Assembly (NCBI GenBank): GCA_021785515.1
Contig: JAJYEX010000008.1
Coordinates: forward strand, 62,001-126,000
Reading direction: 5' to 3'
Source: Pseudomonadota bacterium
GTDB taxonomy: Bacteria > Pseudomonadota > Gammaproteobacteria > Acidiferrobacterales > UBA6901
Length of the DNA: 64,000 nt
The notes under the pieces were generated by a model. The model was given only the letters and a program-made list of their open reading frames with translations. It did no database searches and was not told the DNA's origin. Made by a program: the position numbers and the translations under genes. Each line of letters opens with the position of its first letter. Position 1 is the first letter of the stretch. Below are positions 1-64,000 of this stretch, piece after piece.

Positions 1-6
1 AAAAAC

Positions 7-672
7 ATGCTGAAAGCCGGCAAAAAAGGCTGGCGAGCCGAGGTGGCCGGTTACTGGTCCATGATCGCTGCCTCGCGGCGCACCGCCATCGCCGGACTCA
101 TTATCGGGGTGGCGGCGGGCCTGCACATGTGGGTGACCGAGGGCTTGAGGCACGTGTTCGGGGTGCTCAACGCAGGCGAACTGTTGCAGGCCATGGGCCA
201 CACTTCGGGCCTGTCGATACAGGACACGGTCTTTGATCCCGGGTACTGGTATATCACCACCCAGGAGGCGCAGTGGTCGGGCTGGCTCCTGCATGTGCTT
301 GGCGTGCACGACATGCGCAACATCTTCTACGGACTGCAAAACGGCGTGCCCAATCCGCTGCTCAATCCGCCGGGATGGATGTCGATATCCATCATTCTCG
401 GGTCATCAGTAATGGCGCGGCTAAGCAACGAGTTCCGGCTCAAGCTTCCGTCCCTGGAGACTGCGATCTGGGCGCTGATTGGCGGCGCGCTTATGGGGAT
501 CGGGGCGCGCATAGGAATAGGTTGCAACATCGGCGCCTTCTTCATTCCGGTGGCAAACGGCGACCCGTCCGGTTGGCTGTTCGGTCTCGGCCTGGGAGTG
601 GGGGCCTACATTTGTGTGCGATTCTACGACTGGTGGATAAACCGCCGGATGGCGAAAGAAGACATATTTTAA
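7..672 (+). CDS. YeeE/YedE-family sulfur-compound transporter subunit
   Basis: This 221-residue integral membrane protein has about four hydrophobic segments (roughly residues 22-44, 123-142, 153-178 and 186-206). It has the glycine- and cysteine-rich GARIGIGCNIGAFF stretch near residues 165-178 that is typical of the YeeE/YedE (TsuA-like) family. Members of this family are thought to move thiosulfate or related sulfur species across the inner membrane. It is shorter than the full-length family, so it may be the second half of a split pair whose partner lies left of the window. The TusA-like gene 20 bp downstream supports a sulfur-transfer role. The substrate is inferred. Confidence 0.8.
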   Translation: MLKAGKKGWRAEVAGYWSMIAASRRTAIAGLIIGVAAGLHMWVTEGLRHVFGVLNAGELLQAMGHTSGLSIQDTVFDPGYWYITTQEAQWSGWLLHVLGVHDMRNIFYGLQNGVPNPLLNPPGWMSISIILGSSVMARLSNEFRLKLPSLETAIWALIGGALMGIGARIGIGCNIGAFFIPVANGDPSGWLFGLGLGVGAYICVRFYDWWINRRMAKEDIF

Positions 673-691
673 ACCAACTGGAGAACGAGCG

Positions 692-946
692 ATGGCGGTC
701 CAGTTCAGGAGACAATCGGAGGGCGTTTACTTTCTAGACGTCAAGGGCTACGTGTGCCCGCATCCGCAGTTATATACGAAAAAATCTCTGGAAAAAATGA
801 AGCCGGGCGACGTGCTTGATCTGGTGTTCGATAATCCATCGTCAGCTGAATCGATAAATTCAATGTGTGAGGCGGCTGGAAACGAGATCGTAAGCAAGGT
901 CAAGGATGCAAGTGGGGCCATGGTATGGCGCATCAAGAAGGGGTAG
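692..946 (+). CDS. TusA-family sulfur carrier protein
   Basis: This 84-residue protein has the family's CPxP signature as CPHP at residues 22-25. Cys22 is the expected persulfide-carrying residue. TusA proteins are small cytoplasmic carriers that pass sulfane sulfur between rhodanese, DsrE-type and biosynthetic or oxidative enzymes. The gene lies between a YeeE/YedE transporter gene and a DsrE-like gene, the context seen in sulfur oxidisers. The N-terminus before the CPHP motif is slightly longer than in E. coli TusA. The family is clear, but the exact physiological partner is not. Confidence 0.85.
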   Translation: MAVQFRRQSEGVYFLDVKGYVCPHPQLYTKKSLEKMKPGDVLDLVFDNPSSAESINSMCEAAGNEIVSKVKDASGAMVWRIKKG

Positions 947-967
947 CGGAACCGGCGAGGTAATACG

Positions 968-1087
968 ATGAAAACCAGTCTGTGGATAATCATTCTTATC
1001 GTCGTCGGCTTCATCAGTTTTCTGATGGGGTATTCGCGTCCTCATCCAGCGCTGCCCCCGGCCTCGTCGTGGAGCCAGAACCGTTAA
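968..1087 (+). CDS. Small single-pass membrane protein
   Basis: This is a 39-residue reading frame starting at ATG 968 and ending with TAA at 1087. Residues 5-21 form a strongly hydrophobic helix (LWIIILIVVGFISFLMG), followed by a short proline-rich tail. It lies in the same direction and in the gap between the TusA-like and DsrE-like genes. It could be a small accessory protein of the sulfur cluster. I do not recognise a family, and its reality rests on position and composition alone. Confidence 0.5.
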   Translation: MKTSLWIIILIVVGFISFLMGYSRPHPALPPASSWSQNR

Positions 1088-1159
1088 TTCGGGACCGAGC
1101 TTCAGGCGCAGGGTTTGGTCAGCATGCGATAAGTGCCCGCCAAGGCAGATGGAGGTGAC

Positions 1160-1456
1160 ATGCGTCTGGGCGTAACCATCACCAGCGACCGCTTCGGCAG
1201 CTACGCAACCGGATTGCTTGCCGCAGCCTCGGCTCGCGGCTGGGAATGCCGCTGCTTCCTTACCCATACCGGAACGCGCGTGCTTCGATACAAACCGTTC
1301 TGCGACCTCGTGGAATCCGGTCGGGTATCCACCACCGTGTGTGAGCTCAGTTGGGAACGGTTTGAAGGCGGCGCACTGCCGCCGTCCGTCATAATGGGCG
1401 GACAGTACCAGAACGCCGAGCTTGTGCACCAGTGCGATAAAGTCGTGGCCTTTTAG
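1160..1456 (+). CDS. DsrE-like sulfur-relay protein
   Basis: The protein is 98 residues when started at ATG 1160, which follows a good GGAGGT ribosome-binding site at 1151-1156. An in-frame upstream ATG at 1133 has none. The beta-alpha start (MRLGVTITSDRFGSYATG) followed by an A-rich helix and a cysteine pair near residues 29-31 resembles the DsrE/DsrF/TusD fold. These proteins hold persulfides in sulfur-oxidation and tRNA-thiolation relays. Neighbouring tusA supports that. Assignment to a specific DsrE subtype is not possible by eye. Confidence 0.6.
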   Translation: MRLGVTITSDRFGSYATGLLAAASARGWECRCFLTHTGTRVLRYKPFCDLVESGRVSTTVCELSWERFEGGALPPSVIMGGQYQNAELVHQCDKVVAF

Positions 1457-1498
1457 TCCGTCGCGATTGTCTGTCAGGGCAGAAAGAGCGGGTGACGA

Positions 1499-1747
1499 AT
1501 GAAACAGGTGCTTGTAATCGCGAAATTCGACCAGGCTGAGGCGATGCGGGTCGCGGCTGGATTAACGCTGCTGAACGACCATATCCGGATCCAGGTGATT
1601 GGCAAGCTGAAAGACAGTCAGGAGGTCGCAGAGCAAAAGGAAGTGCTGGATTTCGCGGAAGTTCCCTGTGAGGTGCTGGACGCCGCGGACCCGCTTCCCG
1701 ATATTGCGCAGAGCATTCTGACAGCTGACACAGTATTTATCCTGTGA
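1499..1747 (+). CDS. Hypothetical protein of the sulfur cluster, possible DsrE/DsrH-like fold
   Basis: This 82-residue protein begins with a beta strand and helix (MKQVLVIAKFDQAEAMRVAAG) reminiscent of small DsrE/DsrH-type proteins. It has one cysteine near residue 57. Its TGA overlaps the GTG start of the next gene (GTGA at 1744-1747), so the two are probably translationally coupled. The function is unknown. A sulfur-relay role is suggested only by its neighbours. Confidence 0.5.
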   Translation: MKQVLVIAKFDQAEAMRVAAGLTLLNDHIRIQVIGKLKDSQEVAEQKEVLDFAEVPCEVLDAADPLPDIAQSILTADTVFIL

Positions 1748-1929
1748 ATCAAACCAGAACCATTCTGATCATTCATCCGGTCGCCGATGAATGCATCACG
1801 TCCACGCACAACCTGGCCGATCACCTGAAAGAAATCGGCGCGCAGGTGTGGGTGCGCGTCATGGACACGTCTTACGATGAAATGCTCGATGCGATGGAGA
1901 GGGCCGACACCATCGTGTGCTGGAGATAA
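1744..1929 (+). CDS. Small hypothetical protein coupled to the preceding gene
   Basis: This 61-residue protein starts at GTG 1744, overlapping the previous stop codon by 3 bases. The sequence is an alternating strand-helix pattern ending in IVCWR, with cysteines at about residues 17 and 59. It resembles half of a DsrE-like domain rather than any family I can name. It is the last gene of the sulfur cluster. The 289 bp that follow, up to the kinase, show no obvious gene. Confidence 0.45.
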   Translation: MNQTRTILIIHPVADECITSTHNLADHLKEIGAQVWVRVMDTSYDEMLDAMERADTIVCWR

Positions 1930-2218
1930 GCCCGGACAGTCTCGGTCGGGATGATGTGTGTCAGCTTGTCGACAGAATCGCACTAAGAACAAGACCTGAT
2001 CCAGACGCAGCAGGACTTGATTTGCAAAGACGCATAAATGTATTGCCGGACGAGTGAACGGCGCCTCAAACCCGTTACTCATCGTGATCATTGTGTTAGA
2101 TTCTCGTGACGAAGTGGTCGATTCGGTGTTACCCAGGCGGAGTTTTCGGGAAGGGAAGCCTAGCGGCTGGTCCAGGCCAGATCGTAGCTAGATTGTCCGA
2201 TTAGGCAGCGAGGCGCCC

Positions 2219-3655
2219 GTGGAATACGACCAGTTTTTCCGGCACCACAGCTCGCGCGGATCAACGCGATGGTGGGTGGCGCTGCTTGCGATCGCTCCTC
2301 TCCTTCTGACAGTAGCCTATTATCTGCGCACACACGCCGTGCGGATTCCAGGCGTGCTTGTGTTGGTGTTGCTCGCGACCATCGTTGCGGCACTGCTGTA
2401 CCGCAATCTGTCCCAGCGCCGTGCCCTCAGAGTTCTGCATCGCGGGGTCCTGCGCGCGCAAGAAGGTGATCTGCATCCAGTTCATTTCGGGCACCTTGCT
2501 GATTCCGCCATGCAACGGGTTGCCAGGGATTACAACCTTCTCATGGCCAATCTGGGTTCCATGTTCCGGGAGATCGAGGAGTGCCAAAACCGGACCATAT
2601 CCGAGAGAAACCGCAACGACGCGATTTTGCACAGCCTGCCCGGTGCGCTCGTCTGTGTGGACGGTGACGGACGCGTTACCCATTCGAATCGGCGGGCAGA
2701 GCATTTGGTTGGGGTTCCCGGCGCGGAATTGGTCGGCCGCAACCTGTTTGAGGTTCTGAACGTCGACGAGGAGGGCGTGGTGTTGCTGCGCGACGCGCTG
2801 CTCTACGAGCGTCAGGTCGTCAACAAGGAGGTGTCGGTGCGTCTGGGGGACGCGGTCCGCCATTTCACGCTGAATCTTGCGCCGTTTGGTTCCCCGACCC
2901 GCGGCGCGACCGGCGCAGCCATTGTTCTGCAGGATATTACGGACCACAAGCGGCTGCAGGAAAGCGCGTATACGACGGAAAAGCTGGCGGCCATAGGGCA
3001 GCTGGCGGCAGGCGTAGCCCACGAGCTGAATACCCCGCTCGGCAACATCATCGGATACGCCCGTCTTCTGGAGGAGCACGAGCACAGCCAGGAGGAGCTG
3101 GGTGACTATTCCCGGATCATCTCGACCGAGGCGAAGCGCTGCTCGCGTATTGTGGACAATCTGCTGAATTACGCGCGCCGCGATCAGTGCCGTCCGGAAA
3201 ACTGCAGCCTAAACCGGCTGATCGAGGACGTGGTGGAAACCGTCGCAAACTGTCAGGGACGGCGATACGACGTGGTGATTACAACGGATCTGGCGGCGGA
3301 GCTGCCTCTGGTTCAGGGGGAAAACGGGCAGATCGAGATAGTGCTCGTGAATCTTCTGATGAACGCCATCCAGGCCGCGTGCGAAGGTGATCGGCCGGCG
3401 CGGGTGATTGTGCGTACCCGAACGGACCCGGGAGGGTCGGTCGTGATGGAGGTGGAAGACAACGGCAGGGGGGTTCCGGGAGATTTGCAGGTGCGCATTT
3501 TTGATCCGTTCTTCACCACCAAGGAGATAGGAGAAGGTACCGGCCTGGGGCTGTCGATCAGCCAGATGATCGTCGCGCGACTTGGTGGAAACATCAAATG
3601 CGACGCCTCATTCAAGAACGGGGCGCGGTTCGTGGTGAAGCTGCTGCGGGCATAG
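2219..3655 (+). CDS. PAS-domain sensor histidine kinase (NtrB-like)
   Basis: This 478-residue kinase starts at GTG 2219. Two transmembrane helices (about 19-36 and 43-62) flank only a few residues, so there is almost no periplasmic sensor. A linker leads to a PAS domain (about 130-245), which probably receives the signal. The H-box is GVAHELNTP with phosphoacceptor His268. The catalytic domain carries an N box (LMNAIQAA), DNGRGVP and GTGLGLSI. The next gene is a sigma-54 response regulator 23 bp downstream, so the two form a cognate pair. The proximity of sulfur genes hints at, but does not show, control of sulfur metabolism. Confidence 0.92.
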   Translation: MEYDQFFRHHSSRGSTRWWVALLAIAPLLLTVAYYLRTHAVRIPGVLVLVLLATIVAALLYRNLSQRRALRVLHRGVLRAQEGDLHPVHFGHLADSAMQRVARDYNLLMANLGSMFREIEECQNRTISERNRNDAILHSLPGALVCVDGDGRVTHSNRRAEHLVGVPGAELVGRNLFEVLNVDEEGVVLLRDALLYERQVVNKEVSVRLGDAVRHFTLNLAPFGSPTRGATGAAIVLQDITDHKRLQESAYTTEKLAAIGQLAAGVAHELNTPLGNIIGYARLLEEHEHSQEELGDYSRIISTEAKRCSRIVDNLLNYARRDQCRPENCSLNRLIEDVVETVANCQGRRYDVVITTDLAAELPLVQGENGQIEIVLVNLLMNAIQAACEGDRPARVIVRTRTDPGGSVVMEVEDNGRGVPGDLQVRIFDPFFTTKEIGEGTGLGLSISQMIVARLGGNIKCDASFKNGARFVVKLLRA

Positions 3656-3678
3656 ACCAAGAAAAGGGGGGGGAGGTC

Positions 3679-5136
3679 ATGGGTGCGGAAATCGTAGAGG
3701 CGGACGCCCTATCACAGATGCAGCGTCGTCCGGTTATCCTGGTTGTCGAGGACGACACGAACATGCGTCAGCTCATTGCAAACGTGTTGCGGCCGCTCGA
3801 TGCGGAAATCGTAGTCATGCGCAATGCCGAGAGCGCCCTTGACTATCTGGAATGTGAGGACGTGGCGGTGGTTGTGACTGATCTGCGCATGCCCAGGGTG
3901 GACGGCGTCGAGGTTCTGAAGTTTGCCAAGCGCCGCAGCGCCATGACGCAGGTGGTGCTGATTACCGGATTCGCCACGGTGGAGTCGGCCGTCGAGGCGC
4001 TGAAGTGCGGCGCGTACGACTACCTGCGCAAGCCATTCGAGCCTGCCGATCTGCGCCAGACGGTGACGCGCGCCTTGGAACACGTTGCCGTCGGTCGGGA
4101 GAATGCGCACCTTCGGGCGGATGAGCACGCCGGGGATGAAACGCACGGATTGATCGGGCGCAGCCAGGCGATGGAGAGAGTGCATCGGATGATCGATGCA
4201 TCATCGGGGTACGATTGCTGTGTGCTTGTAACCGGAGAGAGCGGCAGCGGGAAGGAGCTCGTCGCCAAGCGTATCCACTGCCAGAGCAAGCGCGCGCGGA
4301 AGCGGTTCATCGCCCTGAATTGCGCGGCTATTCCGGAGCCCATCATAGAGAGCGAGCTGTTCGGTTACCGCCGGGGCGCGTTTACCGGTGCCGACCGTGA
4401 CAAGGTAGGATTGTTCGAGGCCGCGCACGGCGGTACGCTGTTTCTCGACGAAATCAACAATGCATCCTTGTCGTTGCAGGCCAAGCTGCTGCGGGTCATC
4501 CAGGACGGGACATTTTTCCGCATGGGCGACACCGAGCCGAGGCAGGTGGACGTGAGGGTGATTGCGGCGAGCAACCGGGAACTGACGGGACTGATCCAGG
4601 AGCAGCTGTTTCGTGCCGATCTCTACTACCGATTGAATGTCATTGAAATTTGCGTGCCGCCGCTGCGCGAGCGTCAGGGTGACGTGCCGTTGCTGGTGAG
4701 CTACTTCATCGCCAAGAATTCCCGGAAACTCGGGAAGCAGATCGACGGCCTGACTACGCCGGTTTTGGGGGCGTTGATGCGCTATAACTGGCCCGGAAAC
4801 GTGCGCGAGTTGGAAAATGTGATTCAGCGCATGATCATTCTCAGCGAAACGGAACTGCTGGATGTCGATGCGCTGCCGTTCGATATGGCCAAGCCGAACG
4901 AGGGTATTCCAAAGGCGCTAGATCACATGGCACCCCAGAGTCTGGACGAGATCGAGATGTTTTTTATCTCCAAGACCCTGCGTGAAACAAAGGGAAATCG
5001 CGCGCTGGCCGCGGAGATTCTTGGCATCGACAAGTCCACGTTGTGGCGGAAAATCAAGCGCTACAACCTCGAAGAAGAGGCCGGCCAGGCCAATACCGAA
5101 CTGTTTGCAGGTGCCGACAAGGCCAATATGGGCTAG
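3679..5136 (+). CDS. Sigma-54-dependent response regulator (NtrC family)
   Basis: The protein has 485 residues from ATG 3679, which follows a strong GGGGAGGTC ribosome-binding site. An earlier in-frame start at 3598 lies inside the kinase gene. Domains are an N-terminal receiver (about 18-135, phosphoacceptor Asp68 in TDLRMP), a sigma-54 AAA+ domain (Walker A GESGSGKE at 186-193, sigma-54 contact loop GAFTGAD at 233-239) and a C-terminal Fis-type helix-turn-helix (about 440-475). It should activate sigma-54 promoters when phosphorylated by the upstream kinase. The gene ends before a strong terminator. Confidence 0.95.
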   Translation: MGAEIVEADALSQMQRRPVILVVEDDTNMRQLIANVLRPLDAEIVVMRNAESALDYLECEDVAVVVTDLRMPRVDGVEVLKFAKRRSAMTQVVLITGFATVESAVEALKCGAYDYLRKPFEPADLRQTVTRALEHVAVGRENAHLRADEHAGDETHGLIGRSQAMERVHRMIDASSGYDCCVLVTGESGSGKELVAKRIHCQSKRARKRFIALNCAAIPEPIIESELFGYRRGAFTGADRDKVGLFEAAHGGTLFLDEINNASLSLQAKLLRVIQDGTFFRMGDTEPRQVDVRVIAASNRELTGLIQEQLFRADLYYRLNVIEICVPPLRERQGDVPLLVSYFIAKNSRKLGKQIDGLTTPVLGALMRYNWPGNVRELENVIQRMIILSETELLDVDALPFDMAKPNEGIPKALDHMAPQSLDEIEMFFISKTLRETKGNRALAAEILGIDKSTLWRKIKRYNLEEEAGQANTELFAGADKANMG

Positions 5137-5275
5137 CGGTTTGGACAGGGGCGGTCGCGGTGGCGCAGGTCGGGATGTACCGCGATACGGAAGGGAGCGC
5201 CAGCAGCGTTGCGGTCCGAGACCGCAGTGGCAGGCCCATTGCGTAGTCGGGGTACGCATTTCTTGTAAACAAGAA

Positions 5276-5308
5276 AAACCCCGATAGCTGAAGGATCTAT
5301 CGGGGTTT
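5276..5308 (+). terminator. Rho-independent terminator, probably bidirectional
   Basis: A 12-bp perfect stem (AAACCCCGATAG at 5276-5287, CTATCGGGGTTT at 5297-5308) encloses a 9-nt loop. It is extended by GTAAAC/GTTTAC pairs further out. A and T runs on both sides mean it can end the regulator operon on the plus strand and the convergent ssb gene on the minus strand. Confidence 0.9.
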
Positions 5309-5334
5309 GTTTACAACTTTACCCTGGCTATATA

Positions 5335-5808
5335 TCAGAACGGGATGTCGTCATCGAAGTCATCGGCGGAGCCGCCGCCTTTTGCTCCCTGGCTGCCGCT
5401 GGTGGCTGCCGAGCGGGTTTCCGTCATCGGCGCGGCATCCATGTCTGTGTCTGCCGGAGCCCCGCCTCCACTCCGTGATCCGAGCATCTGCATCTCGCCC
5501 GCAACGATTTCCGTGGTATAGCGGTCTTTGCCTTCCTTGTCCTGCCATTTGCGCGTTTGCAGGCGACCTTCGACATAGATCTGCGCTCCCTTCTTCAGGT
5601 ATTCGCCCGCTATCTCGGCCAGCCGGTTGAAAAATACCACGCGATGCCATTCAGTGCGTTCCTGCTTCTCGCCGCTGGCCTTGTCTTTCCATGATTCCGA
5701 CGTAGCCATGGTGATATTGGCAATCGCGCCGCCATTGGGGGAATAGCGGACTTCCGGGTCTTTGCCAAGATGGCCTACCAGTATGACCTTGTTGATGCCG
5801 CGTGCCAT
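5335..5808 (-). CDS. ssb: Single-stranded DNA-binding protein
   Basis: This 157-residue protein begins [22 protein letters not shown], the standard SSB start, followed by the OB fold (about 1-110) with the [15 protein letters not shown] segment. A flexible glycine-rich linker leads to the acidic tail DDFDDDIPF, which binds replication and repair partners. SSB coats single-stranded DNA as a tetramer. Its length is close to normal. It is convergent with the regulator gene and shares the terminator at 5276-5308. Confidence 0.97.
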
Positions 5809-5994
5809 ATACCGTCCTCCTCAAAGTAGCGTTGTCCACAGGGCCTGTCCATGTGCAATGAAAAGCCGGTCGTCCGTGGCTTATGGATCAGGCCTGTATC
5901 TTATCGAATACTGCGGAGCGTTGATATCTTTGGCCGGTATCCCGGACCCGGTGTGGCGGTGCCTCCGGGATACCGGCCAGTGACGCGGCTCCGG

Positions 5995-6546
5995 CTAGCG
6001 GCCAGCGGCCGGCATGGGTGCGGTGATGTCCCCCATGTGAAATGACAGTTTGCCGTTACGGCGGTCCTCGTAGTAATGCTGCAAGGTGTGCTGAATGGCC
6101 GGAAAGGCCAGCTGGTCCCAGGGGATGTCCGTCTCCCGGAACAGCCTTACCTCAAGACTCTCGGTGCCGGCGGCATAGTCCGCATTGAGGAGCCGCCCGT
6201 GGAATATCAGGTAGACCTGGTTGATGTGCGGCAGGTTGAACAGACTGAACAGACATCCGATGTCGACCTGCGCATTGGCTTCCTCCTGGGCTTCGCGTGC
6301 AGCAGCAGCGGCCGTGGTTTCACCGTTCTCCATGAATCCGGCCGGTAGCGTCCACAGTCCATAGCGGGGATCTATGGCCCTGCGGCACAGCAGGATCTCG
6401 TGGCCCTGTTCCGGAATACACCCCACCACCATCTTCGGGTTCTGGTAATGGATCGCATGACAGCGCCCGCAGACGTAGCGGGGGAGATTGTCGCCGAGCG
6501 GCACCTTGAGGATGACCGGCGCGCCACATTCACTGCAGTAATTCAT
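5995..6546 (-). CDS. Zinc-ribbon Nudix hydrolase
   Basis: I place the start at the ATG at 6546, giving 183 residues. It begins with a zinc ribbon (CSECG and CGRC pairs), followed by a Nudix fold with a complete Nudix box (G-x5-E-x7-RE-x2-EE, starting GFMENGE). This architecture is common in small bacterial ADP-ribose/NADH-type pyrophosphatases related to NudC and to uncharacterised zinc-ribbon Nudix proteins. The real substrate cannot be read from sequence. A longer in-frame extension to 6657 lacks the family pattern. Confidence 0.85.
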   Translation of the reverse strand: MNYCSECGAPVILKVPLGDNLPRYVCGRCHAIHYQNPKMVVGCIPEQGHEILLCRRAIDPRYGLWTLPAGFMENGETTAAAAAREAQEEANAQVDIGCLFSLFNLPHINQVYLIFHGRLLNADYAAGTESLEVRLFRETDIPWDQLAFPAIQHTLQHYYEDRRNGKLSFHMGDITAPMPAAGR

Positions 6547-6767
6547 TGCGGGTATCGACTCCCAAGTATCGGGATCCTGCGTAAGGCAAAAATGCATTAT
6601 AGCCCTGCAGTCCTTGGACCGATGCCACCGCAAATGCACCGTGAGGTGTTTTGGCACCCCAGCCGGTGGATTTTGACTGTTCCTGTGTTACCCGTCGGAC
6701 ACGCACGGCGCCGTCAGTCAGGGCTGAGCCGGGACCGCTGCCTCACGTCAAACCAGGGTTGTCACAG

Positions 6768-6792
6768 CAGCGGGCCAACCACCGGCCCGCTG
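6768..6792. terminator. Strong hairpin downstream of the HU-like gene
   Basis: A perfect 9-bp GC-rich stem (CAGCGGGCC / GGCCCGCTG) with a 7-nt loop lies 17 bp beyond the stop codon of the minus-strand HU-like gene. There is no clear T-run on that strand, so this could be a factor-assisted terminator or an mRNA-stabilising hairpin. Confidence 0.5.
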
Positions 6793-6808
6793 CGCGATGC
6801 GTCCTGGA

Positions 6809-7132
6809 TCAGACCATTTCCTTGAGCGACTTCAGCGGCTGGACCTTGACCACGTTGCGGGCCGGCTTCGCCTTGAACATAACCTCTTCCTTGGTGAACG
6901 GGTTGATTCCCTTGTGTGCCGGCACAGCGGGCTTGCGCACGACCTTGAGCTTCATCAGGCCGAATACGTTGACCACTCCGGGGCCGTTCTTCAGGTCGCG
7001 GCGGATCAGGTTGGACAGGTGTTCAAAGACAGCATTGACATCTTTGCGCTTCAGATCGGTCTTGTCGGAAATGTAAGCGACGATTTCGGACTTGGTGGTG
7101 GGTTTTTTCGTTGCTTTGCTCTTTGTTGCCAT
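6809..7132 (-). CDS. HU/IHF-family DNA-binding protein
   Basis: This 107-residue protein has a lysine- and alanine-rich N-terminal tail and the HU dimerisation helices (SEIVAYISDKTDLKRKDVNAVFEHL). The DNA-binding arm region contains FTKEEVMFKAKPARNVVKVQP. HU proteins bend DNA and organise the nucleoid. It is a little longer than the classical 90-residue HU because of the basic tail, a variant seen in several gammaproteobacteria. It is transcribed divergently from the membrane-protein gene at 7272. Confidence 0.9.
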   Translation of the reverse strand: MATKSKATKKPTTKSEIVAYISDKTDLKRKDVNAVFEHLSNLIRRDLKNGPGVVNVFGLMKLKVVRKPAVPAHKGINPFTKEEVMFKAKPARNVVKVQPLKSLKEMV

Positions 7133-7271
7133 GTGTCGCTCCCGGTGGTGTGGTTAACAAAAACGGCGCTAAAGTAGCATAATTTCCGATTGAAATAGAA
7201 GTGGACCGCTTCGCGTGTGTGCGCTGGCGCGATGCGGATGGCTTGCAGCATAAACTTTGCGTCGTAACAAA

Positions 7272-7931
7272 ATGAAACGTAACGTGGTTTGGTTGGCAGT
7301 GTTCGCGATCGCGATGGCGCTGCTGGAAGCGGCGGTCGTGATCTATTTGCGCAGCCTCTATTACCCGGGGAACATCCTGAAAATTTTTCCGCCAAAGATC
7401 CTGGCGCACCTCGATCTGGTGCTGGAAATCTCGCGCGAGGCTGCCACGATCGTCATGCTCCTGGGGGTGGCCGTGCTGGCCGAGCGGGGGTTCCTGCGGG
7501 TGTTTGCAGCGTTTGTATACGGCTTTGGATTATGGGACATTTTCTATTATGTCTGGCTCAAGGTCTTCATCGGTTGGCCCGTGCACTGGGGCGGATGGGA
7601 CATTCTCTTCCTGATCCCCTGGGCCTGGCTTGGCCCGTGGATTGCTGCGGTGATGGTGGCCACGATCTTTGTGGTGTGGGGTGGCGCGGTTCTGTCGTTG
7701 CCGGGCAGTTTTCGTGTGAGCACCAGCAATGTCCTGATATTTACAGTCGGAACGGCGCTGGTATTGACGTCGTTTCTGCAGCCGGCGTTTGGCCTGTTGG
7801 GACGCGGTGAGCAGGCGTTGGCGGATTACCGGCCGGGTGGTTTCTGGTGGGGAGCTTATGCCAGCGGCCTGGTGCTGATGGCGGCAGCGTTGGCTCGGAC
7901 CTTTTTGGATGGTCGGCGGAGGGTTTTGTGA
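7272..7931 (+). CDS. Multi-spanning hypothetical membrane protein
   Basis: The protein is about 219 residues from ATG 7272; a TTG at 7257 is a less likely start. It shows about six hydrophobic helices and tryptophan-rich loops, but no catalytic motif I recognise. Its TGA overlaps the ATG of the HNH gene (TGATG at 7929-7933), which implies co-translation. The family is unknown. Confidence 0.75.
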   Translation: MKRNVVWLAVFAIAMALLEAAVVIYLRSLYYPGNILKIFPPKILAHLDLVLEISREAATIVMLLGVAVLAERGFLRVFAAFVYGFGLWDIFYYVWLKVFIGWPVHWGGWDILFLIPWAWLGPWIAAVMVATIFVVWGGAVLSLPGSFRVSTSNVLIFTVGTALVLTSFLQPAFGLLGRGEQALADYRPGGFWWGAYASGLVLMAAALARTFLDGRRRVL

Positions 7932-8320
7932 TGGCGGCACAAGGGGGAAATCAGGGAGGGTCGGGTCGGCTGGATGAGGTAGTGGCAAAAGCGAGGCAGG
8001 AACGCGATGAACGTATGCAGGGCTATCGCGAGATGTCGCTGCGTATCCACCCTTGGGTGTGCGGCCGCTGCGGCCGGGCTTTCACCCGCGAAAACCTGCA
8101 TCTGCTTACGGTGCATCACAAGGATCATAACCACGACCATAATCCGCTGGATGGCAGCAACTGGGAGAATCTCTGCATTTACTGCCACGATAATGAACAT
8201 TCCCGGTACCTGGATCACCAGGCAGGAGCTGACCGTGGTCCGGCGGCGAATCCTGACCCGAAACAGGGGGCAACCCACCGTCCGTTCGAGGGCCTTAAGG
8301 ATCTCCTGAAGCCCAAATAG
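7931..8320 (+). CDS. HNH nuclease-family protein (YajD-like)
   Basis: The protein is about 129 residues from ATG 7931. It has a treble-clef HNH module: CGRC near the start, then HHKDHNHDH and NLCIYCHDNEH. This is the order of cysteines, catalytic histidine and asparagine found in YajD-type HNH proteins. They are predicted metal-dependent nucleases, but the cellular role is poorly known. It overlaps the upstream membrane-protein gene by one base. Confidence 0.85.
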   Translation: MAAQGGNQGGSGRLDEVVAKARQERDERMQGYREMSLRIHPWVCGRCGRAFTRENLHLLTVHHKDHNHDHNPLDGSNWENLCIYCHDNEHSRYLDHQAGADRGPAANPDPKQGATHRPFEGLKDLLKPK

Positions 8321-8615
8321 CGGTTGCGGCGACCCGGCAAAATCCGGGGGCAACCCGTATTTCGGCGTCAGTGGGGGCCGGTGTTGATGGCTGGCCCGGT
8401 CGTCCGGTCTAACCCGGCCGGTTTCGATACGATGCCCCCATGCGAGCGAGCCGGCCTCCGGTCAGACAATGCTCGGATGTCGGGCCAGTCCGGATAAATC
8501 TATTAAATACAAGTCATATACTGTAAGTTATCACTTACTATCGTATAGTTTTGGACGGGACGCAGACAACACGCCACCGATATTCAAAGTATCCGCCGAC
8601 GGATCCGCCACGACG

Positions 8616-8640
8616 GGACCGGTCTTCGGGAGACCGGTCC
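8616..8640. terminator. 10-bp stem hairpin in the intergenic region
   Basis: GGACCGGTCT at 8616-8625 and AGACCGGTCC at 8631-8640 pair perfectly around a 5-nt TCGGG loop. A short T-run follows about 10 bases later (GCGTTTT). It may terminate the HNH transcript or be part of a small RNA. Confidence 0.45.
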
Positions 8641-8743
8641 AGATCGCGTTTTGCTACCCCGTTTCCAGTCACATCCGCGGCAGGTATCGCACCGGAGGAC
8701 GCATCAGTGGGTGGTGGACGTGTGAGGAAGGACTGCTTCGGGC

Positions 8744-8749
8744 TATAAT
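8744..8749 (+). promoter_or_regulatory. Candidate -10 element for the FmdB-like gene
   Basis: An exact TATAAT lies 79 bp upstream of the FmdB start. The hexamer about 17 bp upstream (TGTGAG at 8721-8726) is a poor -35 match, so the promoter is only plausible. Confidence 0.35.
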
Positions 8750-8827
8750 TTTAGTGTGTCCATGCGCTTGTTTCAGGCGGGTTTCGACCCCAGTTCATCC
8801 CGCGGCGCTTTCACGTGGAGGGTTGTC

Positions 8828-9124
8828 ATGCCGATTTACGAGTACCTGTGCCAGGCCTGTGGGTGTGAACATGAGGCGATCCAGAAACTGAGTGACCCGG
8901 TCCTCACCGTGTGCCCGGCCTGTGGGAAGCCGGAGCTCAAAAAGCAAATTTCCGCCGCCGGATTCCAGCTTAAGGGGAACGGCTGGTATGCCACCGATTT
9001 CAAGGGGGGGTCAGCAAAACCCAAGGAAGGTGGTGACAAGCCGGCCGCTGATGCCGGCTCCGGAACTACATCGGAGAAAAAGACCCATGGTTGCGGTGGT
9101 GGCAACTGTGGCTGCGCCCACTAG
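8828..9124 (+). CDS. FmdB-family zinc-ribbon protein
   Basis: The protein is 98 residues from ATG 8828, preceded by a GGAGGGTTGTC ribosome-binding site. It starts MPIYEYLCQACG, the hallmark of the FmdB/YHYH zinc-ribbon family, with a second CPACG pair. A low-complexity linker leads to a cysteine-rich CGGGNCGCAH tail. The family is thought to be regulatory or to bind nucleic acid, and its function is not established. It is often found close to aspS, as it is here. Confidence 0.88.
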   Translation: MPIYEYLCQACGCEHEAIQKLSDPVLTVCPACGKPELKKQISAAGFQLKGNGWYATDFKGGSAKPKEGGDKPAADAGSGTTSEKKTHGCGGGNCGCAH

Positions 9125-9581
9125 CTAAACTCCCCGCATCCCCCGGGATGTGTTCACGGGGGGTGCCGGCTTGTACCGCCCTTTCTGGCACCGCTGCGGT
9201 TTATTAGCGTCCGCGGGCCAATCCTTCCGTTCGTGTATGCGGTGCCCCCGAATCGCCCGGCCCTGCGGCCGTTCCAGGCCTGCCGGCAGCCCTGATTTTC
9301 GGGGGGTGGATCCGGATTTCCTGGCTGGCTGGGACGTGCAGTTTGGCAGGCCGGGGTTTGACGCGCATGATGGCTTGGCAGACACAAGCGCTGATCCCAT
9401 TCGACGATCGATGGCCCCCTGACCCCATTCTGTCCGGTTGTGGCGTACCCGCTTGCATTGATCCAGGCATGGTGAGCAGCGTGTTCTGGTAAAATCGCTC
9501 GGTATGCCCGGGGCGCACGGATCCTGGCGGTGCCGCGGGTCGATTCCTCAGGCCGTGTTTTTTTAAGGACTCATACTCAGA
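9125..9581. other. Intergenic stretch upstream of aspS
   Basis: No gene is evident in these 457 bp. There is a short inverted repeat (CATCCC/GGGATG near 9137-9150) just after the FmdB-like stop, possibly a weak terminator. A TAAAAT box at 9490-9495 could be the -10 of an aspS promoter, but no good -35 is spaced correctly. Confidence 0.5.
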
Positions 9582-11372
9582 ATGCGCAGCCATTATTGTG
9601 GAAAGCTGGACCTCGGTCTGAACGGCGAGGCGGTACAACTTTGTGGCTGGGTGCATAGCCGCCGCGACCACGGCGGCGTGATTTTCGTCGACCTTCGCGA
9701 CCGCACTGGCGTGGCCCAGGTTGTCTTCGATCCTGACAACACCGCAGCCTTTTCCGCTGCCGAGGGGGTGCGCAGCGAGTATGTTCTGCGCATCGTCGGA
9801 CAGGTGCGCCGGCGTCCACCGGGAACCGAGAATCCGCATCTGCACAGCGGGATGGTCGAGGTGCTGGCGGGCAGCCTGGAGATCCTGAACCGTTCCGAAC
9901 CCTTGCCGTTCCAGCTTGATGAGCCGGAGATCAGCGAGAGCGTGCGCCTGAAGTACCGTTACCTCGATCTGCGTCGCGAGGGAATGCACCGCAACCTGCT
10001 GCTCCGGCACGCGGTGACCCGCAACCTGCGCCGTTTCCTCGAGGACCACGACTTTGTAGAAATTGAGACCCCGGTGCTTACCAAGTCGACGCCGGAGGGC
10101 GCGCGCGACTACCTGGTTCCGAGCCGTACCCACCCCGGCCGCTTCTTCGCCTTGCCGCAGTCGCCACAGCTCTTCAAGCAGCTGCTGATGGTTGCGGGTT
10201 TCGAGCGCTATTTCCAGGTTACCCGCTGTTTTCGCGACGAGGACCTGCGTGCCGACCGACAGCCCGAATTTACCCAGCTCGACATCGAGACCTCCTTCCT
10301 GGACGAGGACGGCATCATGGGGCTGATGGAAGAAATGATCCGGACGGTCTTCCGCGCGGTACTGGCGGTGGATCTGCCTGATCCTTTCCCGCGCATGAGC
10401 TACGCCGAGGCGATGGCGCGCTTTGGTGTGGATCGCCCCGACCTGCGCATAGCGCTTGAGCTTGTCGAAATTGCCGATCTGGTCCGGGGTGCTGACTTCA
10501 AGGTCTTTGCGCAGGCTGCCAACACCCCCGGTGGGCGCGTCGCGGTCCTGCGCCTGCCGCAGGGCGACCGGCTGTCGCGCAAGGACATTGACGACTATAC
10601 CGCCTACGTAGCCGGGTTCGGGGCGAAGGGGCTCGCCTACATCAAGGTCAATGATGCCGCACGGGGACGGGACGGACTGCAGTCACCGATCCTCAAGTTT
10701 CTGTCAGACGAGGTGCTGTCGGCCGTGCTGGAACGTTGCCACGCCGCCACCGGAGACATCCTCTTTTTCGGTGCCGACCAGGCCAAAGTGGTCAACGACG
10801 CGCTCGGCGCGCTGCGCATACGGCTGGGTCACGATCTGGGCCTGGTCGAGCAGGCGTGGAAACCGGTCTGGGTCGTGGATTTCCCGATGTTTGAATACAG
10901 CGCTGAAGACCGGCGTTGGCAGTCGCTGCACCACCCGTTTACCGCCCCGAAGGAGATGGATCGGGAGCGTTTGGACATTGATCCGCAGAATGCGCTCTCG
11001 CGCGCCTACGATATGGTGCTCAACGGGTCGGAGATCGGTGGCGGTTCGATACGTATCCACCGCAGCGAAGTCCAGGAAAAGGTGTTCGAGCTCCTCGGCA
11101 TCGGCACGGAGGAGGCGCAGGCCAAGTTCGGTTTCCTTCTCGATGCCCTGAAGTTCGGAGCTCCGCCGCACGGGGGCATAGCATTCGGCCTGGACCGGAT
11201 CGCTGCCATCATGGCGGGTGCCGAATCGATTCGCGACGTTATCGCCTTTCCCAAGACCCAGAAGGCATCCTGCCTGCTTACCGAGGCCCCGAGCGCGGTG
11301 GATGAAGGGCAGTTGCGGGAACTTCATATCAGGCTGAGCAAGCCGCCGGAGCCAGCCAGCGGTGCCGGCTGA
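9582..11372 (+). CDS. aspS: Aspartate-tRNA ligase
   Basis: This 596-residue protein is the usual length for bacterial AspRS. It begins MRSHYCGKL with the N-terminal OB anticodon-binding domain. The class II core shows motif 2 ([18 protein letters not shown]) and motif 3 ([11 protein letters not shown]), and the bacterial GAD insertion lies between them. It charges tRNA with aspartate in the cytoplasm. Whether it is discriminating or also acts on tRNA-Asn cannot be told by eye. It overlaps nudB by 11 bp. Confidence 0.98.
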
Positions 11373-11838
11373 TTCCCGGGGCTACAAGCGTCCGGAATCG
11401 GTGCTGGTGGTGGTATATACGCGTGCCGGCCGGGCGCTGATGCTGCGTCGTGCCGATGTCCCCGAGTTTTGGCAATCGATTACCGGGAGCATGGAATGGT
11501 CCGACGCCACGCCGCTCGCTACGGCAGTGCGGGAATTGCGTGAAGAAACGGGACTGGCGATGATGCCGGCGGATCTGCGTGACTGGCACACAAGCAACCG
11601 CTACATCCTGTTTCCGCACTGGCGACACAAATATGTGCCCGGAACCATCGAAAACACGGAACACCTGTACTCGTTGGAACTCCCGGACGAGCTGCCCATC
11701 GTCCTCAATCCCGCAGAGCACTCTGAGTATGTATGGACGCCGCTGGCCGATGCCGCACGGCTCGCCTTTTCCTGGACCAATCGTGATGCGCTCCTGGCCC
11801 TGCAGGCCGAGCGTGGTCGTGGCGGACTGGAACCCTGA
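11362..11838 (+). CDS. nudB: Dihydroneopterin triphosphate diphosphatase
   Basis: This 158-residue Nudix protein starts at GTG 11362 inside the end of aspS, so the two are translationally coupled. The Nudix box is [10 protein letters not shown] followed by RELREETGL, as in NudB, with one residue more than the canonical spacing. NudB removes pyrophosphate from dihydroneopterin triphosphate in folate synthesis. The aspS-nudB linkage is conserved in many gammaproteobacteria and supports the call. Confidence 0.88.
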
Positions 11839-11919
11839 TCACAGGGCTTTAAGCGTGAACCGCGGCTTAACTGCGCCCGCAGGAGCAGGTATCTCGGGGG
11901 CTGTCCCGGGAGCCCATGT

Positions 11920-12573
11920 ATGACCGCCGCCCGTCCGGCGCTGCCCCGGAGTGAGACCGTGATCCTGGTAAATGGACTGTGGATGCCGGGGTGGGTATTG
12001 GTGCTGCTGGCATGGCGCCTGCATCGCCGCGGCTACCGGGTGCGTCGCTTCACTTACCGGTCTGTGGCCCGGAGCGTACGGGAAAACGCAGAACTGCTGC
12101 AGAAGTTCGTCGAAGCGCAGCCGGCCGCGGTGACCCATTTTGTCGGTTACAGCTTGGGGGGTATCGTGGTGCACGCTCTGTTTCACGATCATCCACACCA
12201 GCGTCCGGGCCACATCGTGACGCTCGGCACACCCCATCGGGGTAGCGCGGCCGCCGTGGCGCTGGCACGATATGCGGTGGGTCGCCGTCTGCTCGGAAAG
12301 AGTCTGCCGGCGCTTGCGGCGGGGGAGGGAGGCCGCTGGCCCTGGCCGCCGCGTGTGACCGGCACCGTAGCCGGCAACTTCAACTGCGGGCTGGGCCGCC
12401 TCTTGCCCGGACCGGCCGGCCCGAGCGACGGCACCGTACGTGTGGCTGAGGCCGGGCTGCCTGAAGCGGCGGACCGGGCGGTGTTCCGGGTATCCCATCT
12501 TGGTTTGCTGGTTTCGCCGCAGGTCGCCCGCGCCATCTGCCGGTTTCTTGCCTCCGGCCGGTTTGGCTCCTGA
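11920..12573 (+). CDS. Alpha/beta-hydrolase (PGAP1/lipase-like)
   Basis: This 217-residue protein shows the nucleophile elbow GYSLGG (serine near residue 75). A GTPHRGS motif follows, as in bacterial triacylglycerol lipase-like and PGAP1-like hydrolases. A catalytic histidine is plausible in VSHLG near the C-terminus. No signal peptide is evident, so it is probably cytoplasmic. Its substrate is unknown. It lies 81 bp after nudB in the same direction. Confidence 0.82.
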   Translation: MTAARPALPRSETVILVNGLWMPGWVLVLLAWRLHRRGYRVRRFTYRSVARSVRENAELLQKFVEAQPAAVTHFVGYSLGGIVVHALFHDHPHQRPGHIVTLGTPHRGSAAAVALARYAVGRRLLGKSLPALAAGEGGRWPWPPRVTGTVAGNFNCGLGRLLPGPAGPSDGTVRVAEAGLPEAADRAVFRVSHLGLLVSPQVARAICRFLASGRFGS

Positions 12574-12724
12574 CGGCGCTTCATCCCGCGGCCTTGCGGG
12601 TTGCTCCGGGAATCTGTGCACACGGTGTTAGGCGGTGTTAGACTGGGCGGCGGTCTTACGGCGCTATTCCAGCTGTTCCAGGACGCCGTTACGCTCTCTA
12701 TACGAGTCAGGAGTTGAAATTCCC

Positions 12725-13471
12725 ATGGCCGGCCACAGCAAATGGGCCAATATCCGGTTCCGCAAAGGCGTCCAAGACGCCAGGCGCGGGAAGATCTTCA
12801 CCAAGTTGATCCGGGAAATCACGGTTGCCGCGCGTAATGGCGGCGATCCGGACTACAATCCGCGCCTGCGCGGGGCGATCGACAAGGCCCTGACCCAGAA
12901 CATGACCAAGGACAGCATCGAGCGCGCGATTAAGCGCGGAACCGGTGAACTCGATGGCGCCCACTACGAGGAAGTGCGCTATGAGGGTTACGGCCCGGGT
13001 GGTGCCGCGGTCATGGTCGACTGCACCACGGATAACCGTACCCGGACGGTGGGTGAGGTACGTCATGCCTTCGCCAAACACGGTGGCAACCTGGGTACTG
13101 ATGGCTCCGTTGCCTACCTGTTTCGAAAGCTGGGTGTGTTGACCTTTCCGGCAGGAACCAGTGAGGATAGGGTGATGGAAGCGGCGCTGGCGGCGGGGGC
13201 GGACGATGTGCTCACGAACGAGGACAGCTCCATCGAGGTCCTGATTCTGCCGGAAAATTTCGAAAGCGTCCGTCAGGCGATGGAGCAGGCCGGGGTCAAG
13301 CCGGAGCACGCCGAAATCTTGCAGCGTGCCAGTACAGATGTCCGGCTGAGCGGTGAAGAAGCCGAGAAAATGCTGAAGCTCATGGATGTACTCGAGGACC
13401 TGGATGACGTACAGAATGTGTACACCAACGCGGACTTTTCCGATGAGGTGCTACAGCACCACGCGGGCTGA
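12725..13471 (+). CDS. yebC: YebC/PmpR-family transcription/translation factor
   Basis: The protein is 248 residues from ATG 12725, the [11 protein letters not shown] start that defines the family; a longer frame to 12635 is not conserved. The family includes transcriptional regulators and factors that relieve ribosome stalling at proline stretches. It sits directly upstream of ruvC, the classical yebC-ruvC order. Confidence 0.96.
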
Positions 13472-13513
13472 GCGGAAAGCCAGTCGCGGCGGGTGGTGGT
13501 GATGGCGGTCGCG

Positions 13514-14041
13514 ATGCGGATATTGGGCATAGATCCAGGTTCGCGCATCACCGGGTTCGGGCTCGTGAGCGTGCTGAGTTCGGGCGAGATTGCCTATGTC
13601 GCCAGCGGCTGTGTGCGGGTGGCCGGAGAGAGCCTGGCCGATCGCCTCAAGGTAGTGTACAGCGGCGTCACCGAGATCATTGAGAGTTACCAGCCGGAAG
13701 TGCTCACCATCGAGAAGGTTTTCATGGCGCGCAATGCTGATTCCGCACTTAAGCTCGGACAGGCGCGGGCCGCCGCCATTCTGGCGGGGGTGAACCGCAC
13801 CCTGCCGGTGACTGAATATACGGCGCTGCAGATCAAACGTGCAGTGGTTGGCTACGGGCATGCGCACAAGGACCAGGTCAAGCACATGGTCAAGGTGCTT
13901 CTGGGGCTGTCTGGTACACCCCAGGCCGATGCCGCCGATGCGCTTGCCTGCGCCATATGTCACGCGCATGCGGCGGGTGCCGGTCTTCGCCGGACGGCGC
14001 CCCGCCTGCGGGTGGTGCGCGGTTTCGGAGGTGGTCAGTGA
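13514..14041 (+). CDS. ruvC: Holliday junction endonuclease RuvC
   Basis: This is a 175-residue protein of normal family length. The first catalytic aspartate is in MRILGIDPGS, and further acidic residues occur in LTIEKVF (Glu) and the ADAADALACA region. It resolves Holliday junctions with RuvAB. In-frame starts also exist at 13493 and 13502, and I chose 13514 because the family begins at MRILGIDPG. Its TGA overlaps the GTG start of ruvA. Confidence 0.96.
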   Translation: MRILGIDPGSRITGFGLVSVLSSGEIAYVASGCVRVAGESLADRLKVVYSGVTEIIESYQPEVLTIEKVFMARNADSALKLGQARAAAILAGVNRTLPVTEYTALQIKRAVVGYGHAHKDQVKHMVKVLLGLSGTPQADAADALACAICHAHAAGAGLRRTAPRLRVVRGFGGGQ

Positions 14042-14640
14042 TAGGGCGCCTGTGTGGCACACTGCTGCACTGCGAGCCACCGTTGCTGGTGGTGGACGTC
14101 GGGGGTGTTGGATATGAGGTCGAGGCGCCTATGTCGACATTCCATGATCTGCCGTCGACCGGTGGTAAGGTCACACTTTATACCCATCTTGTGGTGCGCG
14201 AGGATGCCCATCTGCTCTACGGCTTCTCACGCGATCGCCAGCGCCGGTTGTTTCGCAGCCTGCTCAAGGTAAACGGGGTGGGGCCGCGTGTGGCGCTCGC
14301 GATCCTGTCGGGCCTGTCTGACGAGGAACTTCTGCGCTGCCTGGCTCATGAGGACATTGCCCGTCTTACCCGGGTGCCGGGAATAGGCCGAAAAACCGCG
14401 GAGCGCCTGATTGTCGAACTTCGTGATAAGGTCGAGGGGGTGCTGGAAACCGGGACGGATGCCGTTCATCCGTCGATGGCGCCGTCTGATCCGGTAACTG
14501 AGGCAGTCAGCGCCCTGATTGCACTAGGCTACAGGCCCCAAGAAGCAAATCGTGCCGTGAACTCCGTGTCCGAGGAGGGTCTGGGGAGCGAAGAGCTCAT
14601 ACGCCGGGCTCTCAAGGACCTGGCAGGGCTGCATACATGA
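14038..14640 (+). CDS. ruvA: Holliday junction branch migration protein RuvA
   Basis: The protein is 200 residues from GTG 14038, four bases inside ruvC. It begins with the RuvA OB domain ([15 protein letters not shown]). The helix-hairpin-helix pair follows ([31 protein letters not shown]) and then the C-terminal domain III that binds RuvB. The tetramer holds Holliday junctions for the RuvB motors. Confidence 0.97.
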
Positions 14641-15686
14641 TCGAAACCGAGCGGCTGGTCTCGGCAACCAATGAAGGTACCGCCGAGGAGCGCAGCGCCG
14701 AGAACAGGCTGCGTCCTCAGCGCCTGCAGGACTATGTCGGACAACCGGCAATCCACGAACAGATGGAAGTGTTCATTGCTGCTGCCCGCAAGCGCAGCGA
14801 AGCGCTCGATCACGTGCTGCTGTTCGGGCCACCGGGTCTCGGCAAGACCACTCTGGCCAATATTATTGCCCACGAGATGGGGGCGGGTCTGCGACAGACC
14901 TCGGGACCGGTGCTGGAGCGTCCCGGCGACCTTGCGGCCCTGCTGACCAATCTCCAGCCGCACGATGTGTTGTTCATCGACGAGATACACCGGCTGAGCC
15001 CGGTGGTCGAGGAAATCCTTTATCCGGCCATGGAAGACCGCCAGATCGATATCCTGATCGGCGAGGGCCCGGCGGCGCGCTCCATAAAACTCGAGCTGCC
15101 CCCTTTTACGCTCATCGGTGCCACCACCCGCGCCGGTCTGCTGACCTCGCCGCTGCGCGACCGTTTCGGTATTGTGCAGCGCCTGGAGTTCTACGGTATC
15201 GATGACCTCGCGCGCATCGTCGCACGCTCCGCCGGCATTCTGGGTATCGAGACAGAGCCCGGGGGGATCGCGGCCATCGCGCGGCGCTCGCGCGGCACAC
15301 CGCGTATTGCCAACCGGCTGCTCCGGCGCGCGCGCGACTACGCGCAGGTCCGGGGCGGTGGCATGCTGAGCGGAGAGACGGCCGAGGCCGCGCTGCGTAT
15401 GCTGAGCGTGGATGAGCACGGTTTCGATACGCTGGACCGCAAACTTCTGCTGGCAGTGCTCGAGAAGTTTGACGGTGGACCGGTCGGTATCGATTCCATT
15501 GCCGCCGCGATCGGTGAGGAACGCGGTACCATCGAGGATGTGATCGAGCCGTTTCTCATCCAGCAGGGGTTTCTGGCGCGCACGCCGCGTGGACGGGTTG
15601 CGACCCGCGGGGCGTGGGCACATTTCGGGTTGTCCCCGCCGGTATCGCCGGAGCCGGGGCAGCGGGGAATTTTTGAAGACGAATAG
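14637..15686 (+). CDS. ruvB: Holliday junction branch migration ATPase RuvB
   Basis: This 349-residue AAA+ motor overlaps ruvA by an ATGA. It has Walker A GPPGLGKT, Walker [10 protein letters not shown], sensor GATTRAG and the C-terminal winged-helix DNA-binding domain. The hexamer pumps DNA through the RuvA-bound junction. Its length is normal. Confidence 0.98.
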
Positions 15687-15766
15687 CGCATGGGGCGTGG
15701 ATACAGACCGTACGACAGCCTATCCGCACGCGTAAGCTCCGGGTGTGACATCGGACATCGTGTGCC

Positions 15767-16180
15767 GTGAGCAATGTCTTTTCCATTCCGGTGCGGGTGT
15801 ATTACGAAGATACGGACGCGGGCGGTGTCGTGTATTACGCCAATTATTTGAGATTCATGGAACGCGCACGTACTGAATGGCTGTGCGCCCTGAACGTGAA
15901 TCAGAATGAACTAAGCGGCAGCGAGAGTGTCGTATTCGCGGTCCGTTCTGTCCGGGTGGAGTATGTAAGGCCGGCACGTTTGAATGACATGCTTGAAATC
16001 ACGGCAGCCCTTGACCGGGTGGGCCCCGCCAGCCTGTCATTCGTGCAGGAAGTCCGTCGCGACGGCGAGATCCTTTGCTCCGGTCTGGTGAAGGTTGCCT
16101 GCCTCGACGCGCGTGGATTTTTTCCCAAACCCATACCGTCCTACATTTTATCCCGCATCAATCTCTGGAGAGAAACTTGA
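15767..16180 (+). CDS. ybgC: Tol-Pal-associated acyl-CoA thioesterase
   Basis: This 137-residue hot-dog-fold protein starts at GTG 15767. The active-site motif is YYEDTDAGGVVYYANYLRFMERARTE. YbgC is the first gene of the tol-pal operon and acts on acyl-CoA or acyl-ACP near the inner membrane. Its TGA overlaps the TTG start of tolQ. Confidence 0.94.
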   Translation: MSNVFSIPVRVYYEDTDAGGVVYYANYLRFMERARTEWLCALNVNQNELSGSESVVFAVRSVRVEYVRPARLNDMLEITAALDRVGPASLSFVQEVRRDGEILCSGLVKVACLDARGFFPKPIPSYILSRINLWRET

Positions 16181-16875
16181 ATATCGTCACGGCCAACCAG
16201 GGCATTGCCTTGTTCGAAATCGTCCGCGACGCGAGTGTGCTGGTGCAGCTGGTGCTGTTGCTTCTGCTGCTGGCATCATTGCTGTCGTGGACCATGATCT
16301 TTCGGAAATGGTTCATGTTGAAGGCCGCCGGCCAGTTAGCCACGGGATTCGAGAGGCGGTTCTGGTCTGGCGGCAACCTCAGCCAGATGTACAAGGAATT
16401 GTCTCAGAACGAGGAGGGCAATTCCGGGATGGATTCCATATTCGTCGCCGGCTTCAAGGAATTTGCCAGGCTGGAGAAACAGAAGAATATCGAACCCATG
16501 GATATCCTGGCAGGGGCGCAACGTGCGATGCGCGTGGCCCTTAGCCGCGAAATCGAGGATCTGGAGACCAGCCTTTCCTTTCTGGCGACAGTGGGGTCGA
16601 CCAGTCCTTATGTTGGTCTGTTCGGCACGGTCTGGGGTATCATGAACGCGTTCCACGCGCTCGGTGCCCTGCACCAGGTCACGATCGCCAATGTCGCGCC
16701 GGGCATCTCGGAGGCGCTGATTACCACGGCCATGGGGCTATTTGCGGCGATTCCTGCGGTTGTTGCGTACAACCGCTATTCCCACGATGTCGAGCGCCTG
16801 GTTACGCGCTATGAAGTGTTCTCGGAGGAGTTTTCGAACATTCTGCAGCGTCAGGCGTTTCTGGCCAAGGCATGA
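16177..16875 (+). CDS. tolQ: Tol-Pal system protein TolQ
   Basis: The protein is 232 residues from TTG 16177, preceded by GGAGAG. The TTG overlaps the ybgC stop, and the product matches normal TolQ length. Three transmembrane helices are visible (about 17-40, 130-150 and 165-190), and GLFGTVWGIM is the MotA/TolQ/ExbB signature. With TolR it forms the proton channel that energises TolA at the division septum. Confidence 0.95.
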   Translation: MNIVTANQGIALFEIVRDASVLVQLVLLLLLLASLLSWTMIFRKWFMLKAAGQLATGFERRFWSGGNLSQMYKELSQNEEGNSGMDSIFVAGFKEFARLEKQKNIEPMDILAGAQRAMRVALSREIEDLETSLSFLATVGSTSPYVGLFGTVWGIMNAFHALGALHQVTIANVAPGISEALITTAMGLFAAIPAVVAYNRYSHDVERLVTRYEVFSEEFSNILQRQAFLAKA

Positions 16876-17306
16876 GCACGTCCAGCTATCGCAGCCGGCG
16901 CCGGAAGCTGATGGCCGAAATCAACGTCGTGCCGTACATCGACGTGATGCTGGTGCTGCTGATCGTTTTTATGATCACCGCGCCGCTGCTTACTCAGGGC
17001 GTCAAGGTCGACTTGCCCCAGGCCGCCGCGCGGCCGGTGAACACTGACAATCGGGATACGCTTGTGGTGACGGTTACGCGCGATGGCCAGTATTATCTGG
17101 ATAACCGACCGGTTACGCCTTCTGCGCTGCGGGCCAAGGTGGCTATTGTTTTGCGCATCCGGCCGCGGACGCCAGTGATGATCCGCGGCGACGGACATGT
17201 GGCCTACGACGAGGTTGTCCGGGCCATGGCCCTGCTGCAAAGTGCGGGCGCCGACAGCGTCGGCCTGCTGACCCGGACACCAGAGCGAACAGGAGCTGGC
17301 GGGTAG
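16872..17306 (+). CDS. tolR: Tol-Pal system protein TolR
   Basis: This 144-residue protein has one N-terminal helix (about 21-42) containing the conserved aspartate of INVVPYIDVMLVLLIVFM, which takes part in proton flow. The periplasmic domain follows. It overlaps tolQ by ATGA. Confidence 0.95.
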   Translation: MSTSSYRSRRRKLMAEINVVPYIDVMLVLLIVFMITAPLLTQGVKVDLPQAAARPVNTDNRDTLVVTVTRDGQYYLDNRPVTPSALRAKVAIVLRIRPRTPVMIRGDGHVAYDEVVRAMALLQSAGADSVGLLTRTPERTGAGG

Positions 17307-17318
17307 TCCTTAAAATAT

Positions 17319-18152
17319 ATGGTGCGCAACCGATCACGCGAGCCGATCGGCAGAACCAGAGCCGCGGTCTATGCCGTGCTGGTTCATGCCGTGATCATCG
17401 GCCTGCTCCTGCTGGGCTTCAGCTGGCACAATCATAACAGCGTCGAGCATGCCCCGGCGATGATCCGGGCGCACGTGGTGAACGAGACTGCGATCAAGCA
17501 GGCGCAAGAGATGAAGGAGCAGGAGCGGCTGGCGCAGCGGAAATTGGAGCAGCAGAAACTGGAACAGCAGCAGCTCTTGAAAGAGCAGCAACTCAGGCAG
17601 CAGGAGCTGGTGCTCAAGGAGAAGCAGCAGCAGCAGGAAGAGCAGCTCCGGCAACAGCAGGCGGCACAGCGCAAAGCCGAACGGGCAGCCAAACAGCGGG
17701 CTGCGGCTCTGGCACAGGCGCGTCGGGCCGCGCTCAAAAAGCAGCAGGCGCAGGAGGCGGCGGAACGCCGCCGGCAGCGGGCCATCGCTTCGCTCCAGAA
17801 ACAGCTGGCACAGGAGCAGCAGCAACGGGCGGCTGCGGCTGCGGCCGCCGCCACGGCCGCAAAAGATCAGAGCGTCATCGCGCGTTACAGGGCCTTGATC
17901 ATGCAGAAGGTCGAAGAAAACTGGACTCGGCCTCCAATGCATATTAAGGGTTTGACTTGTATGCTTAAGATCGAACTGGTTCCGGGCGGCGATGTCATAA
18001 CGGCCAGTGTCGTGCGGTCGAGCGGCAACCCGGTATTTGATCGTTCAGTGGTGAATGCGGTATATAGGGCGTCACCATTGCCCTTGCCGGAAGACGCCAG
18101 TCTGTTTCCCCAATTCCAGGAAATAAATTTCACATTCAATCCGGACTCCTGA
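17319..18152 (+). CDS. tolA: Tol-Pal system protein TolA
   Basis: This 277-residue protein has one transmembrane helix at about 16-36. A long Q/E/K/A-rich coiled coil (about 60-190) spans the periplasm. The C-terminal TolA/TonB-like domain (from about 195, RYRALIMQKVEENWTRP) contacts TolB, Pal and porins. The glutamine repeats give long open frames on the opposite strand that are not genes. Confidence 0.93.
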   Translation: MVRNRSREPIGRTRAAVYAVLVHAVIIGLLLLGFSWHNHNSVEHAPAMIRAHVVNETAIKQAQEMKEQERLAQRKLEQQKLEQQQLLKEQQLRQQELVLKEKQQQQEEQLRQQQAAQRKAERAAKQRAAALAQARRAALKKQQAQEAAERRRQRAIASLQKQLAQEQQQRAAAAAAAATAAKDQSVIARYRALIMQKVEENWTRPPMHIKGLTCMLKIELVPGGDVITASVVRSSGNPVFDRSVVNAVYRASPLPLPEDASLFPQFQEINFTFNPDS

Positions 18153-19483
18153 TGCAACATTCATCGTTAAAGACCATTAGATGGCGGATACTGCTGCTGG
18201 GTCTGTGCCTGGCCCTCTTTTCCCAGTCTGCCTCGGCAATACTGACGATTGAGATCACCAAGGCCCTCGAGAACGCGCTGCCGATTGCCATTGTGCCCTT
18301 CAGCTGGAGCGGGCCCGGCGCGCTTCCGCAGGACGTATCAGGGATAGTCCGGGCTGATCTGGTGAGCAGCGGGCGTTTTGACGCCCTGCCGGCGAAGGAT
18401 TTTCTGTCGCATCCCCATGCGGACAAAGATGTGGTGTTCAAGGATTGGCGTCTGATCAAGGCCGATGCCTTGGTCATCGGTTCGATCCGGATGGTGCCGG
18501 CAGGCCGCTACCAGGTTCAGTTCCGGCTGTATGATGTATACGGACACAAACAGCTCGCCGGCTTTCGCTACGTCGTGACTGCCGGGCAGCTGCGTACGGT
18601 GGCGCACCAGATCAGCGACATCATCTACCAACAACTTACCGGCGTGCCGGGTGCTTTCGATACCCGGATAGCCTACATCACCCGCTCCGGTGGGTTGCGC
18701 CATCCCATGTTTCAGCTGCAGATCGCCGATTCCGACGGCTATGATCCCCGGACCATCCTGCGCTCGCCGCAGCCGCTTCTGACGCCACGCTGGTCTCCGG
18801 ACGGCACGAGTATCGCGTACGTATCTTTCGAACGTGGCCATTCGGTGGTCTATGTACAGAACATCAACACCGGTCAGCGTCGGATTGTGGCGGATTTCCA
18901 GGGCATCAACAGCGCCCCGGCGTGGTCTCCCCATGGCCGGCGTTTGGCTTTGTCACTCTCGCTGAGCGGGAACCCGGAAATCTACGTCATGAACATGAGT
19001 GACGGTGCCCTGCGGCAGCTGACGCATGATTCATCGATCAACACCGAGCCGTGCTGGTCCCCGCACGGCCGTTACATTGTTTTTACCTCGGATCGCAGCG
19101 GGTCACCACAGATTTTCCGCATGACCTCGGATGGCCGGGATCTTGAACGCCTGACATTTCAGGATATTTACAATGCCGCCCCTTGTTATTCCCCGAACGG
19201 CAAGATGATCGCCCTGATCACGGAGCAGCAGGGGCAGTTCCATGCCGCCATCCTGCATCTGCGCGATTCGGCATTGCAGATCTTGACCAACACCTCCCTG
19301 GACGAGTCCCCGAGTTTCGCGCCCAACGGACAGATGGTTCTTTATGCTACCATCGTGCGCGGACGTGGAGTATTGGCGACGGTGTCCGTTGACGGGAACG
19401 TGCGGCAGCTGCTCAGGACGAATGAGGGCGATGTGCACTCACCCGCGTGGTCACCATATAATCATCAACTGCAGGCCAACTAA
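18152..19483 (+). CDS. tolB: Tol-Pal system beta-propeller protein TolB
   Basis: This 443-residue protein has a signal peptide (about 1-29, ending SQSASA). An N-terminal domain is followed by repeated WSPDG / WSPHGR blades of a six-bladed propeller. Periplasmic TolB switches between Pal and TolA. It shares one base with the tolA stop. Confidence 0.97.
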   Translation: MQHSSLKTIRWRILLLGLCLALFSQSASAILTIEITKALENALPIAIVPFSWSGPGALPQDVSGIVRADLVSSGRFDALPAKDFLSHPHADKDVVFKDWRLIKADALVIGSIRMVPAGRYQVQFRLYDVYGHKQLAGFRYVVTAGQLRTVAHQISDIIYQQLTGVPGAFDTRIAYITRSGGLRHPMFQLQIADSDGYDPRTILRSPQPLLTPRWSPDGTSIAYVSFERGHSVVYVQNINTGQRRIVADFQGINSAPAWSPHGRRLALSLSLSGNPEIYVMNMSDGALRQLTHDSSINTEPCWSPHGRYIVFTSDRSGSPQIFRMTSDGRDLERLTFQDIYNAAPCYSPNGKMIALITEQQGQFHAAILHLRDSALQILTNTSLDESPSFAPNGQMVLYATIVRGRGVLATVSVDGNVRQLLRTNEGDVHSPAWSPYNHQLQAN

Positions 19484-19496
19484 AGGAGTCGTTGCA

Positions 19497-20033
19497 ATGA
19501 AAAACAGATCGATCATTCCGCTGCTGGTATTGTGTGCGGTTTCTCTCGCTGCATGCGGCGGTCACGAGGCGGTGAAGCCGAGCAGCAGTGCCGCCGCCGG
19601 CGGGCAGGGAAGTCAGCAGGGCGCCGAGACGTCGGGCGCCGGACAGGCAGGCGGTGCGCAGGGCAGTGCGCTGGGGGGGCAGCAGCAGGCCGCAACGGTT
19701 GTACAGCATACCGTGCACTTTGCCTTCAACAGCAGCCACATCGACGCGACCAATCGCGCTATCGTCGAAGCCAACGCCTCGTATATGAGTGCCAATCCGC
19801 AGGTTACCGTCACCCTGCAGGGAAATACGGACGAACGGGGAACGCAGGAGTACAATCTGGCCCTGGGTGAGCGCCGGGCCCAGGCGGTAAAGCGCATGAT
19901 GGTCGTGCTGGGCGTGGCCGGGAGCCGGATGACGACGATTTCCTTCGGCGCCGAGAGGCCGGTTGCCTTGGGGCATGACCGGGCGGCATGGCGTCTCAAC
20001 CGCCGTGTCGATTTTGCGTACAGCGGCAATTGA
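19497..20033 (+). CDS. pal: Peptidoglycan-associated lipoprotein Pal
   Basis: The protein is 178 residues from ATG 19497, after an AAGGAG ribosome-binding site. It has a lipoprotein signal with lipobox SLAAC (Cys19) and a low-complexity Gly/Ser/Gln linker. The OmpA-like domain carries GNTDERGTQEYNLALGERRA, the peptidoglycan-binding signature. It anchors the outer membrane to the wall. Confidence 0.96.
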   Translation: MKNRSIIPLLVLCAVSLAACGGHEAVKPSSSAAAGGQGSQQGAETSGAGQAGGAQGSALGGQQQAATVVQHTVHFAFNSSHIDATNRAIVEANASYMSANPQVTVTLQGNTDERGTQEYNLALGERRAQAVKRMMVVLGVAGSRMTTISFGAERPVALGHDRAAWRLNRRVDFAYSGN

Positions 20034-20884
20034 TGGGTTCCATGGGAATGCGCCGGACGGGGATTGGTGGCTGGGCGGCGGCGGTGCTGTTCGTAACCGC
20101 CGTGGCACCGACCGCGTTCGCGCAGGACAGTCTGCCGTATTCACGTTCAACGCCGGCTCCGGTGGTGAGCATTCCTCTGAATGGAGGAGGGATGCCGCCC
20201 CCGCAGTCCGGGTTGCGCAGCAGCGTTCTCAATCTTCTGCAACAAGTGGAGAATCTGCAGTCGCAGGTGCGCAAACTCCGGAATCAGGTCGAGATTCAGG
20301 CGCACGCGCTGCAGGTGATGCAGCAGGAGCAACGGAATCTCATTGGAGACCTGAACCGACGCGTCACTGCTCTCGAAACGCGTAGCCAGGCGAGCCCGGC
20401 GCCGGCTGCGGGCGGCGCCTCGACCGGTGCGAATACGAGCACCAGTAGCACCAGTACCAGTGCTGGTGCCAGTACCGCTACGGCGGCCCCGCCTGGCCCC
20501 GGTGAGCTGAAAGCCTACAACGGTGCCTTCGACCTCATCAGGGAAGGTTTCTATGACCGCGCGATCGCGGCCTTCCGCGCTTTCATCGTGAAGTACCCCA
20601 GCTCGTCCCTGGCTGGCAATGCGGAATACTGGATTGCCGAGGGACATTACGTCGTGGGTGACTACCGACGGGCCCTCAAGGAGTACAAGAAAGTGCTGGC
20701 CCTTTATCCGAACAATACCAAGGTGCCAGATGCGCTGCTGAAAGTCGGCTACACGGAATATGAGCTGAAATCCTATGACGCGGCACGCAAGACCCTGACT
20801 AGCGTCGTCAGCCGGTTCCCCAATACCACCGTAGCGACGCTCGCCACCACGCGCCTCGACGAGATGAAGAAGAAGGGCCACTGA
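20033..20884 (+). CDS. cpoB: Cell division coordinator CpoB (YbgF)
   Basis: The protein is 283 residues from ATG 20033, overlapping the pal stop. It has a signal peptide ending PTAFA, an N-terminal trimerising coiled coil (about 60-110), a Ser/Thr/Ala-rich linker and C-terminal TPR repeats (about 150-283). CpoB links Tol-Pal to PBP1B activity during division. It closes the tol-pal operon. Confidence 0.94.
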   Translation: MGSMGMRRTGIGGWAAAVLFVTAVAPTAFAQDSLPYSRSTPAPVVSIPLNGGGMPPPQSGLRSSVLNLLQQVENLQSQVRKLRNQVEIQAHALQVMQQEQRNLIGDLNRRVTALETRSQASPAPAAGGASTGANTSTSSTSTSAGASTATAAPPGPGELKAYNGAFDLIREGFYDRAIAAFRAFIVKYPSSSLAGNAEYWIAEGHYVVGDYRRALKEYKKVLALYPNNTKVPDALLKVGYTEYELKSYDAARKTLTSVVSRFPNTTVATLATTRLDEMKKKGH

Positions 20885-21006
20885 CCGCGGTGACCGGTGC
20901 ATTTTGTGTCCGGGGTGGAAGGGGTTAACATGACGTCATCTCTATCCCGCATCATGCCGGACGGCCGCAGGCCGTCGTGGCCGACAGGCCAGGACGTGGA
21001 CGTGTC

Positions 21007-21711
21007 ATGACAACCGCACTCAATCCCGAATACAGACGTTCGGAGCACGGGTCGGCAGCCCGCCCGAACACGGCGCGCCTGCGGATCAGTGAAATCTTTT
21101 ATTCGCTGCAGGGAGAGAGCCGTACCATCGGGTTTCCCACAGTTTTTATACGGCTTTCGGGTTGTCCGCTGCGCTGCGTGTACTGTGATACACCCTATGC
21201 CTTCGGGGGCGGAGCCTGGATGTCGCTGCCGGAAATCAGCGACGGGGTGGCCAGGCACCGGCCACATTACGTGACAGTGACCGGTGGTGAGCCGCTCGCA
21301 CAGCGTCCGACGCTCGCGCTGCTCACGCAGCTGTGCGATGCCGGATATGAAGTCTCGCTGGAGACCAGCGGTGCGCTGGACATTGCGGGGGTCGACCGGC
21401 GCGTCAGTGTGGTGATGGACATTAAGACTCCCGGTTCCGCCGAAGAGACCCGCAACATGTACGCAAACCTTGCGCACCTAGACGCCAAGGATCAGATCAA
21501 ATTCGTTATCTGCGACCGTGCGGACTACGAATGGAGTCGTGCCCGGCTCGAGGAGTTCGGGCTTGCCGGGCGCTGTGAGGTGCTTTTTTCCCCAGCATAC
21601 GGCACAGTGGTACCCGCGGATCTTGCTGACTGGATCCTGGCGGACCACTTGCCTGTGCGCATGCAGCTGCAGCTACACAAGCTCCTCTGGGGCAATACCC
21701 CGGGACGCTAG
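21007..21711 (+). CDS. queE: 7-carboxy-7-deazaguanine synthase QueE
   Basis: This 234-residue radical-SAM protein has the cluster motif at Cys53, Cys57 and Cys60 (CPLRCVYC), followed by DTPYAF. VTGGEPL is the SAM-binding GGE motif. It makes CDG from CPH4 in queuosine synthesis. It is directly followed by queC, one base after its stop. Confidence 0.95.
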
Positions 21712-21712
21712 A

Positions 21713-22387
21713 GTGGCGCAAGCCGTCGTATTGCTCTCTGGTGGACTCGATTCTGCGACATTGCTCGCGATTGCCCGGGATCGCGGTTTCTCCTGTTACG
21801 CTTTGAGCTTTGATTACGGGCAGCGCCACCGTATTGAGCTGGATGCCGCCCGACGGGTTGCGAACCAACTCGGCGCCTCCGAGCACCGTGTCGTGACCCT
21901 TGATATCGGCTGGATGGGTGCTTCCGCCCTGACGGACAGTACCATCGCTGTGCCGCGCGCACCGACCGCAGGTATTCCGGTAACCTACGTGCCAGCACGC
22001 AACACTATTTTTTTGGCGATCGCTCTAGGATGGGCCGAAGTGCTTGGGGCGCGCGATATCTTTATCGGCGTAAACGCACTCGATTATTCAGGTTATCCGG
22101 ATTGCCGGCCGGAGTTCATTGAGGCCTTCCAGCTGATGGCCGATCGGGCAACCCGTGAGGGTGTGGAAGGGCGTGGTTGCCGGATCAATGCTCCGCTGGT
22201 GGCGATGACGAAGGCTGAGATTATCCAAACCGGGCTGAGACTAGGTGTCGATTATGGTCTGACTCTATCGTGTTATGCGCCGGACGCTGCGGGACGCGCC
22301 TGCCAGGAATGCGATTCCTGCCGCTTACGGACTCAGGCGTTCGCTGCGGCCGGTGTTCCGGATCCGACTCTGTACCAGACTTCGTAA
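21713..22387 (+). CDS. queC: 7-cyano-7-deazaguanine synthase QueC
   Basis: The protein is 224 residues from GTG 21713. It has an N-terminal PP-loop ([12 protein letters not shown]) and C-terminal zinc cysteines ([10 protein letters not shown] plus an upstream Cys). It converts CDG to preQ0 using ATP and ammonia. It is adjacent to queE in the same pathway. Confidence 0.96.
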
Positions 22388-22611
22388 ATCTGGATTTAGG
22401 CTAACAGCGGCGCTGCCTTATTTGACAGACGCGCAATTGGTCCGGATAATTTCGTGCCTGCCGCTCCCCGTTGGAGATGGCGTGTCGTCTCCCCCAAACA
22501 GCTCCAGCCAGGGCACGCCAGGCCCTCCGGTCTGCTCTCTGTGCAGGGGCGGGGTCAGTTAGTTGATTAGGGCTAATGGAGCGGCTGGGACGCAGGTAGA
22601 CGAAGTCCGTG

Positions 22612-22687
22612 GGGCCGTTAGCTCAGTCGGTAGAGCAGCTGGCTTTTAACCAGTTGGTCGCAAGTTCGAATCTTGCACGGCCCACCA
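22612..22687 (+). tRNA. tRNA-Lys(UUU)
   Basis: This 76-nt cloverleaf has an acceptor stem GGGCCGT/ACGGCCC and an anticodon stem CTGG/CCAG around CTTTTAA, which gives anticodon TTT. The T arm is GTTCGAATC and CCA is encoded. Its 3' 45 bases are repeated exactly at 51061-51105, which shows it is the integration site of the island. Confidence 0.97.
22643..22687 (+). repeat. attL core (tRNA-Lys 3' half)
   Basis: These 45 bases start at the anticodon loop and end at CCA. They are identical to 51061-51105, and the matches stop at both ends (bases 22642/51060 and 22688/51106 differ). Confidence 0.93.
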
Positions 22688-22688
22688 G

Positions 22689-23747
22689 TTAATCAACAAC
22701 TTGCAGTTCCTTTGCATCCTGGCTCTTCGGGCACTGTGCCAAATTTGTGCCCGGGATCACGCCTGCGGGGTCGATCTTCTCGGCATACGGCGCCAGATGC
22801 TCGGCGGAGAGGTGCGCGTAGCGGCGTACCATCGACTCCGATTCCCAGCCCCCCAGTTCCTGCAGCACATCCCTGGGCGTGCCGGCCTGCGTGTGCCACG
22901 AGGCCCAAGTGTGGCGCAGGTCATGCCAGCGAAAGTCCGCGATGCCGGCACGCTTGAGCGCTTCCTTCCACGCCTTGGTGTTAACCTGCTTGATGGGTTT
23001 GCCCCGGTAGACGAACACGTGCTCCGGATGCTTTCCCGCTTGCCGTTGCAACACCAGTACGGCTTCGCTGTTGAGCGGTACCGCGATCGCCTTCCTCGCC
23101 TTCGCCTGATCGGGATGAATCCAGGCGATACGCCGCTTGAGATCCATTTGCGACCAGTGAAGGTCAGCGACATTTCGTTGTCGCAGCCCCGTGGCCAGAC
23201 TGAACCGCGCCATCGCTGAAAGATGCGCCGGCAACAGTGCCAGGAGTTTCTCGGCTTCTTCGCGCGTCAACCAGCGCACCCGCCGCTTGGGTTCCGACAG
23301 AAGACGCACCACCGGCGCGCGTTCGATCCACTCCCATTCCCGTTCGGCTTTGCGCAACAGTGCCCGCAATACCTGCAACAGCCGGTTCACCGTCGCGTTA
23401 CTGACGCCTTCGGTTTGTCTCGCCTCGATCAGCCGGTCGATCACATCGCGGTTGATGGAGGTAAGTTCCTTGCCGCGCAAGTGCTGATCCAGCCACCGGA
23501 AGTGCATCTTGTCGGCTTGGATCGAGGCTTTGTGCGCTTTCTCCTTCATCCAGCGCACCACCGCTTCTTCCCACTGCCGTCTCGGTCTCTCGCCTAGCCT
23601 CTGGACCTTCCAGAGTTCGGCTTTGAGGCGGTCGTGGAATTCCTGGGCCTGCTTTTTATCGGCAGTCCCAGTAGAGCGGCGTACTCGCTGTCCGGCAGGC
23701 GTGGTGAATCGGACCCACCAGACAGTTTGACGTCGGTATAGTGACAT
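22689..23747 (-). CDS. int: Tyrosine site-specific integrase
   Basis: This 352-residue protein has an N-terminal AP2-like arm-binding region and a SAM-like core-binding domain (about 58-145). The catalytic domain has Arg189 (TGLRQRN), His275-x-x-Arg278 (HDLRH), Trp301 and Tyr310 (VRRYAHLS), so the full catalytic set is present. It integrates at and excises from the tRNA-Lys att site that it abuts. Its start overlaps the excisionase-like frame. Confidence 0.95.
   Translation of the reverse strand: MSLYRRQTVWWVRFTTPAGQRVRRSTGTADKKQAQEFHDRLKAELWKVQRLGERPRRQWEEAVVRWMKEKAHKASIQADKMHFRWLDQHLRGKELTSINRDVIDRLIEARQTEGVSNATVNRLLQVLRALLRKAEREWEWIERAPVVRLLSEPKRRVRWLTREEAEKLLALLPAHLSAMARFSLATGLRQRNVADLHWSQMDLKRRIAWIHPDQAKARKAIAVPLNSEAVLVLQRQAGKHPEHVFVYRGKPIKQVNTKAWKEALKRAGIADFRWHDLRHTWASWHTQAGTPRDVLQELGGWESESMVRRYAHLSAEHLAPYAEKIDPAGVIPGTNLAQCPKSQDAKELQVVD
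22735..22751 (+). repeat. Left copy of a 17-bp repeat, candidate integrase arm site
   Basis: TGTGCCAAATTTGTGCC occurs here, 48 bp inside attL and within the 3' end of int. It occurs again at 50936-50952, inside attR, in the same orientation. Exact pairing at both element ends suggests an integrase arm-binding site. Confidence 0.6.
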
Positions 23748-23950
23748 AAGGAAACCTCCTTAGTGCCACTTGACGACGCTTGCCGAGGGCAAGCGTAGCG
23801 CGAGCGTAAAAAATCGACAAGATCGGATTTCAGAAAACACCAGCGCTTGCCGACTTTGACGCCCGGGACCTCGCCGCACTTTGTTTTGCGGCGCAAAGCC
23901 TCGGCGGACAGCTTGAGGAAGGCCGCCGCTTCGTGAAGATCCAGGGTCAT
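23594..23950 (-). CDS. Excisionase-like helix-turn-helix protein
   Basis: From ATG 23950 the protein is 118 residues; a GTG at 23962 is an alternative. It begins MTLDLHEAAAFLKLSAEALRRKTKCGEVPGVKVGKRWCFLKSDLVDFL, the MerR/excisionase-like winged-helix pattern of Xis and DNA-binding domain proteins. The frame overlaps the integrase start by 154 bp, and the true C-terminus could be functionally irrelevant. It probably controls excision and int expression. Confidence 0.7.
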   Translation of the reverse strand: MTLDLHEAAAFLKLSAEALRRKTKCGEVPGVKVGKRWCFLKSDLVDFLRSRYACPRQASSSGTKEVSLCHYTDVKLSGGSDSPRLPDSEYAALLGLPIKSRPRNSTTASKPNSGRSRG

Positions 23951-23987
23951 ATCGTCGATCACGCAAGGGTGAGCACATGCTGCATGA

Positions 23988-24323
23988 TCAAAGTCGTTGT
24001 CCGCGCGACGTCGCCAACGCAGCTGCCGCCACCAGCGCACCTCCGATCCACAGCAAATATAACCCCAGCGTCCCGGCAACATACTTGGTCCCGGCCAGCA
24101 AGAGCAGCGGACCGGGAATGCCGCATACCGCGATGACCGTCGAGAGCCGGCGACGCTTTTCCTGTCTCGCCCGCTTGATGCGGTAGCCACTCAGATTGAA
24201 ATGGCACTGCGTGCACCGATCGGAGCGCCGGTAGGTGAGATGACGACACTGGGGACAGCGGACGGCATCGGGATGATGGGGGTCCACCGGACTTGCGCCA
24301 AGCAGGGTGAGATCTCCACCCAC
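23988..24323 (-). CDS. Zinc-ribbon membrane protein
   Basis: The protein is about 111 residues and probably starts at GTG 24323. It has two CxxC pairs (CPQCRHL and CTQCHFNLSGY) forming a zinc ribbon, a basic segment, and two hydrophobic helices (about 63-80 and 84-104). It is just upstream of the excisionase-like gene in the same direction. No function is known to me, and the start codon is uncertain. Confidence 0.5.
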   Translation of the reverse strand: MGGDLTLLGASPVDPHHPDAVRCPQCRHLTYRRSDRCTQCHFNLSGYRIKRARQEKRRRLSTVIAVCGIPGPLLLLAGTKYVAGTLGLYLLWIGGALVAAAALATSRGQRL

Positions 24324-24510
24324 CTGGATGTTCCGGCTGCCGTGAATCTGTTGTCTTGGCGGGTTGTCTGCCTGCTTTCCGGATTCCGTATCGGTATCCG
24401 GATCTTGTTGCTGTTGTTACGCCTTGATCGAGTCACCGAGGCGCGAGAGTTCCTGATCGACCGTCCATGGTTCGTGAGGCACGCATATTCTCCTTGTTGA
24501 AATGGAATGT

Positions 24511-24948
24511 TTACGCCACGAGTTTCAAGAGACTCCGCATCTTGGCGGGACTTAAGTTTTCACCGGCGACTGCCGTCAGTAACTGGGATTTTTCATAGAG
24601 CAGCCCAATCAGTCTCGACTTGTGTTCGACTGACAGTCGTTTCTTGAGCCCTGATTCGAACTTTTCCACGGCTGCCACTACTCGGTCGAGCAGGGGTTGA
24701 TCCAGGCACTTGCGCGCTTCCGCCGCCACGATCATGGACCCTTCCCCCGTCAGCAGCCACACCGGATCGATCTGAAACGCCTGATAGAGTGCCTGAACCA
24801 GGACGACCGGAATCTCCCGCTCGCCGCGCTCGTAGTTCTGATAGGCCCGCAAGGACAATCCCACGCGTTGCGCCATCACGGTCTGCGATAGCCCGAAGTG
24901 CGATCGCACGATCCCGACGCGTTCATGGTAGGAGAATCTCTCAGTCAT
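24511..24948 (-). CDS. XRE-family (CI/Cro-like) repressor
   Basis: The protein is 145 residues from ATG 24948. Its helix-turn-helix is FGLSQTVMAQRVGLSLRAYQNYERGEREIP, and the C-terminal half is helical without a LexA-type serine protease motif. The start is fixed by the promoter, whose -10 lies at 24956-24961 and so places the transcript start at or next to the ATG. It probably represses the divergent promoter and controls island expression. Confidence 0.78.
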   Translation of the reverse strand: MTERFSYHERVGIVRSHFGLSQTVMAQRVGLSLRAYQNYERGEREIPVVLVQALYQAFQIDPVWLLTGEGSMIVAAEARKCLDQPLLDRVVAAVEKFESGLKKRLSVEHKSRLIGLLYEKSQLLTAVAGENLSPAKMRSLLKLVA

Positions 24949-24950
24949 GC

Positions 24951-24984
24951 TTGACAGCATACCCATACGTGCCTATGGTGTCAA
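24951..24984. promoter_or_regulatory. Overlapping divergent promoters with operator
   Basis: On the plus strand TTGACA (24951-24956), a 17-bp spacer and TATGGT (24974-24979) form one promoter. On the minus strand TTGACA (24984-24979), a 17-bp spacer and TATGCT (24961-24956) form another over the same DNA. Between them CCATACGTGCCTATGG (24963-24978) is a 5-bp-arm palindrome, a likely repressor operator. Confidence 0.75.
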
Positions 24985-25321
24985 CCACTCCCTCCTCTTG
25001 TCCCAATCCAGTGTTCGGGAACAACAGGGGGATGCCAGAGCATCGGGAACGCAACGGACAAGGAGCAGTCATGAGAAGTCACCGGCCGGTAGACATCACG
25101 AGTGGTCGGTCTCATCCGGCGGCACCGGGCACAAGCCTCCGGATGTCTGCGGTCCAGCGACTCGCGACGCACACCGGTGAAGAACACGATGTCCCGATGT
25201 GCGGGTTTAAAGCTGGGGCAGGGCGGCGCGGAGTTTTACAGGAAGTAGGACGCAGGGACGCAGTATTCATTCTTGGAAAGAATGTGCTATCGGCGCAGGA
25301 TGACCGATCGGCAGATTTCAA

Positions 25322-26163
25322 GTGAGCATCGCCGCCATGAACTGGGCCTGGGGGCTCCCCTTGAAGCCCTCCATCAAGTTCGTGCTCCTGGCGCTGGCCG
25401 ATGCCAGTGACGATAGCGGCTACTGCTGGCCCAGTATTTCTACGCTGGCGAAGAAGACCTGTCTCGATGCCCGCAGTGTGCAGCGGATCCTGAACCAGCT
25501 CAAGGCGCAAGGCTTCCTTCGCGTAGAACGCCGCCACCGTCCGGATGGTTCACCCACCAGCAATGGTTATCGACTGGCCTTGGACCCCCCTCCCGGCAAA
25601 ATGTCACCACCCCCTGGCATGCTGTCACCACCTCCCGGTACCGTGTCACCACCTGGTGACACCGGTGTCACCCTAATCGTAATAGAACCACCAAAAGAAC
25701 CTACACCACCACTACCACGGCGTCCGACAATGGAATCGACTGCGAACGATGCTGCAGCGAAGGTAGGAACCGAAAGAGCTGGTGGGGGTGAATTGATCTT
25801 CCCGAAAACACTTTCCGGCCGGGGAAGTCCGGCTCGCCAGGGAAAAGCTCGCCCCCACTGCCGTCATCCCTCGCGCAAGACATCCTGGATGAACTCGCCG
25901 GACGGCTTGCGACCCACACCATCCGCGGATCATCCCTGAGCTACCTGCGGGCGCTCATTGCGCGCGCACAAGGCGGCACGTTCACGCCGGAAGTTGGGGT
26001 ACGGGTAGCGCAGGCGCGGGAACGTCAACCAGCACCGGAGCCGCTGAAGCAACGCGACGCCCCGGTCAGGGCGCCGCCCTGTCCGGCCGATCCTGGCGAG
26101 CATCTGGCGCGCATACGCCAGGTGCTCTTGACCGACGGTAAGCGTCAACCGGGATCGCAATGA
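25322..26163 (+). pseudogene. Phage-type helix-turn-helix/replication protein gene, frameshifted
   Basis: The open part (25322-25939, GTG start or ATG 25337) begins with a winged-helix domain (AWGLPLKPSIKFVLLALADASDDSG, then STLAKKTCLDARSVQRILNQL). A Pro-rich linker with repeats of PPPG follows. The natural C-terminus continues in other frames: VRLAREKLAP, then SLAQDILDELAGRLATHTIRGS up to the TGA at 26161-26163. One extra G in a GGGG run near 25832 and one extra C in a CCCCC run near 25856 explain both shifts. It resembles replication-initiation or DnaT-like phage proteins. Confidence 0.7.
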
Positions 26164-26346
26164 CTCCATGTTGCCTATCGACATGCTCAGTCCTGTCAGG
26201 ACGCACGGCCACTGCAATGATTGCAGACATGCCCTCTGATATCGCGACGAAGGCAGAGTCCAATATTGATCTACACTCTTTGTCACGGACTACGCTGGAA
26301 GTAAGCTTTCGCACCGACCCGCGCACGAGGCGGAGCGTCACCTACT

Positions 26347-26622
26347 CTACGCGTTCTCCGTCGGCATATCCGCTCGCAAGCCTAGACGTGAGTTGTGTTC
26401 ATCGAGCAGTTGTCCTACCGACATTTCAAGTGCCTCGGCCAGCCGCGTCAGGTTGTCGAACCCAATATTAAGCTCGCCCCGTTCCACATGGCCGATATAA
26501 TTGCGGTGCAATCCAGCCAGTTCGGCGAGGACCTCCTGACTCCAGCTGCGACGCACGCGCTCTAGTCGGACGCGCAGTCCCAGGCGCCGGCGGCCAGTTG
26601 ATAAGGGTCGTTCCTTGTCCAT
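26347..26622 (-). CDS. XRE-family regulator
   Basis: The protein is 91 residues, with a helix-turn-helix (RSWSQEVLAELAGLHRNYIGHVERGELNIGFDNLTRLAEAL) filling the middle. Such single-domain regulators control phage or restriction genes. It is divergent from the similar regulator at 26796, with a 17-bp palindrome between them. Confidence 0.8.
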   Translation of the reverse strand: MDKERPLSTGRRRLGLRVRLERVRRSWSQEVLAELAGLHRNYIGHVERGELNIGFDNLTRLAEALEMSVGQLLDEHNSRLGLRADMPTENA

Positions 26623-26735
26623 GATGATGGGGCCTCCACAGTATCGGGTCGCTTCCGGGACGGGATTTAAATTCGGACCTTTGGCGCCCGGTCGTGCCAG
26701 TCGGCATTTGCGACATCCTGAAGAAGATAAATACG

Positions 26736-26752
26736 ATAGTATGCAATACTAT
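26736..26752. promoter_or_regulatory. Palindromic operator between two XRE genes
   Basis: ATAGTATGCAATACTAT is a perfect 7-bp-arm palindrome. It overlaps a possible plus-strand promoter (TTGCGA at 26708-26713, TACGAT at 26732-26737). It lies 44 bp upstream of the XRE gene at 26796, consistent with autoregulation. Confidence 0.6.
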
Positions 26753-26795
26753 AGTCTGTAGACGTCCAGTCACGCAAGGGTCAACTTATTGGCCC

Positions 26796-27029
26796 ATGTG
26801 CGCCCAGAAATCGCGCTCCGTGGCGGAGCGTTTTCCGGAAGTCTTGCGGGAGGTGAGAACCGAAAAGGGGCTATCCCAGGAAGCCCTGGCCGATCGCGCC
26901 GGTTTGCATCGTACCTACATTTCCCAGATTGAGCGGGGGTTGAAATCCCCGTCGCTCAAGTCACTCGCGCAGATCGCCAATGCTCTGGGGGTGCCGCTGT
27001 CGGGCCTGCTGAGACGCATGGAGACTTAG
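26796..27029 (+). CDS. Small XRE regulator (controller-protein-like)
   Basis: The protein is 77 residues from ATG 26796. Nearly the whole protein is a helix-turn-helix domain (FPEVLREVRTEKGLSQEALADRAGLHRTYISQIERG). The size and fold resemble C proteins that time restriction-modification expression. It could control the downstream DUF262-HEPN genes or the restriction operon, but this is inference. Confidence 0.8.
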   Translation: MCAQKSRSVAERFPEVLREVRTEKGLSQEALADRAGLHRTYISQIERGLKSPSLKSLAQIANALGVPLSGLLRRMET

Positions 27030-27471
27030 CGGCTTTTGCACAATTGCTACGCTCTGAAACCGGTCAGGTAGCCTATGCGTGCTGATCGGCCAAACCGGTA
27101 GATTGAGTTATGAGGAAGACAGGTCTGCAATATGTTGCAGACCAGCCGTTGAGCAGGACTCGTGGCTGTATGACTGCTTAGCGCAAATCGCAAGTCACCC
27201 AGTCGACCCTAAGCCGTCCTTCTCCACCAGAAAAGCAGACTTTCAACGTGGAAGCAGTGACGCTGAATCAGCAGGCCGAGCGTCTGCTCAGACGAACTGA
27301 TAAGGATCGGGCGTTGCTAGCTACGGCTCCATCCACTGGTGGTAACTGCACCAGACAGTGCACAGTTGGGCAGGCGATCCGCCCCGTAATACGGCTTACT
27401 GGGTAGAGTTGCTATAATGAGTACCTGTAGGTAAACATATCGGCGCCACATTAGACGGATCGAACAAGCCC
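27030..27471. other. Intergenic region ahead of the DUF262 gene
   Basis: No protein-like frame is seen in these 442 bp. It carries an extended -10 promoter (TGCTATAAT, with TATAAT at 27413-27418) 54 bp upstream of the DUF262 start codon. The -35 region is weak, as expected for extended -10 promoters. Confidence 0.55.
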
Positions 27472-28578
27472 ATGTCGACAGCCAAATCAACATCTAGCCT
27501 TGCTGACCTGCTTTTTCCAGGGACAAATGACCAGCAGGATTTTGCAGAGGGGATACTCAGCATTCCGCCGGAGCAGCGGAAACTCCACACAGAGACTTAT
27601 GATTTTTCTGTAGACACTATTGTGGAACGACTCGAGGTCGGTTCGATCTACATTCCTGAATTTCAGCGGCGATACGTTTGGAGTGATGCACAAGCCTCAC
27701 GCCTCGTGGAGTCACTTATCATTCAATGCCCTATCCCAGTTATTTATCTAAATCAGGAACCCGACGAGAGATTGTCAGTGATCGATGGCAACCAGAGGCT
27801 AACGTCGATCAGAAGATTTATTCGGAATGAATTCTCATTGAAGGGCCTAACCGCCTACCCGGAACTTGAAGGGAACAGGTATCACCAGTTGGACCCACGC
27901 TTTCAGCGCCATATTTCTAATCGAACCTTGCGCTGTATCGTCATCCTGAAGGATACGCATCCCCAGGTTAAGTTCGATGTCTTTGAGCGACTAAACACTG
28001 GGGCCGTTAAATTGACGCCGCAAGAACTTAGGCATGGCCTTTATTACGGCGATCTCATAAATCTTGCGACAAGAGTGGCGGCAGATACCAAGTTCGCAAC
28101 TTTGCTCGACATCAAGGAAGACAAGAGAATGAAGGCCGAGGAGTTGATCCTCCGATATTGGGCACTTTCTGAAAACTACTCACTGTATAGAAAGCCGCTG
28201 GCAAATTTTATCAACTCGTTTGCGGAGGCAATGAGGGAAATTTCTAAGGACAAAATGACTCGCCTTACCGAGTCATTCCGGAAGTCGTTAGATCACGTGG
28301 TGGGACTCTTTGGCGATATGGCATTCAAGATCTTTGATGAGCATGGCGTCGTCGAAAGCAAGTTCAACTCTGCGCTATACGATGCGGAGATGCTTGCGGT
28401 CTGGCAGCTTCTGGGCGACAAAAAGCTGAAAAAGATGGGAAAGAAGGAGGCCCAACTCGAATTGGTTAAACTGCTCAAATCCGACGAGGCATTTCGAAAG
28501 TCTATCAGCATAGCGACGAGCGACGAGAACCAGCTAAAAACCCGTGTCGACGCGATGAAAGCGTTGCTCGGGGTTTGA
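27472..28578 (+). CDS. DUF262-domain protein (GmrSD/ParB-like nuclease family)
   Basis: This 368-residue protein has the two DUF262 hallmarks: IPEFQRRYVW at 61-70 and VIDGNQRLTSI at about 103-113. FERLNTGAVKLTPQELRH follows. DUF262 is a ParB/Srx-like NTP-dependent domain found in type IV restriction enzymes (GmrS, BrxU) and other defence proteins. The usual C-terminal DUF1524 HNH nuclease is absent, so the downstream HEPN protein may be the effector. The next gene begins 3 bp after its stop. Confidence 0.85.
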   Translation: MSTAKSTSSLADLLFPGTNDQQDFAEGILSIPPEQRKLHTETYDFSVDTIVERLEVGSIYIPEFQRRYVWSDAQASRLVESLIIQCPIPVIYLNQEPDERLSVIDGNQRLTSIRRFIRNEFSLKGLTAYPELEGNRYHQLDPRFQRHISNRTLRCIVILKDTHPQVKFDVFERLNTGAVKLTPQELRHGLYYGDLINLATRVAADTKFATLLDIKEDKRMKAEELILRYWALSENYSLYRKPLANFINSFAEAMREISKDKMTRLTESFRKSLDHVVGLFGDMAFKIFDEHGVVESKFNSALYDAEMLAVWQLLGDKKLKKMGKKEAQLELVKLLKSDEAFRKSISIATSDENQLKTRVDAMKALLGV

Positions 28579-28580
28579 GC

Positions 28581-29294
28581 ATGCCTTACACGGTTAGTGC
28601 TAGCCGCAAGCAGTTGGAAGAACGGTTAATCGAAATCACCAAGCGGTTGCGGCGTGCGGACAAAAACGGAGTTCCTCCTGAATTGAGGGAGTATGCAATT
28701 GCGGCTGCCATATTTCTATCCCATGCCGAAGTTGAAAACTTTTTCGGCGACATTCTCGCCAGAATTGCGATGGCGTATAGCAATGGCGTGGCGCATTCGT
28801 CTGGCCTTCCGAGTCGCCTCCGGGCCCACTTGGTTGTGGAGAAACTGAACCTGCAAAGCATTGCGGCGAAATTCTCGAACAAGACAGGAGAGCCGGCAAT
28901 TCTCGATGAGGTACAACGTTGGTTCGCTTCGCCGCTCTCTTGTCTCCTGAATGATTCGCAACCCCTTGGTGTGTTTGACGGAAAAGATATTCACGGAGAT
29001 TACGGATATCCGTCAATCAAGAATATCGAACGTGTCCTCCGGCGGGTGGGAATAGGCGATCCAGGGGGGAAGTTGAACGGAACAGCGAAAAGAGACGTAA
29101 TGAGCTTGCTTGAGTCGGTCGGCGACCTGCGAATAGCACTGGCTCATAGCGCGTCGCTTCCAGGGATTAGCTGTTGCGACGTCATCGATAAGTTGTCTGA
29201 TCTGAAAGCCTTTGTGGCGGCTATGGACCGCACACTCTATTTTCACGTTAGAAGCAGTCTTCCAGATTCAGCATGGAAGGCAAATGTATGTTAG
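28581..29294 (+). CDS. HEPN-domain protein (MAE_28990/RiboL-PSP-HEPN-like), putative RNase
   Basis: The protein is 237 residues from ATG 28581 and almost entirely helical. It contains an R-x4-H motif, Arg184-IALA-His189, the catalytic signature of HEPN ribonucleases. Residue patterns such as AAAIFLSHAEVENFFGDIL match the HEPN type commonly paired with DUF262. HEPN toxins cut RNA in abortive infection. The tight coupling suggests a two-gene sensor-effector pair. The function has not been shown. Confidence 0.7.
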   Translation: MPYTVSASRKQLEERLIEITKRLRRADKNGVPPELREYAIAAAIFLSHAEVENFFGDILARIAMAYSNGVAHSSGLPSRLRAHLVVEKLNLQSIAAKFSNKTGEPAILDEVQRWFASPLSCLLNDSQPLGVFDGKDIHGDYGYPSIKNIERVLRRVGIGDPGGKLNGTAKRDVMSLLESVGDLRIALAHSASLPGISCCDVIDKLSDLKAFVAAMDRTLYFHVRSSLPDSAWKANVC

Positions 29295-29350
29295 TGGTAA
29301 GCGTCCGGTAGCCACACCCTAGACCTCCCACCCCAGTTGCGTTACTTCTG

Positions 29351-29408
29351 CGTGTCCTAATGATAACGGACACGGTCACCGTGTCCATGAGGATAGAAGA
29401 TGGACACG
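29351..29408. repeat. Four alternating CGTGTCC/GGACACG boxes
   Basis: CGTGTCC occurs at 29351-29357 and 29380-29386, and its complement GGACACG at 29368-29374 and 29402-29408. The inner pair forms a perfect 19-bp palindrome GGACACGGTCACCGTGTCC (29368-29386). The outer arms 29380-29388 and 29400-29408 pair over 9 bp. They could be operator sites or alternative hairpins after the HEPN gene. Confidence 0.6.
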
Positions 29409-29535
29409 ACCAGCAAGGCAATAGCAAAACGGCACGACCACGGCCTATCGAGACGGCCACGGCGGCGACGTCCCCCCACATTTGAGTAGCACCCCGATTT
29501 AGAGTCCAATCATCAACCAGGACAGGAGATTGGAC

Positions 29536-29799
29536 ATGAAGAAGCGATTCAACGATGAACAGATCATCGGCTTTTTGCGCGAGGCCGATGCCGGCATACC
29601 GGTGAAGGAATTGTGTCGAAAGCACGGGTTCTCGGAAGCAAGCTATTACCTGTGGCGCGGCAAGTTCGGCGGGATGGACGTGTCCGATGCCAAGCGTCTG
29701 AAGGCCCTCGAAGCCGAGAACGCCAAGCTCAAGAAGCTCCTTGCCGAAGCCATGCTGGAAAAGGAGGTCACCCGCGAGGTCTTACGAAAAAAGTGGTAA
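29536..29799 (+). CDS. IS3-family OrfA
   Basis: The protein is 87 residues from ATG 29536, preceded by AGGAG. It has a helix-turn-helix ([27 protein letters not shown]) and a leucine-zipper-like helix ([20 protein letters not shown]), which bind the IS ends and mediate oligomerisation. It ends just after the A6G slippery site. Confidence 0.92.
29787..29793 (+). promoter_or_regulatory. A6G -1 frameshift site for OrfAB
   Basis: AAAAAAG near the end of orfA is the classical IS3-family slippery heptamer. The orfB frame is -1 relative to orfA and open across this point. Confidence 0.8.
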
Positions 29800-30641
29800 C
29801 GGCACCGCAGCGTCGAGCCGTGGTGCGGACCATGATGGACAAGGGGCTCTCTGAGCGTCATGCGCTGCGGGTCGTGAAGATGAGTGCCAGCAGCTTCCGC
29901 TACCAAGGCGCCCCGGATCGCAATAGGACGTTACGCGCTCAGATTGTGACCCTGGCACAGCGCCACCGTCGCTATGGTGCCGGGATGATCTACTTGAAGC
30001 TCCGCCAGGCAGGGCTCCTCGTCAACCACAAGCGGGTGGACCGGCTCTATGCGCAGGAGAAGCTGCAATTGAAGCGTCGCAAACGCAAGAAGGTGCCGGT
30101 TGGCGATCGGCAGCCCTTGGTCAGACCACAGCTCCCGAACGAGGTCTGGTCGATGGATTTTGTCTTCGACCGCAGTAGTAATGGACGCGTGATCAAGAGC
30201 CTCGCCGTTGTCGATGATGCGACCCATGAGGCCGTCCTGGTCAGACCGGAAAGGGCCATCGGCGGCCTGGCGGTGACGCGCATCCTCGAAGCACTTGCCA
30301 TCAAGCGCGGTCTACCGAAAGTGATCCGTACAGATAACGGCAAGGAATTCTGCGGTCGTGCCATGCTCACCTGGGCGCATCAACGCGGTGTTGCCTTACG
30401 CCTCATCGAGCCCGGCAAGCCTAACCAGAACGCCTACATCGAATCGTTCAACGGGCGGTTCCGCGATGAATGTCTCAACGAACACTGGTTCCTGAATCTA
30501 GAACATGCCCGGGCCATCATCGAGACTTGGCGGCGCGAGTACAACGAGGAGCGACCGAAGAAGGCGCTGAATGGTCTCACCCCGGCAGAGTACGCAAGAC
30601 AACTGACAGCAAAACTAGCTACAGTGGCAACCGGACTCTAG
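29793..30641 (+). CDS. IS3-family OrfB transposase (DDE)
   Basis: The protein is about 282 residues if started at GTG 29793, and is normally made as a fusion with OrfA. It has an rve integrase core with the DDE triad: [20 protein letters not shown] and [13 protein letters not shown]. The C-terminal [22 protein letters not shown] segment is standard. It appears intact. Confidence 0.92.
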
Positions 30642-30650
30642 ATGGAAGTG

Positions 30651-31019
30651 CTACTCAGGATGGGGGGACGTCGGCTGGATAGCATTTTCGTACTCCATCA
30701 GGAGAAGTTTCATCGCGTCGACCCCGGCAATCTCGGGCGAGCGCAGCTTCCCGCTGAGCGTTAGCGTCGTCCTTTCCTGATAGGATTCAGCAGAAAATCC
30801 AAAGGTGTTGAGTCCGAAGTGATACCAGAAATCGCAGCCGCCGATTTCCATGACGAAGTGCAGCGTGGTTTGGGGCTTTCGGCCGGGCTTACGGTGGCGG
30901 GCCATGGCACCTCCTCGGTCCTTGATAACTGGGCAATGCGCTTTCGATCGCGGCAGATCTTCGTCTCCATCGGGAGCAGCATTCTCCGGCATCGGTGGTA
31001 GATCTGACGCATCCCTCAA
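30651..31019 (-). CDS. Hypothetical protein, C-terminus altered by the IS3 insertion
   Basis: The likely start is the MARHRKPGRKPQTTLHFVMEIGGCDFWYHFGLNTFGFSAESY segment, at ATG 30905. Its last codons (PTSPHPE) lie inside the IS3 end. With the IS and one ACGT removed, the frame continues as PTSPPWPSR and stops, so only a short tail changed. I do not recognise the family. It has a basic N-terminus and a mixed alpha/beta composition. Confidence 0.45.
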   Translation of the reverse strand: MRDASDLPPMPENAAPDGDEDLPRSKAHCPVIKDRGGAMARHRKPGRKPQTTLHFVMEIGGCDFWYHFGLNTFGFSAESYQERTTLTLSGKLRSPEIAGVDAMKLLLMEYENAIQPTSPHPE

Positions 31020-31681
31020 TACCAGAAATTGCTGGCGCGGGGAATGCGATGAGATTGGAGGAGGTGACTCTGCGTAGAGGCTGGGATGGGTTGAAGATGG
31101 ATGACCTACTGGTGTGTAGGGCGAGGCCTGGCGGCCATCGTGCGATCGTGATTCGAATCACAATCTTCTCTGGTCTAATTAATGGAACACGCCACCCTTG
31201 GCCGAAACGCCCTGCGGGCCGCTCCCGCGGTTTCATTCTTGTCCCCGGTGGCCCAGTCGCAGTGTTCCGGTTGTCCCAGTGTCCCGGTCTCGCTGTCCCG
31301 GCCGGAACACTCTGTGCGTCTGTTGTCATCGAGATCCGTCCCATTCCCGGTCAAAACCCATGTAAGGCGCAGTCGCAGAAGGTAATGTGCCCGGGACACA
31401 TGTCGAGCTTGTCAGCGGACCTTGGGCCCAGAATAGGTCGCTTCGCAACGCGGCTTGCGCGTTGTATGCCGGGGGCCTCGACGGGGCTGCTTAGCTCGCC
31501 AAAAGCGCTCGCTAAGCTGGCCGTCTCGGCCCTCGTTCCGCTGCCGTTCCTGAGGAAGGAGGGCGCTTCCAGGACTGCGGCGCGGTCGTCGAAGCAGTCA
31601 AAGCAGCTGTCCAATCGCTGCCTCCGACCTTCTGATATACAAGCTAGCAGAAGGGACATCTGAAGCGCGCAGGGCAGATTC
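31020..31681. other. Region without a recognisable gene
   Basis: Long frames on both strands have no protein character. The stretch contains an inverted repeat GTGTTCCGG (31262-31270) / CCGGAACAC (31302-31310) enclosing three TGTCCC copies. Given the hsdS remnant that follows, this may be decayed restriction-system DNA. Confidence 0.45.
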
Positions 31682-31919
31682 AATGCAACCGCGCTCGGCG
31701 AACTCGTCATCGCATATCCGACGCTGCGAAAGGAACAAAAGGTTATCATTGCCAAACTCGATGAGCTGTCTGCCGAAACCCAATACCTCGAATCCCTCTG
31801 CCAGCGCAAGCTTGCCGCGCCGGGAGGCATCAAAGAAATCGCTACACCATCAAGCCTTCGCCGGGCCATTGACCCAGGACGAGAAACCATCCGCCGTAGA
31901 GTCAGTTACCCATGGCTGA
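31682..31919 (+). pseudogene. hsdS remnant (type I restriction specificity subunit C-terminus)
   Basis: One frame reads NATALGELVIAYPTLRKEQK then KLDELSAETQYLESLCQRKLAA, the end of a second HsdS target-recognition domain and its conserved helix. After a frameshift near 31825 it continues as ASKKSLHHQAFAGPL in another frame and stops at 31919. The rest of hsdS is missing. The following rhuM fragment supports the origin. Confidence 0.7.
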
Positions 31920-32580
31920 CATCACCATCTATCAGACCGAAAACGGCACGGTGGAAGTCCGGCTGGAGCAGGACACGGTGTGGCTGCGGCAGGAACAGAT
32001 GAGTGAGCTTTTCGGGCGGGAGCGGTCGGTCATCACCAAGCACCGGCGCAATGTCTTTGCCGAGGGGGAACTCGATGAAGAAAGCAATGTGCAAAATTTG
32101 CACATTTCTGGCTCGGACAAGCCGGTCAGGTTTTACAACCTCGATGTGATCATCTCGGTGGGCTATCGGGTCAAATCCCAGCAGGGTACCCGCTTCCGCC
32201 AATGGGCCACCCGTATCCTCCACGAGCATTTGACCCGGGGTTATACCCTCAACCGCCAGCGGTTGGAGACCAACGCCCGCGAGCTAGAAGCGGCGCTGCT
32301 GCTGGTGCGCAAGGCCGCGCACGGCCCGGAACTGCTGGCCGACACCGGGCGCGGAGCGGTATCGGCGTCAGGAACGTCACCCCCACCGCCGCCGGCACGC
32401 CAGCGCAACCATTCGGTGCGATTGTGTGTACAGTCCACGCGCTTTTTGCGTGGACGTCGCCCACCGCGGTTTTTCATCCCCGTGCAAAAGCGATCGAATT
32501 CCACCCCGAAACCGGTGGATTCCCGACCCGCCTATGGGCAAACCAGCGGAGTTCCCGCGGGAAAGCGGCGGAATTACTGA
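31912..32580 (+). pseudogene. RhuM-family protein, truncated
   Basis: Residues 1-148 match RhuM-family proteins (ITIYQTENGTVEVRLEQDTVW, RYYNLD-like RFYNLDVIISVGYRVKSQQG, ILHEHLTRGYTLN, GPELLADTGRG). After about 32356 the frame loses similarity and runs in low-complexity sequence to 32580. Intact RhuM has about 330 residues. RhuM genes commonly sit between hsdS and hsdR, so this is a relic of a type I R-M locus. Confidence 0.75.
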
Positions 32581-32704
32581 CCGCCGGAAACCGGGAAAGC
32601 CGTCGCTTTCCTGACTGACCTGAGCCCGTCCCGGTGGATTGCCGACCCATATATTTGCAAACCGGTGGATTCCAAACCCCCAAGTTGGTAAACCCGCGGA
32701 TTCC
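32509..32704 (+). repeat. 31-bp phased repeats (iteron-like)
   Basis: Copies of AAACCGGTGGATTCC or close variants start at 32509, 32540, 32628, 32659 and 32690. The pairs 32509/32540 and the triplet 32628/32659/32690 are each spaced exactly 31 bp. A degenerate copy starts at 32562. Three-turn phasing suggests protein binding on one DNA face, as in replication iterons or a mobilisation origin. They lie just upstream of a TraK-like gene. Confidence 0.7.
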
Positions 32705-32753
32705 TGACCCCCAATGAATTTCCGCCGAATTTCCACAGGTAGGTACTAATGAG

Positions 32754-32772
32754 GGCGGCGATTCCCGCCGCC
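32754..32772. promoter_or_regulatory. Inverted repeat at the mobilisation operon leader
   Basis: GGCGGCG and CGCCGCC form a 7-bp-arm hairpin around ATTCC. It lies 19 bp upstream of the TraK-like start codon and just before its ribosome-binding site. It could be an operator or a translational control hairpin. Confidence 0.45.
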
Positions 32773-32790
32773 AGGACGAAGGAGGGGGAA

Positions 32791-33162
32791 ATGGAAGACG
32801 GACTCAAGAAATTAAGCGAAACCTGGCGAGACGAGCTGGCCCGCCAAAGCCTGGCCGGTCGCGTGCTGGCCGAGTTCACGCACATCAAACGCTTTAGGCT
32901 CGAGAAGTGCCCGTGGCGCCGGATCGCCGAAGCGATGGGTGTCAACCCGGAATCGCTGAGACGGGCGTTCCGGACGATCAACCACAAGGTCGAGGCCGGA
33001 CAACTCATCCCGCCCCGTCCCGAACCGCGAAGCAAGCCGATAACCACAGCGCCCCGGCCGCCGGCGCCTGGTGTACCGCCGCCTCCCAGCGCCGGCGGCA
33101 GCAAGCCGGCCGGGTCAGCCGATCTGGACAAACTCAAGGAAGCCGGCATCACCTTCGAGTGA
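32791..33162 (+). CDS. TraK/MobC-like mobilisation protein
   Basis: The protein is 123 residues from ATG 32791, after GGAGGGGG. The N-terminal domain (FTHIKRFRLEKCPWRRIAEAMGVNPESLRRAFRTI) resembles the helix-turn-helix of IncP TraK and related oriT-binding proteins. The C-terminal half is Pro/Lys-rich. The next genes are ParA-like and a membrane-anchored protein, matching the traK-traL-traM order. The call rests on context and general pattern. Confidence 0.55.
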   Translation: MEDGLKKLSETWRDELARQSLAGRVLAEFTHIKRFRLEKCPWRRIAEAMGVNPESLRRAFRTINHKVEAGQLIPPRPEPRSKPITTAPRPPAPGVPPPPSAGGSKPAGSADLDKLKEAGITFE

Positions 33163-33239
33163 ACCCTGCGCGGAATTTCCGCACGGACCGCTCTATGAGG
33201 GCCGCAATTCCGCGGTGCCTATATTAAGGAGACCAGACC

Positions 33240-33968
33240 ATGGGAAAGATCGTCATCAGTGGGGGAGACAAAGGCGGTGTCGGCAAGTCGATGGCCTCGG
33301 CCCTGGCGGCCGATATCCTGATCGCCGCCGGTCAAACGCTGCTCATCATCGAAGGCGATGCAGCGATGCCGGATATTGCCCTGCGCTTCAGCACCTGCGC
33401 GCAGGTGGAAACGACCGGGGTCAACCTGAACCGCGCCGGCGACCAGGAAGCGGCCATCACCCGCTTAGGGAACGCCCTGGAGAACGCCGCAGACCAAAGA
33501 CAAGACGTCCTCATCAACCTCCCGGCCGGCAGCGCGGACACGCTCGATGATCTCGCCCCGGTGATTCGCGAGATCGCCGACGCCAGTGGGTTCACCCTGC
33601 GTGTCCTGTATTCGCTGGGCCCCCATCGCTCGTCCACCGACTCTCTCATCAAGTCGCTCACCCAGGGTCTGCTCGGCAGCGTCGATCCCGCCCACCGGAC
33701 CATCGTCTTCCCGGCATTCCTAGGCTCGCCCGCGTCATTTGATTGGCTCAAACACCCCAACCGGCCGGCGTTCATTGCCACCGGCGGCCGAGAGACGGTC
33801 GTGCCGGCCCTGCGCCCGGACACGATCCGCGACCAGGTGCTCGCCGCACCCGGCACCTTCACCGCCCTGGGCGCAAACAAGGAAGCGCTGACATTGACCG
33901 AGCGGGCCCTGTTCAAACGCTGGCTCACGCACAGCCACACGGCCATGGCGGCAGCGCTCAGCGACTAA
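33240..33968 (+). CDS. ParA/TraL-like ATPase
   Basis: The protein is 242 residues from ATG 33240, after AAGGAG. It has the deviant Walker A GGDKGGVGKS near the N-terminus and an IEGDAAMPD segment in place of the usual D-x-D-x-Q motif. It resembles TraL/MobD, ParA-like proteins of mobilisation operons, rather than chromosomal ParA, and no ParB gene follows. Confidence 0.72.
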   Translation: MGKIVISGGDKGGVGKSMASALAADILIAAGQTLLIIEGDAAMPDIALRFSTCAQVETTGVNLNRAGDQEAAITRLGNALENAADQRQDVLINLPAGSADTLDDLAPVIREIADASGFTLRVLYSLGPHRSSTDSLIKSLTQGLLGSVDPAHRTIVFPAFLGSPASFDWLKHPNRPAFIATGGRETVVPALRPDTIRDQVLAAPGTFTALGANKEALTLTERALFKRWLTHSHTAMAAALSD

Positions 33969-34021
33969 ACCCCCCCCTCGCCGGGGCCTGGTGCCCCGGC
34001 GCGACTCCCTGGAGACTGACG

Positions 34022-34780
34022 ATGACAGACAACAATCCACCACCGACCTCAGCACGCGACGCGGCACTTGCGGCCGTGCCGGCTGACCGGCGCGAAGAGG
34101 TACTTCGGCGTGCCTCCGACCTCGGCATTGGCCGGGCCGACGATGTACTCTGGTCGATCGTGGCCGCGGTCGTCGATGCCCACGCAGCCGCGCGTGCCGC
34201 CGGCCACGCCGCAACGATCGTCGAACAGGAAACCGCGGCGATTCCGGAGCGCATCTACCGCGGAACAATAAAGGCCGGCGAGGACCTGCGGGGCCAGATC
34301 ACGGCCGCGGGGGACACCGTCGGGGAAAGGTTCCTCGATGCCGCACGCGCTCAAAGCATCACACTGCAGGCGGGACTGACCGACGCGATTAGGGAGGCTG
34401 CAAAGCTTGGCGATGCCGCCCTGGCCAAGGCGATCATTGACCTCGATCGGGCAACGCTGTCACAGCGCTGCGCGAACATTGAGGAATGGCGGGCGGCCGC
34501 CGCGGTCGCGATCCAGGATGAGGTGCGTGCCGGCCTGGCCGGCCGGATGGCGAAAAGCTTTGGCCTGGTCGCGGGCGCTCTGCTGTTCGCCGCCGTGCTC
34601 GGCGCCGCCGCGGCGCTGATCGTGAGCAGCCGGCTCCCGGGTCGGGTCAATAACGGCCTGCCGGCGGGCTGGCATTGGGTGCGGTCGGGTGCCTGGAACG
34701 AGATCTATATGGATGGGCCGGTGCGGACCGTTGCCGGCTGTAGCCCGGGCGATGTGTGCCTGGCCACGCGCGCCCGGTAA
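34022..34780 (+). CDS. Membrane-anchored mobilisation-operon protein (TraM-like position)
   Basis: The protein is 252 residues from ATG 34022, after a GGAGACTGACG stretch. A long alanine-rich helical cytoplasmic part is followed by one transmembrane helix (about 178-202). A short C-terminal domain with two cysteines (AGCSPGDVCLA) follows. It occupies the traM place after the TraK-like and TraL-like genes. No specific motif identifies it. Confidence 0.5.
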   Translation: MTDNNPPPTSARDAALAAVPADRREEVLRRASDLGIGRADDVLWSIVAAVVDAHAAARAAGHAATIVEQETAAIPERIYRGTIKAGEDLRGQITAAGDTVGERFLDAARAQSITLQAGLTDAIREAAKLGDAALAKAIIDLDRATLSQRCANIEEWRAAAAVAIQDEVRAGLAGRMAKSFGLVAGALLFAAVLGAAAALIVSSRLPGRVNNGLPAGWHWVRSGAWNEIYMDGPVRTVAGCSPGDVCLATRAR

Positions 34781-35383
34781 GATTTCCTCTCTGCCACGCA
34801 GGCACGGCCATCGACGACGTGGTCGACGGGCGACATCGCCGTATCAGATCGGGGGATCTTGGGAGTTCTTGTCATTCGTTGCTGCGTTCGCGGATGCATT
34901 CAGACCCTTCAATCTGAATCAGGGGCGATTCAGCACCGACCCCTTCAGTACCACGGAACGAGGGCCGCGGGCGTGCGCTTAGCGAAGCGAAGCCACTGCC
35001 CGAGGCGCGGGGAATAGGCGCGTAGCGCGCGGCGAAGCCGCCTATTTCCCTGCCCGAGTTCCGCGACGAAGCCTGGCAAAATTTCCGACTGAATTCCGTT
35101 CCGATACAAGGAGGTATCGCATCCCAGTCTGCACATAACCCTGCAACCTCGTTGCAGTGGAAAACCGACGGAAAATTCCAGTCGGAAAGTATTTTCCGGC
35201 GGGAATTTCCGTCCAAAAGAGGAAATTTTCCGTCTCAAGGAACCGCCGAAGGCGGCCCGGCAGGGCGTTCCGGCCTCGTCGCATTTCTTTACACCTCTAG
35301 CCATTTGGATCCACCGATTCTTGATGCAGGCTACGGATAGAAAGGTTTACACATATCTATAACTGGTGGTATTTTTATCCACC
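34781..35383. other. Noncoding region with inverted repeats
   Basis: No gene-like frame is seen in this 603-bp stretch. The centre (about 34970-35060) has dense GCG/CGC repeats. Between 35167 and 35234 lies an inverted repeat, and several GGAAAATTCC-like motifs recur. It could be an origin, a centromere-like site or operator DNA. Confidence 0.5.
35167..35234. repeat. GACGGAAAATT inverted repeat
   Basis: GACGGAAAATT at 35167-35177 is matched by AATTTTCCGTC at 35224-35234. Between them are further related motifs such as TCGGAAAGT and GGGAATTTCCGTC. The cluster resembles multiple binding sites of one protein. Confidence 0.5.
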
Positions 35384-35384
35384 A
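35364..35384. promoter_or_regulatory. Inverted repeat overlapping the AbiEi start codon
   Basis: TGGTGG and CCACCA flank TATTTTTAT, and the last base of the right arm is the A of the ATG at 35384. AbiEi antitoxins repress their own promoters by binding inverted repeats, so this is a plausible operator. Confidence 0.5.
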
Positions 35385-35992
35385 TGGATCACGCTCAGAC
35401 TTGGCGAAAAGCCGAGGCGGTTTTCAAAAAACACGGGGGGATGTTGCGCACTTCCCGCGCCATTGCGCTTGGGGTCCATCCCCGTACGCTCTATGGACTC
35501 CGCGATGCCGGTCGAATTCAGCAAGTCACACGAGGTCTGTACCGGCTGGCGGCACTGCCGGAACTAGGTAACCCGGATCTCGCTGCCGTGGCCTCCCGCA
35601 TCCCACAGGGCGTTGTATGCCTCATTTCGGCCCTGGCGCTCCACGGAATAACGACACAGATTCCGCACCAGGTTGATGTGGCGGTACCCCGTGGTACAAA
35701 ACAACCCCGGCTCGACTTTCCCCCGATCCGGCTCGTTCGTCTGTCAGACCAACTCTACCAGGCAGGTATTGAAACGCATGCGCTCGATGGGGTAGCGGTG
35801 CGTGTCTACAGCGTGGCCAAGACCGTGGCTGATTGCTTCCGTTTTCGCAACCGCATCGGAATTGATGTCGCTGTCGAAGCGCTTAAGCTTTTCCATTCCC
35901 GCAAGAAGGCATCCATGCGCGAGCTTCTTGCATACGCGCGCCTTTGCCGGGTCGAGCGGGTCATGATGCCCTATATGGAGGCCCTCCAGTGA
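35384..35992 (+). CDS. AbiEi-family antitoxin (type IV toxin-antitoxin)
   Basis: The protein is 202 residues from ATG 35384. The N-terminal winged helix-turn-helix (GGMLRTSRAIALGVHPRTLYGLRDAGRI) and QVTRGLYRLA lead into the antitoxin domain (CLISALALHGITTQIPHQVDVAV, VYSVAKTVADCFRFR). AbiEi neutralises the nucleotidyltransferase toxin AbiEii and represses transcription. The toxin gene that overlaps its end is truncated. Confidence 0.9.
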   Translation: MDHAQTWRKAEAVFKKHGGMLRTSRAIALGVHPRTLYGLRDAGRIQQVTRGLYRLAALPELGNPDLAAVASRIPQGVVCLISALALHGITTQIPHQVDVAVPRGTKQPRLDFPPIRLVRLSDQLYQAGIETHALDGVAVRVYSVAKTVADCFRFRNRIGIDVAVEALKLFHSRKKASMRELLAYARLCRVERVMMPYMEALQ

Positions 35993-36072
35993 CCCGTCAA
36001 CCATTGGTGAACATGGCGCAATTGGTGCACCAGCGCGTACTCACGCAGGTCAAGGATACTGATCGGCCATTC
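35989..36072 (+). pseudogene. Truncated AbiEii toxin gene
   Basis: GTG 35989 overlaps the abiEi stop (GTGA). The first 28 codons (TRQPLVNMAQLVHQRVLTQVKD) match the start of AbiEii nucleotidyltransferases. After about 36072 the frame continues to 36282 without similarity. The catalytic region is absent, so no active toxin is made. Confidence 0.65.
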
Positions 36073-36314
36073 AGATGCTTGACTGCATCGGTCAGCAATG
36101 CGCTGGGTTCCTGCCTCTCAGCACCAGTTCGCGCCGAGCATCAGCAAATTGTTTCGAAGAACGCAAACGAGCCGCCAAAAAGCCATAGTAGTCTTAACTT
36201 TTGTGCGAACGACAGCTGTGAGGTAGGACACCGTAACGGTGCGTCCGATCAGAAGCGGACGTTCAACGTTGAATTTCGGTGAGCACCGACGGCTGGTGTA
36301 GTATATCACGTAAT

Positions 36315-36356
36315 TGCCCGCTTATCGGGCATTTGCCAAACGGGGGTTATCGGGCA
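36315..36356. promoter_or_regulatory. TTATCGGGCA repeats upstream of the restriction operon
   Basis: TGCCCG-CTTAT-CGGGCA (36315-36331) is a 6-bp-arm inverted repeat. Its right part TTATCGGGCA recurs at 36347-36356, 25 bp away. The site lies about 100-140 bp before the first gene of the restriction/Z1 operon, so it may be an operator. Confidence 0.45.
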
Positions 36357-36456
36357 ATCCGAGAATCGGGGTCCGACGAAAGTGCTCAAATCACAAAGAT
36401 CGCAATGCGCGTTGCGTGCGGAGCGTAAAACAAATGGCGCTCATTAAAAGTACACC

Positions 36457-37629
36457 ATGAAGCCACGGATTTTTCTAGTCTACATTCCTCCGGGAAATGC
36501 GGAGGCAATGGTTCATTACGAAGAAACCATTAAGCAGAAGGTTTCTGCAGAACGTATCTATCGATTTGTCTCTCAAAGTGTCCGCACACAGCTTGATCGC
36601 ATCTTCTCAGGTAAGCAGATTGCTGTATGGGGATCGCGTGATTCTGATGCCAACCGCAGCAAGTTTGAGCGAATGAGGCCAGGAGATGAGATCCTGATTG
36701 TCGAAGGCCAAATCATCAAGCTGCTTGGTAAAGTAGCCGCCACCACGACTAACTCCGACCTTTCAAATGAACTGTGGCAGTCGCTACGTGTAGGCCAGGC
36801 AGCGGAAGGTTGGAATCTGATCTACTTCATTGCGAATCCGGTAGAAATAAACCTGCCATTCACAGAATTCTGCCATCTCATGGGTTACGGCGAGAATTAT
36901 CAATTACGCGGTTTCACTACTGTTAGCGACGATCGACTGGAAACCTTTTATAAGTGCTACGACGATCTCTATTCGATCTTGATGCAGCTAAAACAGAATC
37001 ACCCCGTATACCAACGCCCGCAAAAGGATTTGTTCGGGGAAGAAAGCAAAGGCGTCGAGGAGCCGGAAGTCACGCCAATTGTGGATACGCCAGATCAAGT
37101 CGCGCCTGCGGAAGAGATTTCTGACCACCTGCGTATGCAGTGGATGCTTTTAAATCTTGGCCGAAAGGCCGGCAGCAAAGTCTGGATTCCCGCAAACGAC
37201 CAAGGCCGAATACGCGATAGATTTCAATACAGCGAGTTCGAGCGCGATTTCGCCGCTGGTATCGACGCCCAGACACGTTACGTCGAAAACATCGATGTCG
37301 TCTGGAAGGAGGAGTTCCGCATTGATGCGGCATTCGAGATCGAAAATTCCACTAGCATCTATTCTGGTCTCCTGCGTTTCTCGGATCTTACGTTGGTCGC
37401 CCCCAACACCATTTATCCGCTGTTCATTGTTGCACCGCGAGAAAAGCGCAATCGTCTTGTTGAGCAATTGCGACGTCCAACATTTCAGAAGCTACGCTTA
37501 GATCGCAAGGTACGCTATTTACCGTACGAAGCCGTGGAAGAGATCGATCAATTCTTTGGCGATGTCGCGCAAGGATTAACCGTGGATGTCATTGTCGGAC
37601 GGTCGGAGGAGATTAATTTGCACCACTAA
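36457..37629 (+). CDS. EVE-like/PD-(D/E)XK-like protein of the restriction operon
   Basis: This 390-residue protein has two parts. Residues about 50-155 (VWGSRDSDANRSKFERMRPGDEILI, WNLIYFIANPVEINLPF) resemble EVE/PUA-like modified-base readers. Residues about 225-345 look like a restriction-nuclease fold, with Asp280 in NIDVVW and Glu294/Glu296 in AAFEIENSTSIYSGLLRFSDL, then IVAPREKRNRLVEQL. It is the first of five same-strand genes. I infer that it senses modified or foreign DNA and may cut it. Confidence 0.65.
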   Translation: MKPRIFLVYIPPGNAEAMVHYEETIKQKVSAERIYRFVSQSVRTQLDRIFSGKQIAVWGSRDSDANRSKFERMRPGDEILIVEGQIIKLLGKVAATTTNSDLSNELWQSLRVGQAAEGWNLIYFIANPVEINLPFTEFCHLMGYGENYQLRGFTTVSDDRLETFYKCYDDLYSILMQLKQNHPVYQRPQKDLFGEESKGVEEPEVTPIVDTPDQVAPAEEISDHLRMQWMLLNLGRKAGSKVWIPANDQGRIRDRFQYSEFERDFAAGIDAQTRYVENIDVVWKEEFRIDAAFEIENSTSIYSGLLRFSDLTLVAPNTIYPLFIVAPREKRNRLVEQLRRPTFQKLRLDRKVRYLPYEAVEEIDQFFGDVAQGLTVDVIVGRSEEINLHH

Positions 37630-37659
37630 TGTGGATTATTCAAGTTAAGGGAGAAAACT

Positions 37660-37878
37660 GTGGCTAACGATGTTGAATTTTCCATTCCCAGGCGAAAGCT
37701 AGGCCGTTCGGACATTGAGTTTTTGGTCAAGCGTAATGGCGCAGTCCTGGGCACTTTGAAAGTTTCAAACGGATCATTGGTGTGGTTTCCAAGAAAGACC
37801 ACCGTGGGCTACCGCATGACTTGGCACAAATTCGACAGCGTCATGAAGGACTTTTCTCAGGGTGAAGAGCGCAGATAA
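37660..37878 (+). CDS. Small beta-rich protein between nuclease and Z1 genes
   Basis: The protein is 72 residues and starts at GTG 37660. The sequence (SDIEFLVKRNGAVLGTLKVSNGSLVWFPRK, then YRMTWHKFDSVMKDF) is a compact strand-rich domain with a C-terminal helix. I know no established name for it. Its stop abuts the TTG start of the Z1 gene, so it is part of the operon. Confidence 0.6.
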   Translation: MANDVEFSIPRRKLGRSDIEFLVKRNGAVLGTLKVSNGSLVWFPRKTTVGYRMTWHKFDSVMKDFSQGEERR

Positions 37879-40086
37879 TTGACCCAACCTCAGACGGCCA
37901 CCATGCAAAGTCTCAAACTAAATGGATCCTTCTTCCCGTCCTTCACTGCAGATGCATCGCGTTATTCCACAGACGACAAGAATTGCATTCAGCGTACTGT
38001 GGAGCGACTTCTGTCCGTCCAAACCAGTGCCGAGAAGCCTGGCATGCTACTTGGCAAGATTCAGTCTGGCAAGACGAAGACATTTCTAGGAATCGTCGCA
38101 TTAGCGTTCGATAATAGCTTTGATATCGCTGTCGTCCTAACAAAGGGAACGAAGGCGCTAACGAAACAGACTTTACAGCGCATCAACAGCGAATTTGCGC
38201 CGTTTCAATCGAAGGACATGATGCAGATCTACGACATCATGACCTTACCGTCCGGGTTAACACCTTATGAGCTGAGCCAAAAGATCGTATTCGTTGCCAA
38301 GAAGCAGACGGACAATATGGATCGACTTGCGGCGGTGTTCCAGGAGACATACCCTCAGTTGGCTGGGAAACGCACCTTAATCATTGATGACGAGGCCGAC
38401 TATGCAAGTATCGGCTATCGCAATGATCGAAAAGAAGGTAAGGTAGTAGCCAACGTTACGGCTCGGCAGATTGACGGGCTGCGACAAACTCTAGCGTCGT
38501 CCTCATTTCTTCAAGTCACCGCAACGCCGTATTCGCTTTATCTCCAACCGGACAACGTCGTAGCGAGCGGCCTGCGATTCAGGCCTGTTCGCCCTTCATT
38601 TACAGAACTCGTGCCTGTCCACAAAGACTATATTGGCAGTGATTACTATTTTCAGCAAAGCCAGGAAGACAATTCTCCAGCGAAATATGTGTATGAGCCC
38701 GTCACGCTTGATGAGCTTTCCATTCTGCGGCAGCAAGACCGTCGCCGTTTCAAGACCGAGGATTGCCTGACCAGCGATGCGATTGATTCGCTCCGTAATG
38801 CTGTCTGCAATTTCATTGTCGGCGGATGCATCCGCCGACTGCAAGACCAGCGCCTGGGAAAGCCCCTCAAGAAATTCAGCTTTCTCGTCCATACCGAAGC
38901 GGGAAAATCGGCGCATGCCTGGCAAGAACAGGTAGTGCAAGCGTTGCGCGACCATTTGACAGATGCCGTGAAGAGAGACCCGGATCGTCTGCGCCGGCTT
39001 CTTTCGGATGCCTACCAGGATCTTTCTGCGTCAATTCGAGTGATGGATCATTACCTTCCGCCTGAGGAGGAGGTGCTTGGGGAAGCCTTCGTGGCGCTAG
39101 GCGAAGGGTGGTTAATGATTACGAAAGTTAATTCTGAAAAGCAGGTAGAAGAACTACTAGATACGGAGGGACAGCTCCGCCTACGTACGCCACTAAATAT
39201 TTTCATCGGCGGGCAAATTCTCGATCGTGGCGTGACAATCGCGAACCTCATTGGGTTCTTCTACGGTCGCCGTCCACAGGTTTACCAACAGGATACCGTT
39301 CTACAACATTCCCGAATGTTTGGTTTCCGACCGATTGAAGACTTGACTGTAACTCGTTTCTATACCGAGCCAACTATCTACGACGCAATGCGCCGTATGC
39401 ACGAAAGTGACGTTGCGCTACGGCAGGCCATTGCGAAGAACCCCGATCAGCCTATTGTCTTTATCCAACGTGATGATACAGGTCGAGTAATTCCGTGCAG
39501 CCCAAACAAAATTCTCGTATCGCGCACTACGACGCTGCGACCATTCAAACGCGTGCTCCCGGTCGGCTTTCAAACAGACTACAAGACGCGCGTGCATCCT
39601 GTGGTCGACGAAATTGACAAATTGTTGGAGGATCTCAGACCTCAGAGCGGATTTGACGAACCCTTCGAGATCTCCGTTTCGGTCGCTCTGGATGTCTTGC
39701 GAAGGATCGAGCCAACTCTTCTCATGGAAAAGAAGGAGGGCTACACCTTTGATTGGGAAGCGGCACGCGCAGCGTTGCGGTACCTTGCCAACGCGTCCGA
39801 CGACTCGACAAACCACGGAAAGGTGATCTGTTTGGTACGCCGAGATCGCAACCTCAGCCGTCAAGTATCATCCGGTAGTCACGCAGTGTATTCGGATGCA
39901 CCAGATACGACTCGCACCGAGGGCGAGGTAGCGCGGCGGGTAGCGCTGGAAACACCAGTACTCATGCTCATTCGGCAGAATGGTCATGAGGAACAGGGCT
40001 GGCGGGGCACACCATTCTATTGGCCGGTTATTATGGCGCAGGGAAACCTGCAGACCGCTATTTTTGCGCATGAAACAATGGATTAG
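37879..40086 (+). CDS. Z1-domain superfamily 2 helicase-like ATPase
   Basis: The protein has 735 residues from TTG 37879; ATG 37903 is an alternative start. It has Walker A LLGKIQSGKT (59-66), Walker B IIDDEADYAS (about 168-177), motif III-like VTATPYS (213-219), then IFIGGQILDRGVTI and LQHSRMFGFR. This combination defines Z1-domain proteins, which are found in defence loci with methylases, PD-(D/E)XK nucleases and sometimes MORC/MutL-like ATPases. No MutL-like gene is present here. It probably translocates or remodels DNA for the restriction complex. Confidence 0.85.
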   Translation: MTQPQTATMQSLKLNGSFFPSFTADASRYSTDDKNCIQRTVERLLSVQTSAEKPGMLLGKIQSGKTKTFLGIVALAFDNSFDIAVVLTKGTKALTKQTLQRINSEFAPFQSKDMMQIYDIMTLPSGLTPYELSQKIVFVAKKQTDNMDRLAAVFQETYPQLAGKRTLIIDDEADYASIGYRNDRKEGKVVANVTARQIDGLRQTLASSSFLQVTATPYSLYLQPDNVVASGLRFRPVRPSFTELVPVHKDYIGSDYYFQQSQEDNSPAKYVYEPVTLDELSILRQQDRRRFKTEDCLTSDAIDSLRNAVCNFIVGGCIRRLQDQRLGKPLKKFSFLVHTEAGKSAHAWQEQVVQALRDHLTDAVKRDPDRLRRLLSDAYQDLSASIRVMDHYLPPEEEVLGEAFVALGEGWLMITKVNSEKQVEELLDTEGQLRLRTPLNIFIGGQILDRGVTIANLIGFFYGRRPQVYQQDTVLQHSRMFGFRPIEDLTVTRFYTEPTIYDAMRRMHESDVALRQAIAKNPDQPIVFIQRDDTGRVIPCSPNKILVSRTTTLRPFKRVLPVGFQTDYKTRVHPVVDEIDKLLEDLRPQSGFDEPFEISVSVALDVLRRIEPTLLMEKKEGYTFDWEAARAALRYLANASDDSTNHGKVICLVRRDRNLSRQVSSGSHAVYSDAPDTTRTEGEVARRVALETPVLMLIRQNGHEEQGWRGTPFYWPVIMAQGNLQTAIFAHETMD

Positions 40087-40094
40087 GAGTACCG

Positions 40095-43000
40095 ATGGGC
40101 AGGCAAAAGAAAACCACAAAGAACCGAGCCAACAGACCTTCCAGTCGTAAGGTGACCGACACGGTGACCAGTCCCATGGGCGACGGCGAGCATTTTTCCC
40201 TAGAAACACAGCAAGCCCCAGCTGGGGTACCACGCAAGTCGGCCGTACGCGCCGCCAAGGCTCCATTGAGAGCAGGAAAGAAAAGTGACCACTCCGAGGT
40301 ATTAAGCTACCGTCACTCAGACAAGCGCACGAACAACCCAGAGGTAGGCATGGTCAAGCCGGAGAATGACCCGGACGACCATGAGGAGCGCTGGTGTTAT
40401 GACCCACATATAGATCCGGCGTTGCAGTTCGATTTCGGGCGAGCACAGGTGGAAAAGCTGATTGACGAGGCACTGGCCAGTGGCAGTCAGGACGCGATGC
40501 GCACAGCGTTGGAGGAGCTCAAGCGTTACTCCGCCCCCTATCTCAACTGGACGGGCAAGGCCGAGCGTACCACCTTCGACGTCGAGACGGTAAGCCTCCA
40601 TGTCCACGAACGCATCGATCCGGCGAGCATTCTATCGGCGGTGCGCAAGAAGCTGAACGAGGGCACACGTAAGAGCGAGTTCATGCAGCCCGATCTCTTC
40701 GCGGCACCGTTCGAGAACCTGCCTCTGCGTGACGCCATCGATTTCTACAAGCACGAGCGCGGCTGGGCAAACCGGCTGATCGCCGGCGATTCGCTGTTAG
40801 TGATGAACTCGCTGTTGCAAAAAGAGAGCATGGCCGGGCAGGTGCAGATGATCTACGTCGACCCGCCCTACGGCATCAAGTATGGCTCCAACTTTCAGCC
40901 TTTCGTCAATAAGCGCGATGTGAAAGACCGCAAGGACGAGGACTTGACCCAGGAACCGGAGATGATCAAGGCTTTCCGCGACACCTGGGAGCTGGGCATC
41001 CATTCCTACCTTACCTACCTGCGCGACCGGCTGCTGCTGGCGAAGGAATTGCTGCACGGATCGGGGAGCGTGTTTGTGCAGATTTCGGATGAGAATCTGC
41101 ATCATGTGCGCGAGTTGCTTGACGAAGTATTTGGTCCGGACAATTCAATCGCTCTTATAGCGTTCGTTAAAACGCAAGCTCTCGGGGCAGCGTTTTTGCC
41201 TGGAGCCTATGACTATCTGCTGTGGTACGCCAAGGATAAGACAAAAACAAAATACAGACGGCTACTTACGGATAAGCTTGAGGCGGCTGACATTTCTACG
41301 TTCGGGTGGTTGAGTCAGCCCGGCGGCTACGCACGCCGCCTAAGAGGAAGTGAGCTCGACCATCAGGACATAATTCCGAACCGCTTTCGCGCGGGAGATC
41401 TTTCACGACAGGGTGCGTCAGAAATCGGGACTTTTGAATTTGAGTACCAAGGTGAGAAGTACTGGCCATCATCTGGACGTCGATGGGCTAGTAATCCAGA
41501 TGGAATGCGTAGATTAAGTCGTTCAAATCGAATTCAGCCGCTTGGGAAGGTCCTTTCGTATCGGCTCTTATTTAAGGATTTTCCTGTCGTTCCGCTCGAT
41601 AACGGGTGGCATGACACCTATATCGGTACCTTTACCCAGAAAACATACGTTGTTCAAACTGGTGAACTCGCCATTCAAAGATGCATGTTGATGACCACCG
41701 ATTCCGGTGACTTGGTGCTGGACCCGACCTGCGGATCTGGCACCACCGCCTTCGTCGCCGAGAAGTGGGGCCGGCGCTGGATCACCTGCGACACCTCGCG
41801 CGTGTCGGTGACGCTCGCCAAGCAGCGGCTGATGACCGCGAGCTACGACTACTACGAGCTCAAGTATCCCCAGGAAGGTTTGAAGAGTGGCTTCATCTAC
41901 AAGACGGTGCCGCACGTCACGCTCAAGTCCATCGCCAACAACCCCGAGATTGACGAAATCTACGAACGGATGCATCCAGCCATCGAGGCGGCGCTGGCCG
42001 AGCTGAACAAGGCGGCGAAGCAGAAACTCAAGGAATGGGAAGTACCGTTCGAGTTTCCGGAAAACTGGCCAGCAGCAGCGCGCAAGACCTTCGATGCCTT
42101 CCAGGCTGCGCGCCAGGCCATGCAGAAGAAGATGGACGACTCCATCGCTGCGCATGCGGACCAGGAAACGCTTTACGACCAGCCGGCGGTTTCCAAGAAT
42201 AAGTTGCGCATCACTGGGCCGTTTACTGTGGAGGCGGTGCCGTTCCCGACGGTGCTGGCGCTGGACGAGGGAAAGCCACCGCAGGAGGCAGACGTGGCTA
42301 TCGCCCGCTCTGGAGAATCGGCGCGCCAGCATGCATGGCGCGACGAGCTGCTAAAAACTGGCATCCGCGGTAAGGGCGGGCAAATGCTGACGTTCGCCGA
42401 ACTCGAAACCCTGCCAGATTCGCCGCACCTGCACGTGAGCGGCCATCTCGATTCCGGCGAGCGGGTGGTGGTGAGCTTCGGTCCTGAGCACGCGGCGCTG
42501 GAGCAGCGGCAGGTGGCGCTCGCGCTGAACGAGGCTGAGAAGCTTAGGCCTGCGCCGAAGTTCATTATTTTCGCCGCCTTCGAGTTCGACCCGGAGGCGG
42601 CCAAGGACATCGACGAAACCAAATGGCCAGGCGTGACTCTGCTCAAGGCCAAGATGAACGCTGACCTCCTTAGTGACGACCTCAAGAAGGGCCGCGCCAG
42701 CAATCAGAGCTTCTGGCTCATGGGCCAGCCGGACTTGGAGGTGCACCCGCAGAACGACGGCCGCTATGTGGTGGAAGTGCATGGCTTCGACTACTTCGAC
42801 ACCACCAAGGGCGAGCTGGTCTCCGGCGGCAAGGGCAAGATCGCCATGTGGCTGCTCGACACCGACTACGACGAGCGCTCATTGTTCCCGCGCCAGGTGT
42901 TCTTCCCCATGGCCGGCAAGGGTGAGGGTTGGGAGAAACTCAAGAAGGACATCCGTGCGGAAATGAATGATGCGCTGCTGGAGAAATTCCACGGTACCAA

Positions 43001-43097
43001 GTCGCTGCCGTTTGAGGCTGGAGGCAATAAGAAGGTGGCGGTAAAGATTGTGGATGATCGAGGGATTGAGTCCCTGAAGATCATTTCGCTGCCCTGA
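40095..43097 (+). CDS. Type III-like beta-class DNA methyltransferase, extended
   Basis: This 1000-residue protein has DPPY at 256-259 before the SAM-binding motif DPTCGSGTT at 543. That is the beta-class order of type III Mod enzymes, which methylate adenine N6 or cytosine N4. The 40-residue-rich basic N-terminus and a roughly 430-residue C-terminal extension make it much longer than usual Mod proteins (600-700). The extension ends with GFDYFDTTKGELVSGGKGKIAMWLLDTDY. It sits directly before the Res-like gene. Confidence 0.85.
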   Translation: MGRQKKTTKNRANRPSSRKVTDTVTSPMGDGEHFSLETQQAPAGVPRKSAVRAAKAPLRAGKKSDHSEVLSYRHSDKRTNNPEVGMVKPENDPDDHEERWCYDPHIDPALQFDFGRAQVEKLIDEALASGSQDAMRTALEELKRYSAPYLNWTGKAERTTFDVETVSLHVHERIDPASILSAVRKKLNEGTRKSEFMQPDLFAAPFENLPLRDAIDFYKHERGWANRLIAGDSLLVMNSLLQKESMAGQVQMIYVDPPYGIKYGSNFQPFVNKRDVKDRKDEDLTQEPEMIKAFRDTWELGIHSYLTYLRDRLLLAKELLHGSGSVFVQISDENLHHVRELLDEVFGPDNSIALIAFVKTQALGAAFLPGAYDYLLWYAKDKTKTKYRRLLTDKLEAADISTFGWLSQPGGYARRLRGSELDHQDIIPNRFRAGDLSRQGASEIGTFEFEYQGEKYWPSSGRRWASNPDGMRRLSRSNRIQPLGKVLSYRLLFKDFPVVPLDNGWHDTYIGTFTQKTYVVQTGELAIQRCMLMTTDSGDLVLDPTCGSGTTAFVAEKWGRRWITCDTSRVSVTLAKQRLMTASYDYYELKYPQEGLKSGFIYKTVPHVTLKSIANNPEIDEIYERMHPAIEAALAELNKAAKQKLKEWEVPFEFPENWPAAARKTFDAFQAARQAMQKKMDDSIAAHADQETLYDQPAVSKNKLRITGPFTVEAVPFPTVLALDEGKPPQEADVAIARSGESARQHAWRDELLKTGIRGKGGQMLTFAELETLPDSPHLHVSGHLDSGERVVVSFGPEHAALEQRQVALALNEAEKLRPAPKFIIFAAFEFDPEAAKDIDETKWPGVTLLKAKMNADLLSDDLKKGRASNQSFWLMGQPDLEVHPQNDGRYVVEVHGFDYFDTTKGELVSGGKGKIAMWLLDTDYDERSLFPRQVFFPMAGKGEGWEKLKKDIRAEMNDALLEKFHGTKSLPFEAGGNKKVAVKIVDDRGIESLKIISLP

Positions 43098-43107
43098 GGT
43101 GCTGCCA

Positions 43108-45915
43108 ATGACGGCACCAAAGTCACTAATCATCAACTCACCGTATGAAGTGCCCACCCGGCGTTGGGAGCAGGCCCGTGATGGATCGCTCAGCATCTTG
43201 CCCGAGCGACGTTCGGCTGGTTATGAAATCTTCGACATTCGAAACAACACACGACGCACAGAGCCGCTGACGCTTGTGAATGAGATACGCCAGCGCCTGG
43301 AAGAGTGGCGTAAGGCAGAGTACCCAGGCATTACTTCGGTAACGCGAAACCTTCTAGAACACTGGCACGACAGAACCCCAGGTGTTCGCCAATATCCTTT
43401 CTACTTCTGTCAGCTGGAGGCCATCGAGACCCTCATCTGGTCGGTGGAGGCCCCGGAACCGCATAAGCAAGGCATCAGCATTCCGGGAGACGGTGGTCCG
43501 TGGGAGCGGCTCTGTAGCAAGATGGCCACTGGTTCGGGCAAGACTACGGTGATGGCCATGATCATCACGTGGCAGGTGCTGAATGCGATCACTTATCCGA
43601 AACGAAACAAGGATTTCTCGCGAGCCATTTTTATCGTTGCACCGGGACTAACCGTAAAAGACCGCTTGCGTGTTCTGTACCCGGGCGAACCGGATAATTT
43701 TTACGATGCCTTTGGGATATGCCCGTCGGAGTCGCTACGCCAGAAGCTTAACCAGATGGAATTGCTGATCGAAAACTGGCACACCCTCATGCCGCTGAAA
43801 GAGAAGGAGCATTCTGTTGTTAAAAAAGGGAAAGAAAGCGATGAGGCTTTCACGCGACGAGTGCTTGGCAAGCTCGCCGCCTATAAGGACATCGCCGTCA
43901 TCAATGACGAGGCCCATCACGCCTATCGCAAGCCGGCGGAGATTAAGATTAGCAAGAAGCAGGCGGAAGAACTCGGCCTCGATCTGGAAGAGGCCACTCG
44001 TTGGATCGAAGGGCTGGATCGAATTCACAAGACGCGCCGTGTTCAGCGCTGCTTTGATCTTTCCGCGACGCCATTTGCTCCGACTGGCAAGGCCAGTACC
44101 GAAGAGGGACTATTCGACTGGATCGTGTCGGATTTCGGTCTGAACGACGCTATTGAGTCCGGGTTGGTCAAGACCCCGCGCGTCGTGGTGCGGGACGACG
44201 CGTTGCCCAGCGCGGCGACAATGCGACCCAAGCTCTATCACATCTACCGCGAGGCGGAGGTGGCAGAAGATCTTAACCGACGTGGGGCTGAACCGCACGA
44301 GTCGCTACCTCGGCTGGTGCAAGATGCGTACACACTGCTCGGGGCGGATTGGCGCGCCGCCTTCCTGGACTGGCGTGAGAAGGGACATTTGTCACCACCC
44401 GTTATGCTGACCGTCTGCAATCGGACCGAGACGGCAGCTCGCATTGAGAACTACTTCAATAAGGGCGATGCCCACTGGCCTGAGATGCATGCCCCGGCCT
44501 ACACCTTACGAGTCGATTCCAAGGTACTGGAAAAGGCAGAGGTGGGCGAAGCTGCAGCGGCTGATAAGGCCTACGAAGCCCGCTTGGCCGAAATTATCGA
44601 GGCAGCAAAGATCCCAGAAACCCGCAAAGAGCGGCTGCGCGTCATGAAAAAAGAGGAGGTGCTGCGCGAATTGGTGGATAACGTAGGCAAGCGCGATGCC
44701 GCAGGGCAGGACCTGCAGAATGTGATTTCGGTCGCGATGCTTTCAGAAGGATGGGACGCAAAGAACGTGACCCATATCATGGGTCTCAGGGCGTTTACCT
44801 CCCAACTCCTGTGTGAGCAGGTTATTGGTCGTGGCCTGCGTCGAGTTTCGTACGAGACCGATGAAAACGGGTTATTCGTACCGGAATATGTAAATGTTTT
44901 TGGTGTGCCCCTCTCGATTTTTCAAGATGTTACTTCAGGTGGCGAACCGCCACCGCCTCCCAAGCCCAGCACACAAATCGAATCCCTGGCGGATCGCAAC
45001 GATCTGGAGATCAAGTGGCCGAACGTCATACGTATCGACTCAGTCGTACGACCCGTGCTGACAGTGGATTGGGGAAAAGTCGAGCCGCTGACATTGAATC
45101 CGGCAGATACACCTATCAGCGCTGAGATCGCACCGGCCCTAGGAGGCGCGGCGAATTGGGACCAGATACATGTAATCGACCTCGAAACGCTGCCGGATGA
45201 GTTTCGTTTGCAGCGGCTGACCTTCCAGGCGGCGCGAAAGGCCTATGCAGGTATGCAGGGCAAGTTTAAAGGGGCACGGGAATATCTGATTTTCCAGCTA
45301 ATCAAGTTGGTCGAACACTTCATTGATTCAGATATGCTGGTGATCCCGACCACTTTTCATCGGGATCCGTTACGCAAACGCATCTTGATGTCACTAAATA
45401 TCGATCTCATCGTTCAGCACCTCCAGCGTCATATTCAGAAACAGAATATTGAACGGGTCGAGCCTATATTTGACGAGGAAAATCCCATCGGATCCACCCG
45501 TTACATGCGCACTTGGTACACCACGAAGCCATGTCTTCCGACGAGAAGATCGCAAATCAGTCATATGATTGCGGATAGCGCGTGGGAACAGTACGCAGCA
45601 AATGTATTCGATTCAGCCAAAAGTATATCCGTTTCTGCGTACGCCAAGAACGAACACCTGGGATTTCAGGTGTATTACCTGTGGAATGGCGCTCGGCGGC
45701 GTTTTATTCCAGATTTCTTGATCCGACTTAAGAACGGAAAGATGCTAGTACTGGAAATCAAGGGTCAGGACTCGGAGCAGAACCGCGCAAAACGAGCGGC
45801 TTTGGATATGTGGGTAAGAGGCATAAACGAAAAAGGCGGGTTTGGATTGTGGTGCTGGGACGTTGCCTACCAGCCAGCGCAGATTCAGGACATTCTTGCC
45901 AAGCACAACGATTGA
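43108..45915 (+). CDS. Res-like DEAD/DEAH helicase with C-terminal nuclease (BPTD_3080-like)
   Basis: The protein is 935 residues from ATG 43108 (GAGGTG 7 bases upstream). Helicase motifs are ATGSGKT at 140-146, NDEAHH (Asp267), DLSATPF (Asp317) and QVIGRGLRRVSYE. The C-terminus has a PD-(D/E)XK site: Asp869 (FIPDFLI) and Glu883-x-Lys885 (LEIKG). It resembles type III Res subunits and helicase-nuclease restriction proteins. Together with the Mod-like gene 10 bp upstream it should form a restriction-modification pair. Confidence 0.87.
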   Translation: MTAPKSLIINSPYEVPTRRWEQARDGSLSILPERRSAGYEIFDIRNNTRRTEPLTLVNEIRQRLEEWRKAEYPGITSVTRNLLEHWHDRTPGVRQYPFYFCQLEAIETLIWSVEAPEPHKQGISIPGDGGPWERLCSKMATGSGKTTVMAMIITWQVLNAITYPKRNKDFSRAIFIVAPGLTVKDRLRVLYPGEPDNFYDAFGICPSESLRQKLNQMELLIENWHTLMPLKEKEHSVVKKGKESDEAFTRRVLGKLAAYKDIAVINDEAHHAYRKPAEIKISKKQAEELGLDLEEATRWIEGLDRIHKTRRVQRCFDLSATPFAPTGKASTEEGLFDWIVSDFGLNDAIESGLVKTPRVVVRDDALPSAATMRPKLYHIYREAEVAEDLNRRGAEPHESLPRLVQDAYTLLGADWRAAFLDWREKGHLSPPVMLTVCNRTETAARIENYFNKGDAHWPEMHAPAYTLRVDSKVLEKAEVGEAAAADKAYEARLAEIIEAAKIPETRKERLRVMKKEEVLRELVDNVGKRDAAGQDLQNVISVAMLSEGWDAKNVTHIMGLRAFTSQLLCEQVIGRGLRRVSYETDENGLFVPEYVNVFGVPLSIFQDVTSGGEPPPPPKPSTQIESLADRNDLEIKWPNVIRIDSVVRPVLTVDWGKVEPLTLNPADTPISAEIAPALGGAANWDQIHVIDLETLPDEFRLQRLTFQAARKAYAGMQGKFKGAREYLIFQLIKLVEHFIDSDMLVIPTTFHRDPLRKRILMSLNIDLIVQHLQRHIQKQNIERVEPIFDEENPIGSTRYMRTWYTTKPCLPTRRSQISHMIADSAWEQYAANVFDSAKSISVSAYAKNEHLGFQVYYLWNGARRRFIPDFLIRLKNGKMLVLEIKGQDSEQNRAKRAALDMWVRGINEKGGFGLWCWDVAYQPAQIQDILAKHND

Positions 45916-46361
45916 ATTCAATAGCGATGGGTGCCAATTTTCCGAGTCTTGTCCAACCCGTGTCAGTGGTTGTGACTTTGCAAGCACGACCATTTCCGGG
46001 AGCCGTAACTAAGCGTGCAACCAACCGCAGAGTCCCGTCTGAGTCGAGCAGTTTCGCAGCCTTTTTTAGGCAGTGAACCGTCAGAAACACGGGTGATCGA
46101 ATTGTGCCGAAGGTTGAGAGCGCCAGCACCTTGGTAGCAATACTGAATTGCCTAAGGTCGCCGTTATGGCCTGGTAACTCGCTGCGGACAGGGTAGGTAC
46201 ATGGTGGGAAGAGATTGTTCTAGCGGGTGAGCGAAGAAATTCCTTGGGTTTGTCCCGAATCGATCGGGCGCCGGTAGGCAAGGTGGGAACCATCTGTCAT
46301 ATTCCCACTGTGGGAACTTTATGCTATCCTTTGTGTTCAAATTAGGTGGATCAAAATAAGA
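45916..46361. other. Intergenic region between the restriction operon and the TA cluster
   Basis: No coding frame looks real in these 446 bp. Near its right end are a 15-bp palindrome (46302-46316), a further half-site (46283-46289) and -10-like TATGCT/TATCCT boxes (46320-46330), which should serve the HigB-like gene. Confidence 0.5.
46302..46316. promoter_or_regulatory. Palindromic operator of the HigB/HigA-ImmA cluster
   Basis: TTCCCACTGTGGGAA has perfect 7-bp arms. An additional GTGGGAA half-site lies at 46283-46289. It is just ahead of -10-like boxes and 46 bp before the HigB-like start, typical of autoregulated toxin-antitoxin operons. Confidence 0.6.
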
Positions 46362-46652
46362 ATGAAGTTGGTCGGGCGCGACAAGCTGGGCGAGTTCGTG
46401 CAGAAGCACGCGGACGCCCGCCGGTGGGTCGAGGCTTGGCTGGCTGAAGTTGAGCGCACGATCTGGCGAACGCCGCATGACATAAAGCAACACCATACAA
46501 CGGCGAGTTTTCTCGCTCACAACATCGTAATTTTCAATGTGCGCGGCAATAACTACCGATTAGAGGTCCAGGTTGCCTATAAGACCTCGACAGTTGTAAT
46601 TCGGTGGATTGGAACGCACGAGGAATACACGAAACGCTTTTCAGGGCGCTGA
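46362..46652 (+). CDS. HigB-family toxin (type II TA)
   Basis: This 96-residue protein begins MKLVGRDKLGEFVQKHADARRW and contains TPHDIKQHHTTASFLAHNIVIFNVRGNNYRLEV and IRWIGTHEEYTKRF. This is the HigB/RelE-type mRNA interferase pattern with C-terminal histidine and tyrosine. HigB cuts mRNA on ribosomes. The antitoxin gene starts one base after its stop. Confidence 0.88.
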   Translation: MKLVGRDKLGEFVQKHADARRWVEAWLAEVERTIWRTPHDIKQHHTTASFLAHNIVIFNVRGNNYRLEVQVAYKTSTVVIRWIGTHEEYTKRFSGR

Positions 46653-46653
46653 C

Positions 46654-47865
46654 ATGGCGAATGAATTGAATGTGAAGGTAGTGAAGAGCGATAGTCAGTA
46701 CCGCACGTATCTGGAGGAGATCGAACGTCTTGCGGCGTCTGATCCGGATCCCGAGGCGCCTGAAGGGGCGCGGCTCGAACTGCTGGCGAAGCTTGTGGAA
46801 GACTATGAAAAGGTGCGCTATGTATTCCACCGCCCAGATCCTGTTGAGGCTATTCAGTTCCGAATGGAGGAGCAGGGATTGCGCCAAAAGGACATCGCCG
46901 ATCTTCTGGGCGGAAAGAATCGCGCGTCCGAGATTCTCGCCCGCAAGCGCCCGTTGACGCTGCCCATGATCCGCGCGCTTCACGATCGCTTGGGCATCCC
47001 AGCCGATCTGCTCATCCGCGAGACGGAGACAATGCCTGGCAGATCCGAGGATCAGGAGATTGACCCCGAGGACTTGCCGTACGAGACTCTTGTTCGTCGT
47101 GGCTGGATCGCCCGGGATGCGACACCCAGTGAGGTATTGAAGCGCTATCTCGCGCCGGTCGGCAGTCCCGTTTTTCTGCGCCATACCCTGACTTTCGGCA
47201 TTACACCGAAGACAAATCGAACGCGTCTTTGGCTTTGGCTTGCCCGGGTGCGCGAGCTTGCCGATGCCGAAATTTCCAAACTTGGAAAATTCTCACGTGA
47301 TACGATCGACATGGATTTGCTGAGGTACGTGGCGCGGCTGAGCTGGATGGATAAAGGACCGCGGCTGGCGATCGACTTTCTCGCCGAACGTGGCATCGCG
47401 GTGGTCATCGAACCAAAACTACCAGGAACACGCGTCGACGGCGCGGCTCTGATCGGATCCAACGGTGTCCCGATTGTCGCACTGACTCTGCAACATGATC
47501 GACTCGATAATTTCTGGTTCACGCTGCTGCACGAGTTAGTGCACGTGTGGAAGCATTTGGACGCTCGGACTTTTCGGGCAATCATCGACGAGGAAGTCGA
47601 GCAGGCGAAAGATCCCGAGGTGAAAGAACGGGAAGCAAACGAGATGGCTAACGAAGCGCTCTTGCCACGCGCGGTCTGGCGTCGTAGCGATACGTTCCGC
47701 AACCCGACTTCCACGAATATCAAGACACTTGCCGCGGAACAGCAAATCCATCCCGCAATCGTGGCTGGGCGAGTAAGGTTCGAACGGCACAATTATGCGT
47801 TGTTTTCCGCATTGGTCGGGCATCGGCAAGCGCGTTCGCTTTTTCCGGAAGTTCATTGGAGCTGA
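46654..47865 (+). CDS. HigA-like antitoxin fused to an ImmA/IrrE metallopeptidase domain
   Basis: The protein has 403 residues from ATG 46654. The N-terminal part (about 1-120) is HigA-like with a helix-turn-helix (GLRQKDIADLLGGKNRASEILARKRPLT). The C-terminal part carries a zinc-protease HExxH at 293-297 (HELVH) in LLHELVHVWKH, plus EREANEMANEALLP, as in ImmA/IrrE. Such fusions may respond to a signal by cleaving a regulator. The next gene may begin at its end, so these genes likely form an operon. Confidence 0.85.
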   Translation: MANELNVKVVKSDSQYRTYLEEIERLAASDPDPEAPEGARLELLAKLVEDYEKVRYVFHRPDPVEAIQFRMEEQGLRQKDIADLLGGKNRASEILARKRPLTLPMIRALHDRLGIPADLLIRETETMPGRSEDQEIDPEDLPYETLVRRGWIARDATPSEVLKRYLAPVGSPVFLRHTLTFGITPKTNRTRLWLWLARVRELADAEISKLGKFSRDTIDMDLLRYVARLSWMDKGPRLAIDFLAERGIAVVIEPKLPGTRVDGAALIGSNGVPIVALTLQHDRLDNFWFTLLHELVHVWKHLDARTFRAIIDEEVEQAKDPEVKEREANEMANEALLPRAVWRRSDTFRNPTSTNIKTLAAEQQIHPAIVAGRVRFERHNYALFSALVGHRQARSLFPEVHWS

Positions 47866-47870
47866 ACCCG

Positions 47871-49022
47871 ATGCGTCGGTCCGCCTGCTACTTTCCGATC
47901 GTGCCCAACAAGATAGGCGAGATCAAGGCGGTCGGTCATCTCTCGCCGCGTACCCGTGCACGAACAAGAATTGTCCTTGAAATTGATCGTCCCGGCGATG
48001 GAGACGCCGCTAAATTGGAAGAACATATAGCCGGAGCTGCTCGACAGATTAGCGAAGCGTGGGGAACCACGTATCCGTTGCTGGTGGATATGCCGGAGTA
48101 TGGACCTGATCATCGCGCGACAAATGGTTCGACGCTAATCGAGCATCCACACGTCTGTCTGCGTCAACTGGGAATGCTCGCCGTGCCGGTCGCTGGGCCT
48201 GTCTCAGCAGGCGGACCGGAAATTCTGGAAACGGTTCGTGATATAGCTCGCCATGAGCGCCGCGGCGCGGCGCTTCGCATACCATTTTTGGAGCTCAGCC
48301 ATGTGGATATCCTCCAGCGAGAACTAACGAGTTCAATGCGGATCCTCGCGCATGAACCCGCGGAGATTGATCTCCTGCTTGATCTCGAGGCGGTGCTCCA
48401 TATTCCGGAGCATCAGCGCAGCACGGCGCATTTGACGGCGGTCGTCCATGAAGCGCTCGCTCTGGTGCGGCAAATTGGGGAATTTCGCAACGTGATCTTG
48501 TGCGGCTCAAGTGTCCCTGAGAATGTTGGAAAACAATACAATGGCGCTCCATACCGCGGGCGGCGTATCGAGCTTGACGTGTGGCGGACGCTGCTGCCCG
48601 ATGCCATCATGCCAGTGTCGTTTTCAGACAACGGCATCACTCCGTCACGTGGCCCGGACCCGCGCGGATTCGGCCCCGCGCCAGCCAGAATTAGGCTCTC
48701 GACCCCGGACGAGATCGTGTTTTATCGAGCAAATCAGAAAAGGTATGTGGACTTATGTAAACGCGCCCTCTCCAGCACCGACTTCGACGACCGGATCCCG
48801 GCATGGGGGGCAACCAAGCTGCGTGAGTGCGCTCGCGGACACATCGCGCCCAGCTCGCCGACGGAATGGGTTGCTCGCGATACTAACCTTCATATTGAGA
48901 CCACTGTCGCGGAAGTCCAGCGGCGTCTCCATGCGACAGGTCGGATCCGGGATTATCGATTCCCTGAAGAAGAAAAGTTTGCCTGGCTGCAGCACAACTT
49001 TCTCGAAGATGAGCAAGTCTAA
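47871..49022 (+). CDS. Beta-family protein (phage T4 Beta-like, PF14350)
   Basis: The protein is 383 residues from ATG 47871, five bases after the HigA-ImmA stop; a TTG at 47856 would overlap it. The pattern CYFPIVPNKIGEIKAVGHL, then LLVDMPEYG, LIEHPHVCLRQLGMLAVPVAGP and a C-terminal SPTEWVARDTNLH matches beta-family proteins with a TIM-barrel-like layout. The biochemical role is unknown. Linkage to the TA pair suggests the effector or sensor of a defence system. Confidence 0.65.
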   Translation: MRRSACYFPIVPNKIGEIKAVGHLSPRTRARTRIVLEIDRPGDGDAAKLEEHIAGAARQISEAWGTTYPLLVDMPEYGPDHRATNGSTLIEHPHVCLRQLGMLAVPVAGPVSAGGPEILETVRDIARHERRGAALRIPFLELSHVDILQRELTSSMRILAHEPAEIDLLLDLEAVLHIPEHQRSTAHLTAVVHEALALVRQIGEFRNVILCGSSVPENVGKQYNGAPYRGRRIELDVWRTLLPDAIMPVSFSDNGITPSRGPDPRGFGPAPARIRLSTPDEIVFYRANQKRYVDLCKRALSSTDFDDRIPAWGATKLRECARGHIAPSSPTEWVARDTNLHIETTVAEVQRRLHATGRIRDYRFPEEEKFAWLQHNFLEDEQV

Positions 49023-49212
49023 CAATTACCAATACCTAATATGATCAGGGGGCAAGGTAATTGAGGTTGTGATGAAATTCTGCAGTGTCGCGTCATGTTA
49101 TTGCGGGACTAATAAAATTGGCGAAGGCCATCAAGTAGCAATCTGGAAGCTGTATATGGAAATGTATTCTGCCTCCACCTAGGAGTGGCCTGAGAAATGG
49201 GGGAAGGCCAAT

Positions 49213-50814
49213 ATGGCTAATGGATTAGATCTACCGACGCAGGGCCTGACTGTCTATCTGCTCAAGGAGAATTTTACAAACCCCGAGACCATAATTCAGG
49301 CGCAACAGCTGCCTGACGTATACCCTCTAAAGTCGGGTCGAAAACACATTGGCGATCTGTATGTCCAGCGTGGTCGATCGAAACCACCTCGCTGGGCGCA
49401 ATTCTTTGCAGGGTATGTAGACATCCATAAACTTGGTCACGTCACCTCCGCGGCGGCTGTGCTATTGGTACCAGCGCGAGACAGAATTTTTGCCGTGACA
49501 TTCGGTCATGGTCGATATCTTCTAAACCCGGATGCTTGGGAGGAACGTTTCGGGCTTCGGGTTGCGCTCAATTCGATTGGGGAAGGCAACGTGCGTAGTA
49601 TCGACAAACGCACATTCGATGCCATCGCGCGACACACTCGTGAGCAGGCCAGCCGCGAGGCGACGGCCAGAGACTTCGACATCGACATCGAACAAGATTT
49701 GCTCCGAGCCATCACCGGCACACCGACAGACTCGGAGTTAGGGCGTAGGATGTCAGGTATGGACGCCCTGCGTATATCGGTTCCCACCGATCTTGCGTCA
49801 CTTTCCGATCTATTATCTTCTTATTACGACAAGTATTTAGATGATTCATACAAAACTAATTTTCCATGGGTCGATCATATTTCCGAAATCGCGAACCGTA
49901 CGCTCATTGACGAGTTGGACGCGGTGATAATCAAACGCATTGTCGCGGGCGAAACCGACCGAATCTGGATGGCTGTTCCCGACATTACGCCGTGGGAGCG
50001 CGTGGATGGGTTTCGTTGGCCGGGGCGGAAATCGCCGCGCTTACATGACGTCACCCTCCAGGGGTTTTTGGAGTCTCTGAACGATGTCAATTCGCTTACC
50101 AAAGCTGTCTTGACGCAGCGAAAGGTAGAATGTATCGACCTCGACGGGGTAATGCTAGAAAATTGGTCAGCGTATCGTTGTTTGTATGCGGAGCTTGATC
50201 GGGATGGCAACTCGTACTTGCTCAGCGGAGGGAAATGGTACTGTCTGACGCGGGACTTCGTGGACGAAGTGAACGAGGCCTATCGTCAAATACCGAATTA
50301 TCCGCATGATCTACCTGAGTTTAATGATGCGAGCGAGACGGCTTATAACAAACGGGTTGCAGAAAGCAATCCCGCTCGTTATGCACTCATGGACGCAAAG
50401 CTAATTCACCACGGTGGCGTTAATGACAAGATTGAATTTTGCGATCTGCTTATCGATCGGCAGGATATCCTGCACATCAAGCAATACGGGGCATCAAGCA
50501 AGCTGAGCCACTTGTTTTCGCAGGGGCTTGTATCGGGTGAATTATTTCTGGCTGACGTGGAATTCCGGCGCCAAGTTAATGTCTTGTTGCCCGCGGACCG
50601 CAAACTGGTCGACCCTGAAAGGAGGCCTGACTCGGCGGAATATAAAATCATCTTTGCCGTGATCAGCGCTGTGCCAGGAAACCTGATCCTGCCGTTCTTC
50701 TCAAGACTAAACCTTAAACACGCGGCTAGGCGACTGAGGGGCTACGGCTATCGGGTGGCGGTCACCAAGATTGAAGTAAATGAGACATATGCTAAAACAA
50801 AACGGTATGACTAG
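49213..50814 (+). CDS. DUF6119/TIGR04141-family protein
   Basis: This 533-residue protein opens LTVYLLKENFTNPETIIQ, and later has FAVTFGHGRYLLNPDAWEERFGLRVALNSI and HIKQYGASSKLSHLFSQGLVSGELFL. These are features of the sporadically distributed DUF6119 family found in mobile and defence loci. No enzyme motif is obvious. It follows the beta-family gene after 190 bp in the same direction and is the last gene of the island. Confidence 0.75.
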   Translation: MANGLDLPTQGLTVYLLKENFTNPETIIQAQQLPDVYPLKSGRKHIGDLYVQRGRSKPPRWAQFFAGYVDIHKLGHVTSAAAVLLVPARDRIFAVTFGHGRYLLNPDAWEERFGLRVALNSIGEGNVRSIDKRTFDAIARHTREQASREATARDFDIDIEQDLLRAITGTPTDSELGRRMSGMDALRISVPTDLASLSDLLSSYYDKYLDDSYKTNFPWVDHISEIANRTLIDELDAVIIKRIVAGETDRIWMAVPDITPWERVDGFRWPGRKSPRLHDVTLQGFLESLNDVNSLTKAVLTQRKVECIDLDGVMLENWSAYRCLYAELDRDGNSYLLSGGKWYCLTRDFVDEVNEAYRQIPNYPHDLPEFNDASETAYNKRVAESNPARYALMDAKLIHHGGVNDKIEFCDLLIDRQDILHIKQYGASSKLSHLFSQGLVSGELFLADVEFRRQVNVLLPADRKLVDPERRPDSAEYKIIFAVISAVPGNLILPFFSRLNLKHAARRLRGYGYRVAVTKIEVNETYAKTKRYD

Positions 50815-50935
50815 GCCTCGTCAACATGTACGACGATGCGAGGTCAGGAAAGACATGTAAATAAACGGCGGCTTAACCGATGAGCTTAGCTTGATAATTA
50901 ACATTGATGCTCTATCGCGTTCAGCCGAAGCATCG

Positions 50936-50952
50936 TGTGCCAAATTTGTGCC
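50936..50952 (+). repeat. Right copy of the 17-bp repeat, candidate integrase arm site
   Basis: TGTGCCAAATTTGTGCC is identical to 22735-22751 and lies 108 bp inside attR. Confidence 0.6.
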
Positions 50953-51060
50953 ACGCTCCATTTTGCTGCAACAGAAAATCAACGTTTTTCATCGGTCACA
51001 AGGAGTCGGCAAGCGTCGCAAGTGACTGTTATGGTTAAGATTGCAATTCAACTGTCCAGA

Positions 51061-51105
51061 CTTTTAACCAGTTGGTCGCAAGTTCGAATCTTGCACGGCC
51101 CACCA
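51061..51105 (+). repeat. attR core (displaced tRNA-Lys 3' half)
   Basis: This is an exact 45-bp copy of 22643-22687. No upstream tRNA half is present, so it is not a second tRNA gene. It marks the right end of the island. Confidence 0.93.
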
Positions 51106-51638
51106 AAAATCAATAGCTTACTGACGCTCGATCGATCCCTCTCAAAATTCTCTCAAAAAACTCTCAAAACTATTGGACGCCGAACGCAGTTTTCGGGAGA
51201 CCGGAAGGTTGATCGCGGTAAAGCCTACCGCCACGCCCACTGAAGCATTTCGAATGCCATCCGAGGGGTTTACTTTTCCGCAGCCGGACAAATAAGCGGC
51301 AGAATTGAGACCGGATTCACGAAGATCGACAGACAATACTGGCTCTCCATGCCGCCTTCGCTCTGTCACACGCTGAAGGGCAGGTAAAAAAGTTCAACTG
51401 CCGTTCCGGACAACTGTTCACTGGCAAGTTCTCGGCCATTCCAGACGGTGGTGCACTGAACGTGGGAAGTCTGCTCTGGGCTACTGACCGGACATCCGCC
51501 CGCAGCCAGAGGTAAGCACCGCTGTCTGTCCTGTCCCGACCACTGGCTCAACCATTCACCGGGATGCCCCGCTTTCCCCCTCCGGGGCCACACTATACTC
51601 AGTGGGACGCACTGGAGAATGCACTGATCCGCACTTAG
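51106..51638. other. Region right of attR without a clear gene
   Basis: No protein-like frame is seen here. Because the DNA to the right of attR was chromosome before integration, it probably continues the decayed exporter locus whose ABC fragment begins at 51639. Confidence 0.45.
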
Positions 51639-51929
51639 ATCGGGGAGCGCGGTGCCGGACTCTCGGGGGGTCAGAAGCAGCGGCTTGCCATCGCCAGAGC
51701 ACTCCTCAAGCGCCCGAAGATTCTGCTGTTCGATGAGGCAACCAGTAGTCTGGATAGTGAAACGGCCGAGCACTTCGCCCAGACCGTCAACCAGCTGCGG
51801 GGAAGTGCCACGATGCTCTTCATCGCCCATGGGCTGCCGAAGAACCTGAAGGTCGATGAGATTGTGCATCGGGGGACCCGGGTGGCAGCACCCGCAGCCG
51901 CCATCCCCATCGGGGAGGCAGTCGGATGA
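51639..51929 (+). pseudogene. ABC exporter ATPase fragment (type I secretion-like)
   Basis: The frame reads [21 protein letters not shown], then [18 protein letters not shown], with FIAHGLP and VDEIVHRG. This is the signature motif, Walker B and H-loop end of a type I secretion ABC protein. A stop codon precedes it at 51636-51638, and no transmembrane domain or Walker A is present. It is a truncated remnant. Confidence 0.75.
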
Positions 51930-51976
51930 TTCAGGAGGAAGACGGCAATGATCAACGTATCCAAAGGGGATTTTCT

Positions 51977-53134
51977 ATGAATCTTGCCTGGCTGGGCCAG
52001 CCGACCCCGGTACACGCTCGCTTATCGGCGAGGCCAAATACGGATGCAGACGCTGTTCGCCGGATGGCGGCTTTTGTTGCATTCTGTGCCCTTGCCACGG
52101 GACTTTTCGCTCAGACCGCCTACGCCCTCGACTGCGCGAAACCTGCCACGCGCGCCGAGGCCACCATCTGTTCCAGCTCCACACTTCAGCGTCTCGACCG
52201 AAAGACCGACCGCCTATACCAGGAAGCCCTGAAGGGGCTTTCCTCGCCGATCAGTGTGAGCATATTCCAGGCGGGACAGCGCGAGTGGCTACGCAAGCGC
52301 GACGCCGAAACCTCGGCTGGGGGCTTAGAGAGGGCCTACCAGCAACGCATCGCCTCGCTGCACTGCGTGCTGCTAAGGAAGATGCGTGCGCACACACCGC
52401 GCCCGAGATTCAAGACCCCTCCCGTCTACCCGGACGTCTGGGGCTATCTGCCCGATCCCAAGGGCCCGGAGCTGATCGGCGGGGCGCTCCTGCCTGACGG
52501 CGACGTCGGGTTAAGTTTTCTTGGCGAAAAAAGCGGCCGCGTGGAATTCAAACGCTTTATTTTCAAGAAACCTCTGACGTCGGAGGAGAAATGTCGGATT
52601 CGATCTAATGTGTGGCCGTTCCATGCCCATGCAACACTTTCCGACGGCCGCGCCATCACTGCCATGCTGGGCGACTGGACGCCCCGCACCCACTGCTATA
52701 TGGGACCCGCCAGTAATGCGGTGGACATCTATCCCCAGGGTCCTCACAGCGCCAGCCAGGAAATCGAGAAGACGTTTCTCTATGTGCTCGCCAAGCCGCA
52801 GCATGTCGTGAATGGGAGATTCTGCGAAGCCCATCCGGCGGAATCCTTCACTCTCCGGGTTGCCCCGTTGCCCTTAGTCCAGTTCCTGCCATTGCCGGAC
52901 GGGACCTTCCTGGTAATGAGTTCGAACGGGCGTGATTCTGGATTCCCGGATTTTGTGATGCGCTTCGATAGCCACTTTCAGACCAAGTCGCAGATCCTAA
53001 AGGGCAAGCTTTTCATTGTCGATACGGCGAAGTTAACGCACTTTCTGGATCATGCGCACTACCGTAACTACGAATCCATGCAGCGCGGTCTGAAGCGGTG
53101 GCTGACGGGTAACAAACAGTTGAGGAACCGATAA
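51977..53134 (+). CDS. LprI-like (DUF1311) secreted protein
   Basis: The protein starts at ATG 51977, or ATG 52064 if only the signal peptide is used. The signal (AAFVAFCALATGLFAQTAYA) precedes a domain DCAKPATRAEATICSSSTLQRLDRKTDRLYQEAL, the lysozyme-inhibitor LprI/DUF1311 pattern with paired cysteines. The following 270 residues are unrecognised and have several more cysteines. It is probably periplasmic. It ends 13 bp before an IS66 element. Confidence 0.7.
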   Translation: MNLAWLGQPTPVHARLSARPNTDADAVRRMAAFVAFCALATGLFAQTAYALDCAKPATRAEATICSSSTLQRLDRKTDRLYQEALKGLSSPISVSIFQAGQREWLRKRDAETSAGGLERAYQQRIASLHCVLLRKMRAHTPRPRFKTPPVYPDVWGYLPDPKGPELIGGALLPDGDVGLSFLGEKSGRVEFKRFIFKKPLTSEEKCRIRSNVWPFHAHATLSDGRAITAMLGDWTPRTHCYMGPASNAVDIYPQGPHSASQEIEKTFLYVLAKPQHVVNGRFCEAHPAESFTLRVAPLPLVQFLPLPDGTFLVMSSNGRDSGFPDFVMRFDSHFQTKSQILKGKLFIVDTAKLTHFLDHAHYRNYESMQRGLKRWLTGNKQLRNR

Positions 53135-53238
53135 TGGCGATTACATTGTAAGCGGTTAGATAACCCCACCTTCCCATCCCGTGCCCGCATGACGATCATG
53201 CGCTTCGTTGATTTCGATGACAACGAGGAGCCTGATCC

Positions 53239-53610
53239 ATGCCGAAGCGATCCGTCAGCACCGCTGCCACACCCAGTCGCCTCCCCAGTCCCGACGAATC
53301 CCACTGGCTCGACCACCTGACGCGCTGGCGCGAGGCCGGGGTATGCCTGGCGACCTACGCCCGCTCGGCGAATCTCAAGGTTCACAGGCTTTATGCCTGG
53401 AAGAGCCGGCTTCACTCCCGGGGCCTGTGGCAGGATCCGGAGCCGGTGTCGTTCCTGCCGGTGCACGTACTCGATTCGCCGAGCGAGCGTGCCACCCCGA
53501 AGTGCGGCATGACGATGACGCTGCGGGACGGTGTCGTACTGGCATTTCAGTCTGTCCCGAGCCCTGCGTTCCTCGCAGAGCTGCTCCAGCACCTGGTCAT
53601 GCGGCCATGA
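53239..53610 (+). CDS. IS66 TnpA-like accessory protein
   Basis: This 123-residue protein has the IS66 OrfA helix region WLDHLTRWREAGVCLATYARSANLKVHRLYAWKSRL. It overlaps tnpB by ATGA. IS66 needs TnpA and TnpB besides the TnpC transposase. Confidence 0.85.
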   Translation: MPKRSVSTAATPSRLPSPDESHWLDHLTRWREAGVCLATYARSANLKVHRLYAWKSRLHSRGLWQDPEPVSFLPVHVLDSPSERATPKCGMTMTLRDGVVLAFQSVPSPAFLAELLQHLVMRP

Positions 53611-53963
53611 TTCGGCCTGCCGATATCAGCCGGGTGCATCTGTGCCGCGAACCGGTCGACATGCATAAATCGATTGATGGGCTCGCCGCGTTGGTAAGCC
53701 ACGTCCTGCAATTCGATCCCTTCTCGACCGAGCTCTTTGTCTTTGTGAACCGGCAACGCAACAAGCTCAAGATCCTCGCCTGGGACAAGAGTGGCTTCAT
53801 CCTCCTCTATAAGCGCCTGGAGCGCGAACGTTTCCACTGGCCCAAGTTGGGCGCGGAGGCGACGGTCACGATCACCGGCCAGCAATTGAACTGGTTGCTC
53901 GATGGCTACAACCTCAACGCGATGAGGCCGCATGCTGCATTGCAGCATCGCGCGATCGCGTGA
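53607..53963 (+). CDS. IS66 TnpB accessory protein
   Basis: The protein is 118 residues from ATG 53607. It contains VHLCREPVDMHKSIDGLAALV and LFVFVNRQRNKLKILAWDKSGFILLYKRLERERF, diagnostic of IS66 Orf2. It overlaps tnpA and tnpC by four bases each. Confidence 0.93.
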   Translation: MIRPADISRVHLCREPVDMHKSIDGLAALVSHVLQFDPFSTELFVFVNRQRNKLKILAWDKSGFILLYKRLERERFHWPKLGAEATVTITGQQLNWLLDGYNLNAMRPHAALQHRAIA

Positions 53964-55571
53964 CGATGATTTTTTCTCTTTTCTCCTTCTTTCACCTTGT
54001 ATTCCGTCGCGCGTTCGGTAGCATGGCGGTTATGCCGAACGCATCGGATGCGACGAACAAGACAACAAAAACCCTGGACGAACTCGTCGCGCTCGTTGAA
54101 TCCCTCCAATCACAGCTTCAAAACCGCGATGCGACGATCCGGCTTCTGGTGGAGCAGGTTCGTCTCCTCCGCCACAAGTCCTTCGGAAGGGCCAGTGAAG
54201 GTTTAAGCCCCGATCAGCTCGCCATGCTTTTCAACGAGGCCGAGGCCGCCAGTGCTGCCGCCGCCGGCACGGACACGGCAGTGGACCATTGCGTGGCCGT
54301 TTTGGATACCATCACGCGCCGCAAACCCGGTGGCCGGCGGGTCTTGCCCCCGGCACTGCCGCGCGTCATCGTTACCCATGATCTTACCGATGCCGAGAAG
54401 GTGTGTCCGAAGGATGGGACGGTGCTCCACCGCATCGGTGAAGTGGTCAGTGAACAGCTCGACATCGTCCCAATGCGAATCCAGGTCATCCGCCATGTCC
54501 GGCATTCCTATGGCTGCCGCTGTTGCGGGGAGACGGTGAAGACGGCGTCCTTGCCAAACCAGCCCATTCCCCAGAGCATCGCCAGTCCCGGCACGCTCGC
54601 GCATCTTGCGGTGAGCAAATACGCCGAGCACTTGCCGCTCTACCGGCAGGTACAGATACTCAAGCGTCACGGACTCGATATCACCCGCGCCACCTTGGCC
54701 CAGTGGATGCTCGATCTCGGGGATTTAATCACACCGCTCGTGAATCTGCTGCAGGATCACCTGCTCGCCGGCCCCCTCATCCAGATGGACGAGACGCCGG
54801 TGCAGGTATTACAAGGAAGACGGCAAACCGGCCACGTCCCGTTCCTACATGTGGGTCCGGCGCGGCGGTCCGCCGGATCATCCGATTATTCTCTTCGACT
54901 ACCACCCGAGCCGTTCCGGCCAGGTCGCCAAGGTACTGCTGCAGGATTACGCGGGCATCCTTCAGACCGATGGCTATGGCGGTTATGACGCCTTCGGACA
55001 GTTCCCCGAGATCGTTCATGCCGGCTGCATGTCCCATGCGAGGAGAAAATTCGTCGAGACGGTGCAGAGTTTACCGAAAGCCGCCCAGGCGAAAAGCCAA
55101 GCCAACGAAGCGATTCTCCTCATCGGCCAACTCTACGACATCGAGCGGCAGATGAAGGATGCCGATTACGAGGCTCGACGGGCCGCCCGCCATGCACGCA
55201 GCCAACCGATTCTCCATGAACTGCGGCAATGGCTAGAATCCATGGCCCCCACCGTCCCACCGGGGAGCCTCTTCGGCAAAGCGTTGCACTATCTCAACGC
55301 CCAGTGGCCGAAGCTCATCCGCTACATCGAGGACGGACGAATCCCGATCGACACGAACCTCGTCGAGAACGCCATTAGGCCCTTCGCTTTAGGCAGGCGC
55401 AACTGGTTATTTAGTGCCACCCCGAAAGGGGCGACCGCTTCAGCACGACTGTTCAGTCTCATCGAAACAGCGAAGGCCGATCACATCGAGCCGTACCGGT
55501 ACCTCCACGACGTGTTCACCCGGTTGCCACAGGCCAGAACCGTTGAAGACTATGAACAACTGCTGCCGTGA
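53960..55571 (+). pseudogene. IS66 TnpC transposase, one frameshift
   Basis: The first part (GTG 53960 or ATG 54032 to about 54808) has the leucine zipper, the zinc-finger-like CPKDG/CRCCGE and the catalytic LIQMDETPVQV. The rest continues in another frame (KEDGKPATSRSYMWVRRGG, ILQTDGYGGYDAF, DTNLVENAIRPFALGRRNWLF) to 55571. One extra T at 54809-54810 accounts for the shift. The transposase is not made intact. Confidence 0.88.
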
Positions 55572-55740
55572 AACTGGTCCAAGACCGCCGGCCCGGCGAG
55601 AATATTGAAGAAAACGGCGGCGTAGGGAAGAATGCGCTTACCAATTATGAAAGAGCCATTCATAAGCGAGGTGGCAAAATATATCGATTGCACGGATTGA
55701 TCAAAGCTTGGAGCTTCGATTAAAGGCCAGGAGACAATGA

Positions 55741-56100
55741 ATGCTGGATCAGACAACATCTGAGACATTCGCAAAGGACTGGATCGACTTCTGGAATAGT
55801 CATGACCTTGAGCGGATCCTTCAGCTCTACGCTGAAGATTTCGTATTTTCTTCGCCATTCATCATAAACATCACGGGAGAGCCTTCTGGCATATTGAGCG
55901 GAAAACGGGCAGTTGGCGCCTATTGGACCATAGCTTTGACACGCAGTCCTGATCTGAGATTCCGCCTCGAATCGGTGCGATGGGGAATCAATAGTCTTGT
56001 CATTAACTATCAACGTCATGATGGACGCAAGGCATCTGAATGGTTTGAGTTCAGGTCTGATGGAAAGGTCATCAGATCTTGCGCGCATTATGCTATCTAA
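55741..56100 (+). CDS. NTF2/SnoaL-like fold protein
   Basis: This 119-residue protein starts at ATG 55741. The segment FAKDWIDFWNSHDLERILQLYAEDFVFSSP and the later strands are the typical cone-shaped SnoaL/NTF2-like fold. Members are isomerases, dehydratases or binding proteins. The ligand cannot be read. Confidence 0.75.
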   Translation: MLDQTTSETFAKDWIDFWNSHDLERILQLYAEDFVFSSPFIINITGEPSGILSGKRAVGAYWTIALTRSPDLRFRLESVRWGINSLVINYQRHDGRKASEWFEFRSDGKVIRSCAHYAI

Positions 56101-56179
56101 ACATCACGTCTGTTGCCGTCCACCCAGAATTGACCCACTGGGGGTGCGGACAAAAACTTGGACTACTTGGAGGTAGTCC

Positions 56180-56344
56180 ATGTACTCATACGAAGAGCGC
56201 ATTCCAGATAAGTGGCTGACAATATCATTGGAGGTAAGCGGCGCGTTAAAACGTATCACGCTTAATATCAAGGCAAAAAAGATCAGCGGTGCTTGGCAGA
56301 TAGATCAGGCGTCGATTGAAGGAAGACCCATAGCGCTGGATTAA
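56180..56344 (+). CDS. Short ORF with an IS3-OrfA-like start
   Basis: The frame is 54 codons. The start MYSYEERI is typical of one group of IS3-family OrfA proteins, but what follows (PDKWLTISLEVSGALKRITL) does not match OrfA. It may be a chimera made by deletion of an IS, preceded by IS-end-like sequence near 56124-56152. Confidence 0.3.
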   Translation: MYSYEERIPDKWLTISLEVSGALKRITLNIKAKKISGAWQIDQASIEGRPIALD

Positions 56345-56357
56345 TGGTTGCGTGCTG

Positions 56358-56807
56358 ATGAGCCCATTGCAATTCAATCGCTGGACGTTGGTGCGGGTTG
56401 TTATTATGGGTGCCTATTGCGTTGGTGCATCTTTGATCCCCCATGGGCCACAGGCCGTTCCACCCGTTACATGGATCACTTTGCTTGCGGCATTGCTGCT
56501 CACTCCGGTCGGTTTAATTTTCGTGATTGGAATTCAGGCAGTAAACCCACGCTCCGCGCCACGGTGGCGTTATCTGTCCTGGTCTGTTAACCCATTTACG
56601 ATGAAAGAGCCGCTCCTTTTCTTCCATTTCGCGGCTTACGTGTCTATTGCCGGTGGCGTAGGTTCAATCGCGTATGTTTTGATTCACGATGTCCCAACTT
56701 CTCCAGGGGAGTTCTTCGAAATTGTGATTGGTATCGGTTTATTGGCTGGCGTTCGTCTTTGCAGCATTATATTTCGGCACAAGATGGCTCGGGACCTGCA
56801 GCCATGA
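56358..56807 (+). CDS. Hypothetical membrane protein
   Basis: The protein is 149 residues from ATG 56358, with four hydrophobic helices (about 8-28, 35-58, 84-106 and 121-139). No family is recognised. It directly precedes an RHS remnant, so it might be linked to toxin export or immunity, but this is a guess. Confidence 0.55.
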   Translation: MSPLQFNRWTLVRVVIMGAYCVGASLIPHGPQAVPPVTWITLLAALLLTPVGLIFVIGIQAVNPRSAPRWRYLSWSVNPFTMKEPLLFFHFAAYVSIAGGVGSIAYVLIHDVPTSPGEFFEIVIGIGLLAGVRLCSIIFRHKMARDLQP

Positions 56808-57422
56808 ACCCTATGGCAACCCCGCAGGCGGCGCGACTTCAGGGAGCCTGTATCAATCCACCGGACGCGAGGATGGGACACAGAGTTACACTACAACTGG
56901 AATCGGTATTACGATCCGAGTACCGGGAGGTATGATCAGGTAGATCCGGTGAGTGTCGCGGAGCATGCGCGGGCGTTCATGACATCGCTGAACAACATAC
57001 CAGCACCGGCACACGTTGCATCGTTCAGTATCCCGCAATCCCCGGCGGGATTTTCGGAAATGGATGATGCCGGGACGCAAGTGGGTTCTTTTCTGGACGT
57101 AAATCCGTATTCGTACGTTGCAAACAATCCGTTGCATTGGTCCGATTCCACGGGCAAGGCCAGCGAGGCAACTGTTTTTGCCGTGATCGTTGGCGGAGCC
57201 TGCTTCATTTCATACTGTGTGGTCCAAGCCAAGGATTATTGCGAAGCCAAATACCCGCCCTCTGGTGGCCCGGAAAATGACCGAAAGAGAATGGAATGTG
57301 CCTCGAAAATCCTACGGGCCTGCGTGACATTAGGCATGTACTTCATTGATCCGATCGGCTCAACAGCATCAAAGATTGGAGAGGAATTCGGAAAGAAGAC
57401 ATGCGGTAAATGCAGTCATTAA
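56806..57422 (+). pseudogene. RHS-repeat core end and C-terminal tip, frameshifted
   Basis: One frame reads EPYGNPAGG then LYQSTGREDGT; after a 2-base duplication near 56880 the other reads ELHYNWNRYYDPSTGRYDQVDPV and FLDVNPYSYVANNPLHWSDSTGK. These are the conserved RHS core end, after which polymorphic toxin tips begin. The tip (to 57422) has a hydrophobic helix and six cysteines. The upstream RHS body is absent. An ORF starting at about 56949 covers the tip. Confidence 0.7.
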
Positions 57423-57440
57423 CGACGACGAACAGTTTCT

Positions 57441-58049
57441 ATGCGGTTGCTTTGGAAGATTGGGCTCTCTGTGGTGTTTGGGGGCGTAATGAATAAGGCT
57501 GCTTTACCGAAGATAAGGAAATTCAGCATTGCATTTCTGTTCGTGGCGCTAATTTATAACTTATTTGGCATTTACCTATTTTTCTCGAATTTTCTGGTAT
57601 TTCCGCCAACTGCCGGTGACTTAAAATACGCTGCCGGATTTTTGTACATGCCGCTTGCGCATGTCCGGTTCGATGAGGGGAATGTGGAAACGGAGTTACG
57701 GCCAGATTACTTGGGTACCGCCAGACGAAAGGGGCGGAAACAGACAAACCAAACCTACTGCTACCGCGCCACATCTCTACTCTACCGAGGACTTGCCAAC
57801 CGCACATTCAATCGTCGCTTCCGCGGCCAAAAGGATGCGTGGTGTGTGATTAGCGACATGACCGGTCTCAATCAGATTGTAGCCACTGATATGGCGTCTT
57901 CCGCATCAATAGCATTCTTCTTTCTATGGCTTGGGATGCACCGTAATCCACGAAAAGCCGGTGTTGACTGGATTCCTATCGCCCGGTGGACCTCGGTCGC
58001 AGACGCTTTGGGGGGTGTACCCGTCACCTCACCTCGGGCGAGCGGTTGA
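57441..58049 (+). CDS. Hypothetical membrane protein downstream of the RHS tip
   Basis: This 202-residue protein has hydrophobic helices at about 27-53 and 150-166. Position right behind an RHS tip is where immunity proteins usually sit, so an immunity role is possible. The C-terminal 40 residues look unlike the rest and may reflect a frameshift. Confidence 0.45.
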
Positions 58050-58106
58050 AAAAAAAAGAATACGTCGCATCTAGAACTTCGGATGGATCCTATTGAATTT
58101 TAAATT

Positions 58107-58133
58107 GTAACGCGTTACGATGTAACCCGTTAC
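58107..58133. promoter_or_regulatory. Two tandem operators of the MazEF-like pair
   Basis: GTAACGCGTTAC (58107-58118) is a perfect 12-bp palindrome and GTAACCCGTTAC (58122-58133) a near-copy, spaced 15 bp start to start. They lie just before the GGAGGAGG ribosome-binding site of the antitoxin gene, so they fit conditional autoregulation. Confidence 0.65.
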
Positions 58134-58150
58134 ACAGGAGGAGGCTATTT

Positions 58151-58354
58151 ATGGCACGTGCAGCAGAGCGAATGCGTGCAATGCGCGAGCGACGCCGTGC
58201 GCGTGGGCTTCGCGAATTACGCCTGGTCGTGCCTGATTGCCGCTCGAAGGCTGTGCTGCGAAGGATTGCCAAGGAAGTTGCCCGTCTGGACCAGGCTGCT
58301 GAGCGAGAAGCGATGCGGTGGATCGAGGCAGTCTCGGAATTTGACGCTCCGTGA
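58151..58354 (+). CDS. MazE-like antitoxin
   Basis: This 67-residue protein starts at ATG 58151 after AGGAGGAGG. The pattern MRERRRARGLRELRLVVPD is typical of the DUF3018/MazE-like antitoxins, with a DNA-binding N-terminus and an acidic tail. It overlaps the toxin gene by GTGA. Confidence 0.8.
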   Translation: MARAAERMRAMRERRRARGLRELRLVVPDCRSKAVLRRIAKEVARLDQAAEREAMRWIEAVSEFDAP

Positions 58355-58680
58355 AGCGCGGGGACGTCGTGACGGTGACGGCGTCGGGCGACTATGGGAA
58401 GCCGCGCCCGGCAGTAATTGTTCAGACCGACGCCCTCCCCGCCGAACACGCTTCCGTGATCGTCTGCCAGATGACCTCGGACATTGTCGAAGCACCCGAT
58501 TTCCGGGTCACCATAGAGCCTGGCGAGAACAACGGTTTGCGGACGCGCTCACAAATTATGGCCGATAAACCCGTAACTATCCGCCGCGAGCGCGTTGGAC
58601 GCCAGATCGGGTCGCTTGAGGAAAAGGATATCGCGCGGTTGAATGTCGCGCTTGCGTTTATTATGGGATTGGCCGACTGA
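58351..58680 (+). CDS. MazF/PemK-family toxin
   Basis: The protein is 109 residues from GTG 58351. It begins MKRGDVVTVTASGDYGKPRPAVIVQTD, then SQIMADKPVTIRRERVG, the MazF fold with its RPAVIVQ strand. MazF enzymes are sequence-specific mRNA endoribonucleases. Both genes look intact. Confidence 0.9.
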   Translation: MKRGDVVTVTASGDYGKPRPAVIVQTDALPAEHASVIVCQMTSDIVEAPDFRVTIEPGENNGLRTRSQIMADKPVTIRRERVGRQIGSLEEKDIARLNVALAFIMGLAD

Positions 58681-59029
58681 TTACCGCTTGCGCCGTCAGC
58701 GTGCATCGCGTTCCTCGGAAGACAGGCGAGCGAACTAAATTCAGACGTTTGCTTTTCGGACCGCGTTGCCGGTCGCATGACCGGTGCGCCCTGATAGCTG
58801 CCAACCAGCCAACGCGAACAATTCGGCCATTGCGGCCCGTCGACGAGCCGGCAGCATTGATCCGCTATGCATTTCTAAGCTACCCCTCGACAGGAGATGA
58901 CTTTCAGTCTGCCAAATATGAACTTCCGGCCGAAGTTTTCCTAATCACCGCCACGCTCGACGCCCAACTCTCCATGCTGCCAAGACCATCACAGCATGAC
59001 AGCGCAAGACTTGGAGCCTGCTACAGTTT
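58681..59029. other. Region between mazF and ISL3 without a clear gene
   Basis: A plus-strand frame crosses it, but it has no recognisable protein features and runs into the IS end. I see nothing else here. Confidence 0.45.
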
Positions 59030-59036
59030 GGGCTCG

Positions 59037-60287
59037 TTAGTAAAATTCGTGGGCCAGTTTCGGTTCAGGTAGTTTACCCAGCACATGCAATAAAGCCATT
59101 TCCAGGATCTCCGGGGACCGGAATCCGTAGGATTTTCTCATGGTGAGTTTGGCCTTGTTGTTCAATCCCTCGACGACCCCGTTCGATATCCGGCCTTTCG
59201 CCTGGAACCAGTTCAAAATGAGTTCGCGGTGACGTCGGCACATGCGCGCGATTTTCTTCATCGGCTCGATCCGGGAGCGAGGCGCTGTGGTGCACCAGGC
59301 ATCCAGGAACTTTCCCGCCCAGGCGGGGGACTGGTAGGCCCACAGCTGCTGGAAGTCTTCTTTCAGCAAATAGGCCCGCACGCTTCTGAGATTGCGCCGC
59401 AACAGTTCCTGCAGCCGTCCTTTCTGGTCGACCGTGAGATTTCCTGGGCGTTTGAGGATGCACCAACGGGATTTCTTGAGTAGGGGCGCCTTTCCTTTAC
59501 GTGCCAGCGCCCGGGCCTCCCCGGCGCGCACGTCATCGAGGGCCTCGTTCATCCTGGCGACGATATGAAAGCGATCGGGGATGTGCACGGCCTGCGAGCA
59601 GCGCTCCCGGATCACCCGGATGCAGGGTCGCCACATCTCGGAGCAGACGAACTCGATGCCGGCGCAAAGCTCCTGGCCGAGCATCGTAAAGAACCCCTCG
59701 AAGGTCTTCACGGTGCGCTCTTTGCCGACCCAGAGGAGCCGGGTCATGCCTTGCTCGATCTGGTATACCAGGGTGAGGTACTTATGGCCCCGGCTGTAAG
59801 CGATCTCATCGACGCCAATTGCTTTAATCGGCCCGAGCCTTCGGTGCGCAAGCCCGAAGGCCACGATCCATTCGACCGGGCGGTAGACCTTGTCCCGGGA
59901 GGTGTGGAACTGCCGGGCCACCTCGAGCCACGAGAGTTTGCGCGCCCAGCCGGCCAGAAACTGCATGTAGGCGTTCGTCGATGTGTGCTTGCCCTCGGCC
60001 CAGGGCAGGAATTCCGCGCAAACCCCGCACTGGGGACAGTCCACCCGGTGGCGGACATAGCGGAAGAACACCGCAAACCCCCAGCGCGGGATGAACTCAA
60101 AGCACCGCGGGGGCAGCCGGTCATAGCCTTTACAGCGCCGCCCGCAGCCCGAACAATAGGGCTTGGAGCCTTGGCGCGAGCGCACAGCCACCTCGATGGC
60201 GTTGGCCGGTTCGGGGCGAAAACGCGCCTGCGTGTAGACAAACCCCGGGTGGCGATAACAGCGATTGAGCACTCCAATGAGATCCAT
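59037..60287 (-). CDS. ISL3-family transposase
   Basis: The protein is 416 residues from ATG 60287. It has the N-terminal zinc-binding pairs (CSGCGRRC and CPQCGVCAE). The DDE-type core IKAIGVDEIAYSRGHKYLTLVYQ and the end RISNGVVEGLNNKAKLTMRKSYGFR are standard ISL3 features. It appears intact. Confidence 0.93.
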   Translation of the reverse strand: MDLIGVLNRCYRHPGFVYTQARFRPEPANAIEVAVRSRQGSKPYCSGCGRRCKGYDRLPPRCFEFIPRWGFAVFFRYVRHRVDCPQCGVCAEFLPWAEGKHTSTNAYMQFLAGWARKLSWLEVARQFHTSRDKVYRPVEWIVAFGLAHRRLGPIKAIGVDEIAYSRGHKYLTLVYQIEQGMTRLLWVGKERTVKTFEGFFTMLGQELCAGIEFVCSEMWRPCIRVIRERCSQAVHIPDRFHIVARMNEALDDVRAGEARALARKGKAPLLKKSRWCILKRPGNLTVDQKGRLQELLRRNLRSVRAYLLKEDFQQLWAYQSPAWAGKFLDAWCTTAPRSRIEPMKKIARMCRRHRELILNWFQAKGRISNGVVEGLNNKAKLTMRKSYGFRSPEILEMALLHVLGKLPEPKLAHEFY

Positions 60288-60351
60288 GCGCAAAAAGGAC
60301 GTGTCCTCCTCCCGTGACAGCGATCGGTTCGCCCCCGGCCAGACTACGGCG

Positions 60352-60726
60352 ATGGTGGCCACGTATTGTAAGGATATTGATCGCTGGGCAAGAAGCTGGG
60401 CGGGCTTTCCCGAGCTAGATGTACCGGTGGGGGAGCGGATGGTTGCGGAGATGAAGCTGTTCCTCGCCTCCCTGATCGCCGCGGAACGCGCCCGAAAGAC
60501 CGTCCGGCACTATGGCGACTACCTCTGGGTCCTGGGGGGCGAGATCATTCGACGCGTCGATGCCGACAAGAAGGAACGAAAGCTCTGCGGGCGCGCCTTA
60601 CTGCTCAAACACATCGATGAGGCCGGCGGCCCCCTGTGGAACGATGCGCGCTACGAACGTGAGCACGAGGCCTACGATGCGGTCTGCCGGAAATTCTACC
60701 GGTTCCTGGTGGGCAGCAAGGATTGA
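60352..60726 (+). CDS. Passenger protein inside ISL3, possible core-binding domain
   Basis: The protein is 124 residues from ATG 60352, divergent from the transposase and inside the IS ends. The helical segment LFLASLIAAERARKTVRHYGDYLWVLGGEIIRRV resembles the SAM-like core-binding domain of tyrosine recombinases, but no catalytic domain follows. It may be an IS accessory protein. Confidence 0.55.
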   Translation: MVATYCKDIDRWARSWAGFPELDVPVGERMVAEMKLFLASLIAAERARKTVRHYGDYLWVLGGEIIRRVDADKKERKLCGRALLLKHIDEAGGPLWNDARYEREHEAYDAVCRKFYRFLVGSKD

Positions 60727-60759
60727 TTCACCGCACCCACGAATTCTGCGGAGGAGCCC

Positions 60760-61074
60760 GCTTGTATAAAGGACCGATGGAATCGCGGCCGTGCCGAGCG
60801 GGCTCAGCCGGTCAGCATTCAGGCGGTCGTAATATGCGTTTGCCGAAAGCTTTGGCAGCAATCCGGCACGCGCCACACGATAGCTCGCCTGCGCCTCGAG
60901 AAGCGCTGCGCGCTCGCTGGCGAGTCCCGGGTTGTATTGAAGCGCAAGCTTGATGCATTGCTCGAGGGTCAGGGGTTCGACCGCCGATCCCGGCCCAGGG
61001 AACGCAAGCAACACTAGAAAAATGAGCGCGAACCGCGTGCCTGACCTCGGAAGCATGATGCGGTAATAGTTCAC
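60760..61074 (-). pseudogene. TolC-family outer membrane factor, truncated by ISL3
   Basis: Starting at ATG 61074, a signal peptide (about 1-31) is followed by PLTLEQCIKLALQYNPGLASERAALLEAQASYRVARAGLLPKL, the start of a TolC/OEP protein. About 105 codons remain before the IS boundary at 60759, and no continuation is seen beyond the IS. Type I secretion or efflux through this protein is lost. Confidence 0.8.
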
Positions 61075-61107
61075 AATTCATGCTAGGTGAACGGTGTGCG
61101 TCTATTC

Positions 61108-61123
61108 TTTGATGAGAATCAAA
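61108..61123. promoter_or_regulatory. Inverted repeat upstream of the tolC-like fragment
   Basis: TTTGAT-GAGA-ATCAAA has perfect 6-bp arms and lies 34 bp upstream of the start of the tolC fragment. It could be an operator. The AT-rich flanks suggest promoter DNA. Confidence 0.35.
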
Positions 61124-61295
61124 AACCAGGCCCAGGGCGCGGAGGGGATTGGCGCATTCGGGTAAGACGGATGCCGGCGTCCTGGCAGTACGCACTGGAT
61201 TGGACCTAATCGCCGGACCTCAGGCAGTGCCGTCAATTCGGATGGCTCCTGCGGCAGCCCGTCTCGGCGGGAGGTACGCCTGGTCTCTTGCCGAT

Positions 61296-62498
61296 GTGGT
61301 AATCCCCCCGAAAAACAGTTGCCCTGGGAAGTGGAATTTTCTCATCATCAATGGTCAAGGAGATTCCACATGAAAAAGCCCCCGCTACACCGACCGCCAG
61401 ATCCTGGCGATCTTGCGAGAGTCCGAAGCCGGCACCCCGGTGGCGGATCGGTGTCGCGAGCACGGCATGAGCCGTGCGAGTTTTTATAAATGGCGCGCCA
61501 AATACGGCGGCATGGACGCTTCCCTTATGGCACGCCTCAAAGAGCTCGAGGAGGAGAACCGGCGCCTGAAAAAGATGTATGCCGAGGAGCGCCTGGTGGC
61601 CGAGATCCGCAAGGAGGCCATCGAGGGAAAATGGTAAGGCCATCTCGCCGGCGTGAGGTGTCCAGAGCGTGTGTGGAAAAGGAGAAACATCAGCATTCGG
61701 CTGGCCTGCGAGGCCTTTTTTCTCAGCGAGACCTGCTATCGCTATGAGGCGAAGCGCCCGGACGAGAATGCCGAAATCGCCGATTGGCTGGTAAGACTTC
61801 CCACAACCAGCGCAACCGGGGATTTGGTCTGTGCTTTTTGTTCCTGCGCAACGTCAAGGGCTTGCCCTGAAACCACAAGCGCGTCTACTGCATCTATCGG
61901 GCCTTGAAGCTCAATTTGCGCATCAAGCCTAAGAAACGCATCGTGCGTGAGAAGCCTGAACCCTTGAGTGTGCCGCAAGCCATCAATGAGACCGGGTCGA
62001 TGGATTTCATGCACGACAGCTTGCGCGATGGCCGGCCCTATCGGTTGTTCAACGTCATCGATGACTTCAACCGCGAAGGGCTTGGCATCGAGGTCGATTT
62101 CTCGCTACCGGCAGAACGGGTGATTCGCTCGCTGGAACACATCATCGAGTGGCGGGAAAAGCCCAGGATGATCCGTTGCAATAATGGGCCGGAAAACATC
62201 AGTCACCTGCTCGCCACCTGGGCGGAAAGACAGAACATACACATCCAATACATCCAACCCGGCAAGCCACAACAGACCGCCTACATCGAGCGCTACAACC
62301 GGACTGTCCGCTACGACTGGCTGGGGCAGTATCTATTTACATCCATCCGTTAAGTCCAGGACTTTGCCGCCCGGTGGCTTTGGATTTATAACCACGAACG
62401 GCCCAACATGGGTCTGGGAGGCATCACCTCAAAGCAGAAGCTGGCCCTCGTGGCCTGACGCCACTTCTCGCGGCAACTAGAAATGGGGGGATTACCAC
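61296..62498 (+). mobile_element. Decayed IS3-family element (1203 bp)
   Basis: The inverted ends share GTGGTAATCCCCCC. OrfA has a frameshift a few codons after ATG 61370; after it, the frame reads RESEAGTPVADRCREHGMSRASFYKW. OrfB is split into several frames (61653-61907, 61904-62353 and a last piece ending at 62458) and carries an internal stop. It is not functional. Confidence 0.8.
61370..62458 (+). pseudogene. IS3 OrfA/OrfB remnants
   Basis: The pieces are an OrfA helix-turn-helix with leucine zipper (LKELEEENRRLKKMYAEERL), an OrfB start (RRNISIRLACEAFFLSETCYRYEAK), the rve core ([49 protein letters not shown]) and a C-terminal IYNHERPNMGLGGI. At least three frame changes and a TAA separate them. 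RCNNGPE carries an Asn where the catalytic Asp should be. Confidence 0.8.
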
Positions 62499-62647
62499 GT
62501 GACATTCCGGTTCTTGTGGCCCACCATATCTTTGCGGTTGTCAACTGACACGCCGAGGTCCTGAAGGCGGGTGGAGCAGGTCGCAGCGGCTGTCAGCACG
62601 CCTGTCTCCTGAGCTTCCTGCCCGTTCCAGAAGGTGGGTTTACTAGC

Positions 62648-63511
<864 letters not shown>

Positions 63512-63517
63512 TTAGGT

Positions 63518-64000
63518 CTAATTTGTTAATCGGATTGTGACTCGATTACGTGCTCGTTCCGCGGGTACGACCAGAATCAGGGCGATAAAAAAAGCAAAAA
63601 CGAGCATCACTCCGCCACCCGTTATAGCCGCGTCAATGCGGAGATTGAGTATGTTGACTGCGGGTAGTGCCGGCACCTTGGCTAATGCAAAAACCACGAC
63701 AAGAATGCCAAGCCCAAGTGAGCCACCCAGCTGGTGCGCTGCATTGACCAATCCTGATGCTGCACCATGGTCACGCGCCTCGACACCGGCGACACCAGCG
63801 ATCGACAGGGGGCCCAATGCGCCACCGTTACCCAGACCGATAAGCACCATCGGCATGGCAATATCGGATGCAAAATCCGCATGGGGTCCCGCCTGACCAA
63901 GCCATAACATGCCTACGAGCGCAAGTACGAATGACAGCGACATCAGTCCGGCGTTTCCAAGGCGTCGCGTGAGCACAGGTACGGCCGCCGCAGCTGCAAG
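63518..64000 (-). CDS. MFS transporter, C-terminal part (runs off the window)
   Basis: The frame is open to the window end. Visible hydrophobic helices (LMSLSFVLALVGMLWLGQ, MVLIGLGNGGALGPLSIAGVAG, LGGSLGLGILVVVFAL and MLVFAFFIALILVV) and the AASGLVNAAHQLGGSLG segment fit a 14-TM DHA2-type drug efflux protein. The N-terminal half is outside the window. Confidence 0.8.
   Translation of the reverse strand, partial: LAAAAAVPVLTRRLGNAGLMSLSFVLALVGMLWLGQAGPHADFASDIAMPMVLIGLGNGGALGPLSIAGVAGVEARDHGAASGLVNAAHQLGGSLGLGILVVVFALAKVPALPAVNILNLRIDAAITGGGVMLVFAFFIALILVVPAERARNRVTIRLTN

Follow-up and report, generated by a model that had tools for sequence, protein, structure and literature searches.

Five open reading frames follow one another on the + strand between positions 36457 and 45915 of the window, the 64,000-nucleotide stretch of DNA analyzed here, with gaps of 30, 0, 8, and 1 bases between the listed frames. 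This tightly packed arrangement, described in a first-pass annotation, was confirmed on that strand, and the family matches obtained for genes 1, 3, 4, and 5 indicate that the frames are not chance occurrences. The surroundings form a rich defense island, with PD-Lambda-2, AbiEi, an NsnA-like gene, and transposases.

The five genes and their families

Gene 3 (37879..40086, 735 aa) codes for a DEAD-Z1 ATPase, which matches the Pfam Z1 family (9.5e-23) and the PADLOC profile Helicase_II (1.2e-50), in our reading a profile that stands for CglI-like subunits. Its motor motifs are intact (GKIQSGKT, DDEAD, TATPY, and QHSRMFG). Translation probably starts at the ATG at 37903, since four of five aligned relatives begin there, the fifth, from locus L016, being a trimmed sequence. 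A Foldseek search with the structure model of the protein (pLDDT 78.7, pTM 0.73) returned SF2 motors of a general kind, RIG-I and EcoR124I HsdR among them, with low TM-scores, as well as viral helicases; the Z1 profile found no solved structure at 0.01. Among 398 genomes of the phylum of the window, the only close Z1 protein at E 1e-30 was the window's own copy, and a DNA-level search of E. coli genomes found none. Together with its relatives, the protein forms a clade with a support of 1.0 in FastTree (18 members) and a bootstrap of 100 in IQ-TREE (21 members); the two values were obtained by a recount on the unrooted splits. The clade is separate from the CglI and NgoAVII motors, which are its nearest other group with a FastTree support of 0.74; this placement depends on the FastTree value, since the IQ-TREE set, apart from the clade itself and Z1 proteins of the CglI type, holds just two others and thus says little on the sister group. 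The identity of the window Z1 to PLD-linked examples (L003, L008, L009, L011, and L013) is 22-26%.

Downstream of the Z1 gene lie gene 4, or Mod (40095..43097, 1000 aa), and gene 5, or Res (43099..45915, 938 aa, or 935 aa if counted from an ATG three codons inside the frame). Mod is a long methyltransferase that matches N6_N4_Mtase (5.2e-27) and, over residues 134-997 and thus nearly its full length, the PADLOC profile MTase_III PDLC03632 (3.3e-172). It retains the motifs DPPY and GSGTTA and matches the solved Mod 6k0w (5.7e-16) and the Mod of EcoP15I (4.5e-11). Res scores 1148 bits against NCBIfam NF046055 (BPTD_3080 family restriction endonuclease, cutoff 800) and 5.5e-10 against PADLOC REase_III, and its motifs GSGKT, DEAH, SATP, GRGLRR, PDF, and EIKG are intact; a phmmer search of solved structures gave no match at E 0.01, and the literature searched holds no mention of the BPTD_3080 family. 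Genes 4 and 5 show the gene arrangement of type III systems, in which a Mod methyltransferase gene adjoins the gene of a Res SF2 helicase-nuclease. As judged from families and motifs, Mod/Res is a type III-like pair, and it is common on plasmids without Z1: 41 plasmid records carry Res and 40 carry Mod, and none of the 40 Res records listed overlaps with the 32 records that carry Z1, a comparison limited by the fact that the plasmid Z1 matches are just 22-30% identical to the query and that none of those included in the tree belongs to the clade.

Gene 1 (36457..37629, 390 aa) opens the row with a restriction-endonuclease-like domain of the PD-(D/E)XK type. Residues 223-363 match PADLOC REase_II PDLC03534 (1.7e-11), and an AFEIE/AFEVE block is kept across four aligned proteins. 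The protein had been labeled EVE-like, a label that no profile bears out, as no Pfam family matched up to E 0.1, and for which the basis is a single match of the N-terminus to a McrB-like AAA protein of an archaeal provirus (26% identity over 136 residues). A structure model from the single sequence was unusable (pLDDT 32.5), and no solved structure matched up to E 10. The sole close relative found, 69% identical, is in a genome (G156) where it stands apart from the other four genes. Z1 matches turned up in 5 of 185 genomes, and G156 is not one of these. Conversely, gene 1 has no match in eight Z1-bearing genomes, two of which carry a distant Z1 only, and none among viral contigs; phage records yielded one partial match. 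Gene 1 probably codes for a modification-dependent enzyme independent of the other four genes.

The short gene 2 (37660..37878, 72 aa) has no significant family match in Pfam, PADLOC, or NCBIfam, its PADLOC match (E 0.021) being at chance level. One relative lies 3' of the Z1 gene in L017, broken by a stop, and others occur without Z1 in L033 and L038. A search of viral contigs gave two 21-residue matches; the one inspected, in L053, sits within the frame of a long phage protein and was judged spurious. Gene 2 may encode a small protein that partners Z1, though not at every locus.

Genomic neighbors of the Z1 clade

The order Z1-Mod-Res recurs in L016, from Nitrospira, and in L019, from a gammaproteobacterial MAG, and Z1 accompanies Mod/Res in divergent orientation in the viral contigs L046 and L048. 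The pairing of Z1 with a type III-like system is supported. As first proposed, Z1 is joined at these four loci to a long Mod and a nuclease of the Res kind, with no MORC/MutL ATPase; the five genes as a unit are not supported. L014 and L018 carry Z1 but no Mod/Res, and so does L017 within the limits of its contig.

Other members of the clade adjoin modification systems of several kinds. Complete type I sets (HsdM-HsdS-HsdR) are found in L049 and L086, and the idea that Z1 replaces a lost HsdR was rejected on these grounds. A C5 methyltransferase adjoins Z1 together with REase and Vsr genes in L050 and L109 and alone in L051/L052; BrxC-PglXI-PglZ-BrxA of BREX adjoins it in L094, and Mom (PF25680, 7.4e-53) in the phage contig L091. 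A DNA-modifying gene lies in the vicinity of Z1 at 12 of the 15 loci counted as informative (the window, L016, L018, L019, L046, L048, L049, L050, L051, L086, L091, L094, L098, L099, and L109), of which L046, L049, and L051 are informative only through a partner on a single long side. If each flank has to extend for 5 kb or more, 12 loci remain and 8 of them have a modifier; this set takes in L014, scored as lacking one. Omitted from the 15 were L015, L017, L047, and L055 (short flanks or contig ends, with no modifier in the available sequence), L052 (a near copy of L051), L108 (a copy of L016, at 92%, that sits at the end of a contig and has a fragment of Mod), and the ambiguous L014, whose methyltransferase and HerA-like gene are at distances of 6.6 and 4.9 kb, respectively, with insertion-element-like sequence between.

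The three informative loci with no DNA-modifying gene nearby are L018, L098, where Z1 lies beside AbiH, and L099; in the last two, the methyltransferase scan consisted of the reference set and a reading of the frames. L098 and L099 are the two new Z1 matches among 395 genomes of one phylum, and since this sample was not picked by context, the viral set may overstate the association. In that viral set, a reference-set methyltransferase was present within 5 kb at 6 of 10 Z1-clade loci versus none of 22 viral AbiEi loci used as a control (Fisher p 2.3e-4); with the distance widened to 10 kb, the counts were 7 of 10 versus 2 of 22 (p 1.0e-3). These figures are biased in favor of Z1 by methyltransferase references drawn from Z1 loci of the same analysis, and they come from flanks of unequal lengths.

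Comparisons of the sequences establish that closely related Z1 proteins have swapped modification partners. The Z1 proteins of L049, beside a type I system, and of L050, beside a type II system, are sisters with a support of 100 and 73.5% identity, and so are those of L086 (type I) and L094 (BREX), also with a support of 100. Between the window and L016, Z1 is 68% identical, Mod 37%, and Res 33%. The window Mod/Res is closer to that of L048 (Mod 53%; Res 50% over a 228-residue fragment) and the L016 Mod/Res to that of L046 (49 and 55%, respectively), while the Z1 proteins of L046 and L048 share only 41-46% identity with the window and L016 copies. The history of Z1 conflicts with that of Mod/Res, and the partners have therefore been exchanged.

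Possible roles of the Z1 protein

On balance, and by a modest preference, we regard the five genes as a piece of a defense island, in which a Mod/Res pair is accompanied by a Z1 motor as a mobile companion and, separately, by the nuclease of gene 1. The core is the type III-like pair with the DEAD-Z1 ATPase, its motor motifs intact, encoded upstream. Going by their families, Mod would mark the host's own sites, and Res would cut unmarked DNA with the help of ATP and of the nuclease at its C-terminus. Z1 would be a nuclease-less motor that works alongside the modification system next to which it has come to lie; its likeliest activity would be that of a second, ATP-driven translocase or remodeller of unmarked DNA. 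This role is inferred from the N subunits of CglI and NgoAVII, whose partner nuclease is absent here; in these enzymes the nuclease is a subunit of its own beside the DEAD-Z1 one, and the N subunits act in restriction (PMC4267653). Rather less probable is the broader proposal that the Z1 clade is a general add-on, which would need a neighboring DNA-marking gene (Mod, HsdM, C5 methyltransferase, PglX, or even phage Mom) and no particular nuclease, and would exclude unmarked DNA by ATP-driven movement. A modifier and Z1 would then make up a minimal nuclease-free restriction unit attachable to type I, II, III, and BREX systems.

Two other explanations take a different view of what Z1 does beside modification genes. 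It might have an unrelated defense function of its own and lie among independent defense genes by plain clustering. The gene-rich island and the Z1 loci without modification genes (L018, L098, and L099, with AbiH instead in L098) fit this explanation, which we find unlikely, if worth serious attention, given the same-order Z1-Mod-Res in two distant hosts, the viral control within 5 kb, and a set of partners made up almost wholly of DNA modifiers, not of defense genes at random. It is improbable that Z1 assists modification or self-protection, by clearing DNA for the methyltransferase or by restriction alleviation, rather than acting as a restriction effector: the recurrent partner is indeed a DNA modifier and not a nuclease, and L051 and L091 have a modifier and Z1 with no adjoining nuclease identified, but the related N subunits function in restriction (PMC4267653), and many Mod/Res pairs manage without Z1.

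The remaining explanations bind gene 1 to Z1. Genes 1-3 could code for a CglI-like, ATP-dependent, two-part type IV enzyme, with Z1 as the motor and gene 1 as nuclease and reader, Mod/Res being independent; their order, their gaps of 30 and 0 bases, and the pairing of DEAD-Z1 with a distinct nuclease subunit in CglI and NgoAVII (PMC4267653) speak for it. This is nonetheless quite improbable, as the 69% relative of gene 1 exists without Z1, no match to gene 1 was found in the eight Z1-bearing genomes, and close Z1 relatives accompany Mod/Res without it; Z1 as the CglI motor of gene 1 was rejected because gene 1 is not conserved with Z1. That all five genes are one hybrid anti-phage system, as first proposed, draws on their common strand and tight spacing and is now close to refuted: no second locus with all five was found, and genes 1, 2, 3, and the pair 4-5 have each been seen apart. 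The two ATPases and two nuclease sites ascribed to such a system likewise lack support, gene 1 and Mod/Res occurring separately from Z1, and the independent movement of the first three genes and Mod/Res, named beforehand as the refuting observation, is what the loci display.

If one motor family did serve types I, II, and III and BREX, a shared step might exist after the recognition of unmodified DNA, untied to one nuclease. The means by which BREX excludes phage are called unknown in one abstract (PMC7261183), and a common add-on motor, if real, would offer a handle on this question that gene deletion could test. For annotators, a Z1 gene beside Mod/Res would then look accessory, and such clusters ought not to be named as one new system.

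Comparison with known systems

No named system with the same five genes was found in PADLOC 2.0.0, Pfam, NCBIfam, or the literature consulted. The closest fit for genes 4 and 5 is the BPTD_3080 branch of type III restriction-modification, with Mod beside Res and intact motifs, from which the window differs by the length of its Mod, about 1000 aa, and by the extra Z1 gene upstream. As in MZA and the MORC/MutL-Z1-DUF4420-C5 clusters, the latter presumably the clusters of the earlier literature, a Z1 ATPase lies within a defense cluster. No MORC/MutL ATPase or DUF4420 was found among the window genes scanned with Pfam, PADLOC, and NCBIfam; such genes do adjoin Z1 proteins of other groups, outside the window clade. 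Membership of the window Z1 in MZA was rejected, with an MzaC score of 59 bits against a cutoff of 1500.

Gene 1, as proposed, would resemble the EVE-PD(D/E)XK type IV enzymes (Bell et al. 2020, PMC7641849) in placing a reader ahead of a domain of the PD-(D/E)XK type, but differs in that no profile supports its EVE identity. The window Z1 shares the DEAD-Z1 architecture of the N or H subunit of CglI and NgoAVII, whereas their PLD nuclease and C5 methyltransferase are absent from the five genes and the partners of the Z1 clade vary. No PLD family, as in the PLD-B3 endonuclease partner, was detected in the five proteins with Pfam or PADLOC, and three PLD partners used as queries had no match in L014-L019, L046-L052, or L055; the window methyltransferase is of the N6_N4 type and not C5, C5 partners lying beside some other clade members. 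Lastly, Z1 can be likened to the extra genes of BREX and type I operons. No paper on Z1 as an add-on to BREX or type I was found in the literature searched, and a 2026 BREX survey (PMC12839542) mentions none of "Z1 domain," CglI, NgoAVII, or DEAD-Z1. Like those extra genes, Z1 is added in or beside a modification-based system; unlike them, a single Z1 family serves type I, II, and III systems and BREX.

The five genes and their surroundings

The presence of the five genes on the forward strand was confirmed, all five open frames being found as claimed in the first-pass annotation and their motifs being intact. Gene 1 (36457-37629) matches REase_II of PADLOC in its C-terminal part (1.7e-11). 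Over 136 residues, its N-terminal region shares 26% identity with the corresponding region of an AAA protein from an Archaeoglobus provirus, whose gene is followed there by a PD-(D/E)XK gene, as is the arrangement of McrBC-like type IV systems. Gene 2 (37660-37878) has no family match in Pfam or NCBIfam. Gene 3 (37879-40086) codes for a Z1 ATPase (Pfam Z1, 9.5e-23) that probably starts at the ATG at 37903, since four of five aligned relatives begin there. Gene 4 (40095-43097) encodes a long type III-like Mod protein (PADLOC MTase_III, 3.3e-172) and gene 5 (43099-45915) a restriction endonuclease of the BPTD_3080 family, denoted Res (1148 bits against a cutoff of 800).

Directly 3' of these genes lies a PD-Lambda-2 system (46362-49022) with all three of its PADLOC parts, namely A (HigB-like, 5.6e-42), B (HTH and M78, 8.5e-134) and C (Beta protein, 9.5e-37), after which comes a gene for a DUF6119 protein (49213-50814). 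Another candidate defence pair is found at 27472-29294, where an NsnA-like GmrSD_N protein (2.8e-83) precedes a weak, below-cutoff HEPN_RiboL-PSP match. An island-like stretch (22612-60362) runs from tRNA-Lys (22612) to an ISL3 transposase (59037), and it also holds integrase-core and IS66 transposase genes as well as AbiEi at 35366 and a gene resembling PDC-S05 at 31912.

Separate occurrence of the five genes

That the five genes travel as one unit was not borne out, as genes 1, 2 and 4-5 each occur without the others, and their interpretation as a five-gene system is not confirmed. When 84,980 collected genomes were scanned with patterns from the Z1 protein, at least six close relatives (68-79% identical) came up, a lower bound because the patterns are short. 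The proposed joining of Z1 with Mod/Res holds in part: two of the six, L016 from Nitrospira and L019 from a gammaproteobacterial MAG, have Z1, Mod and Res in the same order. Gene 1 was seen at none of the six close loci (the contigs of L015 and L017 stop short), and a relative of gene 2, interrupted by a stop codon, only at L017. Among eight Z1-bearing genomes, two of them with distant Z1 only, Res was found in two and gene 1 in none; an empty result of this kind carries little weight unless a positive genome is included, but the gene 1 query does recover its own gene.

Searching the class (185 genomes) for gene 1 gave two partial relatives and one close full-length relative (69%), the latter located near an HNH gene, without the other four genes, in a genome (G156) that is not among the five with Z1. 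Relatives of gene 2 similarly occur without the other four in one genome (G125) and on a Gordonia plasmid, where a large methyltransferase is nearby. The Mod/Res pair is common on its own; 41 plasmid records have Res and 40 have Mod, and none of 32 plasmid Z1 records is among the 40 listed Res records.

Partners of the Z1 clade

Further Z1 relatives (35-47% identity) were found on viral contigs. FastTree, run on 46 Z1 proteins, places the window gene in an 18-member group (support 1.0), which joins the PLD-linked CglI/NgoAVII type with a support of 0.74; an IQ-TREE analysis of 28 proteins, with more clade members, recovered a group of 21 (bootstrap 100). The other Z1 groups encountered in this analysis are accompanied by a PLD nuclease and a C5 methyltransferase, by MORC/MutL and DUF4420, mostly with C5, or by a small protein and C5, often with Vsr.

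A modification gene is near Z1 at 12 of 15 informative loci, and at 8 of the 12 whose flanks extend 5 kb or more on each side. The neighbours are Mod-Res in the window, L016, L019, L046 and L048 (Res cut at the contig end), complete type I systems at L049 and L086, type II sets of C5, REase and Vsr at L050 and L109, C5 with no nuclease identified at L051, BREX (BrxC, PglXI, PglZ, BrxA) at L094, and Mom on the phage contig L091, whose Z1 gene lies about 370 bases before this DNA-modification gene (L091:9461-12734). No modification gene was found at L018, L099 or L098, where Z1 is beside AbiH.

Several of these loci have additional features. The BREX operon (L094:2-13843) contains PDC-M59A and PDC-M59B genes (RhuM-/Fic-like by reading), and after BrxA come Z1, an SprT-like protein and a third protein whose TIR match is weak and below the cutoff. 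At L016, a small PIN-like frame, recognized by reading, and an Mrr-type restriction gene (5.5e-18) come directly after Z1-Mod-Res (L016:18583-20146). By reading of the alignment, the N-termini of the viral Z1 proteins of L046, L049 and L050 have an extra segment resembling a helix-turn-helix domain.

Closely related Z1 proteins have different partners. The Z1 of L049 (type I) has that of L050 (type II) as its sister, with a support of 100 and 73.5% identity; L086 (type I) and L094 (BREX) form another sister pair, with a support of 100. Between the window and L016, Z1 is 68% identical, while Mod and Res are only 37% and 33% identical; the window Mod/Res are closer to those of L048 (53%, with 50% over a Res fragment of 228 residues), and those of L016 to those of L046 (49% and 55%). 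At another locus, L112:8446-13391, a type II set as in L050 and L109 (C5 66%, REase 66% and Vsr 64% identical to L050) is accompanied by a Z1 from a different group, together with the small partner of that Z1, which over 487 residues shares 33% identity with the L050 protein.

As a control for mere clustering of defence genes in islands, viral loci of AbiEi, a defence gene unrelated to the question, were fetched by the same route. A methyltransferase of the reference set, which leaves Mom outside, lies within 5 kb at 6 of 10 viral Z1-clade loci versus 0 of 22 AbiEi loci (Fisher p 2.3e-4); when the distance is widened to 10 kb, the counts are 7 of 10 versus 2 of 22 (p 1.0e-3). This favours an association between Z1 and modification genes but falls short of proof, because the references were taken from Z1 loci of this analysis and flank lengths differ between the two sets. 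The two new clade members from 295 genomes of one phylum are L109 (type II) and L108, which closely copies L016 and ends, at the contig edge, in a Mod fragment. The two new Z1 matches in 395 genomes of another phylum (L098 and L099), in contrast, both lack a modification gene nearby and count against the association.

A probable companion motor and known systems

Judging from motifs and family, Mod/Res would methylate the host's own sites and cut DNA without the mark. In CglI and NgoAVII, a Z1-related subunit, acting together with its nuclease, rapidly hydrolyzes ATP when the DNA carries unmethylated sites, and movement of this subunit along DNA has been proposed (PMC4267653, PMC5737866). Because of these related subunits, of a predicted structure of the window Z1 that is that of an SF2 motor, and of the lack of a nuclease domain in it by Pfam, Z1 probably serves as a companion motor. 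The boldest point, which comes mainly from L051 and L091, is that the neighbour needed by Z1 would be a modifier rather than a nuclease.

What is left worth testing is the pairing of the Z1 clade with modification systems of several types. Literature on Z1 in connection with restriction, type I and type III systems, BREX or anti-phage defence, subscription papers being largely outside reach, yielded no description of this clade or of these pairings. The architecture proposed for gene 1 has already been described, as that of EVE-PD(D/E)XK type IV enzymes (PMC7641849), and earlier work has likewise connected Z1 with restriction systems in general (PMC5379612, PMC7159879).
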